In this document: positions 1 to 44,507 of the stretch, in pieces
How positions within the stretch are numbered: position 1 is the stretch's first letter
Layout of the letters: the number at the start of each line of letters is the position of its first letter
Origin: Tychonema sp. LEGE 06208
GTDB taxonomy: Bacteria; Cyanobacteriota; Cyanobacteriia; Cyanobacteriales; Microcoleaceae
DNA: 44,507 bases
NCBI RefSeq assembly: GCF_015207505.1
Contig: NZ_JADEWT010000049.1
Coordinates: 1 to 44,507 of the forward strand
Direction: 5' to 3'
Notes under the pieces: generated by a model
What the model was told of the DNA's origin: nothing
Seen by the model: the letters and a program-made list of their open reading frames with translations, nothing else
Databases searched by the model: none
Program-made: the position numbers and the translations under genes

Positions 1-18
1 AAACCCGCCCCACTACAT

Positions 19-237
19 CTAAGCTGATTCTTGGTGGCCCGGATCGCCCCGGAGTTTTTCTATAAACTCTGGATAATTTTCCATATCCTCTAAGGATTTT
101 AGGGGTGGATGCGTTACCCGGTTCCCTTCTGCGTTGATTTTATCAACATAAGCATAGAATGCCTCATTATCATCTCGATGAGCGAGTACATAAGCGCGTA
201 ACTCTTTTTTGCTCATTTCATTGAAGTTGGGTTTCAT
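19..237 (-). CDS. DUF6887-like small protein
   Basis: This is a 72-residue protein with the N-terminal pattern (M-K-P-N-F then K-E-L-R-A-Y-V-L-A-H-R) that I recognise as the cyanobacterial DUF6887 family. It is hydrophilic, has no membrane segment, and has no known biochemical activity. It starts at ATG 235-237, two bases after the stop of the DUF6888-like gene, so the two are almost certainly co-transcribed. These families usually occur as an adjacent pair, which is the main support for the call. Whether the pair acts as a toxin-antitoxin-like or regulatory module is unknown. Confidence 0.8.
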   Translation of the reverse strand: MKPNFNEMSKKELRAYVLAHRDDNEAFYAYVDKINAEGNRVTHPPLKSLEDMENYPEFIEKLRGDPGHQESA

Positions 238-239
238 AT

Positions 240-416
240 TTATTTAATCCATTCGACCTTGGGTTTAATTTCGATTTCGATTTCTTCACCAACTAAGATG
301 AACACATTTCCTGTCCGCTCATCTATACGGACTAAATGAACACTCCGATACAATTTTGTTGCCCAGCAACAAAGAATGAAGGTTTGCCTCTGTGCTGTCG
401 TGGGAATAGCTTCCAC
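240..416 (-). CDS. DUF6888-like small protein (GTG start)
   Basis: This is a 58-codon frame starting at GTG 414-416 and ending in TAA at 240-242; there is no ATG in the frame. It contains the pattern L-V-R-I-D-E-R-T-G-N-V-F-I-L-V-G-E-E-I-E-I-E-I, which matches the conserved core I know from DUF6888 proteins. It lies 24 bp downstream of the STAND ATPase and 2 bp upstream of the DUF6887 gene on the same strand. The Shine-Dalgarno sequence is weak, so translation may be coupled to the upstream gene. The function is unknown, and the exact start is the least certain part. Confidence 0.7.
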   Translation of the reverse strand: MEAIPTTAQRQTFILCCWATKLYRSVHLVRIDERTGNVFILVGEEIEIEIKPKVEWIK

Positions 417-440
417 TCCTGAAACTCACCATCTTTCATT

Positions 441-2744
441 TTACACTTTTTGGCTAAAATTGCCATTCAGACAATCTTGAACTTTATTCACTTGTTTAGG
501 CGTTTTCATTTGATTAAATATTTTAATAGCTTGCTGCCAGTGATTCTGAGCTATTTCTAATTCTCCCAAATCCCGGTAAGTCAGCCCGATGTAATAATTG
601 CTAATCCCTAATTCGTACTTAGCACCAATTTTCGTATAAAATTCAATGGCTTGGTTTTGATATTTCAAAGAAGCTGAAAAATCATTACTTTCTCGAAAAA
701 CATCGCCCAGAATGTACCAGGCACGGGCGATGTCTGATGTAAAGTTGCAATTTTGGGCGATCGCCACAACTTGCCCTAAAGTTTGCTTAGCTTGTTCGTA
801 CTCGCCAATATGTTTTTGAGCTAAACCAGCCATATTCAAATCCCAACAAGCTTGCCAAGGCGGAACATTTTCTAAAGGTTGTTGTAAGTGTCTTTTAGCT
901 TCTTTCAATGCTGCCTTGGCCTCACTCCCTTGTCCTAAATAAGAGCGCAGTAGAGCAACTTCGCAGTAACAACTATTTAACCGAGATTGAATTGCAGGAG
1001 ATACTGGAGATAAAGCTAGATCGAGTTTTGCTTGGTAAATAGCTAATCCTAACTCGTATTCACCAGCAGCAATATAGCACAAACCCATATCACTATAGGA
1101 GTTGAATTCTGTCCATTTATCGCCTTCACGCTTAGCAGCAAATTGAGCTTGGCGGTGATATTCTAAAGCTACCTCAAAACCATCCGCTAGCAAATAGGCG
1201 TGACAGTCGCCGATGCAACGATACAGACTTGCTTCCCGGTTAGGCGAAACTCGATTTAACAGTTTTTCTGCTAATTCAAGAGTTTGGCTGATGTATCCCC
1301 AGGATAAAAAATATAGAAACAATTCTTCTGGTAAAATAGGTATAGCAGGGCGGCACAATACATCCCACGCTGAATCACAATCATGTATTTCTCGGAAATG
1401 ATAATAAGCTTCTAAAACTTGCAAACCTAACTGAGGGGATTGAATGTGTTCTACACTGGTAAACCAATGTTGGGCGATCGCCCTTTGAGTTTGTTCCCAT
1501 TCGCTGCTCTTTTGCAACTGATTCAAACCCGCCGCCCGAATTGCTGGGTGCATTCGGTATTTGCCCCGATGTAATTGTAGCAAGGAATAGTCGCACAACT
1601 GCCGCGTTACTTTCAATTGTTCTGCTGGCGTTACATCCCACAGCAAAGCCTTGATACAAGTATCTGGCAACCATTCAATTTCTTGATACCGACAAGCTCC
1701 CAAACGGCATAGCAAGCGGTAAGCTTGCTGAGAGTGAGCGTTGAGGCGATTTAGTTGATTGTTGATAAGAAACGAAAATGGATCTAGCTGCTGTAATTCC
1801 TGGCGGTTTTGTTGCCAAGCTTCGGCAATATCTCCGTCATAATTATTGTGAATATCATTGTACAGCACCTCCATTGCCAGAGCATTACCTTTGTAAACTG
1901 CGTGCATTTCTTGCAGAGCTTGTAAATCTTCCGAAGTTTTGGGAAATTCAAAATATTGTTGCCATGCTTCTGGACTCAAGCCTGTCAAACTGTGAGTTTG
2001 AACGCCTCTGATATCTGGTTCTTTTAATTTTTCTCTACTGGTAATCAGGGTGACTCCTTTGATTCTCGGATCGCACAGGACCCGCAGTAATTCTACATAA
2101 TTGCGGTATTCAGGTAAAAACATACCGTTGCATAAGGCAGGTTCTAAGTTGTCTATGAAAATTGCGACTTTGATTTGACGCAGTTTTTTTTCTAGTAAGT
2201 TTAAACTGAGGCTAAAATCTCTGGGTGCATCTTCCTGAAAATCTTGTTGCAGCCAAGTTTGTACAAATGAATCGGCACTCCGCAAGTTTTCGGGAGTTAG
2301 GGCAATTTTCATATCTAAGATTTTTTCAAATTGGCAACTTGCTAAGTATTGCTGTGCTAAGGTGGTTTTTCCGATGCCGCCTTCTCCTACTATTATCAAA
2401 ATTTTGAAATTTTCTGATGTCCATTTTTGGAGTTTGGCAATATCTGAAGTTCGTTCAACCCAGCGAGAATTTAATGGTTGTGTTTCTACAGGTTGCGCCG
2501 GGATTAATTCTGGCATGAATTGAAAAAACAATGACTGCAAATCTGACCAGCTTGAGCGCTTGTCGTCTCCCAAACCAAAGGCTTGATATGCTGCGGTCAA
2601 GTGTTGGCGTACAGTTGCTTCTGATTTAATTGCGAGAATTTTGGCGATTTGTTTGTTGGGTTTTCCAGCTAGTTTTTGCTGCAAAACTTGCTTGCATTTA
2701 TTGCCTAAATTGTTGTAAATGGTGATAAACTCTGCTTGATTCAT
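441..2744 (-). CDS. STAND/NB-ARC ATPase with N-terminal HTH and C-terminal TPRs
   Basis: This is a 767-residue signal-transduction ATPase. Residues about 1-60 resemble a LuxR/GerE-type helix-turn-helix (G-K-P-N-K-Q-I-A-K-I-L then T-V-R-Q-H-L). An NB-ARC-type P-loop domain follows, with Walker A GEGGIGKTT at about 120-128, a Walker B-like strand (V-A-I-F-I-D-N) near 193-199, and a T-L-I-T-S-R-E sensor segment. From about residue 430 to the end the protein is helical TPR repeats. STAND proteins switch on by oligomerising when the repeat domain senses a ligand; some act in transcription control and others in anti-phage defence. It heads an operon with the DUF6888/DUF6887 pair. Because the putative effector is a DNA-binding domain rather than a nuclease, a regulator is my preferred reading, with defence as an alternative. 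Confidence 0.85.
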   Translation of the reverse strand: MNQAEFITIYNNLGNKCKQVLQQKLAGKPNKQIAKILAIKSEATVRQHLTAAYQAFGLGDDKRSSWSDLQSLFFQFMPELIPAQPVETQPLNSRWVERTSDIAKLQKWTSENFKILIIVGEGGIGKTTLAQQYLASCQFEKILDMKIALTPENLRSADSFVQTWLQQDFQEDAPRDFSLSLNLLEKKLRQIKVAIFIDNLEPALCNGMFLPEYRNYVELLRVLCDPRIKGVTLITSREKLKEPDIRGVQTHSLTGLSPEAWQQYFEFPKTSEDLQALQEMHAVYKGNALAMEVLYNDIHNNYDGDIAEAWQQNRQELQQLDPFSFLINNQLNRLNAHSQQAYRLLCRLGACRYQEIEWLPDTCIKALLWDVTPAEQLKVTRQLCDYSLLQLHRGKYRMHPAIRAAGLNQLQKSSEWEQTQRAIAQHWFTSVEHIQSPQLGLQVLEAYYHFREIHDCDSAWDVLCRPAIPILPEELFLYFLSWGYISQTLELAEKLLNRVSPNREASLYRCIGDCHAYLLADGFEVALEYHRQAQFAAKREGDKWTEFNSYSDMGLCYIAAGEYELGLAIYQAKLDLALSPVSPAIQSRLNSCYCEVALLRSYLGQGSEAKAALKEAKRHLQQPLENVPPWQACWDLNMAGLAQKHIGEYEQAKQTLGQVVAIAQNCNFTSDIARAWYILGDVFRESNDFSASLKYQNQAIEFYTKIGAKYELGISNYYIGLTYRDLGELEIAQNHWQQAIKIFNQMKTPKQVNKVQDCLNGNFSQKV

Positions 2745-3328
2745 CGGTAGTTTACCTATAGGTATAAGTACGATCGCGCGGTGTATTTAGGGGGGATAAC
2801 CCCTGGGATGTTTGAAAAAGTGTGATGTCTTAAGTGCGATCGCGTAGGGCAGCGAAATGTCATATCAAATCCGTTAGCATCGGAATTATAAAAACGGAGG
2901 ACACGGCAGTGCCGTGTCCCTACGGCGATCAATTGTAGGGACACGGCACTGCCGTGTCCTCTATATCTATATCATTCCGATGCAACCGGATTTGATGTCA
3001 AAGGTTGGTGACTGCTGCCTGTGACTGCACAATTGTGAGTTTTGAATGTGCATTGATTTTACACTGAGTTACGGGTTAAAAGTTATTCAATAATTAAATT
3101 TTTGCAAACACCATTTTGGAGGTAAGAACTATGGATTTTCTGGCGGATGGGGATTGTGCGGATGCAAGGCTGCTATTTGTTGTGCGATCGCGGGTAATAG
3201 GTGCTTCACTGTCTGTGGCTTTGGGAGCGATCGTGTAAATGATTGTTACAAAAGCTGGAAGTATGCGTAAAAACATAGGGCTATTTCCGCAATGTCAATA
3301 AAGGCTGAAATTTAGGGAGTCAGAAGCT
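2745..3328. other. Intergenic region with palindromic repeat
   Basis: This spacer lies between the start of the STAND ATPase and the plus-strand gene at 3329. It contains the large inverted repeat at 2859-3000 and several GCGATCGC-type palindromes. Short frames here (2756-2944 and 3094-3276, minus) look like chance or repeat-derived frames. I see no convincing RNA gene. Confidence 0.6.
2859..3000. repeat. 142-bp MITE-like inverted repeat
   Basis: The outer arms (about 2859-2888 and 2972-3000) are imperfect inverted copies around the core ATCAAATCCG...GCATCGGAAT. Two self-palindromic blocks, GGACACGGCA-GTGCCGTGTCC at 2899-2919 and its partner at 2939-2959, lie inside and are themselves inverted relative to each other. 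The whole could fold into one long hairpin. It has no coding capacity. It looks like a non-autonomous palindromic repeat of the sort dispersed in filamentous cyanobacteria. Confidence 0.75.
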
Positions 3329-3652
3329 ATGAGGTTTGTATCAGAGGATGCAGCAGGCGATCGGACTGACAAAGCAGGCGACAGCAACAGCAAAGCTAAG
3401 TCAACTCAGAAGGTGGAAACAGATATGTCATCAGCGCCAGAAAGCAAAGAGAATCCGATTAATCAGGTTTTGAATCAAGTTGAGAAGATTTTGTGTGAAA
3501 CTTGGACAGAAACAGGGTTTGGACAGGTGATTATTGAGAGTGAGAGGAGAGAAAAGGGTAAAGGTAAGATTCAAGTGACTGTGAAAGGTTCTACTTTTTA
3601 TCGGCATCACATTTCTGAGGAAGATATTCGGGAGTGGAATTCAAAGGAATAG
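3329..3652 (+). CDS. Hypothetical small protein
   Basis: This is a 107-residue soluble protein I do not recognise. The first 40 residues are polar and low-complexity. The remainder (I-N-Q-V-L-N-Q-V-E-K-I-L onward) looks like a compact helix-strand domain ending in H-H-I-S-E-E-D-I-R-E-W. AGGGAG lies 9 nt before the ATG at 3329. An equally good site, AAGGTGG, lies 8 nt before the in-frame ATG at 3425, which would give a 75-residue protein covering only the ordered part. A hairpin follows at 3681-3700. Confidence 0.6.
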   Translation: MRFVSEDAAGDRTDKAGDSNSKAKSTQKVETDMSSAPESKENPINQVLNQVEKILCETWTETGFGQVIIESERREKGKGKIQVTVKGSTFYRHHISEEDIREWNSKE

Positions 3653-3680
3653 GTGCGGGCTACCTCGCCTGGGCACTGAG

Positions 3681-3700
3681 ACAGGGACTTATGTCCCTGT
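3681..3700. terminator. Hairpin downstream of the small gene
   Basis: ACAGGGAC and GTCCCTGT form a perfect 8-bp stem around TTAT, 29 bp after the stop codon at 3652. No long T-run follows, so intrinsic termination is only possible; it may stabilise the transcript end instead. The rest of the 307-bp spacer up to the start at 3960 shows nothing else I can support. Confidence 0.4.
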
Positions 3701-3959
3701 AGAATGTTGACAAACAGACGAGAATGGTGTATGTTTTTTTGTCAAGGTGAATAAAGCCTAAGTGTATCTACACTGCACGGCTGCGATGGCTGGCGGTATT
3801 AAAAGTTTGAATCATCTAAATAAACACAAAACCTAGTTCGAGACGATTGTGATTTTCGCGGGGCTGGGGAAGTGGTGATTTCGCATTATGTGCGATCGAC
3901 CCTTCTCCGGCCTTTTGTTTTTCGATCCGCAAATTGACTTAACAAATTGGAGATTGAAT

Positions 3960-5153
3960 ATGGCTCGTTTAGATGGAACAGCGCAAAATGACCAACTCAT
4001 TTGGTTGAATCCTGAACCCGTCGAAATTTATGGCTATGCTGGCGATGACACGCTAGTAGGCGATGCGGGAAACGATCTGATTGTTGGCGGTTCTGGAAGT
4101 GACAGTTTATTGGGAGATCCTGGTAACGATGTTATCTATGGTGGTCGGGATAGCGACTCTATGTATGGCGGATTGGGTGCAGATCAACTGTTTGGTGGCA
4201 AAGGAGATGATTATTTAGTCAGTGGCTTTGACACAGATACGCTGACAGGGGGTGGAGGTAGTGATACTTTTGGTGTCATCGGCGAAGGGGTAGCTATTAT
4301 TACCGACTTTAATGCTGCTTTTGATTTCCTCCGACTGGTAGATAACCTGACAGGTTCTCGCGTTTTAGTTGCTCGTAATGACAGCAATAGTGTCGGAGTT
4401 TATGCTAGCAAAAATGGCAATTCTTCTTTTGATAAAGTCTTGGCATTGTTGACCAATTTTTCTGGTGATGTTGGCAGTGTTTCTGCGAAAATTATCGGTG
4501 GAAATGGGACAATAAGTCCGAGTCCAAATCCGAGTCCAAATCCGAGTCCAAATCCGAGTCCAAATCCGAGTCCAAATCCGAGTCCAAATCCATCGCCAAG
4601 TCCGAGTTCAACAGGAACCCCCGGCTTAGATCCAGAAGAGCGATCGGCTTTAGATTTCCTCAACTCTGCTCGGCAAAATCCCCAAGCCACAGGACAACAG
4701 TTAGGGATTGATCTGAGTGGAGTTACGCCTCGTCCTCCCTTAACACCCGATCCGATTTTAAATCAGGTTGCTCAGCAGCGAGCTGATGATTTGGCAGCTA
4801 GAAATTACTTCGCTCATGTAGATCCAGACGGTCTGGGCCCAAACATAAAGGTAGAGCGAGCTGGATATCCGCTGCCGTCGTTTTACTTGGGCAACCCCGC
4901 CAACAATTTCATTGAATCGCTATCGACCGTATACACCGTTGGCAATTCCTCTGGTGCTCAAACTTCAGGAAAAGATCAGATGGCAAATTTGCTCGTTGAT
5001 GCTGGAATATCACCCCCTGGCCATCGGATTCACTTGCTAGCTCTTAATGATTTATACGGCAAGCATACGGATGTAGGTATCGGTTATACCAGCGTCACAA
5101 GAGGGAATCAAACCAACTACTATATGGCTGTTTTGACGGCCTATAAAGCTTGA
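3960..5153 (+). CDS. RTX calcium-binding repeat protein with C-terminal CAP/SCP domain
   Basis: The chosen start (ATG 3960, 397 residues) is preceded by GGAG with good spacing; a longer frame from 3888 has no such site. Residues about 1-130 carry GGxGxDxxx-type nonapeptides typical of RTX beta-rolls, which bind calcium outside the cell. A linker of repeated P-N-P-S units follows, encoded by a 12-bp tandem repeat. The C-terminal ~150 residues (L-D-F-L-N-S-A-R to the end, including N-Y-F-A-H-V-D-P-D-G) form a CAP/SCP-like domain. RTX proteins normally leave by type I secretion and lack an N-terminal signal peptide, as here. No type I exporter genes lie nearby. The CAP role is unknown; adhesion or cell-surface functions are plausible. 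Confidence 0.85.
   Translation: MARLDGTAQNDQLIWLNPEPVEIYGYAGDDTLVGDAGNDLIVGGSGSDSLLGDPGNDVIYGGRDSDSMYGGLGADQLFGGKGDDYLVSGFDTDTLTGGGGSDTFGVIGEGVAIITDFNAAFDFLRLVDNLTGSRVLVARNDSNSVGVYASKNGNSSFDKVLALLTNFSGDVGSVSAKIIGGNGTISPSPNPSPNPSPNPSPNPSPNPSPNPSPSPSSTGTPGLDPEERSALDFLNSARQNPQATGQQLGIDLSGVTPRPPLTPDPILNQVAQQRADDLAARNYFAHVDPDGLGPNIKVERAGYPLPSFYLGNPANNFIESLSTVYTVGNSSGAQTSGKDQMANLLVDAGISPPGHRIHLLALNDLYGKHTDVGIGYTSVTRGNQTNYYMAVLTAYKA
4518..4589 (+). repeat. 12-bp tandem repeat coding for Pro-Asn-Pro-Ser linker
   Basis: Six uninterrupted copies of CCGAGTCCAAAT are followed by degenerate units. The array codes for the flexible linker between the RTX and CAP domains. Its perfect identity suggests that copy number changes by slippage. 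Confidence 0.9.
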
Positions 5154-5432
5154 AGGATATAACAACTAACAAGCGATAGCCTTTTCACAAAACAGGTGAT
5201 TTTCCATAATTTTTTCAATCATATCATGTCCGTTTAATTCGGAATTGTATAAATTTTGGATGGCTGGTTTACCAACAATTATGGCCTAAAACCCACAATC
5301 TTATAAACCCGCCCCACCGATAAAAATCGGATGCTACCGGACATAATATCAGAGGTAATTATCGATCGGACTTAAAGCGCGATCGCCATTTCTTGACTTA
5401 GTTTTTTTTGCAAACCAATAGGTAGGAAAATT

Positions 5433-7889
5433 ATGACTATCAAACGACAAGGGATTTATTTGATCGGAGAAGATACAGCCGACAATGTTGCACTCCAAGC
5501 TGGACAACTTCAGGAAGTGCCTGGAGGATTGGCAACTCGCAAAGGCAATGATACTGTCAGCGGTTCCTCTGATGCTGAAGTTGTATATGGTGGCAAAGGA
5601 AATGATGAAATTGAGGGCGGAGGTGGCAATGATTCCCTTCGCGGCGACAAAGATGAAGATACTGTTATCGGAGGAGATGGAGATGATTGCTTGTGCGGCG
5701 GTCAAGGCAATGATTCAATTGTCGGCGGTAGCGGCAATGATAGTTTGCACGGCGATCGGGGTATCGATACCCTAACAGGTGGCAGTGGCTCTGACACATT
5801 TTTTCTACTGTTAGATGATGAGAGTATTGATTACATTACCGATTATCAAAATGGAAGCGATCGCATTGCCAGCGACAACGGCATTTTGAATTTTGATAAC
5901 TACACTTTTAGTGCGGGTACGGGTGCTAATGGTGCTAGTAGTGGCGACACGGTGATGATAGATAAAAGTACCAATCGGGCGATCGCGGTTTTGCTCAATG
6001 TTGCCAGTAGCACGTTTGCAGCTAGTCCCACACCAACACCAGCGCCGACACCAACACCAGCCCCAACTCCAGCCCCAACTCCAGCGCCAGCCCCAACACC
6101 AGCCCCAACACCAGCGCCGACACCAGCACCAACCCCTGCGTCAACTCCGGTGACAACACCGACTCCGGTGACAACACCAACACCAGCCCCAACACCAACA
6201 CCAGCCCCAACACCGACTCCGGTGACAACACCAACTCCGGTGACAACACCAACACCAGCCCCAACACCAACACCAGCCCCAACACCGACTCCGGTGACAA
6301 CACCAACTCCGGTGACAACACCAACTCCGGTGACAACACCAACTCCGGTGACAACACCAACTCCGGTGACAACACCAACTCCGGTGACGACTCCGACTCC
6401 GGTGACAACGCCAACTCCGGTGACAACGCCAACTCCGGTGACGACTCCGACTCCGGTGACAACGCCAACTCCGGTGACAACACCGACTCCGGCACCAGCA
6501 TCATTCGATGAAAAGTTCTACCTTGTCAATAATTACGACGCTACCCAAGCGATTTTTGATAGCAAGGTAAAAAGTGGTTGGGAACACTACCAAACTATTG
6601 GCCAAGCTGAAGGTCGGGCCAGTGCTCCTTCTCAGGTAAGCACTTTCAACATCACATTTGACTATCGGTTTGATACCAATGGATACTTCAGTGACCCCAT
6701 TGATGGCCCCAACCGCAAAGCTACTTTAGAAGCAGCAGCAGACTACTGGGAAGCTGTTATCCAAGATGAATTTCCCAATGTTCCCGTTGGTACTGAATTC
6801 TGGGTACAAGATCCTCAAAGTCCAACAGATGAAATTAAGAAGGTTGTTTTGGACAACGAGATTGACGATCTACTAATCTTTGTGGCTGCTCAACCTCTTG
6901 CGGGCTCTACTGGTTATACGACCCAGGGTGGTTTCACTGATGAAAAACGTTCTTCCTATGTTTTTCCGGATCGGATCAATGGGGTTAATTATGAACCTTT
7001 TGCAGCCAGGATCACATTTAATAGTGCAAACGTCACTGACATTACCCCATTTGACCTGAGCGATAATACTGATAATACCGGAGGTGGGAATCTTTTTATC
7101 ACTGCCGCCCATGAAATAGAACACGCTCTAGGGATTGGCCTTGCACAAGTTTTCCGCGCAAGAACAGTTGGAGCCTCTTTTGACGGTCCCAATGCCAGAT
7201 CTGCTAATGCAGGTAATCCTATTCCTCTTAGAGCCGACTTGGGACATCCAGCTAGTATTGTTAGTAAGGGTGGTTTGCCATCTCTTCTTGGTGACGGCGG
7301 TAATGCCAATGCCTTCATCCCCACCAAAGTTGATTTGGCACTACTTGCAGATATTGGCTACAAATTCCAAGGATTTACCGTTCAAGATTCAACGCCAACC
7401 ACTGCAACTGAGGGAGATAATAAAGTCCTTGGTACAGATTTGGCTGATACCCTCAACGGTTTAGGGGGTAACGACACCATCAACGGTGTAGCTGGCAATG
7501 ATAGCCTGATTGGAGGTGCTGGCAACGATGGGCTTGATGGTGGCGGTGGCAATGATACGCTGATTGGTGGTCTTGGCGAGGATGCCCTGACAGGAGGCCC
7601 TGGCAGCGATACCTTTATTTTTGATGTCGCAAGCGGTAAAGATGGGATAGCGGATTTTACGGTAGCTGATGACAAAATACAGTTGGCTGCTAGCTATGGA
7701 TTTAAGGACGGAGCTGCTGTTTTAAGCGCACCTGGAAACTTCTTCAACGGCACAGTAAACGATGTCAATGGCAATCCCGATCCGGGTAAACGCTTTGCTC
7801 AAATCACTCTCGGCTCTAATTCGGGGAATGTTATTACGATCGTTTACGATAATAATCCCCTGACAGCCGCGAATTTCATCATTCTCTAA
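5433..7889 (+). CDS. RTX protein with Pro/Thr linker and HExxH metalloprotease domain
   Basis: This is an 818-residue secreted protein. The start is supported by TAGGA upstream. The order is: N-terminal RTX nonapeptides (about 30-115); a linker of about 150 residues rich in T-P-V-T-T-P and P-A-P-T; a catalytic domain; then a second RTX block (about 665-725). The catalytic domain contains H-E-I-E-H-A-L-G (His560, Glu561, His564). The metzincin position for a third His is Leu, but a later D-L-G-H (His605) in a context resembling cyanobacterial HEIGHALGFG proteases could supply the third zinc ligand. The double RTX architecture points to calcium-dependent folding after type I secretion. Substrates are unknown. 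The adjacent genes also encode secreted proteins. Confidence 0.8.
6024..6495 (+). repeat. Degenerate tandem repeats coding for Pro/Thr/Ala linker
   Basis: The units are 12 or 18 bp with cores such as CCAACTCCGGTGACAACA, arranged in nested higher-order blocks. They code for the spacer between the first RTX block and the protease domain. Codon-level variation (ccaact/ccgact, acaaca/acgact) shows repeated duplication of larger units. The array should be length-variable between strains. Confidence 0.85.
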
Positions 7890-8074
7890 ATCTAATCATC
7901 AAATAGGTTTGCGCTCCAGGCGATCGCCTCGACCTTTCTTGCGCGCGATCGCCATTGGTAGGGGCAATCCCCCGTGGTTGCCCCTTTTGCTTTTGCGATC
8001 GCGATGGGAGCCAAATCCTTAGAAAAAACCGAATAAATTCCAGCAAATCATTTATAAAATTTAGCAATAATGTC

Positions 8075-9139
8075 ATGCGTCAAACTTTAGTTTTTCTGGC
8101 TATAACCACATTTCAAGTAACACAAATATCAGTAGTATTAGCTCAAAACAGTTCAGCATTTGAGCAGAGAATGATTTCCGAGATTAACCGAGCTAGAGAA
8201 AATCCTCCAGCTTATGCTGATTGGCTGCAAAGAGTCAAACAAACATACGATCCTGCTACCAGATCCTTCCAAATTCCTGGGCAAAATAGTCGATTTGGTG
8301 TGTTTGGAGACTTAGCAGCATTTGATGAAGCAATTAGTGCCCTTAAAAGAACTTCTCCAATCCCAACACTTCGTACATCTAATGGACTTGGTTCAGCAGC
8401 AGCAGATCATGCTCGCGAACAGTCAGTTGCTACATCTTTTAGCCAGATAAGTCACACTGGAAGAGATGGTAGTAATATAGGTGATAGAGTAAATCGTTAC
8501 GGCTCCAGTAGGGGCGTTGTAGCGGAAAATATTGGAGCTGGTTCCTCACCTGAATTTATTGTAATGAACTTGATGCTCGATTACTGGGAAGCTAGTCGTG
8601 GACATAGAAAAAACTTTCTAAATTCAACTTTTAGATTAATGGGAGTAGGTTGTGGTAACTCATCTATAGCAGGTGTGGGAAAAGTCTGTGTAATGAACTT
8701 TGCTCAAGAGTATTCTGAGAATAGAGGAAACCTTCCTAATCAATTCCCGAATCAAACTGATAGACCACCTAGAGATACAAATCAGCCTAGACAACTTAAT
8801 CTTACAGGCAAATGGGTAATTGAGACTGGGAGTTTTAAGTTCTTATCCAATGATGTAAATAATTCCTGTGTGTCAGCGCCAGAACTTGGAACTGGTTATT
8901 CTCCAATTACAATCCGTCAAAGTGGGAGCCAGCTAATACTTTCAGGTGTTTATCAGAGATATAACAATATTACGAATAGTCGAATTTCAGGTACTCAATT
9001 TGAAGCAATTGCTATGTTTGGGAATTTAGCATTACTAAGATATAGTGGTTCTGTGAGCTTGGATGGTAGACAAATTACAGGTACTATAGTGTGTGGTAAC
9101 AGAGGAGCAAACATACCATTTATAATGAGGAAATCTTGA
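8075..9139 (+). CDS. Secreted CAP/SCP-domain protein
   Basis: I take the ATG at 8075 (354 residues) rather than 7955, because the N-terminus then reads as a signal peptide (R-Q-T-L-V-F-L-A-I then V-V-L-A-Q, cleavage near residue 24). Residues about 28-210 form a CAP domain: M-I-S-E-I-N-R-A-R-E-N-P-P at its start, S-H-T-G-R-D-G in the middle, and G-H-R-K-N-F-L and C-V-M-N-F-A-Q-E-Y near its end. The last ~110 residues look beta-rich and include a possible disulphide pair. It is the second CAP protein in the cluster, here exported by Sec rather than as an RTX protein. Its molecular role is unknown. Confidence 0.85.
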   Translation: MRQTLVFLAITTFQVTQISVVLAQNSSAFEQRMISEINRARENPPAYADWLQRVKQTYDPATRSFQIPGQNSRFGVFGDLAAFDEAISALKRTSPIPTLRTSNGLGSAAADHAREQSVATSFSQISHTGRDGSNIGDRVNRYGSSRGVVAENIGAGSSPEFIVMNLMLDYWEASRGHRKNFLNSTFRLMGVGCGNSSIAGVGKVCVMNFAQEYSENRGNLPNQFPNQTDRPPRDTNQPRQLNLTGKWVIETGSFKFLSNDVNNSCVSAPELGTGYSPITIRQSGSQLILSGVYQRYNNITNSRISGTQFEAIAMFGNLALLRYSGSVSLDGRQITGTIVCGNRGANIPFIMRKS

Positions 9140-9519
9140 TAAGAAATTTTCGCTACACCAGATAAGCTGAGAATTGTCAGGCTAGTTTGCATCATTTGTT
9201 GGTGGGTTAGGGCTGGTTTTTATAATTTGTCGATCGGTGTCAAATATCTAGGCGAACCCAACCTGCAATGCCTGTAAAATATGAGGATAAATTTGTAGGG
9301 GCTGGTTCGCCGCTCGATTATGCCACCCACAAATAATCTTGACAAACCCGCCCCCACCCAACCGTGAAACTTCTTGCTATAACAATATACGCGATCGTCC
9401 TTATTCCATCCATGTTTATCTGCGGTAAAAAAGGGCGATCTCTTTTCTTTTGTGAAGTGCTATCGATCTTTAAATATATAATTTTAAATCGCTTGTACTA
9501 ATATTACAAAATTAAGTAA
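9140..9519. other. Non-coding spacer
   Basis: These 380 bp between the CAP gene and the DUF6883 remnant hold no frame I believe. They include a copy of AAACCCGCCCC (about 9343) that also occurs near positions 2 and 5305, and AT-rich sequence immediately before the ATG at 9520 that could hold its promoter. Confidence 0.4.
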
Positions 9520-9849
9520 ATGAAACTACCTAATGATACCATTATTACTGAAGCAAAAATAACTCAATACTTGCTCAAGTTCTTAGTAGAAGATGATAAA
9601 TCTTTGTTTCTTGCACGAGCCAATTACACCCTAGACAAATGGCAACAACTAGAACAAGACTTAAGAGAACAAATTTTGCCTCTGGATGCAACACCAACCG
9701 AACAAACGCGCTATGGTAATAAGTATGAAATTCGCGGCACGTTAACTGGCCCTAACGGCATAAGCCTGTGAGTAGTGACTGTTTGGATGACTGAGTTTCC
9801 CTCACAAAAAACCAAGTTTATCACCCTATATCCCAATAAGGAGGTATGA
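9520..9849 (+). pseudogene. DUF6883-family gene interrupted by an in-frame TGA
   Basis: The frame opens at ATG 9520 with M-K-L-P-N, as DUF6883 proteins do, and runs to TGA 9769-9771 (83 residues). Without any frame change it then continues for 25 more codons (V-V-T-V-W-M-T-E-F onward, F-I-T-L-Y-P) to TGA 9847-9849. That extension matches the expected C-terminal strand of the family. The final TGA overlaps ATG 9846 as ATGA, the usual operon junction. One base change (for example TGG or CGA to TGA) therefore explains the break. A sequencing error or readthrough are alternatives. The downstream partner is intact. Confidence 0.7.
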
Positions 9850-9851
9850 AA

Positions 9852-10094
9852 ATGAAATTTCCCTTGTTTAAAAGAGTAGCATTACGAACAGATGTACCCA
9901 AGTACAAACTCTGTCGAGGAGATATTGCCACTATTGTTGAGCATCATCCCCACCCCGATGAGGATGGCTACAGTCTCGAAGTTTTTAATGCTTTAGGTGA
10001 AACTATAGCTGTAATTACCTTAGCTGAGTCGCAAATTGAACCGTTGATGTCTAATGAAGTTTTGCGTGTCAGGACTTTGACCGAGGCTGCATAA
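9852..10094 (+). CDS. DUF4926 domain protein
   Basis: This is an 80-residue protein with the G-D-I-A-T-I-V-E and Y-S-L-E-V-F-N-A-L-G-E-T segments typical of DUF4926, a small beta-barrel-like family. AAGGAGGT (9838-9845), a perfect Shine-Dalgarno, lies 6 nt before ATG 9852. The in-frame ATG at 9846 is too close to it, so I use 9852. DUF4926 commonly follows a DUF6883 gene, as here; the pairing suggests a two-protein module, but the function is unknown. With its partner truncated, this gene may be an orphan. Confidence 0.8.
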   Translation: MKFPLFKRVALRTDVPKYKLCRGDIATIVEHHPHPDEDGYSLEVFNALGETIAVITLAESQIEPLMSNEVLRVRTLTEAA

Positions 10095-10096
10095 AC

Positions 10097-10208
10097 AGTC
10101 CTGGACGCACGGGCGGTCAGAAACCGGGTTTGTTACCAAATCTGCGATGTTCCAACGAAGTATTTTCCTAAAAAAAACCGGTTTTTTGACCCCAATGCGT
10201 CCAGGACT
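10097..10208. repeat. Imperfect inverted repeat, MITE-like
   Basis: AGTCCTGGACGCA at the left end is the reverse complement of TGCGTCCAGGACT at the right end. Inner matches around AAACCGG extend the arms. The 112-bp unit sits immediately after the DUF4926 stop and could fold into a hairpin. It looks like a short palindromic insertion or a transcript-end structure. Confidence 0.65.
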
Positions 10209-10246
10209 AAACGTAAACTTAAATAAAATTCAACGATGGTTAAATT

Positions 10247-10639
10247 ATGTCATCACTAATCTTAACGCGCATTTTCCTCGCAACAGCAGCCGTCTTCGGA
10301 GGTTTATCCGTTGCAGGCGGTGCTTTTGCCTCCCACGCTTTGAAAAGTCACTTGGGCGATCGAGCTTTAGCAATTTTTGAAACTGCAGCCCGATATCAAA
10401 TGTACCACGCCCTAGCTCTATTGCTCGTAGCTTTACTATTAAGCCGCGCCCCAGAGTCTCAAACCTTTTTTGCAGTGGCTGGATGGGCTTTTATTGCCGG
10501 CACGATCGTTTTTTCAGGAAGTTTGTACGCCCTGAGTTTGACTGACATCAAATGGCTGGGTGCCATTACGCCGCTGGGCGGAGTTGCTTTTATTGTCGGT
10601 TGGGGATGTTTGGCCGTCGCAGCTTTCTCTTTCAAATAA
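10247..10639 (+). CDS. DUF423 family membrane protein
   Basis: This is a 130-residue integral membrane protein of the DUF423/YgdD family. Four hydrophobic helices are visible, with the family signature G-A-F-A-S-H-A-L at about 26-33 and Y-Q-M-Y-H-A-L-A in helix 2. The length is typical. Members are small inner-membrane proteins of unknown biochemical role. It appears to be a single-gene unit: a repeat lies upstream and the next gene is convergent. Confidence 0.9.
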   Translation: MSSLILTRIFLATAAVFGGLSVAGGAFASHALKSHLGDRALAIFETAARYQMYHALALLLVALLLSRAPESQTFFAVAGWAFIAGTIVFSGSLYALSLTDIKWLGAITPLGGVAFIVGWGCLAVAAFSFK

Positions 10640-10717
10640 CCTGTTGCTAAATTTTGACAATAACTGCCAACAACCAACAACCAACTGCTTTCCTAACAAC
10701 TGCCAACTAATAACGGA

Positions 10718-11812
10718 CTAATTATCAAAGACATCGCTGGAAAACATCTCTGTCACAGTCCGCAAGTAAGGTAAAAATACCATTAAATCTTCAGCAGGAA
10801 GCCGATCGGATATTTCCCAAAACAAAATCAGCAGCATATCCTGCACTAACTCCCAACTTACATGAAGTTTTGGGTAAAGCATCACGCACATTGGAAACAA
10901 TTCTTGCTGTACCGGGCCAATGCTTTCTTCCAAAACGCACCAACACAAATAGCTTTGAAAAATTTCGACATCCCGGATACTAGAATTTTTTACATCGCGA
11001 TCGCTCAAATAACCGCTGCTGCTGCGGTATCCTTGATGCTGGGAACTAGCGCGATCGTACACTGCACTAGCAATCTGAGTCGCGTGCTGCAACAAATGCT
11101 GAACCGCTAACATAGCTTTTGAATTCGGTGGCTGATTCGCAGCAGCCTCGTTAATCTCTCCGTAGGGACTGTGCAGGTAGTCATCTACAACTTTTAAGTA
11201 GGGTGTAAATTCCGATCGCTCTGACTCCGAAAGACATCCTAACAAGATTCTGCTAGTATATTGAAACTCCAACGTCACAAATCCTAGCACTAAGGAATCT
11301 CTCTGTGAGTATTTCCGCCTCACTTTGACAATATCTTTTCCCACCAGCACTGACAAACGAGAAGCTGGTTCTCTATCGCCGTAAGCGTCTATTGCTTTGC
11401 GATATAAAGCGCGAGTGTCGGCCAAAATTTCTTCACGATCGATTAAGCTCGCATCGATCGCCTGCTGCTCTATTTGTCCCCCTAAAATAGCTTCTACTTT
11501 ATTCCAAGCTATCTCGCTACCTACTTTTAGGGTATCTATCAATTTGTCAACAATTTGGGCTCGGTTTTCATCAAAGTTATTTGACTGCGGGCTGTGGGGA
11601 ATTTGCCGCGACGTTTGTTTTTCTCGTGCTTCGACTGTATTGTAATATTTTTTTGCCCAGCTAACTGCTAAGGAAGAAACATTAACACCCCCCGCCTCGG
11701 GATTTTTTTGAATGTCAGATTCATTCATACCCCGTGTTAGAAAACTGTCGCCCTGTTGAATCTCGTCGGTTGCTGATAAAGACTTCAAATATAGTTGTGA
11801 AATACTTGTCAT
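10718..11812 (-). CDS. Unknown protein, mostly helical
   Basis: I choose ATG 11810-11812 (364 residues) because GAGG lies 7 nt upstream; a longer frame begins at 11908 without such support. I do not recognise the family. The first 90 residues are polar and probably disordered. The rest (from about D-K-L-I-D-T-L-K) is predicted helical and soluble, with the segments R-Y-S-Q-R-D-S-L-V-L-G-F and Q-S-Y-L-C-W-C-V-L-E-E-S. There is no signal peptide or membrane span. It is convergent with the DUF423 gene. The long spacer upstream suggests it is transcribed alone. Confidence 0.65.
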   Translation of the reverse strand: MTSISQLYLKSLSATDEIQQGDSFLTRGMNESDIQKNPEAGGVNVSSLAVSWAKKYYNTVEAREKQTSRQIPHSPQSNNFDENRAQIVDKLIDTLKVGSEIAWNKVEAILGGQIEQQAIDASLIDREEILADTRALYRKAIDAYGDREPASRLSVLVGKDIVKVRRKYSQRDSLVLGFVTLEFQYTSRILLGCLSESERSEFTPYLKVVDDYLHSPYGEINEAAANQPPNSKAMLAVQHLLQHATQIASAVYDRASSQHQGYRSSSGYLSDRDVKNSSIRDVEIFQSYLCWCVLEESIGPVQQELFPMCVMLYPKLHVSWELVQDMLLILFWEISDRLPAEDLMVFLPYLRTVTEMFSSDVFDN

Positions 11813-12139
11813 GATAAACCTCGTTTTGTGATAAAGTCGCACCCGCTCGATTTCCTGATTTTTAAAGTTGTTAACTGCAATTTTCTCCATTTTGAGGCTA
11901 AAAGTCATCTGCCATTGTGCTTAAAACTATAAGCTATTTAGCTTGACTGCCTGCATCTTTTATAGATTGTACGTTAATAGCGCTATTGATTGTGCGCTGG
12001 ATCACAGGGAGACGGCGATCTTCATAGCCTTTTTCAAGCGTGGTGAGGAGTCAATCTATTTTAGATACTTCGGCTCACTTAGACTTGCTTCGACTTCGCG
12101 GGTTCACAAGACGCGAGTGTGCAAGTCGCTCAGTAAGAA

Positions 12140-12274
12140 TTTTAGATTTTAGGTTTTAGATTGGGGGATTTGGGGATTGAGAAATTAATCAATTGAGGGA
12201 TACCTCATCAGTCTATTTTAGATTTTAGATTAGGGGATTTGGGGATTGAGAAATTGTTCAACTGAGGGATACCT
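12140..12274. repeat. Two direct repeats of about 60-67 bp
   Basis: Unit A (12140-12206) and unit B (12216-12274) share TTTTAGATTTTAG, then GGGGATTTGGGGATTGAGAA, then TTGA/CTGA with GGGATACCTC. They differ by small indels, which suggests a tandem duplication that has since drifted. Confidence 0.75.
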
Positions 12275-12294
12275 CCTATGAGAGATAGAACTGC

Positions 12295-12402
12295 TATAGC
12301 CTTTCTGTGCTATCATAGGAGGTACTATGCGGCATAGGGCATCGGCCCGCGCAGGGCATAGAACCTAAAAGCATACCTCACTTTTTTGATAACCGCTATA
12401 TA
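12295..12402. repeat. Palindromic repeat, relative of the 14744 repeat
   Basis: The ends are TATAGCCTTTCTG and AACCGCTATA. The interior AGGTACTATGCGGCAT is the reverse complement of ATGCCGCATAGTACCT inside the element at 14744-14822. The two copies are therefore members of one family in opposite orientation, this one carrying an extra insertion. Confidence 0.65.
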
Positions 12403-13114
12403 CCTTAATTCTTTTCTCGAACTGTCAACTGTTTGCTGTGAACTATTTGCTGAAAAGGGGGATGCTTTAAACCCATTTTTTTGTTGTAAAAAAGGCTGAA
12501 AATAAATTCAACTTGTCTTAAAAGCTGACAATTAAAGTTTAGTTGACCTCAAAAAAACTGCTGATTTAAATTTTTAGTCTTTGTTTTGGCTCGTTTTTGT
12601 CCATCCCTGCTTTCTCAAAGAATCTACCCTACATCACAATCTAACGATAACTTTGATTAATTGATTTCGGTGAAGCAAGAAAATTATTTTCAGCCTGGCG
12701 ATTGTGAGAAAACACTAACACATTCTAAGAGAGGCTTTTATAAATAAATAATTAAATTTATGATGATAGTAAAATTTATGTGACAGTTCGCGATCGCCCT
12801 CGGACTAATTGATTCCGGGTTTTTTGATGAATCGCCCGCAATTTTTCCCCGTCTATTCGATCGCCCAACCAGCTTTCAAAACCCGAATTTAGATCAACTC
12901 GCGCGCCCAATATCAGATTTTACCAACTCTAGCTGCTTCGAGTCCTCTGCCAAAAGTCGGATCGGGCTCACACAAGGATAGGATCGGGTTGATTGGGCTT
13001 GGCGCGGGGATTCTTGCTGGCGATCGCTTCGGCGCACCTCAAAAAGACCGCGGCCACTACGTCTTTAAGGCTATGCCTTCGGGTAGGATTAGTAGGACGA
13101 GAGGAAGTGATAAA

Positions 13115-14545
13115 ATGAGCGCCAGCAATTCAACAGAAATTAAGTTCGGAACCGATGGGTGGCGAGGATTGATTGCCCGTGACTTTACTTTTGCCAACGT
13201 GCGAAAAGTCACTAGGGCGATCGCCAGTTACCTGGAAACTGCTTACACCAAAGACCGCCCAGTTCTAGTCTCCTACGATACCCGCTTTTTGGCAGACGAG
13301 TTCGCCCGCACGTCGGCGGAAATATTGGCAGATTTGGGATGGACTGTGCTTGTGGTCGATCGAGATTGTCCGACACCAGTCATCGCCTACAGCGCCAAGC
13401 ATCTAAACTCCGCAGGCGCTTTGATGTTCACCGCATCGCACAATCCCGCACCTTACTGCGGCATCAAATACATCCCCGACTACGCCGGCCCGGCTACCCC
13501 AGAAATTACCGATACGATTGTGGCAAATATTGCTGGTGCTTCTGATGCGCCAGCAATCGGTAGCCACAACGATAAAATCTCCACTTTCGATCCGAAACCC
13601 GAATATCTGAAGTTTCTTTATGCCTCGATCGATGTGGAGCGGATTCGCTCTGCTAAGTTAAAGGTCAAGTACGACGCTCTCTATTCGACTTCTCGCGGTT
13701 ATCTTGACGAAGTTTTGGAACACTGCGGCTGTGATGTCGAAAGTTTTCACACCTACCGCGACGTGCTGTTTGGTGGCGGAATGCCCGAACCCAAGGGCGA
13801 ACAGTTAGTCGAGTTGGTGGAATCTGTTAAAAAGGATTCGGCTGATTTAGGTTTGGCCACCGATGGCGATGCCGATCGCTTTGGTATTGTTGATGAGTTG
13901 GGAAATGTCTTAACTCCCAACACTGTGCTGTTGCTCTTGGGCCGCCACTTGGTTAAGAATAAAGGCTTGACTGGGGCGATCGTCCGTACCGTCGCAACTA
14001 CCCACTTGCTCGACAATATGGCCGCCAAATACGGTTTAAAAATCTACGAAACCGCAGTCGGTTTTAAATACATCGGCGAAAAAATGCGGGAAACTGCGGT
14101 GCTCATTGGAGGCGAAGAGTCTGGCGGTTTGAGCGTTTTGGGTCACATCCCCGAAAAAGACGGGATTTTGGCTGATATGCTAGTTGCTGAGGCGATCGCC
14201 TACGAAGGCAAACCGCTTTCTCAGCTAGTCGAAGAAGCCATCAAAGAAGCCGACGGCCCCCTGTACAACAAACGCTTGGACTTGCACCTAGAGGAAGCCC
14301 ACAAAGCAGCCGTTTTGGATTCTTTTACCAAGAATCCCCCCACGGAAATAGCGGGTATCGGCGTTAAGGAAATCGGCCGCAAAGACGGCATTAAACTTTA
14401 TCTAGAAGACGGCGGTTGGGTACTCCTGCGGCCTTCGGGAACCGAACCTTTGATGCGCGTTTACATGGAAACCAATTCTGTGGAAAAAGAAACCAAAGTT
14501 GCTGAATACATGGAAAAGGTTATTTCCCATTTAGAACCTGCTTAA
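13115..14545 (+). CDS. Phosphoglucomutase/phosphomannomutase family protein
   Basis: This cytoplasmic enzyme interconverts hexose 1-phosphate and 6-phosphate, linking glycolysis to glycogen and sugar-nucleotide synthesis. ATG 13115 (476 residues) follows GAGGAAG with 7-nt spacing; upstream in-frame codons to 12989 read as intergenic sequence. All four alpha-D-phosphohexomutase signatures are present: the N-terminal F-G-T-D-G-W-R-G, the phosphoserine loop T-A-S-H-N-P (Ser108), the Mg loop D-G-D-A-D-R (Asp250/252/254), the sugar loop G-G-E-E-S-G-G, and the C-terminal phosphate loop R-P-S-G-T-E-P. GEESG favours glucose substrates over the GEMSG of phosphomannomutases and GEQSG of GlmM, but the specificity is inferred. 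Confidence 0.92.
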   Translation: MSASNSTEIKFGTDGWRGLIARDFTFANVRKVTRAIASYLETAYTKDRPVLVSYDTRFLADEFARTSAEILADLGWTVLVVDRDCPTPVIAYSAKHLNSAGALMFTASHNPAPYCGIKYIPDYAGPATPEITDTIVANIAGASDAPAIGSHNDKISTFDPKPEYLKFLYASIDVERIRSAKLKVKYDALYSTSRGYLDEVLEHCGCDVESFHTYRDVLFGGGMPEPKGEQLVELVESVKKDSADLGLATDGDADRFGIVDELGNVLTPNTVLLLLGRHLVKNKGLTGAIVRTVATTHLLDNMAAKYGLKIYETAVGFKYIGEKMRETAVLIGGEESGGLSVLGHIPEKDGILADMLVAEAIAYEGKPLSQLVEEAIKEADGPLYNKRLDLHLEEAHKAAVLDSFTKNPPTEIAGIGVKEIGRKDGIKLYLEDGGWVLLRPSGTEPLMRVYMETNSVEKETKVAEYMEKVISHLEPA

Positions 14546-14633
14546 TTTTTCACCTATTCCAATGCGGGGTTTTTTCCCTAGGCCTTGAGATTGTATGGTG
14601 CGCGCAGCGCGCACCTCATCTAGGGCTTGAGTC

Positions 14634-14700
14634 CGTAGGGTGCGTCAGCAATGATCCGATCTGTGTTTAGCCAAGATTTTACAACTGACGCACCCTATTA
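14634..14700. repeat. Short inverted-repeat element
   Basis: The terminal arms TAGGGTGCGTCAG and CTGACGCACCCTA are perfect inverted copies about 40 bp apart. Similar GGTGCGTCA-type palindromes are widespread in cyanobacterial spacers, and a loosely related motif (GTGACGCACCA) appears near 44353. Confidence 0.7.
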
Positions 14701-14743
14701 AAACAACTAAAATTAATCATCGATACTGCTCGGCCAGTCATAT

Positions 14744-14822
14744 ATAGCCTTTCTCAAGCGTCGTGACGTATGCCTTATGCCCAATGCCGCATAGTACCTC
14801 ATCTTTCTGAGAAAGGCTATAC
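14744..14822. repeat. 79-bp palindromic repeat (MITE-like)
   Basis: TATAGCCTTTCTCA at the left end and TGAGAAAGGCTATA at the right end are perfect 14-bp inverted repeats. The interior carries GCCTTATGCCCAATGCCGCAT. Related sequence occurs at 12295-12402 (opposite orientation), and fragments occur near 12022 and 18846. Confidence 0.75.
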
Positions 14823-15029
14823 TTGCAATACAGTCCGACTTGTTACAGTTTATTTTTATTTGTTTAAATATTTAAAAAAAACCTCATTTTTTTTAGTATC
14901 TACTTGACTTTTCCTGATATTTTATTGTATATTATTTAATAATGGGATGGTTGCAAAAATAATATTTTGACACAGATTTCTATTATACAATAAGTATATC
15001 AGTTAAATTGTTAGCTTGTCAAGCCTTTT

Positions 15030-15305
15030 ATGAAAACAATTCCTCAGCTCGCCATTAGTTTTTTATTAGCAATTTTGGCCGGCGCGATCGGCATAATCTC
15101 AGTACAGAACGCCGCCCCAGTATCCTTAAACTTTATCTTTTTTAAATCCATACAAATGCCCGTAGGATTAGTATTGGCGACGAGTATTAGTGCAGGACTG
15201 ATCGGCGGTGCGCTGCTGCAACCGCTGTGGAACCTTTCTGAGTCCCAAGGTTCGCGTTCCAACTTTCAGGCAAATTCACAGGACTCCGACACCGCAGAAT
15301 ATTAA
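15030..15305 (+). CDS. LapA-domain (DUF1049) small membrane protein
   Basis: This is a 91-residue protein with two transmembrane helices (about 7-27 and 43-66) separated by the short stretch V-Q-N-A-A-P-V-S-L-N-F. V-Q-N followed by the V-S-L-x-F pattern is characteristic of the LapA/DUF1049 fold. The C-terminal tail is polar and cytosolic. In proteobacteria LapA works in lipopolysaccharide assembly; in cyanobacteria the role is unestablished. It is convergent with the HTH gene, with only 17 bp between the stops. Confidence 0.75.
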   Translation: MKTIPQLAISFLLAILAGAIGIISVQNAAPVSLNFIFFKSIQMPVGLVLATSISAGLIGGALLQPLWNLSESQGSRSNFQANSQDSDTAEY

Positions 15306-15322
15306 GTTAATTTGCTGAATGC

Positions 15323-16282
15323 TTAGATTGAATACACCTGACCGTCAATCAACAGCCGAGTAATTCCCTTGGCTAGCAGGTAAGGCGCAGCTTTTTGCAG
15401 CATCCGGCCGTCAGGAATCTTGAAAACTCTTTGATTGCGAGTGGCAAATCGGCGCGCTACTCGGTGATTGTCAAATACTGGCAGGGTTTTTTCGCGAATT
15501 TCGATCGCCGGAATTTGACCGAGTTCGCCAAAAGCTTTCAGAGGTCTAGTGATTAACTCGGACGCCCGATCGACTACTAAATAGCAAATTTGGGGTACAG
15601 ATGCTTCGCTTAAAGGCAAAACTTGAATCACCCCAGTAGCCCGAAACTCGCTCGAATCCCCCGACATCGAACCCAGCAGGCTGGCTTCAAAGAGAGAATT
15701 TTCATCCTCTAAATCTTCGTCGAAATCGTCTAAATCGTCCGCGTCGTCCTCATCTAAATCGTCCTCATCTAAATCGTCCTCATCTTCCTCGAAATCGCTA
15801 AAATCTTCACCCGCCACCTTTTCTGCTTCTAAAAGCACAGGCTGCTGTTCCCCAGTCACAGCAGCGCTGTCGCTGCGATCGACATCGGTTGATAAAGTAG
15901 TATCTGGCAAAGCCGAAACCAAATCCGACTGGGCATTTGATAAAGAACGCTTTGTCGGAGTCGGCCTCGAATTTGAGGCTGATTTCGGGACAGGGACTGA
16001 CTCCGACAGGGGGACACCTGCAGGATCGGTTTCGCCCTCAGCAGCCGGGGATGCAGTCTCATCTTTCGGCTCAGAAACTGTGCTGCTGGTGGAGGAACGC
16101 TTTTGTTTTTGCTGGACTAGAAATTCGTATTCCGACTCCGACAAAGCGCCCTGAATGATGCGCCTGACTGTCGAACTACTTACTCCGTAGCGCTTTGCTA
16201 GAGTGATAGTATTCTCGTCCGACTGTCGGTACAGCCGCAGGAGTTCCCGTTTGTCTGAATCGGATAGTTTTGTGGGCGTCAT
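15323..16282 (-). CDS. Cyanobacterial HTH protein with acidic linker
   Basis: This is a 319-residue protein. Residues about 4-45 form a helix-turn-helix (S-D-S-D-K-R-E-L-L-R-L-Y-R then A-K-R-Y-G-V-S-S-S-T-V-R-R-I) of the type found in transposases and in cyanobacterial regulators. A disordered middle holds an extremely acidic tract (repeated D-E-D-D-L near residues 165-195). The conserved C-terminal ~100 residues (V-I-Q-V-L-P-L-S to the end) form a compact domain I cannot name. No transposase catalytic domain is present, so a chromosomal DNA-binding protein is likelier than a mobile element. The acidic tract is encoded by short repeats at 15716-15800. Confidence 0.75.
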   Translation of the reverse strand: MTPTKLSDSDKRELLRLYRQSDENTITLAKRYGVSSSTVRRIIQGALSESEYEFLVQQKQKRSSTSSTVSEPKDETASPAAEGETDPAGVPLSESVPVPKSASNSRPTPTKRSLSNAQSDLVSALPDTTLSTDVDRSDSAAVTGEQQPVLLEAEKVAGEDFSDFEEDEDDLDEDDLDEDDADDLDDFDEDLEDENSLFEASLLGSMSGDSSEFRATGVIQVLPLSEASVPQICYLVVDRASELITRPLKAFGELGQIPAIEIREKTLPVFDNHRVARRFATRNQRVFKIPDGRMLQKAAPYLLAKGITRLLIDGQVYSI

Positions 16283-16437
16283 GCCAAATTTTCCAGCAAA
16301 AAAATGTGAAAAAACGCAGGAAGTGCGATCGGCGAACTGTGATTTTTCATTTTCGATTTAAAGTTGACAGATGCCGGCAAGGGCAAAACAGCTTTCGCGT
16401 TTCCATCTCTTGCCGAAGCAACCCCAATCTCCCATTG

Positions 16438-17502
16438 CTACGCGGAGCGACGACTCCGCCTGTTCTGGCGAGAACGGGTTGAGATGTCATGTTCCAAGAC
16501 AGCTCCTATTCCGAACAGGATGCCGCTGAAAACAAAAAAGACTTCCAGCAAACTGCCGCTTTGATAACTACCCTCAGCCTGAGTATCGCGCCATTTAAAG
16601 TACATATCTGCGACGTAAAGCGAAAAAGTTGCAGCCGCAATCATTCGCCAAGATTGCGAAAAACGTCCTCCCCAAAATGCCAACAGCAGTGCAGTAGCAA
16701 TAATCAGCAGAAAAACGTCCCCGACGATGTAAAACAAATTGATTGCATAGGCGTAAGGCGACAGTTGCTTCTCAAGTGCCATCACCCATGCGGGAGTTTT
16801 ACTTGGTTCTGCTGCTTCTTCTTCTTCGGGTGCGGATTTAGCAGCAGTCGCAGCTGCTCCTTTTTCCTTTGAGTTGGATGAATTGTCCAAAGCAGGCGCT
16901 TTTCCTGGGGCAGCCGTTGCTGGTGCAGATTCTGTCACTACTTCCTGGGTGGCTGCCGGGGCCATTCCTACCTGTGCCCTCCAAGAGTCAGGTGCAGCAA
17001 CCCAGATAGCTACAGCAATCCCGAAGGCTGCAATTCCCGCTAACAAACCCCACTGCCAAATTTCTAGATTCAGCCGCTTGGAAGTCACGGCTATAACCAT
17101 GCCCCCGATCAATGCCACATAACTGACCAGATAAAACGCATCTGCCGGGGACACGTCCGGGTCTAACTCGAAATAGAGTTCCCAAATCCCGAACAGCACG
17201 CCGCCGATCAAATAGAAGAGCATCCCCAAACCAATTCCCAGCCAGACGTTGCGCCCGCTGACCATGTGCGGGCTTTGCCAGTTTCTAAAACAGACTAAAG
17301 TCGCTCCCAAGTATGCTCCGCATTCAAAAATAAGAGTGCCGATCGAGTACCAAAGAGGTAAGCCCTCTTCTGGTGAGAGGGGAACGCTGAACAGCAAAAA
17401 GAACAGCAGTGCCATTACAGCCCAGACAATGCCCACAATTACTAGGGTCTGAGCTGACAGTAAAGATGCAGATGTAGATGACTTTTCTGAAGTGCTACTC
17501 AT
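16438..17502 (-). CDS. Multi-pass membrane protein of unknown function
   Basis: I use ATG 17500-17502 (354 residues), which places a short polar N-terminus before the first helix; the frame stays open to 17583 with no better start. About eight hydrophobic segments are visible. They are split by a polar, Ala/Pro/Glu-rich cytosolic loop of about 70 residues (about 185-255). The C-terminus ends in a basic R-S-R-Q-N-R-R-S-R-R cluster. The arrangement recalls the membrane-sensor part of some histidine kinases, but no kinase domain follows. Its start faces a 550-bp spacer. Confidence 0.7.
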   Translation of the reverse strand: MSSTSEKSSTSASLLSAQTLVIVGIVWAVMALLFFLLFSVPLSPEEGLPLWYSIGTLIFECGAYLGATLVCFRNWQSPHMVSGRNVWLGIGLGMLFYLIGGVLFGIWELYFELDPDVSPADAFYLVSYVALIGGMVIAVTSKRLNLEIWQWGLLAGIAAFGIAVAIWVAAPDSWRAQVGMAPAATQEVVTESAPATAAPGKAPALDNSSNSKEKGAAATAAKSAPEEEEAAEPSKTPAWVMALEKQLSPYAYAINLFYIVGDVFLLIIATALLLAFWGGRFSQSWRMIAAATFSLYVADMYFKWRDTQAEGSYQSGSLLEVFFVFSGILFGIGAVLEHDISTRSRQNRRSRRSA

Positions 17503-18056
17503 AGGGATTTCACGAAACCTAACTAGCGGTTGAACCCACCCCATCTCAATTTGTGATTGTAGATGAGGATTCTTTCGCCACATAACCTTTGTCTGACGCT
17601 CCCGGAAAAACTGGCGTCCTCAGCGTGCCGTCGGGATTTTTGCCCTCGTACACTAAGAGAAAGACTAAGCAAGAATAATATCTATTTACTAATTCGAGGA
17701 ATTAGTTGTTAGTCGATCTTTTGTCCGGAAATAATAATAAATGATAGAAGTAAGGTCTGTGTCTTCACCATTAAGGCTTTTACAGTACCAAATCCATCTC
17801 TGAAATCATACCCTCAAATGTTGCTGTCTCTGTTGTTTTTGTTTCGCACTACCCCAATCAGATCGATGATTGTGGGTGGGGACTGCGATCGAAATTTAGT
17901 TAAATTGCTAGACTGTAGGTGGCACCAAAACCGACTCAACAATTTGGTTGTTCGTACAAGTTGGCATTCCCACCTGTATATCCCGTAGCCCCTACAGTGC
18001 AATTATCTCAGCTTAATTATCTGCTGCCAATTGTCTGAGCAATTGTCAAAGATTGT
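17503..18056. other. Spacer without recognised genes
   Basis: About 550 bp between two minus-strand genes. The first 80 bp are open in the upstream gene's frame but lack a good start. The remainder is A/T-rich with no repeat or RNA I can support. The 62-codon frame at 17814-18002 has no recognisable features. Confidence 0.4.
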
Positions 18057-18731
18057 TTATGCTGCAATCCATAACTTGTTGAGGGCTGATTGTTTCAGCC
18101 AATCTAAAAATTGAGTGCGATCCGGTGCTGGCATATCTTGCAGTACATCGCTCACTCCCTCAGCGAAGCCCGTATCGCCAAAATATGATTTGCCCAAACG
18201 GTGGAGTTCTTGCAATAAGGTTTTGAGATGTTGCTCTTGCCAAGGGGGCACCTTATGATTTTGCAAGGGACTAACGGTCAGCCAATTTTTGATCGCATCA
18301 GCCGAGTCTGCCTGGGGGAAGTTGCCCTGCTGAAATATCTTGGCGATATCTTTCTGAAACGATGCGGCTTGCCTTGCGCCTAAGAGGTCTTCTACATCGA
18401 AGTAAACAGCTTGGAGCAGCAGCAGGCAACCCTGCGCGAACAGCGGTGATGATGCAGATTCTGTACCTGCTTGTTCTTCACCCGCAAGCTGATCTAAACG
18501 GACTTTTCCCCAGACGCTATACCTATCCGGCTCTTCTAGCAGAACGCAGGCTTTGCCTCGATTGTCGGTTAAGTCCCGCCACAAGGCTCTGGCGTCTTCT
18601 GCTTGTTTGCCGTTGAAGGCGCTGATCAGGCGAAAAGTCTGCCCCTGATAATTGAGAATGGGAATTTGTTGATCCCGTTTTGGATGTTGATAATTGGTTA
18701 TTTCAACGTCCTGCCGTTTCAGAATAAACAT
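18057..18731 (-). CDS. Npun_F0813 family protein
   Basis: This is a 224-residue soluble protein whose N-terminus (M-F-I-L-K-R-Q-D-V-E-I then H-P-K-R-D-Q-Q-I-P-I-L) I recognise as the cyanobacteria-specific Npun_F0813 family. The first ~90 residues are predicted beta-rich and the rest helical, with no signal or membrane segment. The length is as expected. No function is established. It appears to be transcribed alone, with a transposon-end-like hairpin just upstream at 18776-18810. Confidence 0.8.
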   Translation of the reverse strand: MFILKRQDVEITNYQHPKRDQQIPILNYQGQTFRLISAFNGKQAEDARALWRDLTDNRGKACVLLEEPDRYSVWGKVRLDQLAGEEQAGTESASSPLFAQGCLLLLQAVYFDVEDLLGARQAASFQKDIAKIFQQGNFPQADSADAIKNWLTVSPLQNHKVPPWQEQHLKTLLQELHRLGKSYFGDTGFAEGVSDVLQDMPAPDRTQFLDWLKQSALNKLWIAA

Positions 18732-18775
18732 GACACTGCGATTTGACTCCTGTCATGGCCGAGGTGCTGTGCTTG

Positions 18776-18810
18776 TGACGTTCCCCTAGCCTTTAGGTTT
18801 GGGGATTCTT
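18776..18810 (-). mobile_element. Solo IS200/IS605-type right-end hairpin (remnant)
   Basis: On the minus strand this reads GAATCCCC, an imperfect stem and GGGGAACGTCA, the pattern seen at the 3' end of cyanobacterial TnpB-bearing elements. A similar hairpin occurs at 44374-44413. No tnpA or tnpB frame is next to it, so it would be a decayed remnant. The identification rests on a short motif. Confidence 0.4.
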
Positions 18811-19335
18811 GATTTAATGAGTCCACTTACATTAGCAGGATTGCCCTCCTCAAGCGTTGCGATCCTTTTTTGCTAACTAATGCTAACAAATTTCTCAGTT
18901 GAGATTGTTTCTCAACCCTGGCGTTTCAACTAATGCACTAAGGAAAAAATTCCCCGCGCACCAGGGAATGCTGTACTGGCAACGCTTGATTTTCGCGATC
19001 GTACCGATCGGGCGATCGACTATTTTGCTTTGATGTCGTAGAGGAACCTTATATATTGGCTCCGTACCATCAGGGATTTGCACCTGAGTCTTTCACTCCT
19101 AGTTCTACCACATTTTGATCAAATATCAAGTTGAGCCGAATGTTACCAAACATCGCTCCTGAGCGACAAGTTAGTCGCTGAGGATCGACTTGTGACTCAA
19201 ATCCAGAGACTAGATCTGGTTTTTTGGTAATACGATCGCTCCTATCGTCTCGGTTTTTGACATTGAGGGCGATCGCCCTCGATGCCCTATTTTTGTAGTT
19301 CAAACCGATTTCTGCATAAATTATCAGATATTTAC

Positions 19336-19365
19336 TTGCTCGATCGCACACTGCACCGATACAAT
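19336..19365 (+). promoter_or_regulatory. Candidate tRNA-Arg promoter
   Basis: TTGCTC (19336-19341) and TACAAT (19360-19365) are separated by 18 bp and end 24 bp before the first base of the tRNA. The -10 box matches the sigma-70-type consensus well. The assignment is by pattern only. Confidence 0.5.
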
Positions 19366-19389
19366 AATGTTGTTAGCAATTTTTGAGTT

Positions 19390-19463
19390 GGGTGCGTAAC
19401 TCAGTTGGATAGAGTAGCTGCCTTCTAAGCAGCGAGCCGCAGGTTCAAGTCCTGCCGTACCCG
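19390..19463 (+). tRNA. tRNA-Arg (anticodon UCU)
   Basis: A full cloverleaf folds: acceptor GGGTGCG with CGTACCC, D-arm ACTC-loop-GAGT, anticodon arm GCTGC-CTTCTAA-GCAGC with TCT at 19424-19426, and T-arm GCAGG-TTCAAGT-CCTGC. The discriminator base is G. CCA is not encoded. The 3' half of the gene is the attachment core of the adjacent element, which restores an identical sequence, so the tRNA stays functional. Confidence 0.95.
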
Positions 19464-19466
19464 TTA
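19418..19466 (+). repeat. Left att core (49 bp) within the 3' half of tRNA-Arg
   Basis: This 49-bp sequence recurs identically at 26530-26578 and 33642-33690, spaced exactly 7,112 bp apart. It starts in the anticodon stem and ends three bases past the discriminator, as expected for tyrosine integrases that target tRNA genes. Confidence 0.95.
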
Positions 19467-19537
19467 CTAAAACCTAATAGCATCAATGCTTTGAGCCGTT
19501 CTTTACCGAAAAGTAGAGGGCGGCTCAAACCTTATTT

Positions 19538-19583
19538 GTTTCGCATTTGTTTCGCATTTTGTTTCGCACAACAAATGCGAAAC
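19538..19583. promoter_or_regulatory. GTTTCGCA repeats, candidate left arm sites
   Basis: GTTTCGCA occurs at 19538, 19549 and 19561 in direct orientation (11-12 bp apart, about one helical turn) and inverted (TGCGAAAC) at 19576. The same octamer recurs three times near the other end at 26441-26470 and once at 25149. The helical phasing next to att fits binding by the integrase N-terminal domain or an excisionase. Confidence 0.65.
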
Positions 19584-19636
19584 ACTGCCTATCTGGGTCA
19601 GAGGTGGTATCCCGGCATCCTTTCAGCAGACACGGG

Positions 19637-19951
19637 TCAACTCTCCGAGCCCAATATTTCCAAGAACGTCTCCACGTCTGCCAAGTCCGCTCTGGATTTT
19701 TTGCGCCGCGCTTTTAACTGGTTGAGCAAGTCAGCCGGTTCTGGAAAATCGGGAAAATTTTTCCTGGGTGCATCATTTTTTGATTTTTGTCTCAGGTCGG
19801 AGAGTTCTGTGTCAATTCCTCCCCGATCGCGCTGCGCTTCCTTGAGTTCTTGCTCCAACATCTGCACCTTTAGCCCCAAATCGCCGTTGCGCTCGTGTAA
19901 CTGATTGAGTTCCACATCCCATTCTGCAAGTTGCTTGTTGGCCGCTTTCAA
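19637..19951 (-). CDS. Coiled-coil frame, probably the -1 frameshift extension of the upstream RHH gene
   Basis: This frame codes for a long heptad-rich coiled coil (L-N-Q-L-H-E-R-N-G-D-L-G-L-K-V then L-E-Q-E-L-K-E-A-Q-R) and a basic C-terminal helix. It contains no ATG; the first usable codon is TTG 19951 with only a weak purine site. The frame is open upstream through the end of the RHH gene and is reached there by a -1 shift at G GGA AAA. A shift product would be 213 residues: 94 from the RHH frame and 119 from this one. It could join a DNA-binding domain to an oligomerising coiled coil. Independent initiation at TTG (104 residues) is the alternative. Confidence 0.6.
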   Translation of the reverse strand: MKAANKQLAEWDVELNQLHERNGDLGLKVQMLEQELKEAQRDRGGIDTELSDLRQKSKNDAPRKNFPDFPEPADLLNQLKARRKKSRADLADVETFLEILGSES

Positions 19952-19955
19952 TTCC

Positions 19956-20002
19956 TGCCTGAGTGATTCATCGTTGCCATCACTCAGGCACTCAATTTTC
20001 CC
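19956..20002 (-). promoter_or_regulatory. Candidate programmed -1 frameshift signal
   Basis: On the minus strand the slippery heptamer GGGAAAA (20002-19996) lies in the reading frame as G GGA AAA. After a 5-nt spacer comes a perfect 12-bp stem, TGCCTGAGTGAT with ATCACTCAGGCA, around an 11-nt loop (19990-19956). The zero-frame TGA lies inside the stem. This is the classic layout of -1 frameshift sites. The stem has no T-run, so it is not a typical terminator. Confidence 0.65.
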
Positions 20003-20277
20003 AAGCGTTCTTCAATCCCTGCTAATTTAGTGGCTAGCAGTGTGTCTAGCTTACTATCTAGCAATTTGTCTAGCACTGGTTGAATGTCCGAAATTTCGGA
20101 CACTTGTGTTTGAGGTTGGATTGTTGGCGCTGATATTGCCTGGTTGGCCGCTTGCTCTAAGGTGCGGATTACCCAAGCATTGACGCTCAAACCCTCTGCT
20201 GCTGCAACATTTTTAATGGTTTCGAGCAAGTCTCGGCGACCGTCTAATCTCAAGTTAAGCTGGCATCTGTCTGTCAT
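19984..20277 (-). CDS. Ribbon-helix-helix-like regulator RHH-1
   Basis: This is a 97-residue protein. Residues about 6-45 fit an Arc/MetJ-type ribbon-helix-helix: the strand L-N-L-R-L-D, helix A around L-L-E-T-I-K-N-V-A-A-A-E-G, then S-V-N-A-W-V-I-R-T-L-E-Q-A. The tail is helical and ends I-E-E-R-L-G-K-L, a pattern shared with the second regulator (I-E-E-R-L-E-K-L), so the two are probably related. Three 34-bp repeats with TGTCTAG sites lie directly upstream, one overlapping its ribosome-binding region, which suggests autoregulation. Its last codons hold the frameshift signal. Plausible roles are copy-number, partition or excision control. Confidence 0.7.
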   Translation of the reverse strand: MTDRCQLNLRLDGRRDLLETIKNVAAAEGLSVNAWVIRTLEQAANQAISAPTIQPQTQVSEISDIQPVLDKLLDSKLDTLLATKLAGIEERLGKLSA

Positions 20278-20290
20278 GTTTAGTACCTGT

Positions 20291-20392
20291 CTAGTGGTCG
20301 TTTAGCTAAATACTAGCACTTTGTTTAGTGGTTGTCTAGTTAAATACTAGCACTTTGTTTAGTGGTTGTCTAGTTGGATGCTAGCACTCTGT
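20291..20392. repeat. Three 34-bp direct repeats with TGTCTAG (operator/iteron array)
   Basis: The units 20291-20324, 20325-20358 and 20359-20392 differ by only a few bases. Each combines a TAGTGGT..GT(C/T)TAG half with ACTAGCACT or GCTAGCACT. TGTCTAG occurs at 20288, 20333, 20367 and 20390. The array fills the gap between the two RHH genes, so it is best read as the operator of RHH-1; an iteron or centromere role is an alternative. Confidence 0.75.
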
Positions 20393-20396
20393 CTAG

Positions 20397-20684
20397 CTAG
20401 TCAACCTTCAGTTTTTCCAGACGTTCTTCAATGACAGCTATCCGTTTAATTAGTGGGGCAAGACGATCGGATATAAGTATGTCTACACTTTCGGCGGCTA
20501 CTGTAGACACGAGGTTAGTGTCACTTTCTTTAGACAGCGTGGTAGACGTGCCTGAGACTTCCTTGAGAATGCGTTGTGCAGCTTGATTAACCGACTCACC
20601 GTCTAATCTCTGAGCTTCTATCCAATTCAGGAAGTGACCGGAAGCTCTAAACGATACGACTTGACTTTGACTCATTGTAGACAT
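20397..20684 (-). CDS. Ribbon-helix-helix-like regulator RHH-2
   Basis: This is a 95-residue protein whose N-terminus (V-V-S-F-R-A-S-G then F-L-N-W-I-E-A-Q-R-L-D-G-E-S-V-N-Q-A-A-Q-R-I-L) fits a strand followed by two helices, as in CopG/Arc regulators. A polar middle and a C-terminal helix (I-A-V-I-E-E-R-L-E-K-L) follow. ATG 20682-20684 lies within a TGTAGACA palindrome half, with no Shine-Dalgarno, and an alternative ATG is three codons further on. TGTCTACA/TGTAGACA sites crowd its upstream region, so self-repression by occlusion of the start is likely. It differs from copy 2 by Pro to Thr in D-R-L-A-P-L. Confidence 0.65.
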   Translation of the reverse strand: MSTMSQSQVVSFRASGHFLNWIEAQRLDGESVNQAAQRILKEVSGTSTTLSKESDTNLVSTVAAESVDILISDRLAPLIKRIAVIEERLEKLKVD

Positions 20685-20759
20685 CTGTATACAGTATTTG
20701 TCTACAATAACTGATAGCTGTCTACACTGTCAACAATTTGTCTACAAAATTTGTAGACA
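20676..20759. promoter_or_regulatory. TGTCTACA/TGTAGACA operator cluster of RHH-2
   Basis: The octamer occurs at 20676 (as TGTAGACA, over the start codon), 20699, 20719, 20739 and 20752, with spacings of 13-23 bp. The last two form an inverted pair around AAAATT. Further copies at 20480 and 20512 lie inside the RHH-2 gene. The motif differs by one base from the TGTCTAG family beside RHH-1. Confidence 0.7.
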
Positions 20760-20763
20760 TAAA

Positions 20764-20785
20764 AATCCCCCAGTTAAGGGGGATG
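20764..20785 (-). terminator. Intrinsic terminator of the primase-helicase gene
   Basis: On the minus strand ATCCCCC, a short loop and GGGGGAT are followed directly by TTTTT, about 30 bp after the primase stop. This is a canonical Rho-independent terminator. It separates the primase transcript from the RHH genes, which must then have their own promoter. Confidence 0.8.
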
Positions 20786-20813
20786 GGTTTAGCCGTCAAC
20801 AGTCAGGCAGCGG

Positions 20814-23528
20814 CTAAATTTTCCGCAGGTTACAGAAGAGCATTGAGATTACCCGTCCGCCCTTCATGCCTTCGCGCTCTTGCCAGTCAACCTTGCAACT
20901 GATGCTCGTGTGAATCTCGACGATGCGGCCGTGCCAGTTGTAGCTAATATCCTCTGGATTGTTGCCAGCCACTTTGTCTCCAACTCTGAATGCTTTGAGC
21001 GGGTCAGAGCAGGGAATGCCGGTGAGTAGTTCTACCAGTTTTTGCTTGTCGGAGACAGAGAGTTTGGAGAACGAATTGCAAAATTCCAAAAGAGTTGGAT
21101 TTTCATCGCAACCATCGCAACCTTGGCTCTGGCTAAGGGTTTCATCGCAACCGTCAAGACAACCGAGTTGCGATGGCAGTTGCGATGAAACCCTCTCTGT
21201 GCAAGGGGGTTGCGATGGTTGCGATGAATTCACAAGTTTCAATCCAAAAATAAATTTGTGACCTTTTCGTTCCTGAGTATCAACCCGCCGCTCAATCTTG
21301 GGGAATAATTCCCGCAAGCGCAAATACAAATCTTGAGACTTCTTCACTGGTGAGTCATAGGGCGATTCAGCTTCCCACGACTTTTTAGTTTTTTTACCGG
21401 AGTCATCAACAGTCAGCCACCCATTCTCCAAATACCAGTCCTCCAACATTTCATAAAGGTCTCCAATGTAAACCTTGCCCTCTGGGTTGAATTCCAATCC
21501 AACCTCACGAGCAAACTGCCACAAGTGCCGGCTTTCTTCCTGAGCTTCCCGCATCGCCTCACGAGTCGCCTTGTAGTCAATACCCTCAGCCAGCAACAGC
21601 GGCATCCGCTCCAACATCTTGTTAAGCATCGCCGGCGCAATCCGCTCCAGAATAAAGTCCGGGTCATCCTTAAAACGCGGGTCAGCCTCTAACTCACCCT
21701 GAGACGGGTCAGCGCCGCGCTTGTAAGTTTTCTTAAAGCTCAGGATGCCGTAGCGGTCATCAATAGCAGCCGTCCCCCCGGTGATAGACGGTAGCTTGTT
21801 GCAGTTGGCTAAGAAAATCGCAGCAGGCTTGTATTCGTAGCTATCCTTACCTTTGCGCTCAATATCAAGAGGGTCGCCTGTGATGAACTGCTTAAGACTT
21901 TGAAGAGCGTCGAGACTCACATTTGAAGCATTCTCAGAAGCCCAATTGCAGACACCGCCCTCAATGGTAGCCAGTGCAAATTTACGTCCACCGTCATAAG
22001 ACTTGAAGTCCGACAGTGACTTCCCAGTCATCCCCCGCCCAAAGACAGCAGCCAACACGGCCCGCAGCGTATCTTTGCCGTTAGACCCCTCGCCGTAGCA
22101 CAGCAAGCCCTTGACTCCCTTACCAGTCAGCTTTGACCGCACCAATTTCAAATTCAACGCAGCAGCAGCAGTCCGCAGAAATATCTCGCGCTGTGCCGGC
22201 TCCAAACATTCCAAAAGGCGATCGCAATCGGCGCTATCAACATCAGGCTTATACTCGCTCCCGACGTAGGTATAGACCTGGTTAGGGTCATGTGGCACAA
22301 GCGAGTGAGAGCCATCAGGATTAATCCTCACTACCCCGTTAGAGCAGTTCAAACCGTCAGGATTTATCTTGTTGGGGTCAACGGCGCTCCGATCAATAAC
22401 CCACTTGAGAACCTCGGCTACGTTACTAGACTTGGCTCGGTTGTTGACCCAAACACCCTTTACCTTTTCCGCGTAGGTATTAAGCCAGTCACCGATACGA
22501 CGTTTTTCTTCGGATTCCGAGCGCAATTGGTAGTGACTGCCGACATAGTGATAAAGCTGACCTCCAATAGATTTCCAGTGACCGTCTGAGTAAAGTGCAG
22601 CCTCTGCCTTCTGTACGAAGTTTTGGAGTGCAGTCGGCGCTGTGTCTAGGATGTAGTCCCCTTTAATACTGTCATACTTCTGGCATACTACATCTTCTCG
22701 CGTACGCGGGTGAGGAGTTAAAGAAATATTAGGGTTTGAAATGTCAATTTTGCGATCGCTTTTTTTAAGCTGTTTTTCCCATTTGACTAGGGTTGGCGCG
22801 TCCGCTACAGATTCCTTGAAAGCGTCAGCACCGTTAGCTTTGATGAAATCATCCATCCCTTTGAATTTGGTATCCCAAACCGTGATGTGTACCTCACAGC
22901 CATGCTCTGCCAGCAAGCGGCCAAACTTCAAAATGGCTGCACGGCAAGATGAATTGGCTGCGTAGTCAGAGTCAAAGTCTATGTAATGAACAGTTTCAGG
23001 TTGCGCCCAGTTTTCAACCTCTTTTGCCAACTGCCCGTCTTTGCCCCAATTCCAAACTCCTGTCAAAGCAATGGTTGCTAAGCCGATGCTCAGTCCAGAG
23101 CCAGCCTTTTTAACCCCTTCTGTCCAGTGCCGGGGAACAGAGAGGTCGTTGCGAGTCTTGAGCCAGTAATCTCTGTCTGGCATGGCTAGGAAGATTGCGT
23201 CGGGTTCCATTCCTGATGCTGTTAGGTACTTACGCGGTTTTTGCCCTTCTGGTTGATGCGGTTTGTCTGGCTTGCCCTGGCCGTAGCGGTTCCCTGTTTT
23301 TACCCCAGTGCGCCAATTGATGCTGCGGCACCACCAACCACCTGTTTTGATTGGTTCTTTGGGCTGGATGCGTTCGTTGAGTTCTTTGGCCGTCAGCGAT
23401 TCGATATTGAGACGGGCGATCGCTTCTGATACGGCTGAACCTTCAACCCACTCGGCGAGGTGTTTGGGGCTGATGAAGGTTGAATTTTGAGATGCAGAAT
23501 TTGACCCAGTGGGGTATGATGAATTCAT
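20814..23528 (-). CDS. Primase-helicase (DUF3854/TOPRIM-like plus D5/SF3 helicase)
   Basis: This is a 904-residue replication protein of phage/plasmid type. The N-terminal ~250 residues match DUF3854, a TOPRIM-like primase module (E-G-V-K-K-A-G-S-G at about 137, Y-I-D-F-D-S-D at 182-188, G-M-D-D-F at 224-228). A D5-type superfamily 3 helicase follows, with Walker A GEGSNGKDT (about 479-487) and F-L-A-N-C-N-K-L-P as the sensor strand. A linker with alternating S-Q-P-S-Q and G-C-D-G-C-D-E segments is encoded by nested inverted repeats. The C-terminus looks like a small KOW/SH3-like domain (F-R-V-G-D-K-V-A-G). It presumably unwinds and primes the excised element at its own origin. AGGGCGG precedes the ATG. 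Confidence 0.88.
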   Translation of the reverse strand: MNSSYPTGSNSASQNSTFISPKHLAEWVEGSAVSEAIARLNIESLTAKELNERIQPKEPIKTGGWWCRSINWRTGVKTGNRYGQGKPDKPHQPEGQKPRKYLTASGMEPDAIFLAMPDRDYWLKTRNDLSVPRHWTEGVKKAGSGLSIGLATIALTGVWNWGKDGQLAKEVENWAQPETVHYIDFDSDYAANSSCRAAILKFGRLLAEHGCEVHITVWDTKFKGMDDFIKANGADAFKESVADAPTLVKWEKQLKKSDRKIDISNPNISLTPHPRTREDVVCQKYDSIKGDYILDTAPTALQNFVQKAEAALYSDGHWKSIGGQLYHYVGSHYQLRSESEEKRRIGDWLNTYAEKVKGVWVNNRAKSSNVAEVLKWVIDRSAVDPNKINPDGLNCSNGVVRINPDGSHSLVPHDPNQVYTYVGSEYKPDVDSADCDRLLECLEPAQREIFLRTAAAALNLKLVRSKLTGKGVKGLLCYGEGSNGKDTLRAVLAAVFGRGMTGKSLSDFKSYDGGRKFALATIEGGVCNWASENASNVSLDALQSLKQFITGDPLDIERKGKDSYEYKPAAIFLANCNKLPSITGGTAAIDDRYGILSFKKTYKRGADPSQGELEADPRFKDDPDFILERIAPAMLNKMLERMPLLLAEGIDYKATREAMREAQEESRHLWQFAREVGLEFNPEGKVYIGDLYEMLEDWYLENGWLTVDDSGKKTKKSWEAESPYDSPVKKSQDLYLRLRELFPKIERRVDTQERKGHKFIFGLKLVNSSQPSQPPCTERVSSQLPSQLGCLDGCDETLSQSQGCDGCDENPTLLEFCNSFSKLSVSDKQKLVELLTGIPCSDPLKAFRVGDKVAGNNPEDISYNWHGRIVEIHTSISCKVDWQEREGMKGGRVISMLFCNLRKI
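21103..21227. repeat. Nested inverted repeats inside the primase linker
   Basis: TCATCGCAACCATCGCAACC (21103-21122) is a perfect 20-bp inverted copy of 21208-21227. Inside it, TTTCATCGCAAC (21140-21151) and its complement (21179-21190) form a second pair. They encode the G-C-D-G-C-D-E and S-S-Q-P-S-Q-P linker segments on the same strand. Confidence 0.8.
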
Positions 23529-24391
23529 GAGTGTACCGCCCTAAAAAGCGGGTTTAGTACCAAAAGACTGCTGCAACACTGGGTTCCAATCAGAGGCAGC
23601 GGTTTTTTGGCGTTTACTTTTTTGAAAAATTGAAAGCTTAAATGGAACCAGCTTGTATCGCCATGCAAAATCAAGCATCAAAGGAATGCGTTTTGCTTGC
23701 GATAAAAAGCCAGTCACCTCGTGCAAATGAGAGTCCAGCTTACCTCTGGTGGGTCGTATGCACTCACGGCGCTTATCACCGGGCCGTCTGTTTACCGGGT
23801 TTTAACCCGCCCTTCCTAGCAACCTACTTTGGGAGATTCCCGAACCCATTCGTCGCCATCGACCGCGACAGATTCGCCTACTCTTTCTCTTGTCAAAGCA
23901 TTTCTTGGGCTGCCTACCGGATGCACCTCAATTGCTCAAGGCTAGAGTCCCACCAATTTAAATCCTACATCTTGCCGAAAAGTTGCGGCTATTTTTCCGA
24001 AGTTCCGGCGGAATCTGTGCAACTTCGGCAGAGCTTGCTAGCGGAACATCGGAAAAATCCCGCTAGATAAACCCAGGAGCTTAAAGAAGGAATCAAGTAA
24101 TCAGAAAACATATCAAAATAGATGATAAATTGTTTGTTATCTATTTTTTGCTATTTTTCAACTAACATTATCTATTAAGCTTTTTTTCTACTTGTTAAAG
24201 AGTGTACCGGGTATTACTCAGTTCCGGTTGCCTGCGGCGCCTTAAATTCTAGAGGCACGGCCGGGGGGGGCGGGCCATAAACCAGCTCCCCCCCCGGCCC
24301 GCGTTTTCACTTTTCCTCTTCCTCCTGTTGACTAACAGCTCGCGGGCGATATTGCCAGCAGTTAAAGCACAAGCAATCGCAGCCGTTAAGC
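23529..24391. other. Element spacer with candidate replication origin
   Basis: This 860-bp stretch upstream of the primase is the only large non-coding part of the element. It holds a minus-strand frame reaching to 12 bp before the primase (23541-23726 by a TTG start, open further upstream but lacking an ATG). It also holds an imperfect cruciform at 23979-24066, an A/T-rich tract with TATCTATT repeats (24103-24190) and a very G/C-rich hairpin (24259-24300). Inverted structures beside an A/T-rich tract next to a primase gene suggest an origin. The plus-strand frame 23642-24070 shows no protein-like features. Confidence 0.45.
24103..24190. other. Candidate origin: A/T-rich tract with TATCTATT repeats
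   Basis: TATCTATT appears twice direct, plus an inverted AAATAGAT, in a strongly A/T-rich 90-bp stretch. An imperfect hairpin block around GGATTTTTCCGATGTTCCGC precedes it. The combination resembles a DNA-unwinding element with iterons. No function is shown by sequence alone. Confidence 0.35.
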
Positions 24392-24658
24392 TTAGCCCCC
24401 TGCAAGGTTTTGTGAATGTCTAGCTTTTGGTCTAGTGCTGCTAGTGGTGTCTACAAAAGCGTCTACACTATCTAGTATTGTGTCTAGCACTGTGTCTAGC
24501 GACTCGCTATCAACTAGGTAAAGTTCTAGCAGCGCTTCCCAAGTAGCAGTCTTGGAAAGCTTCCCGAACTGCTTAGCGTCTTCGTTGGTGAAACCACAGG
24601 CAAAAGCCAGAGCCTTGAGTTGGTCAATCCGCCGACAACTAGCAGCAGGTTTAGTCAT
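24392..24658 (-). CDS. Unknown small element protein A
   Basis: ATG 24656-24658 gives 88 residues and overlaps the end of the upstream gene by 8 bp (ATGACTAA), so the two are translationally coupled. The N-terminal half is helical (R-R-I-D-Q-L-K-A-L-A-F-A-C-G-F-T-N-E-D-A-K-Q). The C-terminal half is an L-D-T/V-D-T-rich acidic stretch. The DNA coding for that stretch contains TGTCTAG at 24417, 24481 and 24493 and TGTCTAC at 24448, the same motifs as the operators of the two RHH genes. I do not recognise a family; a DNA-binding accessory such as an excisionase is possible but unproven. Confidence 0.6.
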   Translation of the reverse strand: MTKPAASCRRIDQLKALAFACGFTNEDAKQFGKLSKTATWEALLELYLVDSESLDTVLDTILDSVDAFVDTTSSTRPKARHSQNLAGG

Positions 24659-24995
24659 TCCCGCCCCCAGCACTAGCGGCCAAAATGAATTTGATTGATT
24701 GCAAAGCTTCCTCTAATCCATCTGCAAGCTCCTCACTCGCGTCGGGCCAAGTGTCCGTCCATACGCCCAGTAGATTAAGGGCTTTACCGTTTTCGGGGTT
24801 GTCCAGACTGGCAAGGTAGTTCTTTGTGGCAAACACAAAAATATCGTTGTCGCACAAATACTTAAAATTGGCGCTGCACCCATTCAGCAAGGCAAAAATG
24901 TGCTCAAGGGTTGCGCGGTCAATAGTAACTGTCTCTTTCGCCTTAAACGTAAAGAGTTGCGATCGTCCGCAAAGACAATCGTCTGAAAATGTCAT
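24651..24995 (-). CDS. Unknown small element protein B
   Basis: I use ATG 24993-24995 (114 residues), with GGAG about 11 nt upstream; the frame is open to 25025. It is a soluble acidic protein with a predicted strand-helix N-terminus (T-V-T-I-D-R-A-T-L-E-H-I-F-A-L-L) and a C-terminal helix (E-E-L-A-D-G-L-E-E-A-L-Q-S-I). Three cysteines lie near the N-terminus and middle. No family is recognised. It lies downstream of the integrase on the same strand, separated by about 195 bp with one GTTTCGCA site at 25149. Confidence 0.6.
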   Translation of the reverse strand: MTFSDDCLCGRSQLFTFKAKETVTIDRATLEHIFALLNGCSANFKYLCDNDIFVFATKNYLASLDNPENGKALNLLGVWTDTWPDASEELADGLEEALQSIKFILAASAGGGND

Positions 24996-25189
24996 AATTA
25001 TTCGGCTCCAAACGTTCCAACACAACGATTTGGGGAAGTCGTGGTTTGGCTAGCATTGTCAGTGCTCGTCAACCGCGCATCAATCTTCCTTAGTTACTCA
25101 CGATTGCAGACTTACACTTCCTTGTCAACACAGGGACTGTAAAGTTTTGTTTCGCAAAAGTTGCCCCTAGAATCAACATCCTAACAGCA

Positions 25190-26398
25190 TCAAAGCGGGC
25201 GTAAATGCTCCAATATTTTGTTGTCTAAATAGTGGGAATTAATAATACTTTCCGACGTATCACACCAGCGAGCAATTACCGCAGATGGGATACCTTGCGC
25301 CAATTGTTCGCTAATAAAAGTATCCCGACAAGAATATGGAGTCGTAGGCTTGTAACCAGGTTCCCGCGTCTTGTCAGTGATAGGTACAACTATCTTGTGC
25401 CAAGCTCTTTGAGAAAAATTACTGTAGTTGATTACGTCCCCGGTAGGAGAAGAGAAAACAATTTTTTTAGAGTCAAACTGTTGCGGTCTAATTGACACTA
25501 AAAACTCTTTCAACTCATTATTGCAAGGGAATTTTCGGTGTTTGTTATTTTTACTGCCCTTACTCTCAACAGCTTTCCCCTCAATGAACTGAATACTGCC
25601 GTTGAACAAAACATAAGAACAGTCGGGCGAGATATTCCCCCAAGTCAAGCCAATAGCTTCGCTAGGACGGCAACCCGTTAAAAACCAAAACTTTACCAAT
25701 GGGTAGTATGTGTGGTAGCAGTGTCCGGGTTTATTCTTGTGAGACTCAAAAGCTTGCAGCACCAGCAACTTTTCTTCAGTAACAAAACCATTAGGGGCGG
25801 GGTCGTTTTGCCAGTTGTACTTAGGCAAATCATTAGCCATATCTTTGTAAGGACTAACAGGTAAAGTAATCAACCTATGCTTGATACCCCAACTAACAGC
25901 AGCATTTAAGTGAGTAAGAATGCGCTTAGTCATGTCCCCCGTTGTTGTCCCTAAAAGGACTTCGCGAACTTCTAGCGCTTGCAGAATATCCGAAGGACAC
26001 TTGGCTATGTGTCGCCCCAACGTAGTCTGCAAGTAATGCAAAGACTTTGGCTTGAGCGTGTTCTGCTTGTAGTTTAAATATTTGTCCCACAATTCTTGTA
26101 GCGTCAGACTTGTTGCCCCAAATTTAGCCTGGACCAGGTTACCGCTGTGTTTGTGGAGTTGGACAGGTTTGTATTTGCTTAAATCATTTGGGTCAAACAT
26201 TCCTGTAAGGATGTCAAGCTCAATCTGCTTAGCCTTGCATTCTGCGATCGCCCGGTTTTCCAAAGTATCCGGCAGACCCATGCACACAAACTTATTTTTA
26301 CCCCCGTAAAGCTCGCGAGGTAAATGAAGGCGTAGCAGACCCCGGCTTACCATCACCCCTACAGTCCCTTTTTTCCGACGCTGAGATTTGTTTACTTG
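25190..26398 (-). CDS. Tyrosine recombinase/integrase, copy 1
   Basis: This integrase has about 402 residues from ATG 26396-26398; a GTG nine codons upstream is an alternative. The N-terminal ~70 residues resemble an arm-binding domain (T-V-G-V-M-V then L-R-L-H-L-P-R). A SAM-like core-binding domain follows, then the catalytic domain with box-I Arg in G-C-R-P-S-E-A-I-G, a beta-hairpin Lys (E-S-K-G-S-K), box-II Y-S-C-R-D-T-F (Tyr and Asp replace the common His residues), and the nucleophile in S-H-Y-L-D. It lies at the att-proximal end and should integrate and excise the element at tRNA-Arg. Three arm-like GTTTCGCA repeats lie just upstream. Confidence 0.93.
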   Translation of the reverse strand, partial: QVNKSQRRKKGTVGVMVSRGLLRLHLPRELYGGKNKFVCMGLPDTLENRAIAECKAKQIELDILTGMFDPNDLSKYKPVQLHKHSGNLVQAKFGATSLTLQELWDKYLNYKQNTLKPKSLHYLQTTLGRHIAKCPSDILQALEVREVLLGTTTGDMTKRILTHLNAAVSWGIKHRLITLPVSPYKDMANDLPKYNWQNDPAPNGFVTEEKLLVLQAFESHKNKPGHCYHTYYPLVKFWFLTGCRPSEAIGLTWGNISPDCSYVLFNGSIQFIEGKAVESKGSKNNKHRKFPCNNELKEFLVSIRPQQFDSKKIVFSSPTGDVINYSNFSQRAWHKIVVPITDKTREPGYKPTTPYSCRDTFISEQLAQGIPSAVIARWCDTSESIINSHYLDNKILEHLRPL

Positions 26399-26440
26399 CA
26401 TGGTTAGGTCATTAACTCTGCACACCTACAGTACCAAATT

Positions 26441-26470
26441 GTTTCGCATTTGTTTCGCATTTGTTTCGCA
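26441..26470. promoter_or_regulatory. GTTTCGCA repeats, candidate right arm sites (copy 1)
   Basis: There are three direct copies at 26441, 26452 and 26463 with exact 11-bp spacing. They lie between the integrase start and the att core, so they may also regulate the integrase promoter. Confidence 0.65.
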
Positions 26471-26529
26471 TTTTGCATGACAAAAAACTAAGAAGCTTAC
26501 GCACAGGGTGATACAATAATTTGAGGCTA

Positions 26530-26578
26530 CTGCCTTCTAAGCAGCGAGCCGCAGGTTCAAGTCCTGCCGTACCCGTTA
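26530..26578 (+). repeat. Central att core with tRNA-Arg 3' fragment
   Basis: It is identical to the left core but preceded by element DNA, not by the 5' half of the tRNA, so it cannot encode a tRNA. It marks the junction between the tandem copies and is equivalent to attP of a circular form. Confidence 0.95.
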
Positions 26579-26649
26579 CTAAAACCTAATAGCATCAATG
26601 CTTTGAGCCGTTCTTTACCGAAAAGTAGAGGGCGGCTCAAACCTTATTT

Positions 26650-26695
26650 GTTTCGCATTTGTTTCGCATTTTGTTTCGCACAACAAATGCGAAAC
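26650..26695. promoter_or_regulatory. GTTTCGCA left arm sites, copy 2
   Basis: These are the same three direct and one inverted octamers as at 19538-19583. They lie 72 bp beyond the central att core, so in the array the left arm of copy 2 and the right arm of copy 1 flank this core as they would in a circular attP. Confidence 0.6.
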
Positions 26696-26748
26696 ACTGC
26701 CTATCTGGGTCAGAGGTGGTATCCCGGCATCCTTTCAGCAGACACGGG

Positions 26749-27063
26749 TCAACTCTCCGAGCCCAATATTTCCAAGAACGTCTCCACGTCTGCCAAGTCC
26801 GCTCTGGATTTTTTGCGCCGCGCTTTTAACTGGTTGAGCAAGTCAGCCGGTTCTGGAAAATCGGGAAAATTTTTCCTGGGTGCATCATTTTTTGATTTTT
26901 GTCTCAGGTCGGAGAGTTCTGTGTCAATTCCTCCCCGATCGCGCTGCGCTTCCTTGAGTTCTTGCTCCAACATCTGCACCTTTAGCCCCAAATCGCCGTT
27001 GCGCTCGTGTAACTGATTGAGTTCCACATCCCATTCTGCAAGTTGCTTGTTGGCCGCTTTCAA
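26749..27063 (-). CDS. Coiled-coil frame, copy 2
   Basis: The protein is identical to the frame at 19637-19951, again without an ATG and reached by the same -1 frameshift signal. The same 213-residue fusion is predicted. Confidence 0.6.
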   Translation of the reverse strand: MKAANKQLAEWDVELNQLHERNGDLGLKVQMLEQELKEAQRDRGGIDTELSDLRQKSKNDAPRKNFPDFPEPADLLNQLKARRKKSRADLADVETFLEILGSES

Positions 27064-27067
27064 TTCC

Positions 27068-27114
27068 TGCCTGAGTGATTCATCGTTGCCATCACTCAGG
27101 CACTCAATTTTCCC
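27068..27114 (-). promoter_or_regulatory. Candidate -1 frameshift signal, copy 2
   Basis: The slippery GGGAAAA (27114-27108) and 12-bp stem (27102-27068) are unchanged from copy 1. Confidence 0.65.
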
Positions 27115-27389
27115 AAGCGTTCTTCAATCCCTGCTAATTTAGTGGCTAGCAGTGTGTCTAGCTTACTATCTAGCAATTTGTCTAGCACTGGTTGAATGTC
27201 CGAAATTTCGGACACTTGTGTTTGAGGTTGGATTGTTGGCGCTGATATTGCCTGGTTGGCCGCTTGCTCTAAGGTGCGGATTACCCAAGCATTGACGCTC
27301 AAACCCTCTGCTGCTGCAACATTTTTAATGGTTTCGAGCAAGTCTCGGCGACCGTCTAATCTCAAGTTAAGCTGGCATCTGTCTGTCAT
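27096..27389 (-). CDS. Ribbon-helix-helix-like regulator RHH-1, copy 2
   Basis: The 97 residues are identical to copy 1, with the same TGTCTAG repeats upstream (27403-27504). A second source of the same repressor would double the dose and could silence both copies jointly. Confidence 0.7.
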   Translation of the reverse strand: MTDRCQLNLRLDGRRDLLETIKNVAAAEGLSVNAWVIRTLEQAANQAISAPTIQPQTQVSEISDIQPVLDKLLDSKLDTLLATKLAGIEERLGKLSA

Positions 27390-27402
27390 GTTTAGTACCT
27401 GT

Positions 27403-27504
27403 CTAGTGGTCGTTTAGCTAAATACTAGCACTTTGTTTAGTGGTTGTCTAGTTAAATACTAGCACTTTGTTTAGTGGTTGTCTAGTTGGATGCTAGCACT
27501 CTGT
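27403..27504. repeat. Three 34-bp direct repeats, copy 2
   Basis: This array is identical to the one at 20291-20392, upstream of the second RHH-1 gene. Confidence 0.75.
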
Positions 27505-27508
27505 CTAG

Positions 27509-27796
27509 CTAGTCAACCTTCAGTTTTTCCAGACGTTCTTCAATGACAGCTATCCGTTTAATTAGTGTGGCAAGACGATCGGATATAAGTATGTCTACAC
27601 TTTCGGCGGCTACTGTAGACACGAGGTTAGTGTCACTTTCTTTAGACAGCGTGGTAGACGTGCCTGAGACTTCCTTGAGAATGCGTTGTGCAGCTTGATT
27701 AACCGACTCACCGTCTAATCTCTGAGCTTCTATCCAATTCAGGAAGTGACCGGAAGCTCTAAACGATACGACTTGACTTTGACTCATTGTAGACAT
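27509..27796 (-). CDS. Ribbon-helix-helix-like regulator RHH-2, copy 2
   Basis: It is the same as copy 1 except for Thr instead of Pro in D-R-L-A-T-L, outside the predicted DNA-binding region. The start again lies inside a TGTAGACA site. Confidence 0.65.
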   Translation of the reverse strand: MSTMSQSQVVSFRASGHFLNWIEAQRLDGESVNQAAQRILKEVSGTSTTLSKESDTNLVSTVAAESVDILISDRLATLIKRIAVIEERLEKLKVD

Positions 27797-27871
27797 CTGT
27801 ATACAGTATTTGTCTACAATAACTGATAGCTGTCTACACTGTCAACAATTTGTCTACAAAATTTGTAGACA
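27788..27871. promoter_or_regulatory. TGTCTACA/TGTAGACA operator cluster, copy 2
   Basis: These are the same five octamers, in the same positions relative to RHH-2, as at 20676-20759. Confidence 0.7.
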
Positions 27872-27875
27872 TAAA

Positions 27876-27897
27876 AATCCCCCAGTTAAGGGGGATG
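27876..27897 (-). terminator. Intrinsic terminator of primase-helicase, copy 2
   Basis: It has the same ATCCCCC-loop-GGGGGAT stem and T-run as at 20764-20785. Confidence 0.8.
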
Positions 27898-27925
27898 GGT
27901 TTAGCCGTCAACAGTCAGGCAGCGG

Positions 27926-30640
27926 CTAAATTTTCCGCAGGTTACAGAAGAGCATTGAGATTACCCGTCCGCCCTTCATGCCTTCGCGCTCTTGCCAGTC
28001 AACCTTGCAACTGATGCTCGTGTGAATCTCGACGATGCGGCCGTGCCAGTTGTAGCTAATATCCTCTGGATTGTTGCCAGCCACTTTGTCTCCAACTCTG
28101 AATGCTTTGAGCGGGTCAGAGCAGGGAATGCCGGTGAGTAGTTCTACCAGTTTTTGCTTGTCGGAGACAGAGAGTTTGGAGAACGAATTGCAAAATTCCA
28201 AAAGAGTTGGATTTTCATCGCAACCATCGCAACCTTGGCTCTGGCTAAGGGTTTCATCGCAACCGTCAAGACAACCGAGTTGCGATGGCAGTTGCGATGA
28301 AACCCTCTCTGTGCAAGGGGGTTGCGATGGTTGCGATGAATTCACAAGTTTCAATCCAAAAATAAATTTGTGACCTTTTCGTTCCTGAGTATCAACCCGC
28401 CGCTCAATCTTGGGGAATAATTCCCGCAAGCGCAAATACAAATCTTGAGACTTCTTCACTGGTGAGTCATAGGGCGATTCAGCTTCCCACGACTTTTTAG
28501 TTTTTTTACCGGAGTCATCAACAGTCAGCCACCCATTCTCCAAATACCAGTCCTCCAACATTTCATAAAGGTCTCCAATGTAAACCTTGCCCTCTGGGTT
28601 GAATTCCAATCCAACCTCACGAGCAAACTGCCACAAGTGCCGGCTTTCTTCCTGAGCTTCCCGCATCGCCTCACGAGTCGCCTTGTAGTCAATACCCTCA
28701 GCCAGCAACAGCGGCATCCGCTCCAACATCTTGTTAAGCATCGCCGGCGCAATCCGCTCCAGAATAAAGTCCGGGTCATCCTTAAAACGCGGGTCAGCCT
28801 CTAACTCACCCTGAGACGGGTCAGCGCCGCGCTTGTAAGTTTTCTTAAAGCTCAGGATGCCGTAGCGGTCATCAATAGCAGCCGTCCCCCCGGTGATAGA
28901 CGGTAGCTTGTTGCAGTTGGCTAAGAAAATCGCAGCAGGCTTGTATTCGTAGCTATCCTTACCTTTGCGCTCAATATCAAGAGGGTCGCCTGTGATGAAC
29001 TGCTTAAGACTTTGAAGAGCGTCGAGACTCACATTTGAAGCATTCTCAGAAGCCCAATTGCAGACACCGCCCTCAATGGTAGCCAGTGCAAATTTACGTC
29101 CACCGTCATAAGACTTGAAGTCCGACAGTGACTTCCCAGTCATCCCCCGCCCAAAGACAGCAGCCAACACGGCCCGCAGCGTATCTTTGCCGTTAGACCC
29201 CTCGCCGTAGCACAGCAAGCCCTTGACTCCCTTACCAGTCAGCTTTGACCGCACCAATTTCAAATTCAACGCAGCAGCAGCAGTCCGCAGAAATATCTCG
29301 CGCTGTGCCGGCTCCAAACATTCCAAAAGGCGATCGCAATCGGCGCTATCAACATCAGGCTTATACTCGCTCCCGACGTAGGTATAGACCTGGTTAGGGT
29401 CATGTGGCACAAGCGAGTGAGAGCCATCAGGATTAATCCTCACTACCCCGTTAGAGCAGTTCAAACCGTCAGGATTTATCTTGTTGGGGTCAACGGCGCT
29501 CCGATCAATAACCCACTTGAGAACCTCGGCTACGTTACTAGACTTGGCTCGGTTGTTGACCCAAACACCCTTTACCTTTTCCGCGTAGGTATTAAGCCAG
29601 TCACCGATACGACGTTTTTCTTCGGATTCCGAGCGCAATTGGTAGTGACTGCCGACATAGTGATAAAGCTGACCTCCAATAGATTTCCAGTGACCGTCTG
29701 AGTAAAGTGCAGCCTCTGCCTTCTGTACGAAGTTTTGGAGTGCAGTCGGCGCTGTGTCTAGGATGTAGTCCCCTTTAATACTGTCATACTTCTGGCATAC
29801 TACATCTTCTCGCGTACGCGGGTGAGGAGTTAAAGAAATATTAGGGTTTGAAATGTCAATTTTGCGATCGCTTTTTTTAAGCTGTTTTTCCCATTTGACT
29901 AGGGTTGGCGCGTCCGCTACAGATTCCTTGAAAGCGTCAGCACCGTTAGCTTTGATGAAATCATCCATCCCTTTGAATTTGGTATCCCAAACCGTGATGT
30001 GTACCTCACAGCCATGCTCTGCCAGCAAGCGGCCAAACTTCAAAATGGCTGCACGGCAAGATGAATTGGCTGCGTAGTCAGAGTCAAAGTCTATGTAATG
30101 AACAGTTTCAGGTTGCGCCCAGTTTTCAACCTCTTTTGCCAACTGCCCGTCTTTGCCCCAATTCCAAACTCCTGTCAAAGCAATGGTTGCTAAGCCGATG
30201 CTCAGTCCAGAGCCAGCCTTTTTAACCCCTTCTGTCCAGTGCCGGGGAACAGAGAGGTCGTTGCGAGTCTTGAGCCAGTAATCTCTGTCTGGCATGGCTA
30301 GGAAGATTGCGTCGGGTTCCATTCCTGATGCTGTTAGGTACTTACGCGGTTTTTGCCCTTCTGGTTGATGCGGTTTGTCTGGCTTGCCCTGGCCGTAGCG
30401 GTTCCCTGTTTTTACCCCAGTGCGCCAATTGATGCTGCGGCACCACCAACCACCTGTTTTGATTGGTTCTTTGGGCTGGATGCGTTCGTTGAGTTCTTTG
30501 GCCGTCAGCGATTCGATATTGAGACGGGCGATCGCTTCTGATACGGCTGAACCTTCAACCCACTCGGCGAGGTGTTTGGGGCTGATGAAGGTTGAATTTT
30601 GAGATGCAGAATTTGACCCAGTGGGGTATGATGAATTCAT
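27926..30640 (-). CDS. Primase-helicase, copy 2
   Basis: The 904-residue protein appears identical to the one at 20814-23528, with DUF3854/TOPRIM-like and D5/SF3 helicase domains intact. No difference was seen across its length. Confidence 0.88.
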   Translation of the reverse strand: MNSSYPTGSNSASQNSTFISPKHLAEWVEGSAVSEAIARLNIESLTAKELNERIQPKEPIKTGGWWCRSINWRTGVKTGNRYGQGKPDKPHQPEGQKPRKYLTASGMEPDAIFLAMPDRDYWLKTRNDLSVPRHWTEGVKKAGSGLSIGLATIALTGVWNWGKDGQLAKEVENWAQPETVHYIDFDSDYAANSSCRAAILKFGRLLAEHGCEVHITVWDTKFKGMDDFIKANGADAFKESVADAPTLVKWEKQLKKSDRKIDISNPNISLTPHPRTREDVVCQKYDSIKGDYILDTAPTALQNFVQKAEAALYSDGHWKSIGGQLYHYVGSHYQLRSESEEKRRIGDWLNTYAEKVKGVWVNNRAKSSNVAEVLKWVIDRSAVDPNKINPDGLNCSNGVVRINPDGSHSLVPHDPNQVYTYVGSEYKPDVDSADCDRLLECLEPAQREIFLRTAAAALNLKLVRSKLTGKGVKGLLCYGEGSNGKDTLRAVLAAVFGRGMTGKSLSDFKSYDGGRKFALATIEGGVCNWASENASNVSLDALQSLKQFITGDPLDIERKGKDSYEYKPAAIFLANCNKLPSITGGTAAIDDRYGILSFKKTYKRGADPSQGELEADPRFKDDPDFILERIAPAMLNKMLERMPLLLAEGIDYKATREAMREAQEESRHLWQFAREVGLEFNPEGKVYIGDLYEMLEDWYLENGWLTVDDSGKKTKKSWEAESPYDSPVKKSQDLYLRLRELFPKIERRVDTQERKGHKFIFGLKLVNSSQPSQPPCTERVSSQLPSQLGCLDGCDETLSQSQGCDGCDENPTLLEFCNSFSKLSVSDKQKLVELLTGIPCSDPLKAFRVGDKVAGNNPEDISYNWHGRIVEIHTSISCKVDWQEREGMKGGRVISMLFCNLRKI

Positions 30641-31503
30641 GAGTGTACCGCCCTAAAAAGCGGGTTTAGTACCAAAAGACTGCTGCAACACTGGGTTCCA
30701 ATCAGAGGCAGCGGTTTTTTGGCGTTTACTTTTTTGAAAAATTGAAAGCTTAAATGGAACCAGCTTGTATCGCCATGCAAAATCAAGCATCAAAGGAATG
30801 CGTTTTGCTTGCGATAAAAAGCCAGTCACCTCGTGCAAATGAGAGTCCAGCTTACCTCTGGTGGGTCGTATGCACTCACGGCGCTTATCACCGGGCCGTC
30901 TGTTTACCGGGTTTTAACCCGCCCTTCCTAGCAACCTACTTTGGGAGATTCCCGAACCCATTCGTCGCCATCGACCGCGACAGATTCGCCTACTCTTTCT
31001 CTTGTCAAAGCATTTCTTGGGCTGCCTACCGGATGCACCTCAATTGCTCAAGGCTAGAGTCCCACCAATTTAAATCCTACATCTTGCCGAAAAGTTGCGG
31101 CTATTTTTCCGAAGTTCCGGCGGAATCTGTGCAACTTCGGCAGAGCTTGCTAGCGGAACATCGGAAAAATCCCGCTAGATAAACCCAGGAGCTTAAAGAA
31201 GGAATCAAGTAATCAGAAAACATATCAAAATAGATGATAAATTGTTTGTTATCTATTTTTTGCTATTTTTCAACTAACATTATCTATTAAGCTTTTTTTC
31301 TACTTGTTAAAGAGTGTACCGGGTATTACTCAGTTCCGGTTGCCTGCGGCGCCTTAAATTCTAGAGGCACGGCCGGGGGGGGCGGGCCATAAACCAGCTC
31401 CCCCCCCGGCCCGCGTTTTCACTTTTCCTCTTCCTCCTGTTGACTAACAGCTCGCGGGCGATATTGCCAGCAGTTAAAGCACAAGCAATCGCAGCCGTTA
31501 AGC
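30641..31503. other. Element spacer with candidate origin, copy 2
   Basis: It has the same structures as 23529-24391: cruciform block (31091-31178), A/T-rich tract with TATCTATT repeats (31215-31302) and G/C-rich hairpin (31371-31412). Two origins would be present in the tandem array. Confidence 0.45.
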
Positions 31504-31770
31504 TTAGCCCCCTGCAAGGTTTTGTGAATGTCTAGCTTTTGGTCTAGTGCTGCTAGTGGTGTCTACAAAAGCGTCTACACTATCTAGTATTGTGTCTAGC
31601 ACTGTGTCTAGCGACTCGCTATCAACTAGGTAAAGTTCTAGCAGCGCTTCCCAAGTAGCAGTCTTGGAAAGCTTCCCGAACTGCTTAGCGTCTTCGTTGG
31701 TGAAACCACAGGCAAAAGCCAGAGCCTTGAGTTGGTCAATCCGCCGACAACTAGCAGCAGGTTTAGTCAT
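31504..31770 (-). CDS. Unknown small element protein A, copy 2
   Basis: It is identical to 24392-24658, including the TGTCTAG/TGTCTAC cluster in its 3' coding end and the 8-bp overlap with the preceding gene. Confidence 0.6.
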   Translation of the reverse strand: MTKPAASCRRIDQLKALAFACGFTNEDAKQFGKLSKTATWEALLELYLVDSESLDTVLDTILDSVDAFVDTTSSTRPKARHSQNLAGG

Positions 31771-32107
31771 TCCCGCCCCCAGCACTAGCGGCCAAAATGA
31801 ATTTGATTGATTGCAAAGCTTCCTCTAATCCATCTGCAAGCTCCTCACTCGCGTCGGGCCAAGTGTCCGTCCATACGCCCAGTAGATTAAGGGCTTTACC
31901 GTTTTCGGGGTTGTCCAGACTGGCAAGGTAGTTCTTTGTGGCAAACACAAAAATATCGTTGTCGCACAAATACTTAAAATTGGCGCTGCACCCATTCAGC
32001 AAGGCAAAAATGTGCTCAAGGGTTGCGCGGTCAATAGTAACTGTCTCTTTCGCCTTAAACGTAAAGAGTTGCGATCGTCCGCAAAGACAATCGTCTGAAA
32101 ATGTCAT
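31763..32107 (-). CDS. Unknown small element protein B, copy 2
   Basis: It is identical to 24651-24995. No family is recognised. Confidence 0.6.
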   Translation of the reverse strand: MTFSDDCLCGRSQLFTFKAKETVTIDRATLEHIFALLNGCSANFKYLCDNDIFVFATKNYLASLDNPENGKALNLLGVWTDTWPDASEELADGLEEALQSIKFILAASAGGGND

Positions 32108-32301
32108 AATTATTCGGCTCCAAACGTTCCAACACAACGATTTGGGGAAGTCGTGGTTTGGCTAGCATTGTCAGTGCTCGTCAACCGCGCATCAATCTTC
32201 CTTAGTTACTCACGATTGCAGACTTACACTTCCTTGTCAACACAGGGACTGTAAAGTTTTGTTTCGCAAAAGTTGCCCCTAGAATCAACATCCTAACAGC
32301 A

Positions 32302-33510
32302 TCAAAGCGGGCGTAAATGCTCCAATATTTTGTTGTCTAAATAGTGGGAATTAATAATACTTTCCGACGTATCACACCAGCGAGCAATTACCGCAGATGG
32401 GATACCTTGCGCCAATTGTTCGCTAATAAAAGTATCCCGACAAGAATATGGAGTCGTAGGCTTGTAACCAGGTTCCCGCGTCTTGTCAGTGATAGGTACA
32501 ACTATCTTGTGCCAAGCTCTTTGAGAAAAATTACTGTAGTTGATTACGTCCCCGGTAGGAGAAGAGAAAACAATTTTTTTAGAGTCAAACTGTTGCGGTC
32601 TAATTGACACTAAAAACTCTTTCAACTCATTATTGCAAGGGAATTTTCGGTGTTTGTTATTTTTACTGCCCTTACTCTCAACAGCTTTCCCCTCAATGAA
32701 CTGAATACTGCCGTTGAACAAAACATAAGAACAGTAGGGCGAGATATTCCCCCAAGTCAAGACAATAGCTTCGCTAGGACGGCAACCCGTTAAAAACCAA
32801 AACTTTACCAATGGGTAGTATGTGTGGTAACAGTGTCCGGGTTTATTCTTGTGAGACTCAAAAGCTTGCAGCACCAGCAACTTTTCTTCAGTAACAAAAC
32901 CATTAGGGGCGGGGTCGTTTTGCCAGTTGTACTTAGGCAAATCATTAGCCATATCTTTGTAAGGACTAACAGGTAAAGTAATCAACCTATGCTTGATACC
33001 CCAACTAACAGCAGCATTTAAGTGAGTAAGAATGCGCTTAGTCATGTCCCCCGTTGTTGTCCCTAAAAGGACTTCGCGAACTTCTAGCGCTTGCAGAATA
33101 TCCGAAGGACACTTGGCTATGTGTCGCCCCAACGTAGTCTGCAAGTAATGCAAAGACTTTGGCTTGAGCGTGTTCTGCTTGTAGTTTAAATATTTGTCCC
33201 ACAATTCTTGTAGCGTCAGACTTGTTGCCCCAAATTTAGCCTGGACCAGGTTACCGCTGTGTTTGTGGAGTTGGACAGGTTTGTATTTGCTTAAATCATT
33301 TGGGTCAAACATTCCTGTAAGGATGTCAAGCTCAATCTGCTTAGCCTTGCATTCTGCGATCGCCCGGTTTTCCAAAGTATCCGGCAGACCCATGCACACA
33401 AACTTATTTTTACCCCCGTAAAGCTCGCGAGGTAAATGAAGGCGTAGCAGACCCCGGCTTACCATCACCCCTACAGTCCCTTTTTTCCGACGCTGAGATT
33501 TGTTTACTTG
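32302..33510 (-). CDS. Tyrosine recombinase/integrase, copy 2 (variant)
   Basis: It matches copy 1 except for two amino-acid changes close together after the box-I Arg: Gly to Val in S-E-A-I-(G/V)-L-T-W and Asp to Tyr in I-S-P-(D/Y)-C-S. There is one silent change. All catalytic residues remain. Gly at the first position is typical of the family, so activity of this copy may be reduced. Assembly error is an alternative. Confidence 0.9.
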   Translation of the reverse strand, partial: QVNKSQRRKKGTVGVMVSRGLLRLHLPRELYGGKNKFVCMGLPDTLENRAIAECKAKQIELDILTGMFDPNDLSKYKPVQLHKHSGNLVQAKFGATSLTLQELWDKYLNYKQNTLKPKSLHYLQTTLGRHIAKCPSDILQALEVREVLLGTTTGDMTKRILTHLNAAVSWGIKHRLITLPVSPYKDMANDLPKYNWQNDPAPNGFVTEEKLLVLQAFESHKNKPGHCYHTYYPLVKFWFLTGCRPSEAIVLTWGNISPYCSYVLFNGSIQFIEGKAVESKGSKNNKHRKFPCNNELKEFLVSIRPQQFDSKKIVFSSPTGDVINYSNFSQRAWHKIVVPITDKTREPGYKPTTPYSCRDTFISEQLAQGIPSAVIARWCDTSESIINSHYLDNKILEHLRPL

Positions 33511-33552
33511 CATGGTTAGGTCATTAACTCTGCACACCTACAGTACCAAATT

Positions 33553-33582
33553 GTTTCGCATTTGTTTCGCATTTGTTTCGCA
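33553..33582. promoter_or_regulatory. GTTTCGCA right arm sites, copy 2
   Basis: These are three direct octamers 11 bp apart between the second integrase and the right att core, identical to those at 26441-26470. Confidence 0.65.
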
Positions 33583-33641
33583 TTTTGCATGACAAAAAAC
33601 TAAGAAGCTTACGCACAGGGTGATACAATAATTTGAGGCTA

Positions 33642-33690
33642 CTGCCTTCTAAGCAGCGAGCCGCAGGTTCAAGTCCTGCCGTACCCGTTA
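33642..33690 (+). repeat. Right att core with tRNA-Arg 3' fragment
   Basis: This is the third identical 49-bp copy. It marks the junction with host DNA. Sequence to its right diverges from the element but remains similar to the element's left end. Confidence 0.95.
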
Positions 33691-33790
33691 AAACAACACT
33701 ATACACAGTAATACTTTCAGCCGTTTTTGATTTGAATGGCGAGACTGGTTCAAACCTTATTTGTCCTGCATTTGTTCCGAATTCGGTCAT
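33691..33790. mobile_element. Remnant resembling the element's left end
   Basis: Aligned with 19467-19570, this host flank shares CAGCCGTT versus GAGCCGTT, TCAAACCTTATTTGT, and TGCATTTGTTCCGA in place of CGCATTTGTTTCGCA. Spacing is nearly conserved across about 95 bp. It looks like a decayed left arm of an earlier, related insertion at the same tRNA. Confidence 0.6.
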
Positions 33791-34028
33791 CCCGCACTAA
33801 GTCAAATCTGTAAAAAAGTCCCGCAGGCCCAACTGCTACCCATTTTCCCGCTTCCCGATCGACACTACTCATCTCCGCATCTGTTGGTCGCCGTCGGTGT
33901 ATTATCATAAAAAGACCATCGTGTCAATAGCCTGTCGCTGGCAAAGTTAAAACAGCGACCGCTGTTGTGGGCCGAGTAGCCCTCAAGAGTTATCCTTAGT
34001 TCAGGCTAGTTTCCGACAGGTTTGGATA
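33791..34028. other. Upstream region of the S2P-like gene
   Basis: It holds no gene. It presumably contains the promoter of the gene at 34029, but no box is clear enough to assign. Confidence 0.35.
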
Positions 34029-35657
34029 ATGATCCCAGCAAATATATTGTATATTCCCCAAGATTTAATGCTATTGCCCTACGACACCGCGATCGATCAA
34101 TTAAAGCCCCTATTAGCCCAAGCAACCGGAATGCCACTAATTGCATCGGACAATACGGCAACAATTGCACTCTTATTGCTTTCTGTGGGAATTCTGGGTT
34201 GGGGATTTTATCGCGCCAGAGATCGAGGCAAACTAGGAATTTTGGCTTGGTTGCAGTCAGTGGCGCTGATGACTCCTTGGCTGCTGTTCTTTGGTTTGTT
34301 CGCCGCCGGGATTTACCTCAATCTAGTGGCAGTATTGTTGCTGCTAGTGGCATCCACAGGATTATACATTTATCTGGGCCGGCAATTGCGTCAGGCTGCC
34401 TTGGATGCAGTGCTAAAGTCGCGCGATACTGCCCAAGAAAAGCCCCAAACCGATGGTTTCTCGCCCCCCGACTCGCAGCCGACATCAGCCAAAGAAACGA
34501 TTAAAACCGTCACCTCGTCACCAGGAACCAATGAAGTAGAAATAATTCCCGTTCCTGTTGAAGACCTCAAGGCAATTCAAGGCATTTTTGGCATCGATAC
34601 TTTCTTTGCCACAGAAACAATTCCCTATCAAGATGGGGTAATCTTGAAAGGCAATCTCCGGGGAGACCCCGAACAAGTACACTCGCGTTTGACCGCAAGT
34701 TTGCAAGCAAGATTAAACGATCGCTACCGCCTATTTTTAGTAGACAATCAGGACGAAAAGCCGGTAGTTATTATCTTGCCGAGCACAAATGACCCCCAGC
34801 CAACTACCGTATCTCAAAAAATCCTAGCAGTCGTGCTGCTGCTGGCAACAATTGCTACTAGCTTGGAAACTGGCGGTTTGCTGCTAGGTTTCGATTTCTT
34901 TGGTTCGCCGCATCGATATCTAGAAGTTCTGCCAGTGGCGGCGGGAATTTGGGCGGTTTTAGGCTCGGGAGAAATTGCTCGCCGAGTGGTAGCAAATCAA
35001 TACAATGTTGGCTTGAGTTGGCCGTTTTTTATACCAACTTTGCAAATAGGTTCTTTTGGGGCGATCGAACGTTTTGAGTCGCTGCTTCCCAACCGTAAAG
35101 TTTTGTTTGATATCGCTTTTGCCGGATCGGCGGCTGGCGGAATAGTTTCTCTCCTAATGCTGATTACAGGTTTGCTGCTTTCTCACCCCGGCAGTTTGTT
35201 TCAAATTCCTGCAGAATATTTCAAGGGCTCGGTTTTGGTGGGGGCTTTGGCAAAAGTGGTGTTGGGTTCGGCTTTGCTGCAGCCGATTGTTGACGTTCAC
35301 CCGCTGGTAGTTATCGGTTGGTTGGGCTTGGTAATCGTGGCGCTTAATTTGATGCCTGCAGGACAGTTGGATGGGGGTAGAATTATACAAGCAATCTACG
35401 GCCGCAAAATTGCCAGTCGCGCGACTTTGGCGACGTTTGTAGTGCTGGCGATCGCTTCTTTAGTTAATCCCTTGGCTCTATATTGGGCGATCGTGATTCT
35501 GATTTTACAGCGGAATCTGGAGCGGCCGAGCCTCAACGAACTGACTGAGCCTGATGACGCTCGCGCGGCTTTGGGTTTGCTAGCTTTGTTTTTGATGATT
35601 GCTGCGCTTTTACCCTTGACTCCGGCTTTGGCCGGCCGTTTGGGAATCGGGAACTAA
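34029..35657 (+). CDS. Site-2 protease (M50/EGY-like) membrane protein lacking HExxH
   Basis: This is a 542-residue polytopic membrane protein. Two N-terminal helices, a soluble domain of about 140 residues (about 135-265) and a C-terminal bundle match the cyanobacterial/plastid EGY branch of M50 proteases. The helix that should hold HExxH reads G-S-G-E-I-A-R-R-V-V (314-318 = GEIAR), so both zinc-binding His residues are missing. The later motif N-L-M-P-A-G-Q-L-D-G-G (Asn440, Asp448) is kept. A catalytically dead pseudoprotease, as described for plant EGY3, is likely. Expected location is thylakoid or plasma membrane; the role is unknown. Confidence 0.85.
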   Translation: MIPANILYIPQDLMLLPYDTAIDQLKPLLAQATGMPLIASDNTATIALLLLSVGILGWGFYRARDRGKLGILAWLQSVALMTPWLLFFGLFAAGIYLNLVAVLLLLVASTGLYIYLGRQLRQAALDAVLKSRDTAQEKPQTDGFSPPDSQPTSAKETIKTVTSSPGTNEVEIIPVPVEDLKAIQGIFGIDTFFATETIPYQDGVILKGNLRGDPEQVHSRLTASLQARLNDRYRLFLVDNQDEKPVVIILPSTNDPQPTTVSQKILAVVLLLATIATSLETGGLLLGFDFFGSPHRYLEVLPVAAGIWAVLGSGEIARRVVANQYNVGLSWPFFIPTLQIGSFGAIERFESLLPNRKVLFDIAFAGSAAGGIVSLLMLITGLLLSHPGSLFQIPAEYFKGSVLVGALAKVVLGSALLQPIVDVHPLVVIGWLGLVIVALNLMPAGQLDGGRIIQAIYGRKIASRATLATFVVLAIASLVNPLALYWAIVILILQRNLERPSLNELTEPDDARAALGLLALFLMIAALLPLTPALAGRLGIGN

Positions 35658-35893
35658 CAGCAGCCGCCGGTCTTTGGTAACAGACTCTGGCGTTGCAGTA
35701 AATTAGTCAAATCTAGGAATTGGGCGATCGAACTGGGGAACTGAAGGCGACGGTATTCCTAACTACTAATCTCCAATTAAGGGCGCGGCCCCGAGCAATT
35801 TATTTTTTACCGAAAGTAGATTTTTGAACAACCCAAAATTTGTTTAAACTCGATCGAGTTTAAATAACTTATCTGAACATCTAGGATAAAGTC

Positions 35894-36844
35894 ATGGCTA
35901 ATCAACTTCCTCCTATATTGGTAACTTTTGATGCAGATGTTTTGATGGCTGGCAGAACCCAAGTGTGGCAAGAATATGCCAAGGTGGGAACTTGCTATAT
36001 CCCGGAAGTAGTGTACGACGAAATAGATCGTCTTACCGGCGAAGCGGTGGAACCGGCTATCGAACAAATCGCTAAGGAATTTATGCGCTTTTTTGCCGAA
36101 AGCGGCTGGATTGCAACTGACGCTCAAGAGACGCACCGAGGTCTTGAACCTTCGATCAAAAATCAAAGCAAGCAAGCAATGCTCGTGGTGGCGACGGCTC
36201 AGTGCGTTTACGGTTTGGCTCAGGAACACCCGGAGGCTTTGTTGATTTTTGTGTCAAACAGCCAGCCTCTACTGAAGCGGCTGGCTTCTGTCGGGGCTGC
36301 GAATCTCTGCGGGATTACCGGGGCTATGCTGTTAAATTGGGCGAGGAAAGGGGAACGCCCGCCGGCGGTGACTCAGCAATTGCAAAGTTTGATGCGTACC
36401 CTCGCCGATCGCCAATCGACTCAGCGCTCTAACAGCAGAATTCAGGATGTTGCTGTCGGTAAAACCGGGACTTCTGCTAGCAAGTTCACGGGGATGCGCG
36501 GCACTTCTGAGTTGAATTCGCCGATCGCTTCTACTAAAACTAATCACACGGGTTTCACTGGGAACCGCAGTGCGACTCCGCGCGCCAAAAAGCCGCCGCG
36601 CATTCGCGAGGAGTCTAGAGATTACGAGCCGGCTGTATATCGGATGAAAAATATTACGCCGCCGAAAAAAAGAAATAGCAGTTTTTTGTCTGGTGCGTTC
36701 AATTTTTTGGGAGCGTTATTTTTCTTGACGGTGGCGGTGGGTATTTTGTGGCGAGTATTTGATGTTAAGGGTTTTAGAAAAACTTTTGTACCGGCTCTAC
36801 CGCAGCCCGTGCAACAATTTGTTAAGTCTATCGATCCCAAGTAA
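35894..36844 (+). CDS. PIN-domain protein with C-terminal membrane helix
   Basis: This is a 316-residue protein with AGGA 8 nt before the ATG. Residues about 8-150 form a PIN-type nuclease fold: V-T-F-D-A-D (Asp13, Asp15), E-V-V-Y-D-E-I-D-R-L, and a later strand F-V-S-N-S where active PIN domains usually have an Asp. The middle is a basic, disordered linker. One hydrophobic helix lies near the end (about 275-292), followed by a short tail. It is therefore probably a membrane-anchored, possibly inactive PIN protein, not a typical toxin, since no antitoxin gene is adjacent. Confidence 0.75.
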   Translation: MANQLPPILVTFDADVLMAGRTQVWQEYAKVGTCYIPEVVYDEIDRLTGEAVEPAIEQIAKEFMRFFAESGWIATDAQETHRGLEPSIKNQSKQAMLVVATAQCVYGLAQEHPEALLIFVSNSQPLLKRLASVGAANLCGITGAMLLNWARKGERPPAVTQQLQSLMRTLADRQSTQRSNSRIQDVAVGKTGTSASKFTGMRGTSELNSPIASTKTNHTGFTGNRSATPRAKKPPRIREESRDYEPAVYRMKNITPPKKRNSSFLSGAFNFLGALFFLTVAVGILWRVFDVKGFRKTFVPALPQPVQQFVKSIDPK

Positions 36845-36867
36845 TCGACAGTGCCACTCTTTTAACA

Positions 36868-37536
36868 ATGTTGAACAGGAACGAAATAATTGGTCAATTT
36901 GCCTATATTGTTGCGAGTTGTGCCTATGCTTTAGTGTTTTTTGTGCTTCTTCCCTTCACACAGTATGATACGCCACCGGTTTGGATTGTGGCAATGGCGA
37001 TCGTCCTGATTGTAGCAATGAATTGGCTGCTGTCTTCATCGTTGCTAGCTGGGTGGAGTTGGGTGGCTGCATTATTTGCTTGTCAGCTCGTACTGATATT
37101 TTTTGGTATCGTGTTTCTGGGAGATGGGCTGGTACTGCCAAGTTGTTTGTTTTTCGGAACTATGGTACTAGGAGTTGCGAGCGTTTATACCAATTTCTTG
37201 CCACAAAAAACTCTGCTAATGGTGGGTTTGTTGACGGTATTTTTTATGGCTTCAATGTACTTATCTGTGATTGGCGGCTATGTGCTCAAAGGCAAAAATC
37301 CGTTTCATGGTTCTTCTACCCAGATGCAGCCGCTGTTGAATCAAAAAGTAGAAATTATCACCGACAATCCCAAACAATTGTATTTGAATGGCAGAACTGG
37401 GGAACTCACGCATATTAACCGTTATGAGGTGACAGTGAAGCTAGATGATGAGACATTCATATGGCCTTATGTCTATGTTTGGTGGCAGGATATCCAGGCT
37501 GCTAACGAACAGAAACCTTCAACAGTTGAGAGTTGA
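36868..37536 (+). CDS. Membrane protein with C-terminal soluble domain
   Basis: This is a 222-residue protein. Five or so hydrophobic helices fill residues 8-140. A soluble beta-type domain follows (about 150-210), with L-N-Q-K-V-E-I-I-T-D-N and N-R-Y-E-V-T-V-K-L-D-D-E. The gene starts 23 bp after the PIN gene on the same strand, so they probably form an operon. The Shine-Dalgarno is weak. I do not recognise the family. Confidence 0.7.
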   Translation: MLNRNEIIGQFAYIVASCAYALVFFVLLPFTQYDTPPVWIVAMAIVLIVAMNWLLSSSLLAGWSWVAALFACQLVLIFFGIVFLGDGLVLPSCLFFGTMVLGVASVYTNFLPQKTLLMVGLLTVFFMASMYLSVIGGYVLKGKNPFHGSSTQMQPLLNQKVEIITDNPKQLYLNGRTGELTHINRYEVTVKLDDETFIWPYVYVWWQDIQAANEQKPSTVES

Positions 37537-37689
37537 AGCAAATATGGGTTCTTAGTCTTTAACAACGCTGAAAAACTTGGTTTCACCCGCCCTGGTGTGT
37601 CATATCAATTCCGGTAACACTCATACATGATGTTAACTGTTAACAGTGAATTTACTATTCCGATTGTTGACAGACCATTTAAATCCCAA

Positions 37690-38670
37690 TTAGATCGCGA
37701 GCATTGTCCACTGCATTAAATGCTGCCACTCAGGAGATTGAGCTAATAAATCCGCATCGAATTCATTCCCCGCATCCCGCGAAAATTCGGCAAAACAGTC
37801 CGCCCAATTAATTACTGTTTCTACAGGCAAATAAGGCGTATAATTCCAAGAACGCTGCAAAAATTCTACCATTTCAACAGAATGCCCGGTGCGGTACAAA
37901 TACCAAGCAATCCAAACTAAGGTACTGTACTTGATTTGCTTTTCCAACAAACGTATTTTATCGGGCAATTCGGGGCGGGCAAAAAAATTGTCCGTGACGG
38001 CGGCGAGGGATTTAGCCTGCGGTAAACCTTTGTACATGGCGCTTTGTTCGTGCTGGCGGTAGCAAACAGTTATTTGCTGCAGCCAATCTGCTTCGCATCC
38101 CATTAAGGCTAAACGCAGCACTAAATCTGTATCTTCTGCTGGGGGAAATCGAGGGTCAAATCCGCCGGCGCGCTCTAACCAATGGCGGCGAAATACCATC
38201 GCGCTAGGTAATACTGGTTTCCACCGCAGCCACATTTCTAAGTCTAATTTAGGGACGTTTTGCCAGGGTTTTACATCTTTTATGGGTTCGCCTATACTGT
38301 TGACTTGACGCCAGCCACTGTGGACTATTCCTAGATTTGGTTGCGCTGCAAATACAGCCATTTGTGCTGCTATTTTGTGGGGTAAAAAGTAGTCATCTGC
38401 ATCGAGAAAGGCGATGAATTCTCCTCGGGCTAGCTCAATACCGCGATTTCTGGCGATGGAAACTCCTTGATTTTGTTGGTGAATGTAACGAATTCGATCG
38501 CCATATTGCTCCAAAATTAATCTGGTGTCGTCTCGGGAACCGTCGTCTACTACAATAATTTCCCAGTCTGTATAGGTTTGGTGCAGCACGCTATCTACGG
38601 CTTGGCAGATGTAAGCTGCACAGTTGTAAGCCGGAATTACCACGCTTACCTGCGGGGTTCGATCGCTCAT
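37690..38670 (-). CDS. Family 2 glycosyltransferase
   Basis: This 326-residue enzyme transfers a sugar from a nucleotide-sugar donor. The GT-A fold is clear in the first ~110 residues: V-S-V-V-I-P-A-Y-N at the N-terminus, I-I-V-V-D-D-G-S, Q-N-Q-G-V-S-I-A-R-N-R-G, and the metal-binding F-L-D-A-D-D (about 90-95). The C-terminal part is helical and variable, as usual. No membrane helix is present, so it is cytosolic or peripheral. The acceptor cannot be deduced; surface polysaccharide or glycolipid synthesis is typical. Neighbours give no pathway. Confidence 0.9.
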   Translation of the reverse strand: MSDRTPQVSVVIPAYNCAAYICQAVDSVLHQTYTDWEIIVVDDGSRDDTRLILEQYGDRIRYIHQQNQGVSIARNRGIELARGEFIAFLDADDYFLPHKIAAQMAVFAAQPNLGIVHSGWRQVNSIGEPIKDVKPWQNVPKLDLEMWLRWKPVLPSAMVFRRHWLERAGGFDPRFPPAEDTDLVLRLALMGCEADWLQQITVCYRQHEQSAMYKGLPQAKSLAAVTDNFFARPELPDKIRLLEKQIKYSTLVWIAWYLYRTGHSVEMVEFLQRSWNYTPYLPVETVINWADCFAEFSRDAGNEFDADLLAQSPEWQHLMQWTMLAI

Positions 38671-38954
38671 AGTTAAAATATTAAGTTTGATGGATTATAG
38701 CAATTCGAGCGAAAAATAAGGTATTGATTCCTCAATCCCTCAATCCCTCAATCTCTGATGATGTTAACCGCAGATTTCAAGGGTACAAACACTGATGGAC
38801 GCAGATACATTCAATCTTGTTTGCGATTGAGTGCAACTCAAGTCTCATGACTGATGACTGTCACGGTTGAGAGCTTGCGGCCTAAATGCTTGTAGAGTGC
38901 GCCCGAGGCTGATCCGCGCGATCGGCAGCGATACTTTTTAAGCAGAATTTTGGT

Positions 38955-40181
38955 TCAAGAATTTGCTAAGGTAAGTTGGTGCGAATTGAGTAAATCGTGG
39001 TGGCGCGTGGCTAAAGGGCTGCGATCGCCTTTTGCCTTCAAATACTTATCAGCTATTTGCAAAACCTGTTCTGGACTCGCCGGCTTGCTCAAAAAATCGG
39101 AAGCACCTGTTAATTTTGCTCGCGTGCGGTCAATTATACTGGCTTGACCTGTCAAAAACACGATCGGAGTTTCGCGAAAAGCCGGTGTTTTTCGCAAAAA
39201 ATTGCACAAAGCAAAGCCGCTTGTATTCGGCATCACTAAGTCCATAAAAATTAAATCAGGCTTGTGTTTGGCAATGATGCCCACCCCCTGCATCGGGTCT
39301 TGAATTTTTAGGACTCGATACCCTGCCGGCAATAAAATTTGCTCTAAAAATTCGCAGACTGTGGGACTGTCATCGATACAAGCAATCAAAGGGCGACCGG
39401 GGCGGGCGATCGCTGCGGCAAGGCGCCACTGTTCTATCGGCGATGGCAAATCTGGTACTGTGCGGAAATTTACTAAACCTTGCTTGATGTAATTAACTAA
39501 AGCGCGAGTTGCCACTGTGACGCACTGTTTTTTCTTAAATGCAATATCCCAAAGAGTATTTTCGCCGTTAAAGACGTTAGCCAAAGCCATCAAAGAATTA
39601 GAACTAAATCGATTTTTCTGCAATTCGGCGGACGCTTTTAAAAGCGGTGCTTGTTCTGGATCTACCAGCCACAGACCCATTGCTTTCCACTGCTGCCAAA
39701 TTTGTTCTGTAGAACACAAAATTTGCTCTACTTCCGTTACGGACAGCATCAAAGTAGAGATAACTTTAGAAAAATATTTTGAAGAGGGACGCCACTCCCG
39801 GCGCAAACCCGATTGACCGATCAGAGCAAAGAACACTTCGGAAATGCTGCTGCGGACGATCGCCTTAGCTTGTTCCAGACTCATTTCGCTGTCTGCTATC
39901 CCTCGTTGAAGCAGTTGATATTCCCAAAGTTCCCCAGCATCAAGGTCTCTAAGATCGACTTGAAAGTTGCGACAGTGTTGCCCGATCGCCCTGTACCAGC
40001 GCCTCGCCCTGTGCGATCCTCCTGTGGCATAAACCAAACAACCCTGAAAAAAGTAAAGTTGCCACTGTTGTTCCCCTTGTTCTAACAGGAGTTTCCCAGT
40101 TGCTTGTTTTTGGCCGAGCACGGCCATAGTATGGGACAACATTTTGTATCCGATTGCGGTAGCAGACATATCAACTCGCAT
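38955..40181 (-). CDS. PATAN (DUF4388) - response regulator protein, PatA/PixG-like
   Basis: About 408 residues from ATG 40179-40181; another ATG four codons on is possible, and a frame to 40229 exists. The N-terminal ~130 residues form a PATAN/DUF4388 domain (A-T-G-K-L-L-L then L-Y-F-F-Q-G-C-L-V-Y-A). The C-terminal receiver domain contains the acidic pair (C-I-D-D-S-P), the phospho-acceptor Asp in F-M-D-L-V-M-P, the Thr of F-L-T-G, and the Lys of S-K-P. Such proteins act in phototaxis (PixG) or cell patterning (PatA) with CheA-type kinases; no chemotaxis gene is adjacent. Which signal it receives is unknown. Confidence 0.88.
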   Translation of the reverse strand: MRVDMSATAIGYKMLSHTMAVLGQKQATGKLLLEQGEQQWQLYFFQGCLVYATGGSHRARRWYRAIGQHCRNFQVDLRDLDAGELWEYQLLQRGIADSEMSLEQAKAIVRSSISEVFFALIGQSGLRREWRPSSKYFSKVISTLMLSVTEVEQILCSTEQIWQQWKAMGLWLVDPEQAPLLKASAELQKNRFSSNSLMALANVFNGENTLWDIAFKKKQCVTVATRALVNYIKQGLVNFRTVPDLPSPIEQWRLAAAIARPGRPLIACIDDSPTVCEFLEQILLPAGYRVLKIQDPMQGVGIIAKHKPDLIFMDLVMPNTSGFALCNFLRKTPAFRETPIVFLTGQASIIDRTRAKLTGASDFLSKPASPEQVLQIADKYLKAKGDRSPLATRHHDLLNSHQLTLANS

Positions 40182-40229
40182 CCCCTGTACTCTGTTTGTA
40201 CCATTATATAGCTGCTGAGTTGTGAACAA

Positions 40230-40660
40230 TAACAGTAATATTACTGAATTTTATTCATTTAAAAAAACTTGGTGCTGCGAATTTAACCGCATCATATCAT
40301 GTCAGATCGATGACCATAACCAAAACGAATATGTGCCTAGAAGAGTACGCAACCGATCGAGCGTACTCTTGTCGGCACCGATCCAATTTTGTTGTTATCA
40401 ATACACCATACCCAGGATCGGGTCGGGGTATCAATCCCCTAGAATAATGCAACTCCTTTGCCCTGGTTGGAAACCCTTAATTCATCAGCCATTTTCAATT
40501 GTTCAATTTCAAACTTGGAGGGCGACTTGTCCGAGGAGCTTAGTCGAAGGAAGTCAAAGTATTTCAAATGGTATGATTCCCCTCGGGAGTGTTAGCCATG
40601 AGGGTGCAAAGCCTCTCGATCGCACTAATTAATAGCTAAAATTATGCTGACAACTAAAAA
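40230..40660. other. Spacer with one strong hairpin
   Basis: These 430 bp between yidD and the PATAN regulator contain the perfect hairpin at 40341-40370 and nothing else I can support. The plus-strand frame at 40222-40632 has no protein-like character. Confidence 0.45.
40341..40370. repeat. Perfect 10-bp hairpin
   Basis: AAGAGTACGC and GCGTACTCTT flank a 10-nt loop that itself contains CGATCG. There is no T-run, so it is not a standard terminator. It may be a binding site or small palindromic repeat. Confidence 0.6.
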
Positions 40661-40891
40661 TTAATTTTCCTCGTTATCTTTGGGAGGTACTGGATCGCAA
40701 CCCCCAGGATGAAAAGGATGACAGCGCAAAATCCGCTTAACGGCCATTGAACAGCCGCGGAGTGTCCCAAATCTTTCTATGGCTTCGATCGCGTATTGCG
40801 AACAAGTGGGCTGAAACCTACAGGCGTTAGGCAAGTAAGGAGAAATCACCATTTTGTAGGATCGAATTAATCCGATCGGCAATGCTTTCAC
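40661..40891 (-). CDS. yidD: Membrane protein insertion efficiency factor YidD
   Basis: This small membrane-associated protein assists YidC-dependent insertion. The signature R-F-x-P-T-C-S-x-Y and the C-H-P-x-H-P-G-G-x-D-P-V motif are both present, with the amphipathic N-terminal helix [14 protein letters not shown] choose GTG 40889-40891 (76 residues) because GAGG lies 8 nt upstream; GTG 40898-40900 (79 residues) is the alternative. The Shine-Dalgarno overlaps the stop of the preceding gene, so the genes are coupled. In many bacteria yidD lies with rnpA/yidC; here it is with truB. Confidence 0.92.
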
Positions 40892-40901
40892 AATTTTCAC
40901 C

Positions 40902-41543
40902 TCAGCGCTGGATTAAATTAATCGCAAAATCTTGTCCCATACCGCTGAAAGCTAGGTTAATCAACAACATCCCCAGCGGTTTCCGCAATCGAGCTTGCTT
41001 GAGTTCCCCGACATCTACAACTTCAAATCCGATGTTTTGCGCGAGATTAGTGACAATTTTCTTGGCATCTATATTGTCTCCGCAAATAAAAGCGGTTGCT
41101 GTTTGCGAACAGAAGTGCAAATTTTTTAAACAGCTTGCGCCAATGTTGTTAAAAGCTTTCACAACTTGCGATCCGATCGCCCATTCGGCAATTTCTTCTG
41201 CCGCCGAAGTTGTGTGTCCGATTGTCAGTCCCGCAGCAAGTCCAGCGGGTGTCAGCTCCATCGGATTTGTAGCGTTAATAACAATTTTGCCAGTCAAATC
41301 TCCCGCAGCGGCGATCGCCTCTTGCGTGCCATTCCAAGGCATTGCTAAGATCAAAAATTGACCGTGACTGGCAGATTCTACAAGGCTAGCGGCTCGTGCA
41401 TTTCCTCTTGTAGAAGCTACAGCAGACTGTACTTTTGCGCTCTGGGGATCTCTGACACCAAATACAATCGAGTGACCTTTTTGACTGAAAATTCGTCCCA
41501 GAGTTCCGCCAACATTTCCCGCGCCAATTATACCTATTTTCAT
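40902..41543 (-). CDS. NAD(P)-binding oxidoreductase, NADPH:F420 reductase-like
   Basis: This is a 213-residue protein with an N-terminal Rossmann fold: [15 protein letters not shown] is the dinucleotide-binding loop, and F-G-V-R-D-P after strand 2 suggests NADPH preference. Further family segments are I-L-A-M-P-W, V-I-N-A-T-N-P and V-V-K-A-F-N-N-I-G. Single-domain members are often named F420 reductases, but cofactor and substrate here are unknown. It sits between truB (17 bp) and yidD (about 10 bp) in one operon. Confidence 0.85.
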
Positions 41544-41560
41544 TTTTACCTCTTGGATAA

Positions 41561-42496
41561 CTAAAGCACAATTTGAGGAGACAATATGGTACTTGTTTCT
41601 GAGGAAGCTACTTGACCGATACCTAAGAATTTACCATTTGTATCGTAAACTTGCAAGGGATAGGGAGGTTGGGGTATTAAGTTTGCGGGGGAATTGTTCG
41701 GTGTTTCCTGCGGTGTTATTGTTTCGGGAATGGGGAGGCGCTGTCCTTGAAACCAGCGTTTGGTATATTCAGGAGAAAGGACGATCGCACCTAGGTGTCC
41801 CAAAACCACCGAGGGCAAAATCGGGCTGAATGTATTCTCCTGTATTTGCTGTTCCAATTCTGCAAAAGTGAGACTTTGGTCGATCGAGAAACCGCTGCTT
41901 TCGGTACGAGTCAAACAAGCCAAAGTACCGCCTGCATTCAACAGTGCACCCAAGTCCCGCGCGATCGCCCGAATGTAAGTACCGGGCCCGCAGGCGATCG
42001 ACAAATCCAACTCAGGAAAATCCCCCGGCCGCCAATCCAAGATTTCCAGCCGAAAAACCTCAACATTTCTAGCAGCAACTTCCAGAGTTTCACCTTTTCT
42101 AGCTAACTCGTAAAGGCGTTTTCCTCCCACCTGAACCGCACTAAAATTCGGCGGAAACTGTTCAATTTTCCCCAAAAAATTCGGCAGTGCAGCTTGGACT
42201 TTTTCTAAACTCAAATCCGGCACAGGTTGAGAATGGATGATTTCTCCTTCTAAATCGTCTGTAGCGGTAGTTAAACCAAACCGAATCGTACCTCGGTAAG
42301 CTTTATGGTGTTGGAGAAATTGCAGCAGTCTGGTTGCTTTACCCAGGGCGATCGGCAAAACGCCAGTCACTGCAGGATCGAGGGTTCCTCCGTGTCCGAC
42401 TCGCTTGAGTTGCAATATTCGGCGCACTCGCCCCACGCAGTCGTGAGATGTCATGCCCGCAGGTTTGTTAAGATTGAGAAAACCGTCTGTAGTCAT
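41561..42496 (-). CDS. truB: tRNA pseudouridine synthase B
   Basis: TruB converts U55 in the T-loop of tRNAs to pseudouridine. The catalytic motif G-H-G-G-T-L-D-P is complete, with Asp40 as the nucleophile. The N-terminal [14 protein letters not shown] and the mid-protein Y-R-G-T-I-R-F-G and [10 protein letters not shown] segments are also typical. The 311-residue length is normal, including a C-terminal PUA-like extension. It is first in an operon with the oxidoreductase and yidD. Confidence 0.96.
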
Positions 42497-43206
42497 TAGT
42501 TAGTTGTTAGGTGTTGGTTGTTAGTTGTTAGGTGTTGGTTGTTAGTTGTTAGTTGTGAGTTGTTATTCGTTAATTGTTATTTGTTGCTTGTTGTTTGTTG
42601 TTGTTGGTTATTTGTTGGTTGTTAGTTGGTAGGGCGGTACCCCCGTGCCCGCCCTCTTAGTTGTTGTTAGTTGGTAGGGGCGGTGGATGGTGCGTGCCCG
42701 CCCTCTTAGTTGTTAGTCGTTAGTCATTTTACCCTGATAGAAGTCAAAGAATTGTTATTAATTATTAGCATTTTGTACGGCGGCTTTAGCTAAGTATGTC
42801 TGATAAAAACGACTAAAAAAAGCGAGATTTGCCTTCATTTATCAGTAGTAAAAAATCAGTAATTATTAGCATTCTGTACGGTGGGTTTAGCTAACAATGT
42901 ATGATACAAACAGCTAGAAAAAAGGCAAAATCTGCCCTCTAATTCATCATTCATTATTCACCATTCATCATTCATCAGTCATCCGTCATCCGTCATCGGT
43001 CAAAAGGAAGTTCGGCAACGGATTTTTAACCAATTTAAGGGATAGATGGAAGAAGGTAGAAGGAAGTTGAAAACTTTTGAGATGTCTTGGTTACTGACAA
43101 CGCCCAAGCCTTGCCTGAGTTGAAAACTTCAACATTAAAAACTTCAGACTCAAAAGTACCCGCAAGCTCAATTCCCAATTACCGATTCCCGATTATCGAT
43201 TCCCAA
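42497..43206. other. Low-complexity and repeat-rich spacer
   Basis: It contains a TTAGTTGTTAGGTGTTGG-type simple repeat (42497-42720) interrupted by two GTGCCCGCCCTCTTAG blocks, a diverged direct repeat of about 80 bp (42756-42950), and a CATTCATCATTCAT/CATCCGT simple repeat (42950-43000). No gene is supported; the plus-strand frame 43087-43452 reads through the RTX gene on the other strand. Confidence 0.6.
42756..42950. repeat. Diverged direct repeat of about 80 bp
   Basis: TAATTATTAGCATTTTGTAC at about 42756 recurs with one change at about 42859. Both are followed by GG(C/T)GG(C/G)TTTAGCTAA, then TATG, AC(G/A)(A/G)CTA and a run of A with GC...TTTGCC/TCTGCC. The origin is unknown. Confidence 0.65.
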
Positions 43207-43944
43207 TTAAAAAATAAAGTCCGCCCTAGGGATAGAAGTAACTCCCAATACAGTAGCCAGAATTTCCTTGCTGCTTGTAATTTGAATAATTGTACTCGTC
43301 GAAGTTCCAGATCCAGCGAAAATATTGAGTTCGCCAAAGGTGAGGCCGGCACTCAAGCGAATTTTATCAGTACCAACAGTAAAATCGGTAATCACATCGC
43401 CATCTGCAAAACGCCCGATCGCAAAAGTATCATTTCCAGCGCCACCAGTTAAAGTATCTCTGCCGCGATCGCCCGACAAACAATCATCCCCAATACCGCC
43501 AAACAGCGAGTCGTCACCATTACCCCCAAACAGGGTATCATCGCCCGCGCCGCCCAACAAAGTATCGCTATCTTGGTTGCCAAATAGCAAATCATTGCCC
43601 TCGTCGCCGCTTGCCGAGTCAGCACCTTTGCCGCCGTAGACAGTATCGTCGCCCGCGTTGCCGAAAACGCTGTCGCGGGCTGAACCGCCAAACAGCAAAT
43701 CATTGCCCGCGTCGCCTGTAATTGAGTCGTCGCCGTCGCCGCCGTAGAGGGAATCGTTTCCCGCCAAGCCAAAAATGCTGTCAGCCCCGCCCAAACCGAA
43801 TATCAAGTCAGCGCCCCCAGTACCGCTGAGGGAGTCGGGGCCGCTGGTACCATTCTTAGCCTTAACTGACCCTCCGGGGCTGGTACCACCGCTGGAGGGG
43901 GTTGGAGTTGTGATGATGATAATGTTAGGTACTGCTGATGGCAT
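43207..43944 (-). CDS. RTX calcium-binding repeat protein
   Basis: This is a 245-residue protein made almost entirely of glycine/aspartate nonapeptides (G-G-A-G-D-D-T-L-F type; about 15 repeats between residues 40 and 170). They end in the L-T-G-G-A-G-N-D-T-F motif and a conserved C-terminal cap (V-I-T-D-F-T-V-G-T-D-K-I). The short N-terminus is Ser/Thr/Pro-rich and lacks a signal peptide. Secretion by a type I system through the C-terminal region is expected. It has no enzymatic domain, so an extracellular calcium-binding or surface role is likely. Confidence 0.85.
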   Translation of the reverse strand: MPSAVPNIIIITTPTPSSGGTSPGGSVKAKNGTSGPDSLSGTGGADLIFGLGGADSIFGLAGNDSLYGGDGDDSITGDAGNDLLFGGSARDSVFGNAGDDTVYGGKGADSASGDEGNDLLFGNQDSDTLLGGAGDDTLFGGNGDDSLFGGIGDDCLSGDRGRDTLTGGAGNDTFAIGRFADGDVITDFTVGTDKIRLSAGLTFGELNIFAGSGTSTSTIIQITSSKEILATVLGVTSIPRADFIF

Positions 43945-44008
43945 GATTTGGCACAGTGGTAGAAATTTGCCATTCTAACTTAGCTTAAAAGCCGGAGTTA
44001 TCAGCTCC

Positions 44009-44266
44009 TCAACCGCCGAAATGAGAAATATCGATCGCACCTGCGACAGCATAAGATTCGCACAAAAAGCCCTGCACGGTGGAGCCGTCCTCCAACATTA
44101 GCGTACCGATTCCCAGCGGCCGCTTAATTTGAGCGACAAATCGGCCCAAAGTTGCGATCGACAATTCCAAAATTTCCACGTTGGTAAAAGCAGCGGGAAC
44201 CCCCCGCGATCCTGCGGTATCGGTATCCAGAGTATTTTGGGTGCGATCGGTCTTCTTTTGTTATTG
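44009..44266 (-). pseudogene. 3' remnant of allophanate hydrolase (AtzF-like C-terminal domain)
   Basis: On the minus strand an open frame without an ATG ends at TGA 44009-44011 and reads G-R-F-V-A-Q-I-K-R-P-L-G-I-G-T then G-F-L-C-E-S-Y-A-V-A-G-A-I-D-I-S-H-F-G-G. This matches the last ~65 residues of allophanate hydrolases, normally about 550-600 residues long. The amidase domain is absent; a TAA lies upstream in frame near 44267. It is therefore a fragment, perhaps cut by the transposon end 100 bp away. A short expressed standalone domain is less likely. Confidence 0.6.
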
Positions 44267-44373
44267 GAGAGGGGATGGGGCGATCGCTATTTAATTATTA
44301 ACAGATTAGGGTGCATCACCTGCGACAGATAGTTTGGGCAAAAAATGCCAAAGTGACGCACCATGCAAAATAT

Positions 44374-44507
44374 TTAATTATTGACACTCCTCGGCAATCG
44401 GGCACGAGGATTCTTAAGACATTTGGGTCTTAATATCCCTATTGCTAGGGTTCCTTTCGCTGACCGCATTTGCACGTTACGCGCACAGTCATATCTCCTC
44501 TGTGAAT
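44374..44507 (-). mobile_element. IS200/IS605-type element right end, running off the window
   Basis: On the minus strand the sequence reads GAATCCTCG, a short loop, CGAGGAGTGTCAA (44408-44376). Upstream is a stretch like the region after tnpB genes in cyanobacteria (GCGAAAGGAACCCTAGCAAT then GTCTTAAGAATCC). This is the typical right-end hairpin, overlapping the 3' end of the guide (omega) RNA. Any tnpB frame would lie beyond 44507. The call rests on motif recognition. Confidence 0.5.

Follow-up and report, generated by a model that had tools for sequence, protein, structure and literature searches.

We analysed a stretch of 44,507 nucleotides from Tychonema sp. LEGE 06208 (the window), which is contig 176 among the 232 contigs of the genome, and conclude that a small gene within it, RHH-1, very probably uses programmed -1 ribosomal frameshifting. 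Judged from sequence, the signal itself, its conservation, the protein-type selection on the -1 frame and the setting in a mobile element are all supported.

The 3' codons of RHH-1 read TTG GGA AAA TTG AGT GCC TGA, so that the slippery heptamer G GGA AAA is in phase, and the 5-nt spacer TTGAG separates it from the downstream stem. The -1 frame is open from 20011 to the stop ending at 19637, with TGA at 20014 as the preceding -1 stop, and its first ATG, GTG or TTG is the TTG at 19951, past the slip junction. A -1 shift after AAA would join 94 residues to 119, giving a fusion of 213 amino acids. Heptamer, spacer, 12-bp stem and 11-nt loop had been claimed from the sequence alone, and we reproduced them exactly; the arithmetic of a 213-residue fusion beside a 97-residue form holds as well, and the overlapping open frame, said to have no ATG, proved also to lack GTG and TTG ahead of the TTG named above. 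The RNA of the site folds with -20.5 kcal/mol (z -5.3), and none of 200 shuffles was equally stable. The window contains 434 slippery-type heptamers (both strands, any phase), among which only those of the two unit copies described below are followed at 3-9 nt by a perfect stem of at least 10 bp, two further ones having a 9-bp perfect stem; in 60 simulated windows a heptamer with a stem of at least 12 bp arose on average 0.017 times per window. The sequence-only reading had also pointed out that the signal is unchanged in both copies. The copies are indeed identical over 704 nt at an offset of +7112, but as the tandem units differ at only 4 of 7,112 positions a matching signal is expected and proves nothing, and we dropped copy identity as evidence.

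Table 1. Features of the RHH-1 region and of the surrounding element (window coordinates).
Feature	Position	Strand	Remarks
RHH-1 gene, short form, 97 aa	19984..20277	minus	0-frame ORF, ATG 20277, TGA 19986-19984
Slippery heptamer G GGA AAA	19996..20002	minus	in phase with 0 frame
12-bp stem (19990-19979 with 19967-19956), 11-nt loop	19956..19990	minus	perfect pairing
-1 frame extension, 119 residues plus stop	19637..19996	minus	predicted coiled coil and C-terminal helical hairpin
Second copy of RHH-1 unit	26749..27389	minus	heptamer 27114-27108, 0-frame ORF 27096-27389
GTCTAG repeats inside and upstream of RHH-1	20043..20396		34-bp direct repeats at about 20288-20396
GTCTAC repeats in RHH-2 gene and upstream	20481-20758		repeat scan
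tRNA-Arg (TCT), attachment site	19389..19464	plus	3' part from 19418 recurs at 26530 and 33642
RHH-2, second small ORF, single frame	20397..20684	minus	RHH-like by eye
Primase-helicase, 904 aa	20814..23528	minus	DUF3854, D5_N, DUF5906
Small ORF with GTCTAG and GTCTAC repeats in coding sequence	24392..24673	minus	repeat scan
Tyrosine integrase	25190..26425	minus	domain matches

RHH-1 sits in a 7,112-bp integrative element inserted in a tRNA-Arg gene; two units of it stand in tandem, bounded by copies of the 3' portion of tRNA-Arg(TCT). With its tyrosine integrase and the directly repeated 3' end of the tRNA it has both marks of a tRNA-integrating element. The tandem copies (19465-33697) differ at 20456 (RHH-2, Pro to Thr) and, within the integrase, at 25624, 25650 and 25718, with two residue changes (Gly to Val and Asp to Tyr). 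For RHH-2 no RHH family match was obtained in the libraries scanned (Pfam, PHROGs); the protein resembles the N-terminus of many of the frameshift loci described below. In a check for a phage satellite the PHROG scan of five element proteins gave primase, integrase and Arc-like matches, and the PADLOC scan of seven gave none. Elsewhere in the window a long 18-bp tandem array encoding Thr/Pro repeats (5980-6555) lies inside ORF 5433-7889, which looks like a gene for a Ca-binding-repeat protein.

At its N-terminus RHH-1 resembles Arc-type ribbon-helix-helix (RHH) proteins in sequence and fold. It matches the PHROG Arc-like repressor with an E value of 6.5e-5 and Pfam Arc with 18.6 bits, under the cut-off of 20.4. 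An AlphaFold2 model of the single-frame relative P0001, which is 72% identical to the window fusion, has a mean pLDDT of 79.8 and a pTM of 0.35 and contains helices 15-27 and 32-48 as in RHH proteins, a long helix (62-158) and a C-terminal helical hairpin (168-182/186-198). Foldseek comparison of its N-terminal part with Arc chains gave TMt values up to 0.83 (E 3.7), none of them significant, and the two matches of a PDB sequence search (E 0.42 and 0.75) were not useful. As the slip junction falls within the long helix, roughly the first third of that helix would remain in the short form. Pfam scanning of the -1 extension returned weak coiled-coil models only and no transposase catalytic domain. 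Arc-like fold, long helix and matching repeats make the proposed pair of a short repressor and a long oligomerising form plausible.

A protein search returned 142 relatives, and many of the best 120 span the whole fusion in a single frame, so that decay by loss of one base is the reading to be weighed first. Among the 22 loci obtained from a scan of genome contigs, L008, L009, L010, L012 and L020 have an RHH-1-type half followed by the coiled coil in the -1 frame. At L011, L013-L016, L018 and L019 an RHH-2-type half stands at the N-terminus instead, again followed by G GGA AAA and the common -1 continuation. In both types the 0 frame has the same short ending, LSA-stop, which in L009 reads LKA-stop. 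Counting the window, 12 of 13 loci have the -1 extension intact, and in L020 it is truncated. L018 has its stem deleted and the -1 frame kept, L022 keeps the heptamer with a broken 3' arm, and both L020 and L022 are decayed; the far more diverged L023 has heptamer, 5-nt spacer and a 10-bp stem with a different loop.

Two of these loci bear traces of rearrangement. Compared with window 19637-20277, L008 is 98.9% identical in its N-terminal part (95 residues) and matches in the hairpin, and its coiled coil has diverged (pS 0.52), pointing to recombination just 3' of the hairpin. In L015 (3587-3630) the hairpin loop is the usual loop inverted, with one mismatch and intact arms, as if it had been flipped through the inverted repeat.

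For a wider catalogue, loci were fetched by protein similarity and not by slip site. The fusion query matched 24 of 291 genomes of the order, a Nostoc-type query 9 of 388 genomes of the class, and a C-terminal domain alignment query 119 of 217 genomes of family f33; from f33 we took 30 loci, 20 more chosen by hand, mostly high in the ranking, and 20 low-ranking ones as a separate sample. The catalogue holds 93 distinct loci (deduplicated at no more than 3 mismatches in 165 nt) and was screened with one profile each for the Microcoleus and the Nostoc type of C-terminal domain, the -1 class requiring an upstream ORF of at least 55 codons. The C-terminal domain lies in the -1 frame at 62 loci (23 of Microcoleus and 39 of Nostoc type), in the +1 frame at three and in a single frame at 13, with 15 partial, decayed or unclear; the catalogue consists of high-similarity relatives, so 62 of 93 is not a frequency in nature. 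L009 and L041, which look -1 and missed the 55-residue rule, are among the 15 set aside. As to the +1 cases, L042 has a masked 60-residue partner and its own ATG, and in L045 and L046 a C-terminal domain fragment, probably an element remnant, overlaps in +1 the terminal part of a roughly 490-residue ORF, by eye a histidine kinase end. With an own ATG in the one and a kinase-like partner in the others, no convincing +1 relative is left.

All but one of the 62 -1 loci have an in-phase slip site in the overlap, ahead of the 0-frame stop. GGGAAAA occurs at 43 loci and GGGAAAG at 5 (GGGAAAR, 48 of 62), GGGGGAG at 11 and GGGGGAA at 2; the last two (GGGGGAR) are not full X XXY YYZ sites and allow full re-pairing for the P-site tRNA only, so that these 13 loci, 9 of them with a stem, are less certain. 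L120, the sole locus without a slip site, is probably a false member. In-phase slip sites amount to 61 in 939 overlap codons, as against 2 in 6,582 codons before and 1 in 6,068 after the overlap. A stem 4-8 nt downstream, defined as uninterrupted with G-U allowed and at least 7 Watson-Crick pairs, follows the slip site at 50 of 61 loci and in 27 of 3,660 dinucleotide shuffles, with spacers of 6 nt (30 stems), 5 nt (16), 7 nt (2), 4 nt (1) and 8 nt (1). Seven of the 61 loci have no stem of at least 5 bp in this range, and four have merely 5-6 pairs. The -1 loci come from seven cyanobacterial families (codes of the search tool): f1, f20, f33 and f55 have GGGAAAR and a clear hairpin, f14 (L028/L047) has GGGAAAG and no clear hairpin, and f2 (L054) and f17 (L048) have GGGGGAG and a hairpin.

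Stem pairing is conserved. In an alignment of 12 hairpins, which left out L018, L022 and L023 (stem deleted, 3' arm broken and other loop, respectively), 97.2% of the cells pair. The covariation score was 0.169 compared with a mean of 0.057 for shuffled alignments, none of 500 shuffles being as high, and slid versions of the alignment reached at most 0.042. One stem pair occurs in three forms (CG 5, UA 5, AU 2). Changes on both sides affect 2 of 12 stem pairs, a number that 32 of 500 shuffles also reach, which makes this measure weak by itself. The stem type GCCTGAG is found in Microcoleus and others, and unrelated stems occupy the same place in other lineages: GCCCGGTAGT (f33), GCCCGGA (L049), GCCTAGAGG (L138) and CTAGAAGC (L133). 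The alignment of homologues suggested in the sequence-only reading gave conserved heptamer, spacer and stem, and a structure with some covariation near the distance of about 5-9 nt expected of such signals; of the covariation the single covarying pair stands and the two-sided changes carry little weight. A Shine-Dalgarno-like stimulator may also play a part, as a GAGG, AGGA or GGAG word occurs in the 16 nt upstream of the heptamer at 39 of 60 loci (from an earlier list of 61), but the word overlaps conserved Glu-Glu codons, and the window copy lacks the good match.

The coiled coil might instead be made as a separate protein by translational coupling or internal initiation from a non-ATG start, either the CTG overlapping the TGA or TTG 19951. 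At the stop the window does read CTGA, and a TTG follows the heptamer at 45 nt; 46 of the 62 -1 loci have an ATG, GTG or TTG somewhere before the C-terminal domain, so that their sequence allows an internal start. However, 16 have none at all, and only 10 of 62 have one within 30 nt of the 0-frame stop, leaving 52 without. Since the in-phase heptamer and the fixed distance of the hairpin are also left unexplained, we regard an internal start as very unlikely.

Decay, in which one base was lost from a single-frame RHH-coiled-coil gene and the presence of heptamer and hairpin is coincidental, draws on the single-frame relatives, among them P0002, whose protein reads GKLSALSDGNDESLRQ in one frame and would be one base away from the window arrangement, and on the visibly decayed L020 and L022. 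It predicts both directions, whereas 62 loci are -1 and three +1. It also has to account for the state of the -1 frame, which is open and under purifying selection at a dS of about 0.6-3 from the window. Past the hairpin, the -1 frame of 12 loci gave pS 0.498 and pN 0.129, a ratio of 0.26, and 961, 627 and 1934 differences at codon positions 1, 2 and 3, both over 66 pairs that are not independent because the loci are related and partly recombined; the test left out L020 and begins just after the hairpin. Translation best explains how a frame without a start codon keeps this pattern over such distances. Together with in-phase slip sites at 61 of 62 loci and the unrelated stems in other lineages this makes decay still harder to credit than an internal start, and a simple one-base deletion is rejected, as independent loci keep the -1 frame.

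The sequence-only reading had named homologues with no slippery site and an ATG-started coiled-coil gene as evidence against it. This was borne out in part: single-frame relatives without the signal do exist (13 of 93 loci, 15 of 20 lower-ranked places, P0001 and P0002); they are in-frame proteins and leave the frameshift class intact. Of the 20 places in the lower-ranked sample, whose 21st stretch, L134, repeats L025, 15 are single-frame, one is -1 (L157, GGGGGAG), one is +1 (L161) and three are unclear, which makes the frameshift class one branch of the family and the single-frame long form viable too. Programmed -1 frameshifting itself, the central claim, drew support from the direction of the frame relation, the slip sites, the stems with their covarying pair and lineage-specific forms, and the selection on the startless frame.

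The two products would be no different if RNA polymerase, and not the ribosome, slipped at the heptamer, as happens in some IS elements (passages of PMC5009743). Sites of such transcriptional slippage are often homopolymers of at least 8 or two shorter ones combined, according to parts of PMC3711429, and G3A4 could fit the latter. But G3A4 is short, the hairpin lies at ribosomal spacing, and the direction is conserved here, which the same source describes as a mark of ribosomal shifting; we hold transcriptional slippage to be just as hard to credit as decay. Least probable of all is that the hairpin has another job (operator, RNA stability or recombination site) and the frame relation is secondary: the inverted loop of L015 and the mosaic L008, which shares N-terminal part and hairpin with the window but not the coiled coil, indicate that the hairpin site takes part in rearrangement, yet neither the in-phase heptamer nor the startless, selected -1 frame is explained by this.

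In programmed frameshifting as we propose it, unshifted ribosomes would stop at TGA 19984 and release the 97-residue Arc-like RHH protein with a short helix. The hairpin would slow the ribosomes, and a fraction would slip on G GGA AAA to make the 213-residue form, in which the helix would continue into the coiled coil that ends in the conserved helical hairpin. Both forms would have the DNA-binding domain in common, with the GTCTAG repeats in and upstream of the own gene as putative target. The frameshift rate would fix the ratio of short DNA binder to long oligomerising or partner-binding form, and this ratio may set expression, replication or maintenance of the element. From the arrangement we infer a useful shift rate, the DNA targets, oligomerisation and what the ratio controls; that it controls replication, excision or copy number is a tentative suggestion, which we put at somewhat short of an even chance.

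The candidate target repeats are enriched. TGTCTA occurs 20 times in the element, compared with a mean of 2.7 and a maximum of 8 in 200 simulations. In and before RHH-1 there are six GTCTAG and no GTCTAC, and in and before RHH-2 no GTCTAG and eight GTCTAC; some of the repeats are coding (Leu-Asp, Ser-Thr), so part of this pattern could reflect protein constraint. At other loci (up to 600 nt before the slip site, an earlier list of 61 loci) RHH-2-type genes have 0-1 GTCTAG and 6-14 GTCTAC (L019, 0 and 13) and RHH-1-type genes 2-12 and 0-3 (L009, 12 and 0; L010, 2 and 0), with unclassified loci variable (L049, 0 and 7; L043, 1 and 0; L021, none). This pairing suggests that each RHH protein may bind the repeats of its own gene. 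The third small ORF has both repeats at 12-nt spacing within its coding sequence (24392-24673), where they could be a common target or an origin. P0009-P0011 appear to differ in their number of LDTKP units, as if the array within the gene gained and lost repeats without leaving the frame.

The N-terminal parts ahead of the signal differ. BLAST comparison of those in the earlier list of 61 gave clusters of 48 and 8 and five singles; the large cluster arose by single linkage and contains more than one RHH-like type by eye, and the cluster of 8 (L079, L098, L102 and others) resembles P0056, which carries a PF20586 label in the list of relatives, yet has no Pfam match at 1e-3. With such variety ahead of one signal, the latter has the look of a portable module. 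By eye the Microcoleus and Nostoc types of C-terminal domain are alike, but comparison of the short profiles does not support their homology (probability 0.8%). A broader idea, which we offer as a possibility a little weaker than the control by the ratio suggested above, is that a module of slip site, hairpin, coiled coil and helical hairpin is joined to unrelated DNA-binding domains, perhaps with two unrelated tails, in cyanobacterial integrative elements and plasmids, the ratio of short DNA-binding to long bridging regulator acting as a general switch for copy control or excision.

The settings in other genomes are those of mobile elements. At five loci the frameshift gene is followed, within about 0.2 kb, by a tRNA gene: Gly-TCC in L145, Arg-CCG in L146 and L013, Lys-CTT in L016 and Ser-TGA in L019. 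A scan for primase and integrase that left out L013, L016 and L019 showed a DUF5906 primase next to the frameshift gene in L145 and L146 and about 3 kb off in L139, and an integrase in L145 and in L142, a 6,361-bp contig. In L140 (5912-14072) a nitrogenase component 1 (nifD-like) gene is split by an insertion that holds the frameshift gene and an integrase-family ORF (5984-7390) under the Pfam cut-off, and the insertion is perhaps a heterocyst excision element. Plasmids gave one record by DNA search and five by protein search, and the two records fetched (L031, L032) hold single-frame relatives. No relative was found in phages or in the protein scan of viral contigs, and pattern scans of the latter returned a CRISPR spacer (L030) and an unrelated contig (L033). 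The 34-nt spacer, on the minus strand of an IMG/VR contig (L030:5831-5864) between 37-nt repeats, resembles the frameshift site and holds GGGAAAATTGAGGGCTTGAGCGA; an exact protospacer is absent from the 165 other loci. It suggests that a host stores immunity against the frameshift-site part of such elements.

Most known cases of productive frameshifting in bacteria are transposases, phage tail genes and dnaX, with a few others besides. In the titles and beginnings of abstracts of the open-licence literature we found no description of a frameshift family of this kind. The GeneTack survey used seven A-rich heptamers, which according to the parts of PMC3711429 covered do not include GGGAAAA, and its main text makes no mention of Nostoc or Anabaena. 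DUF3854 proteins are tabulated in PMC9679502, in whose covered passages nothing is said on frameshifting. The window gene belongs to a conserved cyanobacterial family in which frameshifting would equip mobile-element regulators with a coiled coil that is not catalytic. Heptamer, spacer and stem occur in this family in dozens of natural variants, on which the tuning of efficiency can be studied, and annotation in single frames misses the long protein. Conservation of the slip signal across dozens of relatives speaks for a genuine control switch.

CopG, ParG and Omega are small RHH plasmid regulators that bind repeats near their own gene, and RHH-1 is like them a small RHH protein with repeats near its gene, on a replicon; we know of no frameshift-made long form of these regulators. 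The phage lambda gpG/gpGT slip site is GGGAAAG, which is present at 5 of the 62 -1 loci, and lambda to our knowledge has no such hairpin. Lambda resembles the window gene in a low-level -1 shift near the 3' end, by which a short form and one with a C-terminal extension are made in a fixed proportion (passages of PMC5009743), but its product is a tail-assembly chaperone and not a DNA binder. Likewise, dnaX and CsoS2 have a shift site with a downstream stem-loop (parts of PMC5009743 and PMC3711429); unlike RHH-1 they are housekeeping genes, and in E. coli dnaX the heptamer is A-rich and the shift makes the shorter product.

Two further systems work in a similar way. In the OrfA/OrfAB pairs of the IS3 family (IS911) the upstream ORF of a mobile element is a DNA binder and possible regulator to which a -1 shift appends a C-terminal part (passages of PMC5009743), but the appended part is the catalytic transposase, whereas in the window it would be coiled coil and helical hairpin, and the window element carries a tyrosine integrase and a primase-helicase. 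FseA of ICEMlSymR7A is, as the same passages describe it, a frameshift-made regulator in an integrative element that controls excision; it arises, however, by a +1 shift from msi172 to msi171, in contrast to -1 in the window, and the fusion is a transcriptional activator, for which those passages mention neither an RHH domain nor a coiled-coil tail. The window gene would work like IS3 OrfA/OrfAB and FseA but is a member of neither class, since no catalytic domain is appended and the shift is -1 and not +1.
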